DNA from: Georgenia sp. SYP-B2076 | Lineage (GTDB): Bacteria > Actinomycetota > Actinomycetes > Actinomycetales > Actinomycetaceae | Reading direction: 5' to 3' | NCBI RefSeq assembly: GCF_003991205.1 | Contig: NZ_RXOZ01000031.1 | Location: forward strand, 322,985-357,583 | Length of the DNA stretch: 34,599 nucleotides | In this document: one piece after another, positions 1 to 34,599 of the stretch | Numbering within the stretch: the stretch's first letter is position 1 | Layout: every line of letters starts with the position of its first letter | Notes under the pieces: generated by a model | The model's database searches: none | Told to the model about the DNA's origin: nothing | The model's input: only the letters and a program-made list of their open reading frames with translations | Program-made: the position numbers and the translations under genes

Positions 1-3000
1 CGCGACGCGAGCTGGTTCAGCGCCCCGAAGTTGGACCCGGGCTCGGACTGACGCACCACCGCATCAGCGGTCGGTGCGAGCACCACCGTCACCGGCTGCG
101 CCGCCGGCACCACCGTGGCGGTGGCCTGGGCCGACGCCTCGGAGAGGTTCCCAGCCGCGTCCGTGGCCACCACCCGGTAGTACCAGGTCCCGGCCGCCAC
201 ACCGGTGTCCGTGAAGCTCGTCCCCGAGACCGAGCCGATCTGCGTCGTCGCCGACGGGGTGAACCCGTCGGTGTCCGAGCGGTGCACCGTGTAGCCGGTG
301 ACCCCGCGGTCATCCGAGGATGCCGACCAGCCCAGCGTCACCACATCCCCGCTCACCGCCGCGGTCACGTCCGCCGGCGCCGACGGCGCCGACGTGTCCG
401 GTGCCGCCACCGTGGCGGTGGCCTGGGCGGACGCCTCGGAGAGGTTCCCAGCCGCGTCCGTGGCCACCACCCGGTAGTACCAGGTCCCGGCCGCCACACC
501 CGTGTCCGTGAAGCTCGTCCCCGAGACCGAGCCGATCTGCGTCGTCGCCGACGGGGTGAACCCGTCGGTGTCCGAGCGGTGCACCGTGTAGCCGGTGACC
601 CCGCGGTCATCCGAGGATGCCGACCAGCCCAGCGTCACCACATCCCCGTTGACCGTGGCGGTCACGTCCGCCGGCGCCGACGGCGCCGACGTGTCCGGTG
701 CCGCCACCGTGGCGGTGGCCTGGGCGGACGCCTCGGAGAGGTTCCCAGCCGCGTCCGTGGCCACCACCCGGTAGTACCAGGTCCCGGCCGCCACACCGGT
801 GTCCGTGAAGCTCGTCTCGGAGACCTCGCCGAGCCGCGTCGCGGCCGACGGGGTGAACCCGTCGGTGTCCGAGCGGTGCACGACGTAGCCCGTGACGGCG
901 ACATCGTCGGTCGCGGGCGACCACGACAGCACCACGTCCTGGTCGACCGCACCTGCGGTGAGGTCGGCCGGCGCCGTCGGCGCCGTCCGGTCGGGCGGCG
1001 TGCTCCCGGTGCCCAGCGTGTGGTGGTTAGCCACCTGCTCGGCCGTCAGCGTGTGCCCGTAGACCGCCACCTCGTCGATGCGGCCGGCGAAGTTGACCCC
1101 CGCGGGCTGGTTGGGCCAGCCGTTGAGGTTGTCCCCGCCGACCCGCCAGTAGCCTGTGTAGCCCTGGTTGGTCGTCTGGCTGTCGGTGCCGACCAGGATG
1201 CCGTCCACGTACAGGGCCAGGCCGTCCGGGCCCTGGGTGCCGACAACGTGGTGGGGCTGCCCGTCGTTGTACTGCCTCGTCGAGGTGATGGTGGCGGCGT
1301 AACCGGCGTACACGCCGAAGACGAGGCGACCGTCGTTGGTCATGTAGATCTGCTTGTCGTAGTTGTTGCTGAGGCCCTCAGCGGCGTTGCCGAACCCGAT
1401 GAGCTTGCCGCCGGACGTGGTCGTCGTGGAGAACCAGGCCTCGGTGCTGAACCGCGCCGGGGACCCGGTGCTCGCGGTGGACCGGATACGGCCCTGGTCG
1501 CTGCCGTCGAGCGCCATGGACGTTCCGGAGGTGATGGCGGGCGGCTGCCCGAGCGTCACGCCGCCGAGGATCTGTCCGGTCATTCCGTACAGGCCCGAGT
1601 CAGCGGCAACGTTCCCGCTGGTCTCGTCCAGGCGCCAGTACAGGTCGGGGTCGTCGTGGTACACGGCCGCGCCGTAACCGTCCGACGGCGCCGCCGGCAC
1701 GTCAGGCGTTCCGCCGGCGAGCGTGTAGTGCTGGATCACCTGCTGCTGGGAGAGGACGCCGGGGTAGATCGCCGTCTCGTCGATGAGGCCGTCGAAGAAG
1801 TTCGAGGCGGGCTGGTTGGGCCAGCCGTTGAGGTTGTCCCCACCGGTGCGCCACGATCCGCGGTAGGCCTGGGCGTTCGTCACCGAGTTGCGGCCGACCC
1901 GCTGCCCGTCCACGTACAGCGCCATGCCGGCCGGGCCCTGGGTGGCGACCACGTGGTGCCACTGGCCGTCGTTGTAGGGCTTGCTCGAGGAGAGCGTCTG
2001 CGCGCCACCGGTCCAGACGCCGAAGGTGAGGCGGCCGTCGTTGTTCATGTAGATGTGCCGGTCGTAGCTGCCGCTCAGCGGGTTCTGCGGGGGGTTGTGG
2101 GTGGTCGGGATCGCGTTGCCGTAGCCCAGGATCTTCCCGCCCGAGGTGGTCGTGGTGTTGAACCAGGTCTCCGCGGAGTACGTGGTCGGGCCCTCGGCCA
2201 GGTTGTCGCTGTACGCGTAGGCCGAACCGCCGAAGTCCATGGCGTAGCCCGGCTCGCCGGGCACCGCGTTGGCGGTGGCCCGGTAGCCCGGGCTCTGCAT
2301 GTACTGCGGGTTGCGGTCGCCGGGCGAGGAGTCGGCGCCGTAGCGCCCAGCAGCCTCGTCATAGCGCCAGTAGAGCGTCGCACCGTCACGCAGGACGGCG
2401 GAGGCATAGGGCACGTCCGCGCCGGCCGCCCGGACGGAGACCGCCGCGGACTGGGCCGACGTGGTCGTCCCGTCGCTGACGCTGACCCGGTAGCTGTACT
2501 GCGTGCCAGGCACCGCTGTGGTGTCGGTGAAGGACGCCTGCGGCAGGTACCACCACCGCGACTCGGCCCGCACCTGGCCGATCTCCGCGCCGTTACGGAA
2601 GACGCGGTAGGTGAGGTTGCCGTCGTCGGGGTCGAGAATGGTGCGCCAGCGCACCTTCACGGTCCCGGTGGTGAGCGACTCCGCGGTCGCCGACGGGGTC
2701 GCCAGGGTGCCGGTGTCTGGCCCCGCCGGGAAGCGGGTCAGGCCCTGCTGCGGGGCACCGTTCGTGCGGGTGAACTCCCCACCGACCCACAGGACCTTCT
2801 GACCACCGGCGCGGGCAACCGTCAGCGCACGCGGGCCGATGCCCTCGCCGTTGCCGTCGTTGAGCTCCGGGCGCCAGGCGAGCATCTCGGCGTTGTCCGT
2901 GCGCTGCGCCGTCAGGTAGATCCGGCGGCCGTCGGGGAACCACCCCATGGAGGAGCAGTCGTGGTGGTGGTTCGCCGCGTACAACGTTCCCTCGTCGACC

Positions 3001-3938
3001 ACCAGCGCCTGGGTCGCACCCAGGCAGTTGTTGCGCCAGCGCTGGTTGAGGTCGGAGTAGTTGATGGCCAACGAGCCGTCGAACACGCCTCCGCCGGTTC
3101 CCTCGTTGCCGACGTAGAAGCTCGTCGCGTCGGCGGTGATCGTCTGGGTCGTCGAGGTGTCCGGGATGAAGCCGCGCGGGTAGTTGCGCACGTTCTGCCC
3201 CGTCACCGCGTCGACCGCGGCGATGGAGTGCGAGTCCTGTCCGTTGACGGTGAAGAAGTCGCCCCCGATCAGGACCACGGACCTGTCGGCGGAGACGGCG
3301 ACGGCCTTGCCGAACGCGTCCGCGTTCGCGGTCCATGGCAGTAGCGCGCCGGTGCGGGCATCGAAGGCGGCGAACCGCTCCCGGACCTGACCACCGACCG
3401 TGCGGAACTCACCGGCGGCGTAGATCACGTTCTCGGTCACGGCCAGCCCGCGCACGATCGAGGAGATCGCCGGCGTCCGGAAGGGCGTGACCGTGCAGGT
3501 CGCGACGTCCAGCGCGGCGATGCGCGCGACGTTCACCCCACCCACGGCAGAGAAGTTCCCACCGATGTACAGGGTCCTGCCATCCGGCGAGGTCGCCAGG
3601 GCCCGAACCGTCGCCGAGGCCCCGCCGAGCGTGACGTCGGGGTTGCAGGACGCCGGCGCTCCGGTGCCCGCGTTGAAGCTCACAAAGTTCGCCTCGGCCC
3701 GCGCCGTCCCGGCTGCGCCGTCCGGCGGTCGAATCTGGGAGAAGCTGCCCCCGGCGAAGACCGTCCCACCGGACTGGGCCAACGCCCACACGGTGCCGTT
3801 CGTCTGCCATGTGGGTGCGTTGTCCGCCGTGAACGCCACACCCTCGGACAAGGCGTCCGCCGTCGGTGTGCTTGATGGTGCGACCAGGGAGCCGACCGCC
3901 AGGAGCGCTCCGGCGAGGAGTGATCCGACTTTTCGCAT
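1..3938 (-). CDS. Giant secreted beta-propeller/LamG/Fn3 protein, C-terminus cut by window edge
   Basis: Seen: a continuous minus-strand frame from the ATG at 3938, with GAGAGG about 7 nt upstream, running off position 1 after 1312 codons. It begins with a signal peptide (MRKVGSLLAGALLAVGSLVA, ending near residue 28). Next come blades of the delta-60/kelch-like type, repeating 'GGxF..V.G...R.AAxD..TG' over residues ~45-410, then a diverged Fn3-like domain (~412-505). Two LamG/concanavalin-like domains follow (~506-746 and ~750-973), both with 'YNDGQ.HHVV.TQGP.G.ALYVDG'. Three Fn3 domains of 99 residues (~980-1275) lead into the start of a DNRLRE/CBM96-like domain ('TADAVVRQSEPGSNFG'). Known: such domains bind glycans or act as rigid spacers. 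Inference: an extracellular adhesin or matrix protein associated with the polysaccharide locus beside it. No catalytic signature is visible and the C-terminal sorting signal, if any, lies outside. Confidence 0.88.
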   Translation of the reverse strand, partial: MRKVGSLLAGALLAVGSLVAPSSTPTADALSEGVAFTADNAPTWQTNGTVWALAQSGGTVFAGGSFSQIRPPDGAAGTARAEANFVSFNAGTGAPASCNPDVTLGGASATVRALATSPDGRTLYIGGNFSAVGGVNVARIAALDVATCTVTPFRTPAISSIVRGLAVTENVIYAAGEFRTVGGQVRERFAAFDARTGALLPWTANADAFGKAVAVSADRSVVLIGGDFFTVNGQDSHSIAAVDAVTGQNVRNYPRGFIPDTSTTQTITADATSFYVGNEGTGGGVFDGSLAINYSDLNQRWRNNCLGATQALVVDEGTLYAANHHHDCSSMGWFPDGRRIYLTAQRTDNAEMLAWRPELNDGNGEGIGPRALTVARAGGQKVLWVGGEFTRTNGAPQQGLTRFPAGPDTGTLATPSATAESLTTGTVKVRWRTILDPDDGNLTYRVFRNGAEIGQVRAESRWWYLPQASFTDTTAVPGTQYSYRVSVSDGTTTSAQSAAVSVRAAGADVPYASAVLRDGATLYWRYDEAAGRYGADSSPGDRNPQYMQSPGYRATANAVPGEPGYAMDFGGSAYAYSDNLAEGPTTYSAETWFNTTTTSGGKILGYGNAIPTTHNPPQNPLSGSYDRHIYMNNDGRLTFGVWTGGAQTLSSSKPYNDGQWHHVVATQGPAGMALYVDGQRVGRNSVTNAQAYRGSWRTGGDNLNGWPNQPASNFFDGLIDETAIYPGVLSQQQVIQHYTLAGGTPDVPAAPSDGYGAAVYHDDPDLYWRLDETSGNVAADSGLYGMTGQILGGVTLGQPPAITSGTSMALDGSDQGRIRSTASTGSPARFSTEAWFSTTTTSGGKLIGFGNAAEGLSNNYDKQIYMTNDGRLVFGVYAGYAATITSTRQYNDGQPHHVVGTQGPDGLALYVDGILVGTDSQTTNQGYTGYWRVGGDNLNGWPNQPAGVNFAGRIDEVAVYGHTLTAEQVANHHTLGTGSTPPDRTAPTAPADLTAGAVDQDVVLSWSPATDDVAVTGYVVHRSDTDGFTPSAATRLGEVSETSFTDTGVAAGTWYYRVVATDAAGNLSEASAQATATVAAPDTSAPSAPADVTATVNGDVVTLGWSASSDDRGVTGYTVHRSDTDGFTPSATTQIGSVSGTSFTDTGVAAGTWYYRVVATDAAGNLSEASAQATATVAAPDTSAPSAPADVTAAVSGDVVTLGWSASSDDRGVTGYTVHRSDTDGFTPSATTQIGSVSGTSFTDTGVAAGTWYYRVVATDAAGNLSEASAQATATVVPAAQPVTVVLAPTADAVVRQSEPGSNFGALNQLAS
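111..1001 (-). repeat. Tandem 297-bp repeats encoding Fn3 domains
   Basis: Three units of exactly 297 bp (99 codons) begin near 111, 408 and 705. The first two differ at only about six positions over the whole unit. The third unit (N-terminal in the protein) is clearly related but has diverged in its far half. They encode Fn3 domains with the core 'VTGYTVHRSDTDGFTPS'. The near-identity implies very recent duplication or continuing gene conversion, so copy number may vary between strains and short-read assemblies could collapse it. Confidence 0.92.
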
Positions 3939-4249
3939 AGTGACCTCTCACAGTTGCAGGGTCCGTGCGTTTGCGCCGCCACGGGATGCCCAGCGGATCG
4001 CCGCCTTGAGGACTGGCGCGACCCGTAGGCAGAGTGTCGAGGCGGCCGCACCGTCGGCGGCCGAATATGACCGGGGGAATGCGGCAACTGCGGTTTCTTT
4101 GCGGTTCCCCGCGCTACCCCGTGCCGACGGCGTTTCTCGCGCCGCCCGGGCCGGCACAGGGCCATTGCCACGCAAGCGCACCGGATACGCACGTGCCGGC
4201 GCGTGGGCACCTGGTGGCGCGGCCGAGGCGGCCGGGCAGTCGGTCGCCG
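3939..4249. other. Intergenic region with direct repeat TGCGGTT
   Basis: No supported gene lies in this 311-bp gap. It must hold the promoter of the giant secreted protein and shows somewhat lower GC around 4060-4110. TGCGGTT occurs at 4089-4095 and 4100-4106, an 11-bp phasing (about one helical turn) as expected for tandem binding of a regulator. On the minus strand, CATATT near 4062-4067 could be a -10 element; I see no convincing -35. Confidence 0.4.
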
Positions 4250-4275
4250 CCCAGCACGAAGGGGCCAGTGCTGGG
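4250..4275 (-). terminator. Hairpin terminator after the acyltransferase gene
   Basis: CCCAGCAC (4250-4257) and GTGCTGGG (4268-4275) form a perfect 8-bp stem around a 10-nt loop, starting just after the TAG stop at 4277-4279 on the minus strand. No U-tract follows, which is common for actinobacterial terminators. Confidence 0.5.
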
Positions 4276-4276
4276 G

Positions 4277-4981
4277 CTAGAACGCCTTCTCGACCGTCTC
4301 GCCCGTCTCCGGCACGAAGACCCGGTGCGTGTGCGTCTCCGCGCGGGCGAACCAGCTTCCCTCGACCTCCCCGACGCGGCGTGCGGGCACCCCGGCCCAC
4401 AGGCCGGGCTCTCCGCCCGTGCGTGCACGCGCCAGGACCGCGCCCGCCGCCAGCAACGACGACGACGGCAGCTCGGCTCCGCCGACGATGAGGCAGTTCG
4501 TCGAGACGAAGCTGCGCGGCCCGATGGTCACCGGATGGGCGAGCTGGGCGTCAGTGCGCACGTCGACGGAGTGCGTGAGGATGGTCGTCCGGTGGCCGGC
4601 CACGGCAGCGAAGTCGCCGATGGTGACGGGTCCGGAGCAGTCGACCGAGTGACGGCTGGTCAGATAGGAGTGGTCCCCCAGCGTCATGGACGCGCCCGAG
4701 GGGTAGAGACGCCCGTATACCGGGTGGGCGGAGATGAGGTTCATGCGGCCGATCGATGCTTCCCGACCGAGCCGCAGCAGGCGGACATTCTTGACCACGT
4801 TGAATCGCCCGATCCGGCTGCCGGGTCCCATCTCGACCGTTCGCGCGCGCCAGACGAGGCTGCACCGCGCGCGCGCTGTCGCGTGCACGCGGTGCCCCAC
4901 GGCACGGAGCATGGCGTTCTTCGCCCCGCTCGCCGGCAGCAGCCAGACGATGAGGAGGACAACGTCTCGCAGTCGGCTCAT
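4277..4981 (-). CDS. Left-handed beta-helix (hexapeptide) acyltransferase
   Basis: The 234-residue product has irregular hexapeptide repeats from about residue 50 ('GSRIGRF', 'GREASIGRMN', 'VTIGDFAAVAGHRTTI', 'VTIGPRSFVSTNCLIVGG') and ends with the usual 'AGVPARRVGEVEG' turn. 'ILTHSVD' supplies the His expected in the active site of the family. The N-terminus (residues 5-20) is hydrophobic. Start: ATG at 4981 overlaps the flippase stop as ATGA, with GGGAAGGG upstream, so the two genes are translationally coupled. Family knowledge: such enzymes O- or N-acetylate sugars with acetyl-CoA. Inference: decoration of the repeat unit exported by the upstream flippase. The acceptor sugar and acyl donor cannot be read from sequence. 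Confidence 0.85.
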   Translation of the reverse strand: MSRLRDVVLLIVWLLPASGAKNAMLRAVGHRVHATARARCSLVWRARTVEMGPGSRIGRFNVVKNVRLLRLGREASIGRMNLISAHPVYGRLYPSGASMTLGDHSYLTSRHSVDCSGPVTIGDFAAVAGHRTTILTHSVDVRTDAQLAHPVTIGPRSFVSTNCLIVGGAELPSSSLLAAGAVLARARTGGEPGLWAGVPARRVGEVEGSWFARAETHTHRVFVPETGETVEKAF

Positions 4982-6276
4982 GAACGACCCTTCCCTTGTG
5001 CATGTGGCCGTGCCACGGCAACAGGCCCGGCCGACGTGGCCCTGCGCAGCCCGAGCAGACACAGCACGACCCTGACCATCAGGCCCGCGACCATTCCCGA
5101 CAAGGCCCCCACGGTCCCCCACTGGCTGGCGAGCAGCACGACCAGCAGCAGGCCCACGGCGGAGCCGAGGGCTGTGACGCGCGCCATGTAGTCGAGGCGT
5201 CCCACGGCCACCAGGCAGGCACGAGCGGCCACGGACTCCACCAGGCCGACGCCGAGGACGGCGGCCATGAGGGCGATGGCCGCGGGGGGCACGCTGATCT
5301 GCCCGCCGCCGAGCCACTCCACGAGGAGGGGGCCGCCCAGGACCAGGCCGGCCGCGAGAACGAGCGCCGCGCCGGAGGTCGCGACGAGCGCCACCGACAC
5401 CCGGCGGGTGAGGGACCTGCCTGCCGCGCGAGGTACCCATCCCTGCAGGACCGTGACGAACGGCGAGATGGCCGCCGAGACCTGCCGCTGCAGCTTGTCG
5501 ATGACGGCGAACTGCGGCTGGGCCGGCGCGGCGACGAACCCAACGATCACGATCGGCAGCGCGCTGTACATCGAGGAGACCGCGCTGGACAGCACTCCGT
5601 CTCGCTGCTCCGCGAGGACCCGCACGACCTTGCGCCGGGCACCGAACGAGGCGCGGGCGCGGCCCCACAGGATCCAGGCACTGCACAGGATGACGCCGCC
5701 TGCCATGCCGGCCAGCTGACCCCACAGGCCCGCCGCCGCGTCCGCGCCGCCGTTCATCAGCAGGATTCCCGCCACCGTGCCGGTGAGGCGCGGGACGGTC
5801 TCCAGCAGGAGGAGGAGGTATGGGCGGCTGAGGCCGACGAAGTACCAGCTGGCCGTGAGCCCCACCGTGGCCGAGGAGAGCGAGCCCAGCATCGCGAGGC
5901 CGGTGTGGTCCAGGGCGACGACGGCGGAGACTCCGGCTGCGACCCCGGCAACAGGGGCGAAGATCACGAGGCGGACCGTCAGCGACTCGCCGTACTCCAC
6001 CACTCCGCCCGCACGGCCGCTCCTGGCGATGCGCGCGGGCCCGGTGACGACCCAGCCGTAGGCGATGACGACGGCGGCGACGGCGCCAACAGCCTGCCCC
6101 GTGGCGATCGCGGCCCAGGCTCGTGGGCCGCTGGCCGCGACCATTGCGGGGATCACCATGAGCGAGACGACGGCGAGCAGCGCCATGCTCAGTCCGAACC
6201 CGAACATGCGCGAGAGCCCCGCGGTGGCGGCGCGCGCCGCGTGGCTCTCGCGCACTGCCCGTAGCCGCCTGCTCAT
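4978..6276 (-). CDS. Wzx-like polysaccharide flippase
   Basis: This is a 432-residue, strongly hydrophobic protein with about 12 predicted membrane segments (for example 'FGFGLSMALLAVVSLMVIPAMVA' near the start and 'VGLLLVVLLASQWGTVGALSG' near the end) and Arg-rich cytoplasmic loops. Its length and topology suit the MATE/MOP oligosaccharide flippase superfamily. Start: ATG at 6276 with AAAGG 5-6 nt upstream. It is first gene of a two-gene minus operon with the acyltransferase, and divergent from fcl. Known role of the family: moving undecaprenyl-linked repeat units across the cytoplasmic membrane. Alternative: another MOP transporter, but the glycan setting favours Wzx. Confidence 0.82.
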   Translation of the reverse strand: MSRRLRAVRESHAARAATAGLSRMFGFGLSMALLAVVSLMVIPAMVAASGPRAWAAIATGQAVGAVAAVVIAYGWVVTGPARIARSGRAGGVVEYGESLTVRLVIFAPVAGVAAGVSAVVALDHTGLAMLGSLSSATVGLTASWYFVGLSRPYLLLLLETVPRLTGTVAGILLMNGGADAAAGLWGQLAGMAGGVILCSAWILWGRARASFGARRKVVRVLAEQRDGVLSSAVSSMYSALPIVIVGFVAAPAQPQFAVIDKLQRQVSAAISPFVTVLQGWVPRAAGRSLTRRVSVALVATSGAALVLAAGLVLGGPLLVEWLGGGQISVPPAAIALMAAVLGVGLVESVAARACLVAVGRLDYMARVTALGSAVGLLLVVLLASQWGTVGALSGMVAGLMVRVVLCLLGLRRATSAGPVAVARPHAQGKGRS

Positions 6277-6368
6277 GCGTGCCTTTCTGCGTGCGTCGAG
6301 CGCGTCGGCCGGGAACCCTGCCGCGGATGGATTCTTGCGGCCCCCGGGCGGCCGCGGCCATGCGTGCG

Positions 6369-6374
6369 AGAGTA
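6369..6374 (-). promoter_or_regulatory. Possible -10 element for the flippase operon
   Basis: TACTCT on the minus strand fits the actinobacterial TANNNT -10 pattern and lies about 93 nt upstream of the flippase ATG, in an AT-richer patch of the fcl/flippase divergent spacer. No clear -35 is visible. Confidence 0.3.
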
Positions 6375-6470
6375 GTTGTTCTGCCCATTCCCGGGCGCGG
6401 TTTCGACGACCAGACGAATGAGTCGCGCAACCCGCTCCGTGAACGCCGTCGATGATTTAGGTTGGCGATC

Positions 6471-7430
6471 ATGACCCCGACCACGCCGCTCGACCGCGAT
6501 GCCGTCGTCTACATCGCGGGCCACCGGGGGCTCGTCGGCTCGGCCGTCTGGCGCCACCTGGAAGGCCGTGGATTCTCGCGCCTCGTGGGGCACACCTCGG
6601 CAGAGCTCGACCTGCGGGACCGCGATGCGGTGGAAGCCATGATGACCAGCGTGCGTCCCGAGGTCGTCATCGATGCGGCCGCCAGGGTCGGGGGCATCGG
6701 GGCGAACAACGCCTATCCGGCCGACTTCCTGTCGGACAACCTTCGCATCCAGGTCAACCTGATGGACGCGAGCGTGGCTCAGGGCGTGGAGCGCTTCCTC
6801 TTTCTCGGGTCGAGCTGCATCTATCCCAAGTTCGCGGAGCAGCCGATCCGGGAGGACTCGCTCCTGACCGGTGCGCTGGAGCCCACCAACGACGCCTATG
6901 CGATTGCGAAGATCGCCGGGGTCCTCCAGGTTCAGGCGCTGCGACGCCAACATGGTCTGCGCTACATCTCGGCCATGCCGACGAACTTGTACGGGCCCGG
7001 TGACAACTTCCACCCCCATCACTCCCACGTGCTGCCCGCGATGATCCGCCGGTTCCACGAAGCGGCTCGTGCCGGCCTGCCGTCGGTGACGTGCTGGGGC
7101 AGCGGTACGCCCCGCCGGGAGTTCCTCCATGTCGATGACCTGGCGTCGGCTTGCCTCTTCCTGCTGGAGACCTACGACGCCCCTGAGCCCATCAATATCG
7201 GTGTGGGTGCCGACATGACGATCAGCGAGCTCGCGGAGACGGTGGCCCGCGCCGTCGGCTACACGGGGGCGATCCAGTGGGACCCCAGCAAGCCGGACGG
7301 CACACCCCGGAAGCTGCTCGATGTCTCGCGGATGTCCGAGCTGGGATGGCGGGCCACCATCCCGTTCGAGGAGGGGCTGCGCTCGACGTACGAGTGGTTC
7401 CTCGAGCACGAGCCGGTGGTGAGGCGGTGA
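6471..7430 (+). CDS. fcl: GDP-L-fucose synthase
   Basis: This 319-residue extended short-chain dehydrogenase has the Rossmann motif 'GHRGLVG' (residues 17-23), 'GSSCIYP', the catalytic Tyr143 and Lys147 of 'YAIAK', and 'NLYGPGDNFHPHHSHVLPA', all hallmarks of the GDP-4-keto-6-deoxymannose 3,5-epimerase/4-reductase family. It would use NADPH to make GDP-L-fucose from the Gmd product. Start: the ATG at 6471 is preferred to an in-frame TTG at 6462. AGG at 6459-6461 is a 9-nt-spaced ribosome site, and TAGGTT at 6458-6463 could equally be a -10 for a leaderless start. It heads a three-gene operon, overlapping the next gene by GTGA. The partner gmd lies in a separate minus operon about 4.3 kb away. 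Confidence 0.94.
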   Translation: MTPTTPLDRDAVVYIAGHRGLVGSAVWRHLEGRGFSRLVGHTSAELDLRDRDAVEAMMTSVRPEVVIDAAARVGGIGANNAYPADFLSDNLRIQVNLMDASVAQGVERFLFLGSSCIYPKFAEQPIREDSLLTGALEPTNDAYAIAKIAGVLQVQALRRQHGLRYISAMPTNLYGPGDNFHPHHSHVLPAMIRRFHEAARAGLPSVTCWGSGTPRREFLHVDDLASACLFLLETYDAPEPINIGVGADMTISELAETVARAVGYTGAIQWDPSKPDGTPRKLLDVSRMSELGWRATIPFEEGLRSTYEWFLEHEPVVRR

Positions 7431-7975
7431 CCCCCGAACCCCGTCGCCTCGGCCGGTTCACCGGCGTCGGGTACGACAAGGGGCGCGGCCCGGCAGCCCA
7501 GGTCGCCTGGATGCTGGTCTCGGGCGCGGTCGTGACCCGGTGGTGGTGCCCCCCGTCGGTCCGGGCACGAATCCTGCGCGCGTTCGGCGCGTCCATCGGT
7601 ACCGGAACCAATATCCGTCACAACGTGCGCATCCACTGGCCGTGGAAGCTCGAGGTCGGTGACGACACCTGGATCGGTGAAGGTGCCTACTTGCTGAACC
7701 TGGAGCCGATCACGCTCGGCTCCGACGTGTGCATCTCCCAGCAGGCCATGCTGTGCACCGGGAGCCACGATGCGCGCTCGCCGTCCTTCGAGTTCGACAA
7801 CGCGCCGATCGTCGTCGAGGACGGCGTCTGGGTGGCCGCCCGCGCGACGGTGCTGCGCGGAGTCCGCGTCGGTGCGCGCGCGGTCGTCGGCGCGACGGCG
7901 CTCGTGACCAGTGACGTGCCGGCCGATGCCGTCGTCCTTGGCGCGCGCGGCGTGACGCGCACGGAACAGCGCTGA
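7427..7975 (+). CDS. WcaF-like sugar O-acetyltransferase
   Basis: The 182-residue product is a left-handed beta-helix acetyltransferase close in length and motifs to colanic-acid WcaF: 'NIRHNVRIHWPWKLEVGDDTWIG' region, 'DVCISQQAMLCTGSHD', and 'VEDGVWVAARATVLRGVRVG'. The His of 'GSHD' is the expected catalytic base. Start: GTG at 7427 overlaps the fcl stop (GTGA), so translation is probably coupled; the GTGAGG just upstream is unusually close. The open frame continues farther upstream inside fcl but that part is unrelated to the family. Inference: acetylates a sugar, perhaps the fucose made by the upstream enzyme, in the same repeat unit. Confidence 0.88.
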   Translation: MTPEPRRLGRFTGVGYDKGRGPAAQVAWMLVSGAVVTRWWCPPSVRARILRAFGASIGTGTNIRHNVRIHWPWKLEVGDDTWIGEGAYLLNLEPITLGSDVCISQQAMLCTGSHDARSPSFEFDNAPIVVEDGVWVAARATVLRGVRVGARAVVGATALVTSDVPADAVVLGARGVTRTEQR

Positions 7976-7976
7976 T

Positions 7977-9104
7977 ATGCGGATCATCTCCGTCGCCACG
8001 CTCTTCAGCCCGGACGGCGCCTACGGCGGCCCCACTCGCGTGGCGGTGAACCAGGCGGCTCAGCTGCGTGCCCTCGGCCACGAGGTCATCATCGCCGCCG
8101 GCGCTCGGGGCTACGACCGACCGCCCGAGCACATCGAGGGTGTTCCGGTACGCCTCTTCCCGGCCAGGACCGCGGTCCCGGGCGCCGGCTTCGCAGGACT
8201 CGCCTCCCCGGGGCTCCACCGGTGGCTCCGCCGCGCGATGCCCGGGGCAGACGTGGTGCACGTCCACGCGGCCAGGGACCTCATCACCCTCCCGGCGGCC
8301 ACGCTCGCCCGCCGTCTGGGTGTGCCGTACGTGCTGCAGACCCACGGCATGATCGACCGGTCGTCGCGCCTCCTGTCTCGTCCGGTGGACCGTGCTCTGA
8401 CCCGGCCCGTCCTGCACGGTGCCGGGGCGGTCCTGTACCTGACACCACGGGAGCGCAGGGACCTGCTGGCCGTGAGCGGCACCGCCCTGCCCCTGGTCGA
8501 GATGCTCAACGGTGTACCCGTGCCCCCCGGCGCCGCGACGGTCACGGGGTCCGAGGTGCTGTTCCTGGCCAGGCTCCACGCCCGCAAGCGTCCCACCTTC
8601 TTCGTCCGGATGGCGCACCGCCTGCACGACGAGTTTCCGGACGCCCGGTTCTCCCTTGTCGGCCCCGACGAGGGGGAGGGAGCCGTGGTAGCGCGGCTGA
8701 TCGCCGGCTCCGCGGCACCGGTCACCTGGGAAGGGCCGCTCGCACCCGAGGACACGTTGGCGAGGATGGCGCAGGCCGCCGTCTACGTGCTGCCCTCGAT
8801 CGACGAACCCTTTCCCATGTCCGTCCTGGAGGCGATGGCGCTGGGACGGCCGGTCGTCGTGACCGAGTCGTGCGGGCTGGCGCCGCTGATCCGCGATAGC
8901 GGCAGCGGCATCGTGACCGACGAGGGACTCGACGCTCTCGTCGACGCCGTACGGGCGCTGCTCGCGGATCCCACCGCGGCCCGCCGGATGGGCGAGGCGG
9001 GCGCCGCCCTGACCCGCGAGCGCCTGAGCATCGACGCCGTCGCCGGCCGCCTGGTCGCTGTGTACGGCGAGGTGCGCGAAACCCGTTCGCGGCTGCGCGC
9101 CTGA
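7977..9104 (+). CDS. GT4 family glycosyltransferase
   Basis: The 375-residue GT-B enzyme has an N-terminal 'GGPTRVAVNQAAQLRALGHEV' acceptor-side segment, 'HVHAARDLITLPAATLARR', and the retaining-GT4 E-x7-E signature in 'EPFPMSVLEAMALGRPVVV'. It starts one base after the acetyltransferase stop and is the last gene of the fcl operon. Its final 322 bp lie antisense to the 3' end of the polymerase frame coming from the right. Known: GT4 enzymes transfer sugars from nucleotide donors with retention. The operon suggests a fucosyl- or mannosyltransferase, which is inference only. Confidence 0.9.
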   Translation: MRIISVATLFSPDGAYGGPTRVAVNQAAQLRALGHEVIIAAGARGYDRPPEHIEGVPVRLFPARTAVPGAGFAGLASPGLHRWLRRAMPGADVVHVHAARDLITLPAATLARRLGVPYVLQTHGMIDRSSRLLSRPVDRALTRPVLHGAGAVLYLTPRERRDLLAVSGTALPLVEMLNGVPVPPGAATVTGSEVLFLARLHARKRPTFFVRMAHRLHDEFPDARFSLVGPDEGEGAVVARLIAGSAAPVTWEGPLAPEDTLARMAQAAVYVLPSIDEPFPMSVLEAMALGRPVVVTESCGLAPLIRDSGSGIVTDEGLDALVDAVRALLADPTAARRMGEAGAALTRERLSIDAVAGRLVAVYGEVRETRSRLRA

Positions 9105-10531
9105 GTGCGCGGACCGAGCCGAGTCCGGCGGGCGGGAGCCCGGACCGCCAGCACGCAGGCCACCGACACGGCGAGGGTGCCGGTGGCCTGCAGCAGCGAG
9201 CCGCGCAGCAGGATCACCATGTAGAACGGGAAGACGGCACCGACCACCGACCACAGCTGGCCGGTACCCGTCAGCGCCGTGGCCACCCGTACGTCGAACC
9301 GGTACAGGAGCCACCCGATGGCAAGGAAGCCCACGAGCAGGAGCGCCACGCCCCCGTTGATGAGGAGCTCAGCCCAGAGCGGCGCCGAGAGATTGTCGAA
9401 GGTGTAGCCCCGGTAGTCCGCGAGGAGCACGCCGGTGTCGACAGACTTGCCCGGCCAGACGGCCCGCGGCACCCAGAAGAACAGCACACCGAGCGCTTGC
9501 ATCCCCGGCTTCAGACCGACGTCGCGGAGATAAGAGACCGTGTTCGCGATCTGCCAGAACGCGTCGTAGTCCGGATTGTTCATGTACTCCGCGAAGAATC
9601 CTCCTCGGTCGAGGTTGACGACATCGGTACGGAAGGCGTCCGCGAGGGGAAAGACGAAGAGGAACGCGACGAGCGTCGCCACGAGCGACAGTCGGCTACG
9701 TCGGCGCGTGGCCATCGCCCCCGCGAGAACGACGAGCGCAAACCCGACCGTCCCGAAGTCGTACCGGGCGCTGCTGATCGGATTGACGACGACGAGGAGG
9801 ACGGGGACGGTGACGAGGAGCGCGAGCGCGTAGTGGTTGCCTCGGGAACCGGCCGCCGCGCGCAGCCGGGCGAAGGCGCCCGAGGCGATCAGCAGCGGGT
9901 AGGACGCGGCGGCCATGACGATGGAACGGACGGCGAGGTCGGGCAGTGCGGCACTGCGGATGTCGAAGGAGGAGTACCTGCTCATGAACAGGGTGCCCAC
10001 GCCGATCTTGGAGACGTAGTAGGCCGCAGCCACCAGCCCCACCAGGGCGACGGCCACGGCCCGGCGTCCGTCCACGGCGTCGCCGGGGATCTCCGGGGGA
10101 TCGATGCGCCTGCGGCGTCGACGGCGCCCGAGCCACCGCCCCGACTCGTAGGCGATGAGCCCCAGCCAGACCACGGTGGCGGTCGGCACGTCGAGTGCGG
10201 GATGCATGCCCGGCGTCGTGGTCGACAGCTGCCCGCTGCGGATCTGAGCGGTGGGAGCGAGCCCGAGAAAGATGTAGGTGAACAGCCAGAAGATGAAGTC
10301 GAACAACTTCGGCCGCCCGTCCACCACCCTGTACGACAGCCGGATGCCCGCCCACACGATGATGGGGCCGGTGAGGTACCAGCCCGCGCTGCGCCCCTCG
10401 TCGGGTACCTCGCGCACGAGCAGCAGCGGCAGCAGACCGCTGAGGATCGCGGCGCAGACGGCGAAGGCGGCGATGGACGGACCGACACGTCGCCAAGCGC
10501 GCCGTGAGTGCCGATGCCTGAGACGCGTCAT
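8783..10531 (-). CDS. Wzy-like oligosaccharide repeat-unit polymerase
   Basis: The 582-residue frame has about 10-12 membrane segments in its first ~475 residues and a large periplasmic-type loop containing 'NNPDYDAFWQIANTVSYL', 'FFWVPRAVWPGKS' and 'FDNLSAPLWAELLINGG', typical of the O-antigen/EPS polymerase family. The start ATG at 10531 overlaps the upstream GT stop (ATGA). Odd: after the last helix ('VACVLAVRAP') the frame stays open for another ~107 Arg/Ser/Thr-rich residues that are entirely antisense to the neighbouring GT4 gene. Either the gene really has a 322-bp convergent overlap, or its true stop has been lost through a frameshift or sequence error near 9105. The membrane core is secure; the tail is not. 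Confidence 0.82.
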   Translation of the reverse strand: MTRLRHRHSRRAWRRVGPSIAAFAVCAAILSGLLPLLLVREVPDEGRSAGWYLTGPIIVWAGIRLSYRVVDGRPKLFDFIFWLFTYIFLGLAPTAQIRSGQLSTTTPGMHPALDVPTATVVWLGLIAYESGRWLGRRRRRRRIDPPEIPGDAVDGRRAVAVALVGLVAAAYYVSKIGVGTLFMSRYSSFDIRSAALPDLAVRSIVMAAASYPLLIASGAFARLRAAAGSRGNHYALALLVTVPVLLVVVNPISSARYDFGTVGFALVVLAGAMATRRRSRLSLVATLVAFLFVFPLADAFRTDVVNLDRGGFFAEYMNNPDYDAFWQIANTVSYLRDVGLKPGMQALGVLFFWVPRAVWPGKSVDTGVLLADYRGYTFDNLSAPLWAELLINGGVALLLVGFLAIGWLLYRFDVRVATALTGTGQLWSVVGAVFPFYMVILLRGSLLQATGTLAVSVACVLAVRAPARRTRLGPRTQARSRERVSRTSPYTATRRPATASMLRRSRVRAAPASPIRRAAVGSASSARTASTRASSPSSVTMPLPLSRISGASPHDSVTTTGRPSAIASRTDMGKGSSIEGST

Positions 10532-11769
10532 CTCTCGTCGAGGAGCCGCCGGGCGAAGTCTCGATAGCGTCGTGCGGCCGCCTCCCTGCCATATCGGCGC
10601 GCCCCCATCGCGGCGGCTGCCTCGACCAGATCGGCGCGACGTTGATCGTCAGCCATGAGCCGCTCCACATGGGCGAGCAGCGCCACCGCGTCTCCCGGTT
10701 CGACGAGTGCGGCCGCGCTGTCCTCCTCGAGCACCGCGCGGGTGATGCCAGATCGTTCCACCGCAGCGAGCACGGGTCGACGCGCGCTGACGTACGACGT
10801 CAGCTTGCTGGGCAGGCTCATCTGGAGGACACCTGGCCGCTCGTTCAGGAGCAGGACGTCGGCCGCCGCCAGCACGTAGGGATACTCCTCCGCACTGACC
10901 GGGTCGACGAAGCGCAGGTTCCGCACATTCCTGCCGAGGAGCTCAAGGTCATCACGCTGGTTGCCGTCCCCGACCAGCACGAAGGTGACGTCCAGACCCT
11001 TCTCCTGCGCCACGCGTGCCGCCTCCACGACCGACTCGAGCCCCTGCTTCATCCCCATGTTGCCGGTGTGGACCACCAACGTCCCGCCTTGTGGCCAGCC
11101 CAGTCGCTGCCGTGCCTTCATCCTGTTCATGTTGACGGGATCGATGTGCGTGAAGTTCGACAGGTCCATGATGCGGCGGCCCGCCACCCCGTGCTGGCGC
11201 AGCAGATCGCCGAACCTGGGCGTGATCACTCCGACGACGGCGGCGCGTCGCATCAACGCGTGCTCGCCGTGCGAGATGAGGCGGGCGAGCCTCCGGCCCG
11301 TTGTCCCGGACTCGCCCGCGCCCGCGCCGGTCATGTCCTGAACGACGACTCCCACCGGCCGCCCCCGGGCGCCGACAAAGGCGGCGGCGGCGCCCGAGAG
11401 CGACGGCGTGACGGCGATGATCGCGTTGGAATCGTCGGCGCGGACCTCGCGCGTCGCGCGGATGAAGAACTCCGCCTCCATCCGCATGCGGCCGAGGAGC
11501 GTGGCGCGCGCCGGTACAGAATGAGCGACCCTGGTGATCTCGACGCTGCCGAGGCGCTCCCGCCACCTCCGGCCAGACCGGTACCGCCGGTCGGTCACCC
11601 TCCACTGGGGATAGTGCGGGATCCCCGTGATCGCCCGCACGCGCGCGCCGCCCTCGGCCAGGCTGTCAGCCATCGCCGTCGTGTATGGCGCGATACCGGT
11701 GGCCTCGGGGCTGTAGTTGATGCCGACGACCAGGATCCGTTCCCCGGACGCCTCCACCGCGCCACTCAC
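10528..11769 (-). CDS. WcaI-like GT4 glycosyltransferase
   Basis: The 413-residue product begins '[19 protein letters not shown]' and carries '[14 protein letters not shown]' and '[18 protein letters not shown]', which match the WcaI/WbuB-like branch of GT4 used in colanic-acid-type and fucose-containing polymers. It sits between gmd and the polymerase, overlapping both by 4 bp, so the three are one translationally coupled minus operon. Start: GTG at 11769 overlaps the gmd stop as GTGA; a second GTG four codons on (11757) has better spacing from the GAGG and may be the true start. Likely a fucosyltransferase by analogy with WcaI; the donor is not provable from sequence. Confidence 0.88.
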
Positions 11770-12743
11770 CTCAGTGCAGTGACTTCGGCGTCGGTCATCA
11801 GGGCGGCCAGGTCCGGAGCCAGCACCTGGGCGCGCCAGTCGAGATCTCGCTCGGCCTTGCCCGCGTCGCCGATGAGCGAGTCCACCTCGGTGGGCCGGAG
11901 GTAGCGCTCGTCGAACTCCACGTGCTTCTCCCAGTCGAGGTTCACGCGGTCGAAGCAGAATCCGAGGAAGTCACGGACGGTGTAGGGCACGCCTGTCGCC
12001 AGGACGTAGTCAGTCGGCTCATCAGCCTGGAGCATGCGCCACATGCCCTCGACGTACTCGCGGGCGTATCCCCAGTCGCGGACGGCGTCGAGGTTGCCCA
12101 TGAAGAGCTTCTCCTGCTTGCCGGCGGCGATGGCCGCTGCCGCCATCGCAATCTTCCGGGTCACGAACGTCTCGCCGCGTCGCGGGGACTCGTGGTTGAA
12201 GAGGATCCCGTTCACCGCGAACATGCCGTAGGCCTCGCGGTAGTTCCGCGTGATCCAGTAGGCATAGACCTTCGCCGCCCCGTACGGGGAGCGAGGGTAG
12301 AAGATCGTGTTCTCGTCCTGAGGCGGGGGCGCCGCCCCGAACATCTCCGAGGAGCTCGCCTGGTAGAAGCGCGAGGGCAGGCCGATCATCCGGAGCGCCT
12401 CGAGCAGGCGGGTGGTGCCGAGTCCCGTGGTGAGGCCGGTGAACTCCGGCTCGTCGAACGAGACCCGCACGTGCGACTGCGCCGCGAGGTTGTAGACCTC
12501 GTCCGGCTGGATCCCCTCGAGAAGGGTGACGAGCCGCGAGCCGTCGGTCAGGTCACCGTAGTGAAGGAACATGCGCGCATAGGAATCATGCGGGTCCTGG
12601 TAAAGGTGGTTGATTCGCGCGGTGTTGAACGTGGAGGCACGACGGATCAGCCCGTGCACCTCGTACCCCTTTTCGAGCAGCAACTCGGCCAGGTATGAAC
12701 CGTCCTGGCCGGTGATCCCGGTGATAAGAGCCTTTTTAGGCAC
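11766..12743 (-). CDS. gmd: GDP-mannose 4,6-dehydratase
   Basis: The 325-residue extended SDR begins '[19 protein letters not shown]' with the Gmd-specific nucleotide-binding motif GITGQDG (residues 9-15). It also contains '[11 protein letters not shown]', 'SSSEMFG', the catalytic Tyr~154 and Lys~158 of '[10 protein letters not shown]', and '[16 protein letters not shown]', all diagnostic. Reaction: GDP-mannose to GDP-4-keto-6-deoxymannose, the substrate of Fcl. Start: GTG at 12743, with GAGGAG 7 nt upstream; the frame stays open 5' of this but that part is intergenic and lacks family similarity. First gene of the gmd-GT4-wzy operon, divergent from the BY-kinase gene. Confidence 0.96.
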
Positions 12744-12910
12744 GGGGGCGCTCCTCGCTATCAATGTGCTGATGTGGTCGGAACGATAGCGGCCGGGCAC
12801 GGTTCCCGGGCCGGAACCGGCACGGGATTTTCGGGCCTGCCGCGGCAATCTCCATCGAGGGGCGATTACCACCCCGCTGGGGAAGTCTGCTGTGTGAGAA
12901 TGCGGTCCTT

Positions 12911-12926
12911 GGGTGCACGCGCACCC
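12911..12926. promoter_or_regulatory. Inverted repeat upstream of the BY-kinase gene
   Basis: GGGTGC (12911-12916) and GCACCC (12921-12926) form 6-bp arms around ACGC, 29 nt before the BY-kinase GTG and within the divergent gmd/BY-kinase spacer. It could be an operator or a 5'-UTR hairpin. GAGAAT at 12896-12901 is a weak -10 candidate just upstream. Confidence 0.25.
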
Positions 12927-12955
12927 GGACACGATCTGCTGCGAAGGGCGGCCGG

Positions 12956-14476
12956 GTGGAGCTGCGCGACTACGTGATGCTGGCGAGGGCGCGCGCGCTC
13001 ACGCTGGTGACGTTGTTCCTGCTCGGTGTCATCGCGGCCGGCGGCTACGCGCTGCTCAGTACACCCGTCTACACGGCCACGGCGGAGGTCGTCGTGATCA
13101 CGCAGCGAGGTAGCTCCGCGCAGGAGCTGGTGCAGAGCGGCGACTACTCGCAGAAACAGGTGCGTTCGTACAGCGCGATCGCGCAGCGACCCGTCGTCCT
13201 GGGGCCCGTCATCACCGCGCTCGGGCTGGACCTGTCCACGGCCGAAATGGCGCGGAAGGTCTCTGTGACGTCTCCGCTGAACACCGTCCTCATCTCGATC
13301 GCGGTGTCCGACCAGGACCCTGAGACGGCCGCGCGGATCGCCAATGCCATCTCCCACCAGCTTGCCGTGGTGGTCGCGCGCCTCGAGCCGGCTACGGCGA
13401 CCGGAGCCCCGAGCGTGCGGTTGGAGCCGATTCGGTCCGCCGAGCCTCCTCAGTCGCCGTCGGCGCCCCGGCTGAAAGTCACCCTCGCGCTGGGTGCCGT
13501 CGGCGGGCTCGTCGCGGGCGTGTGCGTGGTGGCCCTGCGCGAGGCACTGAACACCCGGGTGCGCAGCGTGGCGGACATCGCCTCGATCGTCGATGCCGCC
13601 CCGCTCGGCACGGTGACCTTCGACGTCGGCGCCGAAGGTCGGCCATTGCTCACGGACACCGCGGATCACTCGCCACGCGCTGAGTCCTTCCGGCAGATCC
13701 GCACCAACATCAAGTTCCTCGGTGCGGTAGAGCCTCACACTGTGCTCGCCGTGACATCGTCGGTTCCGGGAGAGGGCAAGAGCACCACGGCCGCGAACCT
13801 GGCCATCACTCTCGGGGCGGCCGGCGAGCGCGTCTGTCTCGTCGAGGCGGACCTCCGGCGTCCCCGGCTTGCTCAGTACCTCGGCCTCGAGGGTGCCGTC
13901 GGGCTGACGACGGTCTTGATCGGGGACGCCCAGCTCACCGACGTGATCCAGCCGTGGGGAGAGAGGGGGCTCGATGTCCTGCTCTCGGGGCAGGTACCGC
14001 CGAACCCGAGCGAGCTGCTCGGCTCCGAACGCATGGCGGCACTTCTGACCGAGCTGCGCGCCTCCTATGACACCGTCATCATCGACTGCCCCCCATTGGT
14101 GCCGGTCACGGACGGGGCCCTGATGGCCAAGGCGGCCGGTGGCGCGATCCTGATCGTTGGCTCGGGGAAGGCCGACCGCAGGGACCTGGCGTTCGCGGTC
14201 GAGACTCTTGAATCCATCGGCGCGCCGATCCTGGGCACCATCATGAACATGGTCTCGCCACAGGAGCACGCCCGTCAGACCTACGGGTACGCGCCCACCG
14301 CTCCTCCCGCACCCACTGCGCCCTACGAAGGTCTCGCGCACGCCGCCAGGCGGGGCCCGGGAGGTGGGACGAGGAGTCCCGCTCACGCGACGCCCCCCTC
14401 CCACCCGGTCGACGCCGCGGCCCCGGACGGCCGCAGCACCGCGGAACGGATGGACGACTCCGGACGCGTGCGATAA
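12956..14476 (+). CDS. Wzz/BY-kinase fusion (polysaccharide co-polymerase tyrosine kinase)
   Basis: The 506-residue protein has a Wzz-type chain-length domain with membrane segments at ~12-35 and ~172-195, the second next to a Pro-containing stretch as usual. A cytoplasmic BY-kinase domain follows: Walker A 'SVPGEGKST' (~268-276), Walker A' 'VEADLRRP' (~296) and Walker B 'TVIIDCPP' (~372). The tail has only a few tyrosines ('[10 protein letters not shown]', 'APYEG') in a long Pro/Gly/Ala-rich extension, a sparse version of the usual autophosphorylated Tyr cluster. Start: GTG at 12956 with GAAGGG about 7 nt upstream. Known role: phosphorylation-dependent control of polymer length and export with Wzx/Wzy. 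Full fusion (not CapA/CapB split) is the common actinobacterial arrangement. Confidence 0.92.
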
Positions 14477-14601
14477 CCCTCTGGCACGACGCGCCGGGTG
14501 GTAGCCGGCCCGCCTCCACCGACTCAGCCGGTCCGGTCCGGTCAAGCATGCGGAAACGATGCGGTTATTCCCCCGTGCACAGGGAACGGGTGGTGCGACC
14601 C

Positions 14602-14630
14602 TTGAGCGGGTCGGCCGGTCTCCCTACCGG
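14602..14630 (+). promoter_or_regulatory. Possible promoter of the phosphatase-like gene
   Basis: TTGAGC (14602-14607) and TACCGG (14625-14630) are separated by 17 bp and would start transcription about 15 nt upstream of the strong GGAGG (14642-14646) of the next gene. The match is partial, but spacing and position are right. Confidence 0.3.
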
Positions 14631-14651
14631 GCCCCACCTCTGGAGGCAGAC

Positions 14652-15314
14652 ATGACACATGCCGCCATGCCCCTCGAGGCCCGTCCGGACAAGGCAGCCC
14701 GATACTCCGTCCTCGTCGTATCGACCCACGACGTGGCCCGGTCCGTCGCAGCACAGGCGCTCCTCCTGGCGACCGTCGGCGACGCCGACATCTCGGTGGC
14801 CAGGGCGGGATCCCGAGCCATCGCAGGACAACCCCCAGCCGAACGGATGCGGACGCTGCTTCAGGCGCGCGGCCTCGAGCCCGCTGAGGCGACTTCCACG
14901 CCCCTCACCGCGCCGATGGTCAGAGATGCCGACCTGGTCCTCGCCGTTGCACGGGAGAACCGCGCGGCGGCCGTCTCCTTGGCGCCGGATGCGGTGCGCA
15001 GGTCTTTCACGCTCCGTGAGCTCGCGCGGCTGGCATCGTTGCTCGCCTCGGACGGCCTGGGCGACGTACCCGCGGACGCAGACGTCCGGGCTCGTCTGAG
15101 CCTTCTCGTCGCCGGCGCCCCCCTCGCTCGCACGCGAGCCGTCCGTAGCCCGGAGGACGACGACGTGGCGGAGCCCCGGCGCATGCCGGGCTACCGACGA
15201 GCCCTTGCAGAGATCGACGACGCAGTCGCGGCCATCGTCGCCGCCGCGTCGTCACCACGGACCACGAAGCCGGCTCCTCCAATTCCGTCGCGAGACCTCT
15301 CGACGCCGCAATAA
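14652..15314 (+). CDS. LMW protein-tyrosine-phosphatase homologue with Cys-to-Ser active site (pseudophosphatase)
   Basis: The 220-residue product aligns by eye with actinobacterial low-molecular-weight phosphatases: P-loop region 'VLVVSTHDVARSVAAQALL', 'VARAGSRAIAGQPP', 'DADLVLAVARENRAAAVSLAPDAVRRSFTLRELARL', and a C-terminal 'DVAEPRRMPGYRRALAEIDDAV'. The family needs C-x5-R-S and a D-P general-acid loop. Here the nucleophile is Ser24 (codon TCG, two changes from any Cys codon), Arg30-Ser31 are kept, and the acid position reads E-P. Start: ATG 14652 with GGAGG 5 nt upstream. Known: such enzymes normally dephosphorylate the partner BY-kinase. Inference: this one may bind phosphotyrosine without hydrolysing it. 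It lies between the BY-kinase and the LuxR regulator. Confidence 0.85.
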   Translation: MTHAAMPLEARPDKAARYSVLVVSTHDVARSVAAQALLLATVGDADISVARAGSRAIAGQPPAERMRTLLQARGLEPAEATSTPLTAPMVRDADLVLAVARENRAAAVSLAPDAVRRSFTLRELARLASLLASDGLGDVPADADVRARLSLLVAGAPLARTRAVRSPEDDDVAEPRRMPGYRRALAEIDDAVAAIVAAASSPRTTKPAPPIPSRDLSTPQ

Positions 15315-15356
15315 CAAGACGCCCGGCAAACCGGCCGTCACGGGACGAGTTCTCAG

Positions 15357-15362
15357 TACGAT
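15357..15362 (+). promoter_or_regulatory. -10 element positioned for a leaderless LuxR mRNA
   Basis: TACGAT is followed by exactly 6 nt and then the ATG at 15369, so transcription should begin at or next to the start codon. No Shine-Dalgarno sequence is present before this ATG, which supports a leaderless transcript. The -35 region is not recognisable. Confidence 0.5.
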
Positions 15363-15368
15363 GCACGG

Positions 15369-18305
15369 ATGGATGACGCCGCGGAGAGAGGGGATGCGGC
15401 GTCACGCCTGATCGGCCGTAAGAATGAGATCGCCAGGATCCGGGACCTCGTCACACGCCTCGCGGGCGGCCGCGGGAGCGTGATCGTCCTGCTCGGCGAG
15501 CACGGGATCGGAAAGTCCACCCTCCTCCGCGAGGCGATAGCGATGGCCGGCCGGACGGTTTCCAACGTGCGCGGAATGCACGTGCCGGCCGGGATTCTCC
15601 AGAACGGTTCGGTCACCTCCCTCACCAGGATTGTTTCCAGCGGCTATCCGTTCGATGCTCCGGTCGCCACCGGGATTCTTGATCGGATGATCGACAGCGA
15701 CGGTGCTGTCGCCCTGGACGACCCGGAGGTTCTGCGAGCCGCCATCGGCATCGCCCGGCAGGCCAGCGCCGAACGGCCCATGATCCTCACGGCCGAAGAC
15801 GTCCCGCTCGAGGTGGAGGGCCTCTTCACCGCCCTCACGTCACTGGCTGCCGCCATCACGTCGATGCCCGTCCTGGTCGTGGTGACTGCGTCTCACCTGC
15901 CTGGCACGGCCTTCGAGTCGAGCCCCGCCGGGTCCCTGTGGGTCCACCACGTGCCACCGCTGACGCCCGACGAGGCGGCGCGGCTCGTGCGCGCCCACCA
16001 TCCCCAGGTGCCGAACTTTCTCGCGCACCAGCTGGGCCAGCTCACCGACGGCAACCCCGGGGACGTCCTCGAGGTGTGCGACCTTCTCGACGAGGATCAG
16101 TGCAGGGCCGCGTCACCGCTGCCTGATCCTCTCCCAGGCACTCAGGTCTCCTCCGGGATCTACCGCCCCTGGTGGAACGGTCTCGACGCCCAGCAACGCT
16201 CCCTCGTGCTGTGCGCGGCGGTGGCCCTCACGCCGAAGGCCGAGCTGCTCGAGGCGACCTCCACCGTGGCGGTCGGTGATGTTCCCGGCCCCGACGGGCG
16301 GTCGGTGCTCCGCCATGGTGCAGATCGCATCGTGTTCAACCGGCCACGCCTTCGTTCGGCGGTGCTCGCCGTCACGCCCTTCCACGAAGTTCGCCAGGCG
16401 CACAGAACCCTCGCGGCGCACGCGGCCGACGGCACGATCGAGCAGGTGTGGCACTCCGTGGAGTCCGGCGCCACGCCCTCGCCGGGAGCTGCCGCACTCA
16501 TGGAGCGCGAGGCACGGATCGCGCTTGACGAAGGCGAGCTCTCCCGGACGCTCCGGCTCGTCGAAGCCGCCCTGAAGCAGGCGGAGCCTGGCGCCGACCT
16601 CGCGGGGCTCCCCCTCCTCGGGGGCGTCGCAGCCTCCTTCGCGGGGTACCCGGGGCACGCACTCCCGCTCCTGAGCGCCGCCCTGACCCTCGCGACCGAC
16701 AGCGAGACGCTGCACCGGGCCGCGACCGCCTTCGTCCTCACGAAGGCCGGCTGGGACCGGGCAGTGCCGCTGACCCGCGCCGGAGCCATGATCGCCAGGC
16801 TGACGGAGACGAGCCCGGACGCTGCGGCGTCGCTCGCCTGTCTCGTGGCGCGCTTGTGCTGCGAGTACGGTGACGACCGCTCGGCCGAGGAGCTCCTCCA
16901 GCTGGCGGAGCGCCTCGCCGGCGACCTGGCGGGAGACACCGAGCCGCGCCGCGCGACGGCCACGAACCTGCCTGACGAGCTCGATCTCACCCGGGCCGTC
17001 GTCCTTCGCTCGCAGGGCCACCGGCCACCCGCGCTCATGCTGACCGGGCTCGGACAGCCGGCACCAGGAATCGACGTCGCCGACTGGGAGCGTTCCCTGA
17101 CCTACGTCGCCCTGCTCATCCGCGACGGGCGGTGGCAGGAGGGACGTGCCGGCCTGCTCGATCTGCAGCAGGCCACCCGGCGGTACCCGGCCAGCTGGGC
17201 CGCGGCATGGACGGCCTCTCTCACCCTGGAGATGCACCTGTCCACCTGGGACCTCCACGGAGCTCAGGAGATCGTCGCCGGCTCCGTTCGCGCGACGCCG
17301 CTGCACGTGGTGCATGGCGGCATCGGCCTGTGTGTCGTTGCCCGCACGCTCGTCCTGCTGGGCAGGGACGAGGAGGCCGGGACGTGGCTCGACGAGGCCG
17401 CTCGCCTCGCACGTCAGTCGAGGCTGCCGGCTCTCGTGGCGGAGGTGGCACGCGTGCGGGGCATGCGCTCGCTGCTCGGCGGCAGGAACGCCGAGGCCGC
17501 CGCACACCTCAACGAGGCCCTGGCGGGGCACACCCTGGCCGCGGACACGCTGACCTCCGTGCGGGTCGCCGCCGCGGTCGCCACCTACCGCGCGCATGGA
17601 CAAGGTGACACGTCGGTGCCTCTCAGGATGGACCACCCCGACGCGACGCCGCCGACACCCCGAACGGATGTGAACGCCCCGGCACGGTTCGCATCGGTGG
17701 TCGGTCCACTGCTCGACGCGCCCCACGACGACGTCGTCGCCCTCGCGGAGGAGGCGGCCGACATGGCCCGCTCGCTGCCCTACGCGGGCCAGGAGGCCGC
17801 TGTGCTCGAGCTCGCCGAGGCCATGCTCGGCGCCGTGGGTGCAGATCCGCACTCCCCCCAGGTAGCGCCGAGGACGCCCCTCCACTCCCCCGGCAGTACC
17901 CAGGAGCGTCGCCTGACCCTGCTCCGCCGTGCGCGCGAGCGCTACCGGGCCGCGGGCGCCTCCGCGTTCGTCGCAGCTCTCGACGACCGGATCGCGGCCA
18001 CGACTGCCACGACGACGGACCGCCCCGCCGTCGACGGGGCGCGCCTGACGGACGAGGAGCGCCGCATCGCGACCCTCGTGTACCGCGGCGCGTCCAACAA
18101 GGAGGTGGCCGGCTCGCTCTACCTGTCCGTGCGTACCGTCGAGCTGAGACTGACGCACATCTATCGCAAGCTCGGCATCGGATCACGCCGGGAGCTGCGG
18201 CAGATCCATGCGCTGGGAGACCCGACCGCCGGCGACGGCGGTCCGCCGGCCTCATTCCCCCGGAAGCCGGCTGAGCCACGGGGGCTCATCGACAGCGCGC
18301 GCTAG
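15369..18305 (+). CDS. LAL-family LuxR transcriptional regulator (MalT-like architecture)
   Basis: The 978-residue product has an AAA/NTPase module with Walker A 'GEHGIGKST' (residues 43-51) and a probable Walker B 'MILTAEDV' (~137-145). A long Ala/Leu-rich helical middle of TPR type (~350-850) follows. The C-terminal LuxR helix-turn-helix is at ~893-945 ('LTDEERRIATLVYRGASNKEVAGSLYLSVRTVELRLTHIYRKLG'-type, spanning 18045-18203). Known: LAL regulators are ATP-dependent activators responding to ligands or partner proteins. Inference: it may control the adjacent polysaccharide genes. Start: ATG 15369 lacks a ribosome site and appears leaderless. The stop TAG overlaps the stop of the convergent cytidylyltransferase within one CTAG. 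Confidence 0.9.
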   Translation: MDDAAERGDAASRLIGRKNEIARIRDLVTRLAGGRGSVIVLLGEHGIGKSTLLREAIAMAGRTVSNVRGMHVPAGILQNGSVTSLTRIVSSGYPFDAPVATGILDRMIDSDGAVALDDPEVLRAAIGIARQASAERPMILTAEDVPLEVEGLFTALTSLAAAITSMPVLVVVTASHLPGTAFESSPAGSLWVHHVPPLTPDEAARLVRAHHPQVPNFLAHQLGQLTDGNPGDVLEVCDLLDEDQCRAASPLPDPLPGTQVSSGIYRPWWNGLDAQQRSLVLCAAVALTPKAELLEATSTVAVGDVPGPDGRSVLRHGADRIVFNRPRLRSAVLAVTPFHEVRQAHRTLAAHAADGTIEQVWHSVESGATPSPGAAALMEREARIALDEGELSRTLRLVEAALKQAEPGADLAGLPLLGGVAASFAGYPGHALPLLSAALTLATDSETLHRAATAFVLTKAGWDRAVPLTRAGAMIARLTETSPDAAASLACLVARLCCEYGDDRSAEELLQLAERLAGDLAGDTEPRRATATNLPDELDLTRAVVLRSQGHRPPALMLTGLGQPAPGIDVADWERSLTYVALLIRDGRWQEGRAGLLDLQQATRRYPASWAAAWTASLTLEMHLSTWDLHGAQEIVAGSVRATPLHVVHGGIGLCVVARTLVLLGRDEEAGTWLDEAARLARQSRLPALVAEVARVRGMRSLLGGRNAEAAAHLNEALAGHTLAADTLTSVRVAAAVATYRAHGQGDTSVPLRMDHPDATPPTPRTDVNAPARFASVVGPLLDAPHDDVVALAEEAADMARSLPYAGQEAAVLELAEAMLGAVGADPHSPQVAPRTPLHSPGSTQERRLTLLRRARERYRAAGASAFVAALDDRIAATTATTTDRPAVDGARLTDEERRIATLVYRGASNKEVAGSLYLSVRTVELRLTHIYRKLGIGSRRELRQIHALGDPTAGDGGPPASFPRKPAEPRGLIDSAR

Positions 18306-18730
18306 CCGTTTGCCGCCGTCAAGAAGTTCCGGAGCATCGTCGACGACGTCCAAGGCGTGTAGGGCAGGTAGACCACCGAGGCTCCCACCTCCGCCATCTC
18401 GGCCTCGAGGCGGGCTCCCTTCGGCGTGCCCTCCCAGTCGGTGCCCTTGAACAGCACGTCGAAGGGATGAGATCGCCAGGCGATGCGCTTGTCCTGCGAG
18501 ACGTCCGGCACCACGTCGTCGACGAAGCGGAGGTGGGACACGATCTCCATGCGCTCCCCGAACGGGATCACCGGGGCCCGCCCCTTCATGGTGACGAGTG
18601 CCTCGTCCGTGGCAACGCCGACGACAAGACGATCACACCTCGCCCGGGCGGCTCGAAGGATGTTGAGATGCCCGATGTGCAGCATGTCGAACCCGCCCGG
18701 CACATAACCTTTGAGGTCGCGATCTGTCAC
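18302..18730 (-). CDS. tagD: TagD-like glycerol-3-phosphate cytidylyltransferase
   Basis: The 142-residue nucleotidyltransferase has the HxGH motif in 'GGFDMLHIGHLNIL', 'GVATDEALVTMKGRAPVIPFGERMEI', 'FKGTDWEGT' (TagD has a G-x-DWEG here) and 'YLPYTPWTSSTMLR' in the position of the family's ISTT motif. Family reaction: CTP plus glycerol-3-phosphate (or a similar polyol/sugar phosphate) to the CDP-activated form used for teichoic-acid-like polymers. Start: GTG 18730 with GGAGG 9 nt upstream. It is a single-gene unit, convergent with the LuxR gene and divergent from ugd. No CDP-glycerol glycerophosphotransferase is visible nearby, so the exact substrate is uncertain. Confidence 0.85.
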   Translation of the reverse strand: MTDRDLKGYVPGGFDMLHIGHLNILRAARARCDRLVVGVATDEALVTMKGRAPVIPFGERMEIVSHLRFVDDVVPDVSQDKRIAWRSHPFDVLFKGTDWEGTPKGARLEAEMAEVGASVVYLPYTPWTSSTMLRNFLTAANG

Positions 18731-19074
18731 AGCGCACCACCTCCTCTCCCGGCTCTTCCAGCGCGGACCGATAGGTTCCCCGCGGTCCTTGCCGCCCTTG
18801 GCCGCCCGCGGCGATCGCGCGCGGCTGCTGATCTATGGATCTTGCTCCCCTCCCGGCCCGGGTGGTGCGATGTGCGGAACTCGTGCGGACCCGTTGCGGG
18901 ATCCTCGCGAGGGGTCCACGCGGGCGGCCGCTGCGCGGGGCTCGCCGTGGCGAACGCTCGGGCGGCCACCGACCATCGGGTGGCGACGAAAACGTGCGCG
19001 AAGTACGACCCGTCGCCGGGCCGGAGATGACAGCATGGCTCCGCACGGCAAGGGCGATCAGGGGGAAGGGTCCC
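18731..19074. other. Divergent spacer between tagD-like gene and ugd
   Basis: No gene with family similarity is seen in these 344 bp, although a frame in phase with ugd stays open through much of it. A weak plus-strand promoter candidate is TGGCGA (18981-18986), 17 bp, TACGAC (19004-19009). The minus-strand GAGGAGGT serving the cytidylyltransferase gene is at its left end. Confidence 0.35.
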
Positions 19075-20397
19075 ATGCGCATCTCGGTGATCGGCTGCGG
19101 CTACCTCGGAGCCGTCCATGCCGCCTCCATGGCCCGGCTGGGCCACCAGGTCGTCGGCATCGACACCGACGCCGCCAAGGTCGACTCCCTCGCCCGCGGC
19201 GAGGCACCGTTCTACGAACCCGGGCTGCCGGAGCTGCTCCGGGAGACGCTCTCGACCGGGCGTCTGATCTTCACCACCGAGATCGCCGCGGCCGGCGACG
19301 CCCAGGTCCACTTCCTGTGCGTCGGTACACCCCAGAAGCGCGGCGAGTATGCCGCGGACCTGCGCTACGTCGACGCCGCCGTCGACGCCCTGCTGCCGCA
19401 CCTGGCCCCGGGCAGCCTCGTCGCCGGCAAGTCCACCGTTCCCGTGGGGACCGCCCGCCGCCTCGCCGCGCTGGTCGCCGAGGCCGAGCCGGACGCCATG
19501 CTGGCTTGGAACCCCGAGTTCCTGCGCGAGGGTTACGCCGTCAAGGACACCCTGCACCCTGACCGGCTTGTCTACGGCGTGCCCGACGGTGCCGGCAGCG
19601 ACGCGGGGCTGCGCGCGGAGGCCCTCCTCGACGAGGTGTACGCCGGCCCGCTGGCCGAGCACACGCCCAAGGTCGTCACCGACTACACCACCGCGGAGCT
19701 CGTCAAGGTCGCCGCCAACTCCTTCCTGGCCACGAAGATCTCCTTCATCAACGCCATGGCGGAGCTGTGCGAGGCCACCGGCGCCGACGTGACCCAGCTC
19801 GCCGACGCCATCGGGCACGATGCCCGGATCGGCCGCAAGTTCCTCAATGCCGGGCTCGGCTTCGGCGGCGGCTGCCTGCCGAAGGACATCCGCGCCTTCA
19901 TGGCCCGCGCCGGCGAGCTGGGCGTGGACCAGGCGCTCGCGTTCCTCCGCCAGGTCGATGCGATCAACATGAGGCGACGCGTGCGGATGGTCGACCTGGC
20001 GCGCGAGGTCTGCGGCGGGTCGATCGTGGACCGCAACGTCGCGGTGCTCGGTGCGGCCTTCAAGCCCGACTCGGACGACATCCGCGACTCCCCCGCCCTG
20101 AACGTCGCCGCTCAGATGCAGCTGCAGGGGGCCCACGTCCTCGTCACGGACCCCGCCGCGATGGCCAACGCCGAGAAGGCCTGGCCGGACCTGTCCTACG
20201 CGCCGACGGCCCAGGCCGCGGCCGCGGGCGCCGACGTCGTGCTCCTCCTGACCGAGTGGCAGGAGTATCGCGACCTCGACCCCACCGCCTTCGGCCAGGT
20301 CGTCGCGGGCAAACGCATCATCGACGGACGCAATGTCCTCGACCCCGCCGCCTGGCGCGCCGCCGGCTGGACCTACCGGGCTCTCGGCCGGCCCTGA
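19075..20397 (+). CDS. ugd: UDP-glucose 6-dehydrogenase
   Basis: The 440-residue enzyme has 'GCGYLG' in the NAD-binding N-terminus, 'STVPVGT', 'NPEFLREG', 'ELVKVAANSFLATKISFINAM', catalytic Cys267 in 'GFGGGCLPKDIRAF', and 'GAAFKPDSDDIRDSPA' in the C-terminal domain. Reaction: UDP-glucose plus 2 NAD+ to UDP-glucuronate. The best family match is the UDP-glucose branch; the second dehydrogenase in this window (26907-28220) has the GDP-mannose signature. Start: ATG 19075, with GGGGGAAGGG 4 nt upstream. It is monocistronic and ends in a hairpin region facing the LamG protein gene. Supplies acidic sugar for the exopolysaccharide by inference. Confidence 0.94.
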   Translation: MRISVIGCGYLGAVHAASMARLGHQVVGIDTDAAKVDSLARGEAPFYEPGLPELLRETLSTGRLIFTTEIAAAGDAQVHFLCVGTPQKRGEYAADLRYVDAAVDALLPHLAPGSLVAGKSTVPVGTARRLAALVAEAEPDAMLAWNPEFLREGYAVKDTLHPDRLVYGVPDGAGSDAGLRAEALLDEVYAGPLAEHTPKVVTDYTTAELVKVAANSFLATKISFINAMAELCEATGADVTQLADAIGHDARIGRKFLNAGLGFGGGCLPKDIRAFMARAGELGVDQALAFLRQVDAINMRRRVRMVDLAREVCGGSIVDRNVAVLGAAFKPDSDDIRDSPALNVAAQMQLQGAHVLVTDPAAMANAEKAWPDLSYAPTAQAAAAGADVVLLLTEWQEYRDLDPTAFGQVVAGKRIIDGRNVLDPAAWRAAGWTYRALGRP

Positions 20398-20403
20398 GCG
20401 GCT

Positions 20404-20470
20404 CCGTCGCCAGGGCGCGACGGCGCCCACCCCGCTCCTACCGGCACGTCGCACGCTCTGGCGTGCGATG
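20404..20470. terminator. Bidirectional hairpin region between convergent genes
   Basis: Two inverted repeats lie in the 97-bp gap after ugd. One (20404-20423) has a 7-bp stem. The other pairs TCGCACGC (20449-20456) with GCGTGCGA (20461-20468) around TCTG and extends by a G-U and a C-G pair to 20447-20470. Position between convergent stops suggests termination for both ugd and the LamG gene. Confidence 0.6.
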
Positions 20471-20494
20471 ACGGGACCTCCTGCGGAGCGCCAG

Positions 20495-23400
20495 CTACGG
20501 CCGTGCGAGCGCGGCGATCTCCTGCGCGGTGAGCGCCCGTCCGTAGAGCCCCAGCGTGTCGATCGCCCCGGTGAACGCTCGCGTGCCCCCGGACTCCGCG
20601 CCGATCGCCAGCTCGTACCCGTTCGCCCGGATCGCCGCCGGTCCAGCTGTGGCGGCCTCCTCGACGCCGTTGACGTAGAGCCGCATGGTGATGCCGTCGT
20701 AGGTGCCCGTCAGGTGCACCCAGGTCGACCCGTCGACCGGGTATCTCGAGGCGGAGTCCACCCGGTACGCGTCGCCCGAGGTCTTCTCGTTGAACCGCAG
20801 GAACGCGGTGCCCCGGCTGGACAGACCCAGCTCGAAGCCGTCCGTGTTGGTCTTGGCCTTCTTCACGACGGACTGCGTGGCGGCCTTCTCCGGCCGGACC
20901 CAGGCGGAGACCGTCATCGGACCCGTCAGGTCCAGCGATGCCCGGTCCGGCACCGCGACGTAGCCGCCGGTGAGCAGCAGCCCGGCGCCGGCCGTGCCGG
21001 GAACCCACGCGGCCGCGCCCTTGGCGACGCCGTCATTGGCGAACCCTGAGCTGTCCCCGGCCGCCGTGCCCTGCCCCTCGTCCAGCAGCCAGGCACCCCG
21101 CGGGCCGCTCGGGTCGGGTGCCGCCGGGCCGGTCGGCGCGGGGTCCGACGTCGGAGCCTCGCCCGGCGCGGGGCTGGGCTCCGCCGTCGGGCCGGGGTCG
21201 GGCGCTGCCGTGGGGTCCGCCGTCGCGCCGGGCGTCGGGCTCGGGTCCGCCGTCGCGCCGGGCGTCGGGCTCGGGCCCGCCGTCGGGCTCGGGTCGGCCG
21301 TCGCGCCGGGTGTCGGGTCCGGCGTCGGCGTCAGTTCCGGCGCGAGAGTGGGAGCGGCCGTCCCCGCGGCCGCCGTGCCCCTGGCGAGCGCCGCGACCTC
21401 GGCGTCGCTGAGCGCCCGGCCCTGCAGGCCGACGGAGTCGATCGCGCCCTTGAACGGGCGCACGCCGCCCGGCTCGGCGCCGATGGCCAGCTCGAGGCTG
21501 TTGGCCCGGATCGCCGCCGGTCCCGCCTTCGAGGCCTGCAGAGCCCCGTTGACGTAGAGCCGCATGGTCGTGCCGTCGTAGGTGCCCGTCAGGTGCATCC
21601 AGGTGGCCTTGTCGACGGGGTACTTCGAGGTGGACTCCACCCGGTAGGTGTCCCCGGACGTCGTCTGGTTGAGCCGCAGGAACGCGGTCCCGCCGCTGGA
21701 GAGCCCCAGCTCGAAGCCGTCGGTGCCGCCGTTCTTGGCCTTCTTGACGACGTACTGGGTGGCCGCCACCTCCGGGCGGACCCACGCCGAGACCGTCATC
21801 GGTCCGGTCAGGTCGAGCGAGGCCTTGTCCGGCACCGCGACGTAGCCCGTGGTGCCGTTCAGCGCGAGCGCGGTCCCGGCCTTGCCGGCGACCCACGTCG
21901 CACCGCCCTTGACGACACCGTTGTTCCCGAGCCCGGAGCCGTCACCGGCCACCGTGCCCTGGCCCTCGTCGAGGCTCCACGTCCCGCGCACGGCCGAGGT
22001 GGTGCCGATGGTGATCCGGATCGTCGCCGGCGCGGACCACAGCTCGCCCTCCTTGATGCGGAACGTGAAACTGTCGGTGCCGCTCGCGGCGGCCCCCGCG
22101 GTGTAGGTGAACACCCCGGTGGCCGGGTCGCGGACGACGACGGAGCCCTGCGTCGGCGGCGTCACGACCTCGTAGGTGAGCGGGCCGCCAGAGCTGGTGG
22201 TGGCCCGCAGGGTCCCGTCGGCGGACTGCCCCTGCATCACGGTGAGGGTGCCGTCGGCAGCCACGGGGGGCTGCGCCGGAGGCGCGGGCGGCGTCGCGCC
22301 GGTGCCGATCGTGAAGGCGCGGGCGGCGCTGACCGAGGAGGCGAGGCCGATGACCTGCCCGCTCCAGGTGTCCTTCACGCTCGTGACGTTGTTGTAGCCC
22401 CCGGACAGGACCGTCTGCCGGGACCCGAACGTCAGGTTCGCCAGTGAGGCCGTCTTCATGAGGATGTTGTCGTAGTTGGTGCTCTGCGTGTAGACGACGC
22501 GGACGGTCCCCTCCTGCTCGTTGAGCAGCACGATGCCCCGGGTGCCGATGGTGTCCACCGTGCGCAGCGGGTCCCACGTCCCGGCGGGGCGCCGGACCAG
22601 CAGGCCGATCGCCGGCTGGCTGGAGGTGTTGTAGGAGGTCTTCACCGCCGCGTAGAGCGTCCCGTTCGACGAGACGGCGACGTTGAGGTGGTCGTCCGCC
22701 ATGCCCTTGCCCACCGAGAGCGCGGACTGGCTCGCCGGCACCTCGTCCGAGGACCAGGTGGTCGGGCTGGCGCCGTCGGTGTGCGTGCGGAAGCCGAAAC
22801 GCTTGGTGTTCTGGTTCGACCACAGCACGCCGACCTTGCCCGGCAGCACCGTGACGTCCGCGATGTCGTCGACGGTGACGCCGGACGCCACGGTGATGGC
22901 GGCGGAGAAGCTCGTGTAGGGCGCGTCGGCGTACTTCACCTTCACTTCGCTCGTCGTGTCGTACGCGACCCACATGCGCCCGCGCGAGTCGATGTCGATC
23001 GTCGCGGTCTCGCTGCCCGATAGGGACACCGGCGTCGCGCCGGCGCGCGCGCCCCACGGCCGGTAGCTGTTGCTCCCGGCGTCGTACTCGACTGAGACCA
23101 GCGAAGGGCTGGGGCCGTGGAGCAGGATGTGGGTGACGTCGCCGACCCGCTTGGCGTCGGCGCGGACCGTGGTGTCTGTCGAGACCCGCAGGACGTTCGT
23201 CCAGCTGCCGTCGTCGTAGCGCCACAGCCAGGTGCCCGACGGCGAGACGGCCGTCGAGGCCAGCACCGCCCACCAGGTGCCGCGGTTCTGCCACACCTTG
23301 GACTGCGGCTTCTCGCCGGTGTTCACGGAGATCGGGATGTCCCTGGCCACGAGGGCGGCGGCAACCGCCTGGGGTGCGGGCGCCAGCACGCTGGCGGGGA

Positions 23401-23575
23401 CGCTCACCCCGGTCGGCGCGGGAGCGGGGACGCTTACGGCGGCGGTCGGCGCGGGAGCGACGGCCTGGGCGCTCTCCCGGGGCACCGCCACGAGGGCCAG
23501 CGCGAGCAGGAGGGTGACGACGAGGGCGGGTACGCCCGATCGCGCCGTCCGGGTGAGGTCTGGCGTCCGATCCAT
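20495..23575 (-). CDS. Secreted beta-propeller/Ig-like/double-LamG protein
   Basis: The 1026-residue product has a signal peptide (Arg-containing n-region, then 'VPALVVTLLLALALVAVP', cleavage near residue 40). An Ala/Pro/Val-rich stretch is followed by a BNR/exo-alpha-sialidase-like propeller (~80-430) with 'GTWLWRYDDGSWT' and 'RGRMWVAYDT'. Next are a cadherin/VCBS-like domain (~435-525), LamG 1 (~527-728), a Pro/Thr/Asp/Gly linker (~733-822) and LamG 2 (~825-1026), ending soon after 'LYGRALTAQEIAALA'. No sialidase Asp-box catalytic set is evident, so binding rather than hydrolysis is more likely. Start: ATG 23575; an upstream in-frame ATG at 23638 would put Arg-rich non-signal residues first. 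Inference: extracellular glycan-binding protein paired functionally with the giant protein at the left edge. Confidence 0.88.
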   Translation of the reverse strand: MDRTPDLTRTARSGVPALVVTLLLALALVAVPRESAQAVAPAPTAAVSVPAPAPTGVSVPASVLAPAPQAVAAALVARDIPISVNTGEKPQSKVWQNRGTWWAVLASTAVSPSGTWLWRYDDGSWTNVLRVSTDTTVRADAKRVGDVTHILLHGPSPSLVSVEYDAGSNSYRPWGARAGATPVSLSGSETATIDIDSRGRMWVAYDTTSEVKVKYADAPYTSFSAAITVASGVTVDDIADVTVLPGKVGVLWSNQNTKRFGFRTHTDGASPTTWSSDEVPASQSALSVGKGMADDHLNVAVSSNGTLYAAVKTSYNTSSQPAIGLLVRRPAGTWDPLRTVDTIGTRGIVLLNEQEGTVRVVYTQSTNYDNILMKTASLANLTFGSRQTVLSGGYNNVTSVKDTWSGQVIGLASSVSAARAFTIGTGATPPAPPAQPPVAADGTLTVMQGQSADGTLRATTSSGGPLTYEVVTPPTQGSVVVRDPATGVFTYTAGAAASGTDSFTFRIKEGELWSAPATIRITIGTTSAVRGTWSLDEGQGTVAGDGSGLGNNGVVKGGATWVAGKAGTALALNGTTGYVAVPDKASLDLTGPMTVSAWVRPEVAATQYVVKKAKNGGTDGFELGLSSGGTAFLRLNQTTSGDTYRVESTSKYPVDKATWMHLTGTYDGTTMRLYVNGALQASKAGPAAIRANSLELAIGAEPGGVRPFKGAIDSVGLQGRALSDAEVAALARGTAAAGTAAPTLAPELTPTPDPTPGATADPSPTAGPSPTPGATADPSPTPGATADPTAAPDPGPTAEPSPAPGEAPTSDPAPTGPAAPDPSGPRGAWLLDEGQGTAAGDSSGFANDGVAKGAAAWVPGTAGAGLLLTGGYVAVPDRASLDLTGPMTVSAWVRPEKAATQSVVKKAKTNTDGFELGLSSRGTAFLRFNEKTSGDAYRVDSASRYPVDGSTWVHLTGTYDGITMRLYVNGVEEAATAGPAAIRANGYELAIGAESGGTRAFTGAIDTLGLYGRALTAQEIAALARP
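20500..21995 (-). repeat. Duplicated LamG coding units flanking a 30-bp tandem-repeat linker
   Basis: The two LamG coding segments (about 20500-21095 and 21390-21995) share long stretches of near-identical DNA, for example around the codons for 'SLDLTGPMTVSAWVRPE' in both. Between them, at about 21216-21320, units of roughly 30 bp encode 'PSPTPGATAD'-type repeats. This is recent internal duplication, and the linker is likely to vary in length between strains. Confidence 0.8.
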
Positions 23576-23764
23576 GTTCCGCGCTCCCCGCGTCCGTACC
23601 GAGCCGTCCGTGGACGGCGCCGTCGCACGGCACGGCACCAGGTCGGTCGCCGCGTCGCACTCCGGTGGTCGTCAGAGAACCAGTCACCGAGATCCGTCAC
23701 GCCGCACGCGGGGGATGAAGTGAGGCTGAAACGGAGGGGTCCACGCAGGGTGAGGAGAGGGGTG

Positions 23765-23792
23765 GGCCGGCGGGGTGTGCGGGCACCCGGCC
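23765..23792 (-). terminator. Hairpin downstream of pth
   Basis: GGCC (23765-23768) pairs with GGCC (23789-23792) around an inner stem GGGTG (23773-23777)/CACCC (23784-23788) with a 6-nt loop and a small bulge. It lies about 55 nt past the pth stop on the minus strand and before the start of the LamG protein gene. Confidence 0.4.
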
Positions 23793-23846
23793 GAAGACCC
23801 TCGCCGGCCGACCTCCGTCGCCCCGCCGCCGTCCGTCGGCGCGCCG

Positions 23847-24440
23847 TCAGGCGGGGGTGTGCAGGCGCAGCTGCGCCTTCTCCAGCCCGAGGGTAAGGAC
23901 CTCCTCGACGGCGTCGGCCGCCTCCTCGAGGGTGACGGCGAGGCCGGGCCGCTCGGCCGCGGCGAAGTCGCGCAGCACGTAGTCGGCGGGGTCCATCCGG
24001 CCGGGCGGGCGCCCGATGCCCACGCGGAGCCGCAGGTAGTCCCGGGTGCCGAGCGCGGCCGAGATCGACTTGAGCCCGTTGTGGCCGCCCTCGCCGCCAC
24101 CGAGCTTGAGACGCAGGGTGTCGACGGGCAGGTCGAGCTCGTCGTGGACGACGAGCAGGTGCCCCGGGTCGACGTCGTAGAACTTCGCGAGCGCACCGAC
24201 GGGCCCGCCCGAGACGTTCATGTACGAGCCCGGCTTCGCGAGGATGGCGCGCGGCCCCGGGGCCCCGCCCGGGGCGGTGCCCAGGCGGCCGTCGAGCACC
24301 TGGGCGCGTGCCTTGTGGGAGGTGAAGGAGCCGTTCATCCGTCCGGCCAGCACACCCAGCACCATCTGCCCGACGTTGTGGCGGTTGCCGGCGTACTCCG
24401 GCCCGGGGTTCCCCAGGCCGACGACGAGCCACGGACTCAT
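23847..24440 (-). CDS. pth: Peptidyl-tRNA hydrolase
   Basis: The 197-residue product has the complete Pth set: '[21 protein letters not shown]' with Asn11 and catalytic His21, '[13 protein letters not shown]', 'VVHDELDLP' with the conserved Asp, '[13 protein letters not shown]', and '[20 protein letters not shown]'. It hydrolyses the ester of peptidyl-tRNAs released from stalled ribosomes, in the cytoplasm. Start: ATG 24440 with GAAGGAGAAGG directly upstream. It follows rplY on the same strand across a strong hairpin, the usual rplY-pth order. Length and motifs are normal, and nothing suggests transfer. Confidence 0.98.
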
Positions 24441-24494
24441 CCTTCTCCTTCTTCCAGGGCGTCACGGCGTCGCCCAGCATTGTGCGCCCACACA

Positions 24495-24529
24495 CGTCGC
24501 GCCCAGGCCGAGACGGCCTGGGCGCGACG
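24495..24529 (-). terminator. Strong hairpin between rplY and pth
   Basis: A perfect 14-bp inverted repeat (arms 24496-24509 and 24515-24528), extendable to 15 bp with an AGA loop, lies 11 nt after the rplY stop. No U-tract follows. It should terminate or attenuate rplY transcription before pth. Confidence 0.75.
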
Positions 24530-24539
24530 ACGGTGCGGA

Positions 24540-25157
24540 TCAGCCCTCGGCGGTGACCCCGCTGGCCGCGCCGGCGGTGGCGGAGGCCTCGTCGGCCGCG
24601 ATGTCCTCGGCGGAGGTGCGCGGCGTGGAGATCACGACGACGACGGTCTCGGGCTCGTCGTCGATCGAGGCGCCCTCGGGCACCGGGATGTCGGAGATGC
24701 GCACGACGGCGCCGTCCTCGAGGCCCGCGACGGAGACCGACACGTTCTCGGGGATGCTGGTAGCCGGGACCGTGACGGTCAGGGTCTGCAGCTCGAGCTG
24801 GTGGATCGTGCCGGGGTAGGACTCGCCGACGACGTGGACCGGGACCTCGACGGTGACCTTCTCGCCCCTGTTGACGACGACGAGGTCGAGGTGCTCGATG
24901 GTGCGACGCACCGGGTCGCGCTGGATGTCCTTGGCCAGGGCGAGCTGCTCCGTGCCCTCGATGTCCAGCGCGATCAGGGCGTTCGCGTTGCCCTTGAGCG
25001 CGAGGAAGGTGTCGTGGGACGGCAGCGCCAGGTGCTGGGGCTCCGTGCCGTGGCCGTAGAGGACGGCGGGGATGAGACCGGCGCGGCGGGTGCGGCGCGC
25101 CGCACCCTTGCCGAACTCGGTGCGGCGGGTCGCGGTCAGGTTCAGGTTGTCAGCCAC
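24540..25157 (-). CDS. rplY: 50S ribosomal protein bL25, long Ctc-type
   Basis: The 205-residue product starts 'ADNLNLTATRRTEFGKGAARR' and has the 5S-rRNA-binding bL25 domain (~5-92, 'GLIPAVLYGHG', 'LIALDIEG') followed by the beta-rich TL5/CTC C-terminal domain (~100-185), then an acidic/Ala-rich tail. It binds 5S rRNA loop E in the large subunit; long forms are also stress-linked in Gram-positives. Start: GTG 25157 with AAGGAG 7 nt upstream. A candidate promoter and leader of about 210 nt precede it (see 25158-25377). Confidence 0.97.
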   Translation of the reverse strand: MADNLNLTATRRTEFGKGAARRTRRAGLIPAVLYGHGTEPQHLALPSHDTFLALKGNANALIALDIEGTEQLALAKDIQRDPVRRTIEHLDLVVVNRGEKVTVEVPVHVVGESYPGTIHQLELQTLTVTVPATSIPENVSVSVAGLEDGAVVRISDIPVPEGASIDDEPETVVVVISTPRTSAEDIAADEASATAGAASGVTAEG

Positions 25158-25377
25158 GGGGGTCTCCTTGAAGACGGTCGGATCTCGATGAGCGGTGGGC
25201 CTCGGCGTGGGACGTCGTACGGACGGCGCAACAAGGCACCACCGCGTCGATCACGGATCCGGTGGGCTCCCGCCGGTCCGCCGTCGTGGTTCTTTGGTCA
25301 CGACCTGACCGATCTGGAGCCCGGGTCAACGTTCTGGCCCGTCCGGCGTCCCTCGCCGAGGCAACCTCATCATCTTA
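25158..25377 (-). promoter_or_regulatory. rplY promoter and long structured 5' leader
   Basis: TAAGAT on the minus strand (25377-25372) is a good -10 candidate, although the -35 is poor. A start about 7 nt later gives a 5' UTR of roughly 210 nt. The leader contains a hairpin with GTCGTG/CACGAC arms (25283-25304 footprint) and a 10-nt loop, plus further short GC-rich inverted repeats. Such length before a ribosomal-protein gene suggests autogenous or stress control; no known leader family is recognised here. Confidence 0.45.
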
Positions 25378-25641
25378 GCGGCATCCGGGACGCTGCCGGA
25401 ACCCCGGGGACGCAGGACGCCCCCGACGGGGCCGGCGCCGCCGCCCCGGGAGCGCGCCCGCGGGGCCGCGTCGCGGCGGCCCGGCGGGGTCCCACGCGGC
25501 GCGACGCCGCGGCCGGGCGGTTCCCGAGGCCCCCCGCGGGCGAGGAACCCTCGAGAACGCGCTGCGACCGAGATCTCACCGGGTGGCCGACGCCGGTAGC
25601 CAGGCACCGCTCGGCCGGCACGTGGCGTCGGCCGGGACGTG
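25378..25641. other. Very GC-rich spacer upstream of the rplY promoter
   Basis: This stretch is almost pure G/C with many short inverted repeats, lying between the rplY promoter and the stop of the dioxygenase gene. Several frames are open simply because of composition. I see no tRNA, gene or clear terminator, though any of the inverted repeats could terminate the dioxygenase transcript. Confidence 0.3.
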
Positions 25642-26550
25642 CTACCGGCGCGCCTGCTTCTGCAGCGCCGGGGGCAGGCACGCGAGCTGGCGCGCCGTGA
25701 GCCCGGCGCTGGCGCGACGCGCCTGCGCGTCCGTCATGGGCGCCTGCGGCATCGTCTTGACCGGGTGGCGAGACGTCCACGTGAAGGTCACCGAGTAACG
25801 GTCCCGGGCGCGCGGCGGCGTCGCCCGGTGCACCAGGCGGCAGTTGTCGGCCATGACCGCGGTCCAGCGCGGCCCGGGGCAGGTGCGCCACTCCTGCTCC
25901 GGTTCGACCTGGCGCATCCGTGCGTCGCTCACGAACCCGGCGACGTAGTGCAGGCGGTCGACCACCTCCTGGGAGCGGTCGACCGGGATGTAGGCGAAGG
26001 GCCCGCCGTCCTCGTCGACGTCGTTGAGCCACACGAGGATCTTCAGCGTGCTCCGGTCCTCGATGTCGCGGTGCCACTGCCGGACGTCGTGGGCCTCGCC
26101 GTCGGCGATCTCGCGGCGCACGTCCGCGCCGTAGTAGCGCGCGGGCATGCCGAGGTAGTTCTCGGCGATGGCGAGCATGCGCTCCGACAGCCCGAACTGC
26201 CACACCCGCGGATCGGCGACGAGCTCGTCCATGGACGGGCGCACGGTGCCGCCCGGGAGGGGTGGCCTGCTCGCGAGGGCCGTCGCGAGCCGCTCGAGCC
26301 CCTCGCACAGCTCGGCCGTGCCCGGGAGCGCGAGCTCACCCAGCGTGGTGACATGGATCGCGTCGGCCCGCAGCCGACTCACCACGGCGGCGTCCTCGGC
26401 GCTGAGAGGAGGGAGCCTCGACGCGTACCGGCGCACACGACGGTCGTGCCGGTACCGGGCCATCCGACGCACCGGTGGCACCGACGCGATGGCTTGCCGC
26501 TTCGCACGGTTGGCGAGACGACCGACGTGCTTCGAGACGCTGACGCTCAT
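25642..26550 (-). CDS. Phytanoyl-CoA dioxygenase (PhyH) family 2OG/Fe(II) oxygenase
   Basis: The 302-residue product has the facial triad in family positions: His160-x-Asp162 in 'QWHRDIEDRSTLKILVWLNDV', followed by 'DEDGGPFAYIPVDRS', and the distal His241 in 'ADNCRLVHRATPP' with a downstream Arg ('RDRYSVTFTW') suited to 2-oxoglutarate binding. The N-terminus is basic. Reaction class: Fe(II)/2-oxoglutarate-dependent hydroxylation. Its substrate is unknown; members occur in lipid, natural-product and glycan loci. Start: ATG 26550 with GGGGG 7 nt upstream. It is divergent from the AlgD-like gene across an AT-rich spacer and upstream of rplY in the same direction. Confidence 0.85.
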   Translation of the reverse strand: MSVSVSKHVGRLANRAKRQAIASVPPVRRMARYRHDRRVRRYASRLPPLSAEDAAVVSRLRADAIHVTTLGELALPGTAELCEGLERLATALASRPPLPGGTVRPSMDELVADPRVWQFGLSERMLAIAENYLGMPARYYGADVRREIADGEAHDVRQWHRDIEDRSTLKILVWLNDVDEDGGPFAYIPVDRSQEVVDRLHYVAGFVSDARMRQVEPEQEWRTCPGPRWTAVMADNCRLVHRATPPRARDRYSVTFTWTSRHPVKTMPQAPMTDAQARRASAGLTARQLACLPPALQKQARR

Positions 26551-26906
26551 GCAGGCACCCCCGCGGGCTCAAGGCCGAATTAGTCTCAGCTGACGGTTTC
26601 GGCGAAGCGTAGCGCCACAACTCTCGGCTGTGAACCTATAAGACGCTCCCCGAAACCTTCCCCAAGACGGACACCGATTTGTCCAAAACTCGGAAAGATT
26701 ACGTCAGGGTTCGACCGTTTTACGCTGACATCCCTGACTGGCGGCCCTAGGGCGCCCAGAATTTCGATCGACCGAGTGAGGTTGAGGGCTCCATAATTAA
26801 GGGGAGAAAAGGTCAAAATCCGTTAGGGCGCGCGGCCGGACACAATCCCCTTATCGTGCTCCACAACACCACGACGCCGTGGGACAGCGGCCGGGGGGAG
26901 AACATC
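26551..26906. promoter_or_regulatory. AT-rich divergent regulatory region with inverted repeats
   Basis: This 356-bp spacer is clearly lower in GC than anything around it. Minus-strand TATAGG/TAGGTT (26633-26640) may drive the dioxygenase. Plus-strand CATAAT (26792-26797) or TATCGT (26852-26857) may drive the dehydrogenase operon. Between them lie GGACA-N6-TGTCC (26669-26684), GTCAGGG (26703-26709) with CCCTGAC (26732-26738), and the perfect palindrome GCCCTAGGGC (26744-26753). These look like operator sites, but no regulator can be named. Confidence 0.5.
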
Positions 26907-28220
26907 ATGAGAGTCGCCATCGTGGGGCTGGGATACGTCGGCACGGTCACCTCGGCGTGTCTCGCGGAGAGCGGGCACCTGGTCGTCGGGGTGGATGTCA
27001 ACCAGATCAAGATCGACCAGATCAACGCCGGGGTGAGCCCGGTGAGCGAGCTCGGGCTCGGCGAGCTGGTGCAGAACAACGTCGACCGCGGGAGGCTGCG
27101 CGCCACCAGCGACATCTGCGGCGCGGTGGCCGCCGCGGAGGCGGTCCTGGTGACCGTCGGGACGCCCTCGGGCCGCAACGGCGACGTCCGCCTGGACGAC
27201 GTCCTCAAGGTCGTCGGGGAGATCGGGCGCGCGCTGGCCGACGCGGACGGGTGGCGGCTGGTCCTCATCACGTCGACCGTCCCGCCGGGCACCGTCGAGG
27301 GCGACCTCGTCCCGCTGCTGGAGGAGCGCTCGGGCAAGAGGCGGGGCGAGGACTTCGGGGTCGCGTTCTCCCCGGAGTTCCTTCGTGAGGGCACGGCGGT
27401 TGCCGACTTCCTCTCGCCACCGAAGACGGTGATCGGCGCCGAGGACGACAGGAGCGCACGCGTCGCCGCCTCCCTGTACCGCCCATTCAGCACCGAGGTG
27501 ACCCGGACCCCCATCGCGGTGGCCGAGATGGTGAAGTTCTCGGACAACGCCTGGCACGCCCTCAAGGTCGCCTTCGCCAACGAGATCGGCCGCGTGGCCG
27601 AGGCCTACGGCGTCGACAGCCACGCCGTGATGTCGATCTTCAAGTCCGACACCCGGCTCAACATCTCCAGCCGCTACCTCACCCCCGGCTTCGCGTTCGG
27701 CGGGTCGTGCCTGCCGAAGGACCTGCGCACGCTCACGTACCGGGCGCGGCGCAACGGGGCGAGCATCCCGGTCCTGGAGTCGATCTTGCCCAGCAACCGC
27801 GCCCACCTCGACCTCGCGCTGGAGAAGATCGAGACCCTCGGCGTCAAGAAGGTCGCTGTCCTGGGCCTGGCCTTCAAGGCGGGGACCGACGACCTGCGCG
27901 AGAGCCCCTCGCTCGAGCTGGCCGAGCGGTTGCTCGGCAAGGGCTACGAGGTCCGCATCCACGACGAGCACGTCAACCTCCGTGAGCTCATCGGCGCCAA
28001 CCGCGCCTACGTGCTCGCCGTCCTGCCGCACATCGCCGAGCACCTGCACGACGACTTCCAGGAGGTCGTCCGCGCCGCCGACGTCCTCGTGGTCACGCAG
28101 AACAACCCCGCGTACGCCCGTGTCCTCGCCGAGGCGCGGCCGGACCAGACCGTCCTCGACCTCTGCGGCATCGCACGGCCGGCGCGACCGACCGCCAACT
28201 ACGTAGGTCTCACGTGGTGA
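26907..28220 (+). CDS. GDP-mannose 6-dehydrogenase (AlgD-like)
   Basis: The 437-residue enzyme resembles Pseudomonas AlgD throughout: 'MRVAIVGLGYVGTVTSACLAESGH', 'VTVGTPSGRNGDVRLD', 'TSTVPPGTVEG', 'SPEFLREGTAV', 'GFAFGGSCLPKDLRTLTYRA' and 'LGLAFKAGTDDLRESPSLEL'. The catalytic Cys falls at residue 268, the same number as in AlgD, and the 'FAFGGSCLPKD' and 'LAERLLGKGYEVRIHD' wording separates it from the UDP-glucose branch represented by ugd in this window. Reaction: GDP-mannose plus 2 NAD+ to GDP-mannuronate. Start: ATG 26907 with GGGGGGAG 6 nt upstream; an in-frame ATG at 26856 lacks a ribosome site. It overlaps the following GT4 gene. Confidence 0.88.
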   Translation: MRVAIVGLGYVGTVTSACLAESGHLVVGVDVNQIKIDQINAGVSPVSELGLGELVQNNVDRGRLRATSDICGAVAAAEAVLVTVGTPSGRNGDVRLDDVLKVVGEIGRALADADGWRLVLITSTVPPGTVEGDLVPLLEERSGKRRGEDFGVAFSPEFLREGTAVADFLSPPKTVIGAEDDRSARVAASLYRPFSTEVTRTPIAVAEMVKFSDNAWHALKVAFANEIGRVAEAYGVDSHAVMSIFKSDTRLNISSRYLTPGFAFGGSCLPKDLRTLTYRARRNGASIPVLESILPSNRAHLDLALEKIETLGVKKVAVLGLAFKAGTDDLRESPSLELAERLLGKGYEVRIHDEHVNLRELIGANRAYVLAVLPHIAEHLHDDFQEVVRAADVLVVTQNNPAYARVLAEARPDQTVLDLCGIARPARPTANYVGLTW

Positions 28221-29509
28221 CCTGGCGCGGCGCGGCCGCAACCGGCAGGGCGGGGCGGCGCCGTCCGCCCGGCCCGGACGGTCGCCCTCCGCGCGTCCTC
28301 ATCCTGGTGGAGAACCTCGCCGTCCCGTTCGACAAGCGCGTGTGGCAGGAGGCCCGCACGCTCCGGACCGCCGGGTACGACGTCAACGTCATCTGCCCCC
28401 GGTCCAAGGAGCACCCCCAGACGTACGAGACCCTCGACGGCGTCCACATCTTCCGCTACGCCAGCCCGTTCGAGGCGGCCGGCACCGCCGGGTACCTGCT
28501 GGAGTACCCCATGGCGCTCGCCGCGCAGCTGCGCCTCGCGCTCAAGGTGCACCGGGCGGGCCGGATCGACGTCATCCAGGCGTGCAACCCGCCGGACCTG
28601 CTGTACCTGGTCGCCAGCCCGTTCCGCCGGCTGACGGGCACCCGCTTCATCTTCGACCATCACGACGCGTCCCCCGAGCTCGTCGTGGCGAAGGGGCACG
28701 CCGGGGGCAGCGTGCTGGTGCGCGTGGTGGAGATGTTCGAGCGGTGGACGTTCGCCGCCGCCACGGTCTCGATCGCCACGAACGAGAGCTACCGGCGGAT
28801 CGCCATCGAGCGCGGCGGGATGTGCCCGGACGACGTCTTCGTCGTGCGCTCGGCCCCGACCGTGCAGCGGTTCGACGCGGCACGGTCGGATCCGGCGCTG
28901 CGCCGCGGCAAGCGTCACCTCGTCGCCTACGTCGGCGTGATGGGCGTCCAGGAGGGCATCGACTACCTGCTCGACGCGGCCAAGATCCTGGTCGGCCGGC
29001 GCGGACGGGACGACGTGCAGTTCTCGCTCGCCGGTTCCGGGCCGGACTTCCCGAGGCTGGTCGCGCGGGCCCGCGCGCTGGGCCTGGAGGAGAACGTGAC
29101 GTTCCTCGGGCGCATCAGCGACGAGGACCTGGCGAGCCTGCTGTCCACCGCCGACGTGTGCGTGAACCCCGACGAGGCGAACGAGATGAACAACATCTCG
29201 ACCATGAACAAGATCCTCGAGTACATGGCGCTGGGCAAGGCCATGGTGCAGTTCGACCTCGCCGAGGGTCGGGTGTCCGCCGGCGAGGCCAGCCTTTACG
29301 CGCGGCCCAACGATGCCGAATCCCTGGCCGACTGCATCGCCGAGCTCCTCGACGACCCCGCGAGGCGGGAGCGGATGGGCGAGATCGGCCGGTCCCGGTT
29401 CACCGGCCACCTCTCGTGGGAGCACTCCGTGCCCGCGCTGCTCGGCGCGTACGAGCGCGCGCTGGGCCGCACCGCCGTCCCGGTGGCGGCCCACGACGGC
29501 GGCGACTGA
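28214..29509 (+). CDS. GT4 glycosyltransferase coupled to the GDP-mannose dehydrogenase
   Basis: The 431-residue GT-B enzyme has a ~25-residue Arg/Pro/Gly-rich lead, then 'RVLILVENLAVPFDKRVWQEARTL', 'IQACNPPDLLY', 'FDHHDASPEL', 'YVGVMGVQEGIDYLLDAA' and 'NNISTMNKILEYMALGKAMV', typical of the exopolysaccharide GT4 subgroup. Its start, GTG 28214 or GTG 28217, overlaps the dehydrogenase stop, and AGG at 28205-28207 suits either, so the pair is coupled. Inference: uses or follows GDP-mannuronate/mannose-derived sugars. It ends before a tandem-repeat tract facing a convergent gene. Confidence 0.9.
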   Translation: MVTWRGAAATGRAGRRRPPGPDGRPPRVLILVENLAVPFDKRVWQEARTLRTAGYDVNVICPRSKEHPQTYETLDGVHIFRYASPFEAAGTAGYLLEYPMALAAQLRLALKVHRAGRIDVIQACNPPDLLYLVASPFRRLTGTRFIFDHHDASPELVVAKGHAGGSVLVRVVEMFERWTFAAATVSIATNESYRRIAIERGGMCPDDVFVVRSAPTVQRFDAARSDPALRRGKRHLVAYVGVMGVQEGIDYLLDAAKILVGRRGRDDVQFSLAGSGPDFPRLVARARALGLEENVTFLGRISDEDLASLLSTADVCVNPDEANEMNNISTMNKILEYMALGKAMVQFDLAEGRVSAGEASLYARPNDAESLADCIAELLDDPARRERMGEIGRSRFTGHLSWEHSVPALLGAYERALGRTAVPVAAHDGGD

Positions 29510-29551
29510 CGCCGTCCCGCGCCGTGGGCGAGCATCGTCAGGAGATGACCG

Positions 29552-29637
29552 GTCACCACCTGGCGCGCGCGTCACCACCTGGCGCGCGCGTCACCACCTG
29601 GTGCGCGCGTCGCCACCTGGCGCGCGCGTCACCACCT
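29552..29637. repeat. 19-bp tandem repeat between convergent genes
   Basis: Four consecutive 19-bp units of gtcaccacctggcgcgcgc start at 29552, 29571, 29590 and 29609. The third and fourth each carry one substitution, and a partial fifth unit from 29628 runs into the stop codon of the minus-strand gene. It fills most of the 127-bp gap between two gene 3' ends. Coding function is excluded by position; a role in termination or as slippage-prone DNA is inferred. Confidence 0.85.
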
Positions 29638-31484
29638 CACCCGCGCTCCGCCCGGTCCTCGTCGTCCAGGCGCGCCGCGAGCGCGGCGACGGCCTGCTCC
29701 AACGGCGGCAGGGTCCACGGCCGGTGACGCCGCCGCGGCAGCCCGTAGGACATGGCGCGGTCGAGGAGCACGAGCGTGGCGGCCTCCAGCGGCGTCAGCT
29801 CGCCCAGGACCGTGGCCGCCCGGTCCGCGATCCGGCCGCGGATCTCGCCGTCGGCGAAGGCGACGAGGGCTTGGGCCAGCGTGGCGCGGCTCCTTGTGCG
29901 GTGACCGTCGACGGCGGCGTACACGCCGTCGAGCAGCAGCGGGTTCAGGCGCTCGAACCTGTTCCAGTCGACCAGCAGGGGGTGCCCGGCGCCGGGCAGC
30001 AGGGTGTTGCCGGCGTGGAGGTCCCCGTGCGTCGGGCCGACGGGCACCGTCGCCGGGCCCCAGCCGCCCAGCACCCTCTCGCGCAGCGCGCCGGCCCCGA
30101 CGTCGTCGGCGTCGCTCCCGCCCTGCGGCCCGGACAGCCTCCGCCAGAACGTCGTGGCGCCCACCGGCGCCGTGACGCCCGCGTCGACGGCACGCAGCGC
30201 CGCGTCGACCGTGGCACGGGCCCGCGCCGGGTCGGACCGCGGGCGCGTGAGCAGCGGGTACACGCCGTACGGCAGCGCGCCCCACCGCTCCACCCTCGCC
30301 CGGTCGATGACGAACGGGGCGAAGGCAGTCTCGCGGGCCTCGTTGGTCTTGCGCACCTCGTCGACGATCTTGTCCTGCTGCTCCCGCGAGAGCGGCAGCT
30401 TGACGAAGTCCCGGGCCCCGGCGATGGCGACGCGGGCGTCGCTGAGCGCCATCGTCACCGGTGCCGGCTCCCCCGGGCCGCCGGCGAGCTGCTCGGCGAG
30501 CGTGCGCACCGGCCCGAGGGACGAGCGCCCGGTGCGGGCCACGACATAGTAGTCCGCCATGACCCACGCGCCCGCGCCCGCCGCTACGGCGAGCCGAACG
30601 GCGCGCCTGCGCGGGGACGACGGCGCCATGGTGGCGCGGAGGTGCGCCCGCAGGCGCTCCTGCGGGATCAGCCAGCGCCACGTCTCGCGGCCGGGGTAGG
30701 GCACGACCACCCGGGCGGGGGTGAAGCCGGCCCGGCGGAGGCGGTCCTCGCCACTCGGGCGGCGGACCGCCTGCCAGAAGTCGGCGCCCCGCGCGGCGGG
30801 CAGTCCCCGGCGCGCGAGGTCGCGGAGGGGGTTGCGGGTGCCCGCCACGAGCGCGCCGTCGTCCGCGAGGACCCGGCGGACCTCGGCGAGCATGCGGTCC
30901 TGTGCCTGCGCCGCACCGGGCTTGGAGCGCAGCGCGCGCTCGAGCGCGCTCAGGTCGACGAAGACGACGTCGAACGACCCGTCCGGCCAGGGCAGCGGCC
31001 CGGCGGCGTTGATGTGGACGGCGACGTCGGCCGGGGCGTCGTGCATGAGCGCGTCGAACCGCAGGCGCGGGTAGACCCAGTCGGCGCTGGCGACGGCCGC
31101 ACCGAAGGAGCGCACCGCCCGGGCGAGGGTGCTCCATCCGGTCCCGAGGTCGAGCGCCGTCGCGCCCGGCCCCAGCGGCACGAGCGTGGCCGCGGCGCCC
31201 CCGGCCGGGTGGAGCAGCCGGCGCCTCAGGTCAGCCGGCCACGGCTCGTCCCCGTCGACCATCTCGTCCACGAGCCGCTCCACGGTGGCCGAGCGCCGGG
31301 CCGCCGCCGACGCGTGCGCGGGCACGCCGTCCCACGGCTCGTCCGCCTCGCTCAGGCGCACGACTCCGAGCCCGTCGACCGGGTACCGGGACGCGCACAC
31401 GCCGCACACGACGCCCGGCGCGGTCCGGCGCAGCGCGCCGCCGCACCGGCACCGCAGTCCGAGCAGGTCGCCGCTGTGCTCCAT
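29637..31484 (-). CDS. Zinc-ribbon / SAM-methyltransferase / APH-type kinase fusion (WbdD-like architecture)
   Basis: The 615-residue product contains three modules. Residues 10-35 form a Trm112-like zinc ribbon with Cys12, Cys14, Cys27 and Cys30. Residues ~85-290 form a class I methyltransferase, with motif I 'ALDLGTGWSTLA' (~110) and 'WPDGSFDVVFVDLSALERAL'. Residues ~370-615 form an aminoglycoside-phosphotransferase-like kinase, with a candidate ATP-lysine in 'FVKLPLS', a helix-C-like 'DEVRKTNEA', catalytic loop 'THGDLHAGNTLL' (~485) and metal site 'LVDWNRF'. Known: WbdD ends polymannose O-antigen chains by phosphorylating then methylating the terminal mannose. Inference: this protein may cap a mannose- or mannuronate-containing polymer of the flanking genes. 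Start: ATG 31484, no ribosome site, TACTGT 6 nt upstream (leaderless). Alternative: separate small-molecule tailoring activities. Confidence 0.8.
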   Translation of the reverse strand: MEHSGDLLGLRCRCGGALRRTAPGVVCGVCASRYPVDGLGVVRLSEADEPWDGVPAHASAAARRSATVERLVDEMVDGDEPWPADLRRRLLHPAGGAAATLVPLGPGATALDLGTGWSTLARAVRSFGAAVASADWVYPRLRFDALMHDAPADVAVHINAAGPLPWPDGSFDVVFVDLSALERALRSKPGAAQAQDRMLAEVRRVLADDGALVAGTRNPLRDLARRGLPAARGADFWQAVRRPSGEDRLRRAGFTPARVVVPYPGRETWRWLIPQERLRAHLRATMAPSSPRRRAVRLAVAAGAGAWVMADYYVVARTGRSSLGPVRTLAEQLAGGPGEPAPVTMALSDARVAIAGARDFVKLPLSREQQDKIVDEVRKTNEARETAFAPFVIDRARVERWGALPYGVYPLLTRPRSDPARARATVDAALRAVDAGVTAPVGATTFWRRLSGPQGGSDADDVGAGALRERVLGGWGPATVPVGPTHGDLHAGNTLLPGAGHPLLVDWNRFERLNPLLLDGVYAAVDGHRTRSRATLAQALVAFADGEIRGRIADRAATVLGELTPLEAATLVLLDRAMSYGLPRRRHRPWTLPPLEQAVAALAARLDDEDRAERG

Positions 31485-31490
31485 GCAGGG

Positions 31491-31496
31491 ACAGTA
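31491..31496 (-). promoter_or_regulatory. -10 element positioned for a leaderless methyltransferase-kinase mRNA
   Basis: TACTGT on the minus strand is followed by exactly 6 nt and then the ATG at 31484, with no Shine-Dalgarno sequence between. The geometry equals that at 15357 and 32621. Confidence 0.5.
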
Positions 31497-31515
31497 CGGG
31501 CCCCGCGCCCGCGCC

Positions 31516-31573
31516 GGGGCGGTTCCGGGCGGCGTCCCGGCACCAGGGTCGGGGCGGTTCCGGGCGGCGTCCC
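31516..31573. repeat. 23-bp direct repeat upstream of the methyltransferase-kinase promoter
   Basis: A perfect 23-bp sequence occurs at 31516-31538 and 31551-31573, a 35-bp period, containing ggttccgggcggcgtccc. The copies lie between the stop of the beta-helix gene and the -10 of the methyltransferase-kinase, overlapping and extending past the -35 position. They may be paired operator sites or simply a duplicated 3'-end tract. Confidence 0.7.
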
Positions 31574-31585
31574 AGCACGGGAGCG

Positions 31586-32518
31586 TCAGTCGTCGTCCGG
31601 CTTCTCCGCGCCCAGCACGATGTTCGAGTCGTCCCACGTCGCGTTGGGACCGATGTGCGCCTTGGCGCCGTAGCGGAAGTCGCCCTGGACGGTGTTGTTA
31701 CGAAAGTCGCAGGCCGCGCCCTCGGTGCCGCTCCCGCCGCCGTTGACGGTGTAGTTCCCGCCGTTCATGAGGTTGCCCTCGACGGTGCAGCTGCTCACCG
31801 GGCCCGAGTCCTCCCCGAACATGAACGCGGCGTTGCCGTAGATCCCGGTCTCCGGGTTGTAGGCCTGGAGGTTGTTGCCGCGCACCACGATGTTCTCGCC
31901 GGACATCACCTGGATGACGTCGGTGTGGTTGTCCCCGCGCTGCACCAGGTCGTGGATGTAGGAGTCCTCGATGGTGACGTCGCCGCCGGCGATGCGCGGG
32001 CCCTCCGCCACGTTGTAGATGTCGACGCGGCGCAGCGTGTAGCCGTTGTAGGCGATCGCGGGGTTGGCGCGCCCCTGGCCGTCGATCTCGCTGTCCTCCA
32101 TGACGAAGTTGTCGCCCTTGACGCGGATCGCGATCTTCCCCGAGGTCATCACGATGCGGGAGTTCCTGATGACGACGTCGTCCGCCTCGACCACGACGTT
32201 CCCGTGGATCTCCAGCCCGTCGATGACGGTGCCGTCCTCGTCGATGGTCAGCTTGTCCGACTGGACGAGGTTGGTGCCGTCCGGCACCCCGGTCGTCGTG
32301 GCGTCGGGGAAGCCGGCCGAGGGCGCCGGGCCCGCCGTCGACGGCGAGGGCGGGGTGGGCTCCGGCGTGGCGGGCGCCGTCTGCGAGGCGCCGTCCGTCG
32401 GGGTCCGCTCGTCGCGACCGGGAAGGTAGGTGATCAGCGCGACGACCACGGCGACGACGACGGCGGCGGCGGCGCCCAGAAGCAGGGCTCGGGTGCGGGA
32501 CCTTGGGGTGGCGGACAT
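31586..32518 (-). CDS. Membrane-anchored parallel beta-helix (pectate-lyase-fold) protein
   Basis: The 310-residue product has a short basic N-terminus, one membrane segment (~11-33, 'LLLGAAAAVVVAVVVALITYL') acting as signal or anchor, a Pro/Thr/Ser-rich spacer (~38-72), and a right-handed beta-helix (~75-300). Ladder residues include 'IDGLEIHGNVVVEADDVVIRNSRIVM', 'EDSYIHDLVQRGDNHTDVIQV' and 'GENIVVRGNNL'. The fold is shared by polysaccharide lyases, hydrolases and AlgG-type C5-epimerases; 'DNHTD' is a candidate active-site patch. Start: ATG 32518 with GGAG 8 nt upstream. Beside a GDP-mannose dehydrogenase, a polyuronide-modifying role is attractive but unproven; it could also be a non-catalytic cell-surface protein. 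Confidence 0.82.
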   Translation of the reverse strand: MSATPRSRTRALLLGAAAAVVVAVVVALITYLPGRDERTPTDGASQTAPATPEPTPPSPSTAGPAPSAGFPDATTTGVPDGTNLVQSDKLTIDEDGTVIDGLEIHGNVVVEADDVVIRNSRIVMTSGKIAIRVKGDNFVMEDSEIDGQGRANPAIAYNGYTLRRVDIYNVAEGPRIAGGDVTIEDSYIHDLVQRGDNHTDVIQVMSGENIVVRGNNLQAYNPETGIYGNAAFMFGEDSGPVSSCTVEGNLMNGGNYTVNGGGSGTEGAACDFRNNTVQGDFRYGAKAHIGPNATWDDSNIVLGAEKPDDD

Positions 32519-32620
32519 CCACGTCGCTCCACTGGTGAGGGGAAACCCTCATCAAACCGGGCGCCGCGGCCTCCGTCAACGAGTCCTGTGGAAGCCGGTC
32601 CGGGCGCGGGCGCGCGTCGC

Positions 32621-32626
32621 TAGTCT
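32621..32626 (+). promoter_or_regulatory. -10 element positioned for a leaderless GT2 mRNA
   Basis: TAGTCT is followed by exactly 6 nt and then the GTG at 32633. The intervening CGGGGT is too close to act as a normal ribosome site. Same geometry as at 15357 and 31491. Confidence 0.5.
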
Positions 32627-32632
32627 CGGGGT

Positions 32633-33496
32633 GTGGCCCACACCTCGGTGAGCGTCGTCATCCCCGCCCTCAACGCCGCGGGGACCATCGGGACGCAGCT
32701 GGGCGCGCTGGCGCGGCAGGAGGTCGACGCCGCGTGGGAGGTCATCGTCGTCGACAACGGCTCCTCGGACGCGACGGTCGAGGTGTGCCAGTCCTACGAG
32801 TCCCGCCTGCCGGCGCTCCGCGTGCTCTCCTGCGCGCAGCCAGGCACGAGCGCGGCCCGCAACACCGGGGCCGCCGCGTCGTCGGCCGACCTGCTGCTCT
32901 TCTGCGACGCCGACGACGAGGTCGCGCCCGGGTGGGTCGCGGCCATGGTCGCGGCGCTCCAGGCGAGCGACGCCGTCGGCGGCGCGATCGAGAACGACCG
33001 CCTCACCCCCCGTCCCCTGCCGTACCTGCCGCGCCACCCGGACCATCTCCCGGTCGTCGCGGGGTTCCTGCCCCGCGCCATCACCGCGAACCTGGGTGTC
33101 CACCGCCGCGTCTTCGAGGCCGTCGGCGGGTTCGCGGCGGACTACGACTACGGCGGGCCGGACACCGAGTTCTGCTGGCGGCTCCAGCTCGCGTCGTACC
33201 GGCTGACCTACGCGCCGGACGCGGTGGTGCACTACCGGCACCGGCACACCCTGCGCTCTGTGGCGGTCAAGGCGTACCGGACGGGCCGCTCGCGGGGCCG
33301 GCTGTTCCGGGACTACGCCGCGGCGGGGATGCCCCGGCCGCGCCTGGCCGGGGTGGCGCTGCGGTGGGCACGCCTGGTGGTGACCCTCCCCGGCGCGCTG
33401 GTGTCCCCGCGGCGGCGGTGGTGGTGGGCCGAGCAGGCCGCGGGCGCCGCCGGTCGGGTCGCCGGGAGCGTCCGCTTCCGCGTGCGCTATCTCTGA
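32633..33496 (+). CDS. GT2 family glycosyltransferase
   Basis: The 287-residue GT-A enzyme opens 'VSVVIPALNAAGTIGTQLGAL', has the nucleotide-binding 'VIVVDNGSSDATVEV', the metal-binding DxD equivalent in 'LLFCDADDEVAPGW', and an acceptor-side 'YGGPDTEFCWRLQ' (the usual ED/DxD-E-W-R signature). The C-terminus is Arg-rich and may sit on the membrane. Start: GTG 32633, apparently leaderless. Divergent from the beta-helix gene and convergent with the second GT2. Inverting transfer of a sugar to a lipid-linked glycan is the usual family role; donor unknown. Confidence 0.9.
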   Translation: MAHTSVSVVIPALNAAGTIGTQLGALARQEVDAAWEVIVVDNGSSDATVEVCQSYESRLPALRVLSCAQPGTSAARNTGAAASSADLLLFCDADDEVAPGWVAAMVAALQASDAVGGAIENDRLTPRPLPYLPRHPDHLPVVAGFLPRAITANLGVHRRVFEAVGGFAADYDYGGPDTEFCWRLQLASYRLTYAPDAVVHYRHRHTLRSVAVKAYRTGRSRGRLFRDYAAAGMPRPRLAGVALRWARLVVTLPGALVSPRRRWWWAEQAAGAAGRVAGSVRFRVRYL

Positions 33497-33557
33497 CCCG
33501 GGCTACGTCTCCGACCCGGGCTACGTCTCCGACGCGGGCTACGTCTCCGACCCGGGC
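33495..33557. repeat. 18-bp tandem repeat at a convergent gene end
   Basis: Units of gacccgggctacgtctcc start at 33495, 33513 and 33531 (the third with one substitution), and a partial fourth begins at 33549. The array begins inside the TGA stop of the plus-strand GT2 and ends inside the last codons of the minus-strand GT2, whose stop and final 'PGSET' are encoded by repeat sequence. Confidence 0.85.
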
Positions 33558-34489
33558 TGCGGCAACTCGCCGGGCAGCCACCCCCGGCGCCACTCGGCGC
33601 GCCGGCGCCAGGTGTCGCGCCACGCCTCGACGCCGGCGGCCGGGCGGCCCCCCGGGCCGCGCAGGCCGGCCGCCAGGGCCCGGACCCCGGCTCCGGCGAC
33701 GAGGAGCTCCCCGGCGACGCCCCCCCACGGGCGGGGCAGGTTCTTCCGGTAGGTGGTGACCCGCCCCCGCAGCACGAGCGGCAGCCGGTTCGACCCGTTG
33801 GAGGACGCCCCGACGCGGTGCCGGAAGATGGCGTCCGGGCACACCCGCGGCGACCAGCCCGCCCGGCCGGCCCGCAGGCTGAGGTCCGCGTCCTCGCCGT
33901 AGAGGAAGAAGTCCCGGTCGAAGCCGCCCAGGGCCTCCCACGCGTCCCGCTCCACGAGCATCATGCCGCCGCTGACGACCGGGACCGTCCGGGCGTCGCT
34001 CGGCCAGCGGTCGGAGGACTCCGGGTCGAGGTAGCGCGAGCCCGGGAAGACGCTGGACAGTCCGGTAGCGAAGCACAGCGCCGACCACAGCGTGGGCGGC
34101 CCCCACCAGGAGCGCGGGTCGGTCCGGCCGTCGTCGGTCAGCGCCCGGCCACCGATGAGCCCGGCGTCGGGGTGGGCCGCCGCGCAGGCGAGGAGGGCCT
34201 CGACGGCGCCGCGCTCGAGCACGGCGTCGGGGTTGAGGAAGAGCAGGCGACGGGCGCCGGACCGCGCCGCCCCCGCGTGGCAGCCGCGGGCGAACCCGTC
34301 GTTGACGTCGCGCAGCACCAGCTCGACCCGGTCGGAGACGCCGGCGACGGCGGACTCGAGACCGTCCCGGGAGTCGTTGTCGACCACGATGATGCGCGCG
34401 CCCGGGACGTCCCGGAGCGCGGCGTCGGCGGCGCGCAGGCACTCGCCGACGTATCCGGCACTGCGGTAGGTCACGACGATCACGTCCAC
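33539..34489 (-). CDS. GT2 rhamnosyltransferase-like glycosyltransferase
   Basis: The 316-residue GT-A product has 'DVIVVTYRSAGYVGECLRA', 'RIIVVDNDSRDG', 'RDVNDGFARGCHAGA', the 'FLNPDAVLE' metal-binding motif and 'GGFDRDFFLYGEDADLSLRA', the typical WbbL/RfbF-type rhamnosyltransferase layout. Start is uncertain: GTG 34489 has no spacing to GGAG, GTG 34483 has GGAGG at 5 nt, and the frame stays open (Pro/Arg-rich, no start codon) to the window edge, so the gene may begin outside. The stop lies in an 18-bp tandem repeat. Likely adds a deoxyhexose or similar sugar to a lipid-linked chain, as inference from family. Confidence 0.86.
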   Translation of the reverse strand: MDVIVVTYRSAGYVGECLRAADAALRDVPGARIIVVDNDSRDGLESAVAGVSDRVELVLRDVNDGFARGCHAGAARSGARRLLFLNPDAVLERGAVEALLACAAAHPDAGLIGGRALTDDGRTDPRSWWGPPTLWSALCFATGLSSVFPGSRYLDPESSDRWPSDARTVPVVSGGMMLVERDAWEALGGFDRDFFLYGEDADLSLRAGRAGWSPRVCPDAIFRHRVGASSNGSNRLPLVLRGRVTTYRKNLPRPWGGVAGELLVAGAGVRALAAGLRGPGGRPAAGVEAWRDTWRRRAEWRRGWLPGELPQPGSET

Positions 34490-34599
34490 CTCCGCGCCCG
34501 GGCGGCGCTCGCCGTCCGGGGGCGCACCGCGCTCCGCCGGACGGCCGGGTCGCGCCGGGCGGCCGGGCTGCGCGGGACGGGCGGCGCGGCGCGCCGCCC

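Follow-up and report, generated by a model that had tools for sequence, protein, structure and literature searches.

Does an actinobacterial glycan cluster encode a chain terminator of the kind found in Escherichia coli O9a? The question is raised by a stretch of 34,599 nucleotides from Georgenia sp. SYP-B2076 (the window), one gene of which encodes a methyltransferase-kinase fusion (MTK). Akin to WbdD of E. coli O9a, MTK carries a methyltransferase followed by a kinase in one protein, and both proteins are encoded in a glycan locus. The initial annotation read MTK as a WbdD-like terminator in which an N-terminal zinc ribbon replaces the coiled coil of WbdD.

The MTK gene and its domains

The gene is real and lies exactly where it had been placed (Table 1), its ORF call and translation giving a protein of 615 residues. 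The ATG at 31484 is contained in a longer ORF (29637-31637, minus strand), in agreement with the coordinates given earlier, and the relatives from two further Georgenia genomes (G133 and G076) align with the window protein from the corresponding start. Codon-position GC of the ORF is 0.80/0.59/0.95. No clear Shine-Dalgarno sequence is visible upstream of the ATG and a sigma-70 scan found no site; TACTGT lies 6 bases 5' of the ATG, a placement that a leaderless start would fit.

Table 1. Coordinates of MTK, its domains and neighbouring genes in the window.
Feature	Position	Strand	Evidence
MTK fusion gene	29637..31484	-	ORF and Pfam; 4 full-length relatives aligned
N-terminal ribbon CxC...CxxC, residues about 10-45	31350..31457	-	invariant in 3/3 Georgenia proteins
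Class I SAM methyltransferase domain, residues about 95-320 (core 107-221)	30525..31202	-	PF08241, PDB profile match
APH-type kinase domain, residues about 345-605	29670..30452	-	PF01636; glycan-locus kinase family HMM
Kinase catalytic loop HGDLHAGN, residues 486-493	30006..30029	-	loop residues invariant in 4/4
Metal-binding motif VDWNRF, residues 505-510	29955..29972	-	invariant in 4/4
Beta-helix-like protein, N-terminal hydrophobic segment (by eye)	31586..32518	-	same strand, just upstream of MTK
AlgD-like dehydrogenase	26904..28220	+	PDB 1mfz, 405 bits
GT4 glycosyltransferase	28214..29509	+	PF13692, PF00534
GT2 glycosyltransferase	32633..33496	+	PF00535, E 1.8e-26
GT2 glycosyltransferase	33539..34489	-	PF00535

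Pfam searches and an alignment of the four full-length proteins (three from Georgenia and one from G713, a genome of another family) confirm the domain order proposed initially: a CxC/CxxC ribbon at the N-terminus, then a class I methyltransferase, then an APH-type kinase in which the HGDLHAGN and VDWNRF motifs are intact. The ribbon residues C12, C14, C27 and C30 are invariant in the Georgenia proteins, while the G713 protein has lost the ribbon and retains C14 as the sole Cys of the four. Methyltransf_11 (PF08241) matches the whole window protein above its gathering score (E 9.6e-6; 3.0e-6 with the domain alone), and a profile search of the PDB with this half returned MitM (E 4e-8). APH (PF01636) is not listed when the whole window protein is the query; the kinase half alone matches it (E 2.1e-5, 24.8 bits against a cut-off of 23.2). 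All four kinase halves exceed the PF01636 cut-off, with no match to Pkinase, and K362, E376, H486, G487, D488, L489, H490, N493, D506 and W507 are invariant throughout. Two AlphaFold models, each from a two-sequence input, were set aside: the full-length model (pLDDT 36) was too poor to use, and the kinase-only model (pLDDT 43) gave Foldseek matches of which 0/73 reached E <= 0.001.

Distribution of full-length relatives

Judged from the genome searches, full-length relatives of MTK are rare. They occur in three of nine Georgenia genomes, the window's own included, and in 2/297 genomes drawn from the order, again counting its own, the second being G713. At class level (394 genomes, single-sequence query) and at phylum level (396 genomes, profile at E <= 1e-6), the only full-length match came from the window's own genome; the remaining rows were short one-domain matches, which in the phylum search fell within the methyltransferase region. 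These wide searches score 3-6 candidates per genome (3-4 at class and phylum level), so that rare relatives may be missed. One locus flagged in the class search (L020, in G377) was rejected as a carrier, no MTK-like ORF being seen there by eye. A contig search across genomes returned a single locus, in Georgenia sp. EYE_87, and a plasmid search returned no match. In the literature, the titles and abstract openings consulted describe no actinobacterial methyltransferase-kinase fusion of this kind.

A probable tailoring gene on a shared glycan cluster

The neighbours initially assigned to MTK, namely an AlgD-like dehydrogenase, three glycosyltransferases (one GT4, two GT2) and a beta-helix protein, hold up. 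The last of these has counterparts of 82% and 62% identity at the two other Georgenia carrier loci; its own Pfam match is weak (E 0.8), and a 29% identical counterpart in a further Georgenia genome, G107, matches Beta_helix just below the cut-off (E 1.6e-5). The other Georgenia carriers likewise encode counterparts of the plus-strand GT2 protein (79% and 74%). The minus-strand GT2 is 80% identical to about half of a 632-residue double GT2 protein in G133; here the contig end, where the window stops, has probably truncated a double-GT2 gene and left its 3' half. Since the gene order is shared with G133, the rest of the cluster most likely lies at the start of another contig (C18), on which Wzy_C, ABC-exporter-like and GT2 genes are found.

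In the Georgenia carriers the cluster sits between pth-rplY and prs-glmU. Its genes encode glycosyltransferases, MTK, the beta-helix protein, a large multidomain kinase protein (P2) and a Wzy_C protein. It also encodes an ABC-exporter-like protein, with a strong match to ABC_tran and one to ABC_membrane close to the cut-off, and a small protein; the counterpart of the latter in G107 shows a weak similarity to Wzz (E 0.017). A LamG protein is encoded within or adjoining the cluster. Each of the four full-length MTK genes is accompanied in its glycan locus by GT2 genes and by genes for a LamG protein and P2; for the window, P2 is on C18. The G713 stretch holds Wzm (PF01061) and Wzt with the carbohydrate-binding domain PF14524 8-9 kb from MTK, together with a sub-threshold Wzy_C and a Wzz match.

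P2 ends in a kinase of its own which, like that of WbdD, matches protein kinases in the PDB; hhalign against WbdD gave 26.6%, above the values for MTK (see below) and still not convincing. P2 also shows a weak nucleotidyltransferase-like match, and its relatives in two other genomes (G599 and G721) adjoin Wzx-type flippases. Its middle domain looked NDP-kinase-like by eye, an assignment that was dropped when a PDB profile search returned one match (E 0.37), not to an NDP kinase.

A P2 cluster occupies the pth-rplY/prs-glmU site in five of nine Georgenia genomes (in G126, P2 was found by tblastn), and no such cluster was called at this site in the remaining four. Three of the five clusters carry MTK. 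The other two, in G107 and G126, have at the tailoring end a TupA-like ATP-grasp gene (PF14305), of an enzyme class unrelated to MTK; the G107 cluster also encodes a PLP decarboxylase and an AMP-binding enzyme. TupA-like ATP-grasp proteins are expected to add an amino acid. Because G107 and G126 keep the cluster core with the TupA-like gene and lack MTK, MTK appears to be an exchangeable unit for tailoring, set on a common assembly core, which would fit poorly with an essential role in setting chain length.

The nearest kinases found are encoded in polysaccharide loci

The best match confined to the kinase in the order search was P0005 of G685 (419-604, E 9.3e-8), a stand-alone kinase whose locus also encodes Wzy_C, a sulfotransferase and a flippase. 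A family HMM of 16 such kinases finds all four MTK proteins (E 7.6e-11 to 4.7e-7), whereas WbdD scores 0.25, the best other protein (MTK, WbdD and P0005 aside) 0.021 among 385 background gene calls, and the best of 500 shuffled and 7 reversed copies 1.3. In the reverse direction, tblastn with P0005 recovers MTK in the four loci (29-32% identity, E 9e-9 to 2e-4). By these sequence comparisons the P0005-like family is the nearest group of kinases found, an affinity that rests on the C-lobe, the N-terminal part of the stand-alone kinases aligning weakly or not at all.

The family is widespread, occurring in 60/369 genomes of the class at E <= 1e-8. In 15 neighbourhoods, mostly of higher-ranked matches, a sulfotransferase was present in 14, Wzy in 13 and a Wzx-like protein in 13, with all three in 13 and the order Wzy-kinase-sulfotransferase-Wzx in 11; the exceptions were L163 (sulfotransferase only) and L169 (none of the three). 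Gap ORFs were seen in L158, L160, L161, L164, L165 and L166, some of which resemble Alg13/Alg14-type glycosyltransferases by eye. The stand-alone kinases are like MTK in being APH-like, in their C-lobe and in their location in polysaccharide loci, but they lack a fused methyltransferase or ribbon and have a sulfotransferase beside them. The Wzy, Wzx-like and sulfotransferase proteins of G685 (the last represented by three neighbours, one assigned by Pfam and two sulfotransferase-like by eye) gave no tblastn match at E <= 1e-3 in the stretches from Georgenia and G713. The idea that MTK arose by fusion of neighbouring methyltransferase and kinase genes found no support, as the 16 stand-alone-kinase loci hold no relative of its methyltransferase (best E 2). 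Both negative results speak against one pathway common to MTK and the stand-alone kinases.

The order found in the 11 loci is also that of wpsJ-wpsI-wpsH-wpsG in the wps-1 cluster of Actinoplanes missouriensis (PMC13390465), and on this gene order alone WpsI probably belongs to the P0005-like family. WpsI is described as having a protein kinase-like domain, with no substrate given in the account consulted; its deletion, like that of the whole cluster, leads to squashed sporangia, a phenotype that is not specific to wpsI, being shared by deletions of wpsA, C, G, H, J and K (PMC13390465).

Alternative roles for MTK

A terminator of the WbdD type would phosphorylate and methylate a completed chain at its non-reducing end, thereby fixing its length. 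For MTK we regard this role as unlikely, although one part of the proposal stood: a methyltransferase and a sugar-type kinase, in the order and with both activities of WbdD, are encoded in glycan loci in all four carriers. Kinship to WbdD did not stand. With the E. coli HS protein as comparator (it matches PDB 4azs), the best BLASTP stretch covered 54 residues around the kinase loop at E 0.78, and hhalign gave 2.3% with the whole protein and, with the domains taken singly, 8.3% (methyltransferase) and 4.2% (kinase), chance-level values on which homology was rejected; in the positive control, the same MTK kinase profile gave 97.1% (E 7e-11) against P0005. The class of kinase alone was dropped as a divider between the two proteins, as WbdD itself matches APH (2.4e-9) and Pkinase (5.3e-9) alike and Pfam therefore gives no clean separation.

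Nor did a ruler come to light. WbdD is described as having a eukaryote-like kinase and a coiled-coil region, with residues 460-708 lying beyond the kinase (PMC3482155), whereas in MTK the homology captured by the family HMM stops near residue 605 of 615 and about 10 residues remain, so that, judged by length alone, there is no C-terminal extension that could serve as a coiled-coil ruler or as a polymerase-binding end. The zinc ribbon does not substitute for one, because it is N-terminal and missing from the G713 protein. The G713 stretch, with its Wzm and Wzt genes, favours termination; PF14524, the Wzt carbohydrate-binding domain, lies near MTK in this genome only, being found elsewhere in the genomes of G133 and G076 and not found in the window's own genome. 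The Wzy_C protein and the small protein with a weakly Wzz-like counterpart in the Georgenia clusters, as well as the two of five P2 clusters that lack MTK, also speak against a terminator.

A precedent in favour of a terminator is ORF6 of Klebsiella pneumoniae O7, a proven terminator with an APH-like kinase, in which ORF6-N joins a methyltransferase to the kinase and attaches methyl phosphate to the terminal rhamnose at O-3 (PMC11231755). That kinase is reported to resemble the aminoglycoside-type kinase AmiN at low similarity (Z 7.4, 11% identity), and the protein, which serves an ABC-transporter pathway, is described as also containing a CBM-like domain, a coiled coil and GT modules (PMC11231755). 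By this description, ORF6 and MTK share a methyltransferase followed by an APH-like kinase; they differ in the coiled coil that follows the kinase in ORF6, for which MTK, by length alone, has no C-terminal room. The precedent makes the domain pairing of MTK a known kind of machine, and since ORF6 combines a methyltransferase with an APH-like kinase and makes a methyl phosphate, such a product is plausible for MTK.

It is also rather improbable, in our view, that MTK phosphorylates and methylates a precursor, either a free sugar or a nucleotide-sugar, which is incorporated into the glycan afterwards. Small soluble molecules are common substrates of APH-type kinases, the AlgD-like gene adjoins MTK, and the weak nucleotidyltransferase-like match in P2 would suit such a precursor; on the other hand, the stand-alone relatives of the kinase adjoin polymerase and sulfotransferase genes, and the AlgD-like neighbour is not shared by all carriers. 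In the PDB the best match of the dehydrogenase is AlgD (1mfz, over the full length; next match 242 bits), its nearest NCBIfam equivalogs being UDP-glucose dehydrogenases that it matches far under their cut-offs, and among 11 genomes its orthologue (83%) is present only in G133, thus in two of the four carriers. This count does not support a conserved link to GDP-mannose and makes the AlgD-like gene a doubtful pointer to the acceptor of MTK.

Poorer still are the prospects of a degenerate methyltransferase half, serving as scaffold or SAM sensor while the kinase alone works: the Pfam scores of this half are modest and SAM motif I is one residue shorter in the G076 protein, but D112, T115, G116, D135, D172 and D177 are invariant in all four. 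Least credible is a small-molecule or antibiotic kinase that merely happens to lie in a glycan cluster, a reading to which the Pfam APH match lends itself and against which stand the glycan loci of all four MTK proteins and of their nearest kinases and a PDB search with the MTK kinase profile, which at E up to 10 gave three matches, the best named only 'Kinase' (E 0.055), and no antibiotic kinase.

Discussion

Taken together, these results lead us to favour, with a probability of roughly 0.55, the reading of MTK as a bifunctional tailoring enzyme of a cell-surface polysaccharide, a glycan kinase-methyltransferase. From the domains and the locus we infer the following course. On the cytoplasmic side, the APH-type kinase would use ATP to phosphorylate a sugar hydroxyl in a lipid-linked repeat unit or chain; the methyltransferase would then transfer a methyl group from SAM to that phosphate, or to a hydroxyl close by, before export; and the ABC and Wzy-like proteins encoded in the locus would see to the export and polymerisation of the modified product. 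In its action MTK would resemble WbdD, by class of kinase it would stand nearer to ORF6 of Klebsiella O7, and it would work with no visible ruler. It was probably assembled separately from WbdD, from a WpsI-like actinobacterial glycan-locus kinase and a methyltransferase. As the same locus holds the multidomain kinase protein P2, two different kinases may tailor one glycan.

If the glycan is made by a Wzy pathway, capping a repeat unit at its non-reducing end would not halt growth in the manner of WbdD; given the direction of Wzy polymerisation, the capped unit could only become the distal end of the chain. This raises the tentative, and in our estimate quite doubtful, idea of an independently assembled methyl-phosphate enzyme in a Gram-positive Wzy-type pathway, which would cap some of the lipid-linked units, the supply of caps rather than a coiled-coil ruler marking or limiting the chain.

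The methyl-phosphate ends described in the accounts consulted belong to coiled-coil terminators of Gram-negative O antigens. If our reading is true, the presence in an actinobacterial locus of a methyltransferase-kinase that has no ruler would mean that this chemistry arises repeatedly. MTK also offers a handle on the widespread P0005-like kinases, of which WpsI, a probable member, is needed for normal Actinoplanes sporangia (PMC13390465). MTK thus probably adds a variant to the glycan methyltransferase-kinases, a type already known, that acts in the tailoring or capping of a sugar chain.

A multidomain protein in the glycan cluster core

The core of the glycan cluster, on contig C18 of the same genome, encodes a large protein, P2, with relatives in eight further loci (L026, L027, L061, L086, L091, L098, L099 and L100), the copies in L099 and L100 being shorter or truncated. 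None of the families searched covered P2 over its whole length. By eye, its N-terminal part has a Rossmann/methyltransferase-like look, and is followed by a weak NTP_transf_5 match in four of eight proteins (best E 0.012) and by a middle domain with two invariant motifs, RGGNW and NPxHSxD. The C-terminus is protein-kinase-like (Pkinase match in 5/8, best 2.5e-4); a lanthionine synthetase model also matched it with an E-value of 1.7e-8, yet far below that model's cut-off.

The last GT2 gene of the window is probably interrupted by the contig end; on C18, a GT2-like reading frame extends beyond that contig's first base. A 65% relative of the PhyH-like protein lies within the cluster of Georgenia G076 and none was listed for the G133 stretch. 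The LamG/Ig-like protein has relatives in the G133, G076, G713 and G107 stretches. In the G076 methyltransferase-kinase (L003), one residue is missing from SAM motif I (LDL-TGW versus LDLGTGW), which hints at less efficient methyl transfer in this protein, or else at a sequencing error.

Features of the window and of contig C18
Feature	Location	Remarks
Second polysaccharide cluster	window 6471-20397	by eye: GDP-fucose synthase, GDP-mannose dehydratase, UDP-glucose dehydrogenase, Wzz/tyrosine-kinase-like, cytidylyltransferase-like and LuxR-type regulator genes
LamG/Ig-like protein	window 20495-23638	adjoins pth
PhyH-like protein	window 25642-26550	weak match, E 0.075, below cut-off
35-nt sequence, twice head-to-tail	window 31501-31570	86% identity; shortly ahead of methyltransferase-kinase start
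Last GT2 gene	window 33539-34599
P2	C18, L064:926-3211	cluster core; 750-810 aa

Stand-alone APH-like kinases

Stand-alone APH-like kinases, a family present in 60 of the 369 genomes of the class, were found mostly within actinobacterial Wzx/Wzy/sulfotransferase loci (L158-L172 and L062), whose gene order is in most cases like that of Actinoplanes missouriensis wps-1 (PMC13390465). The family and its setting hint at widespread production of sulfated, and perhaps also phosphorylated, polysaccharides among actinobacteria.
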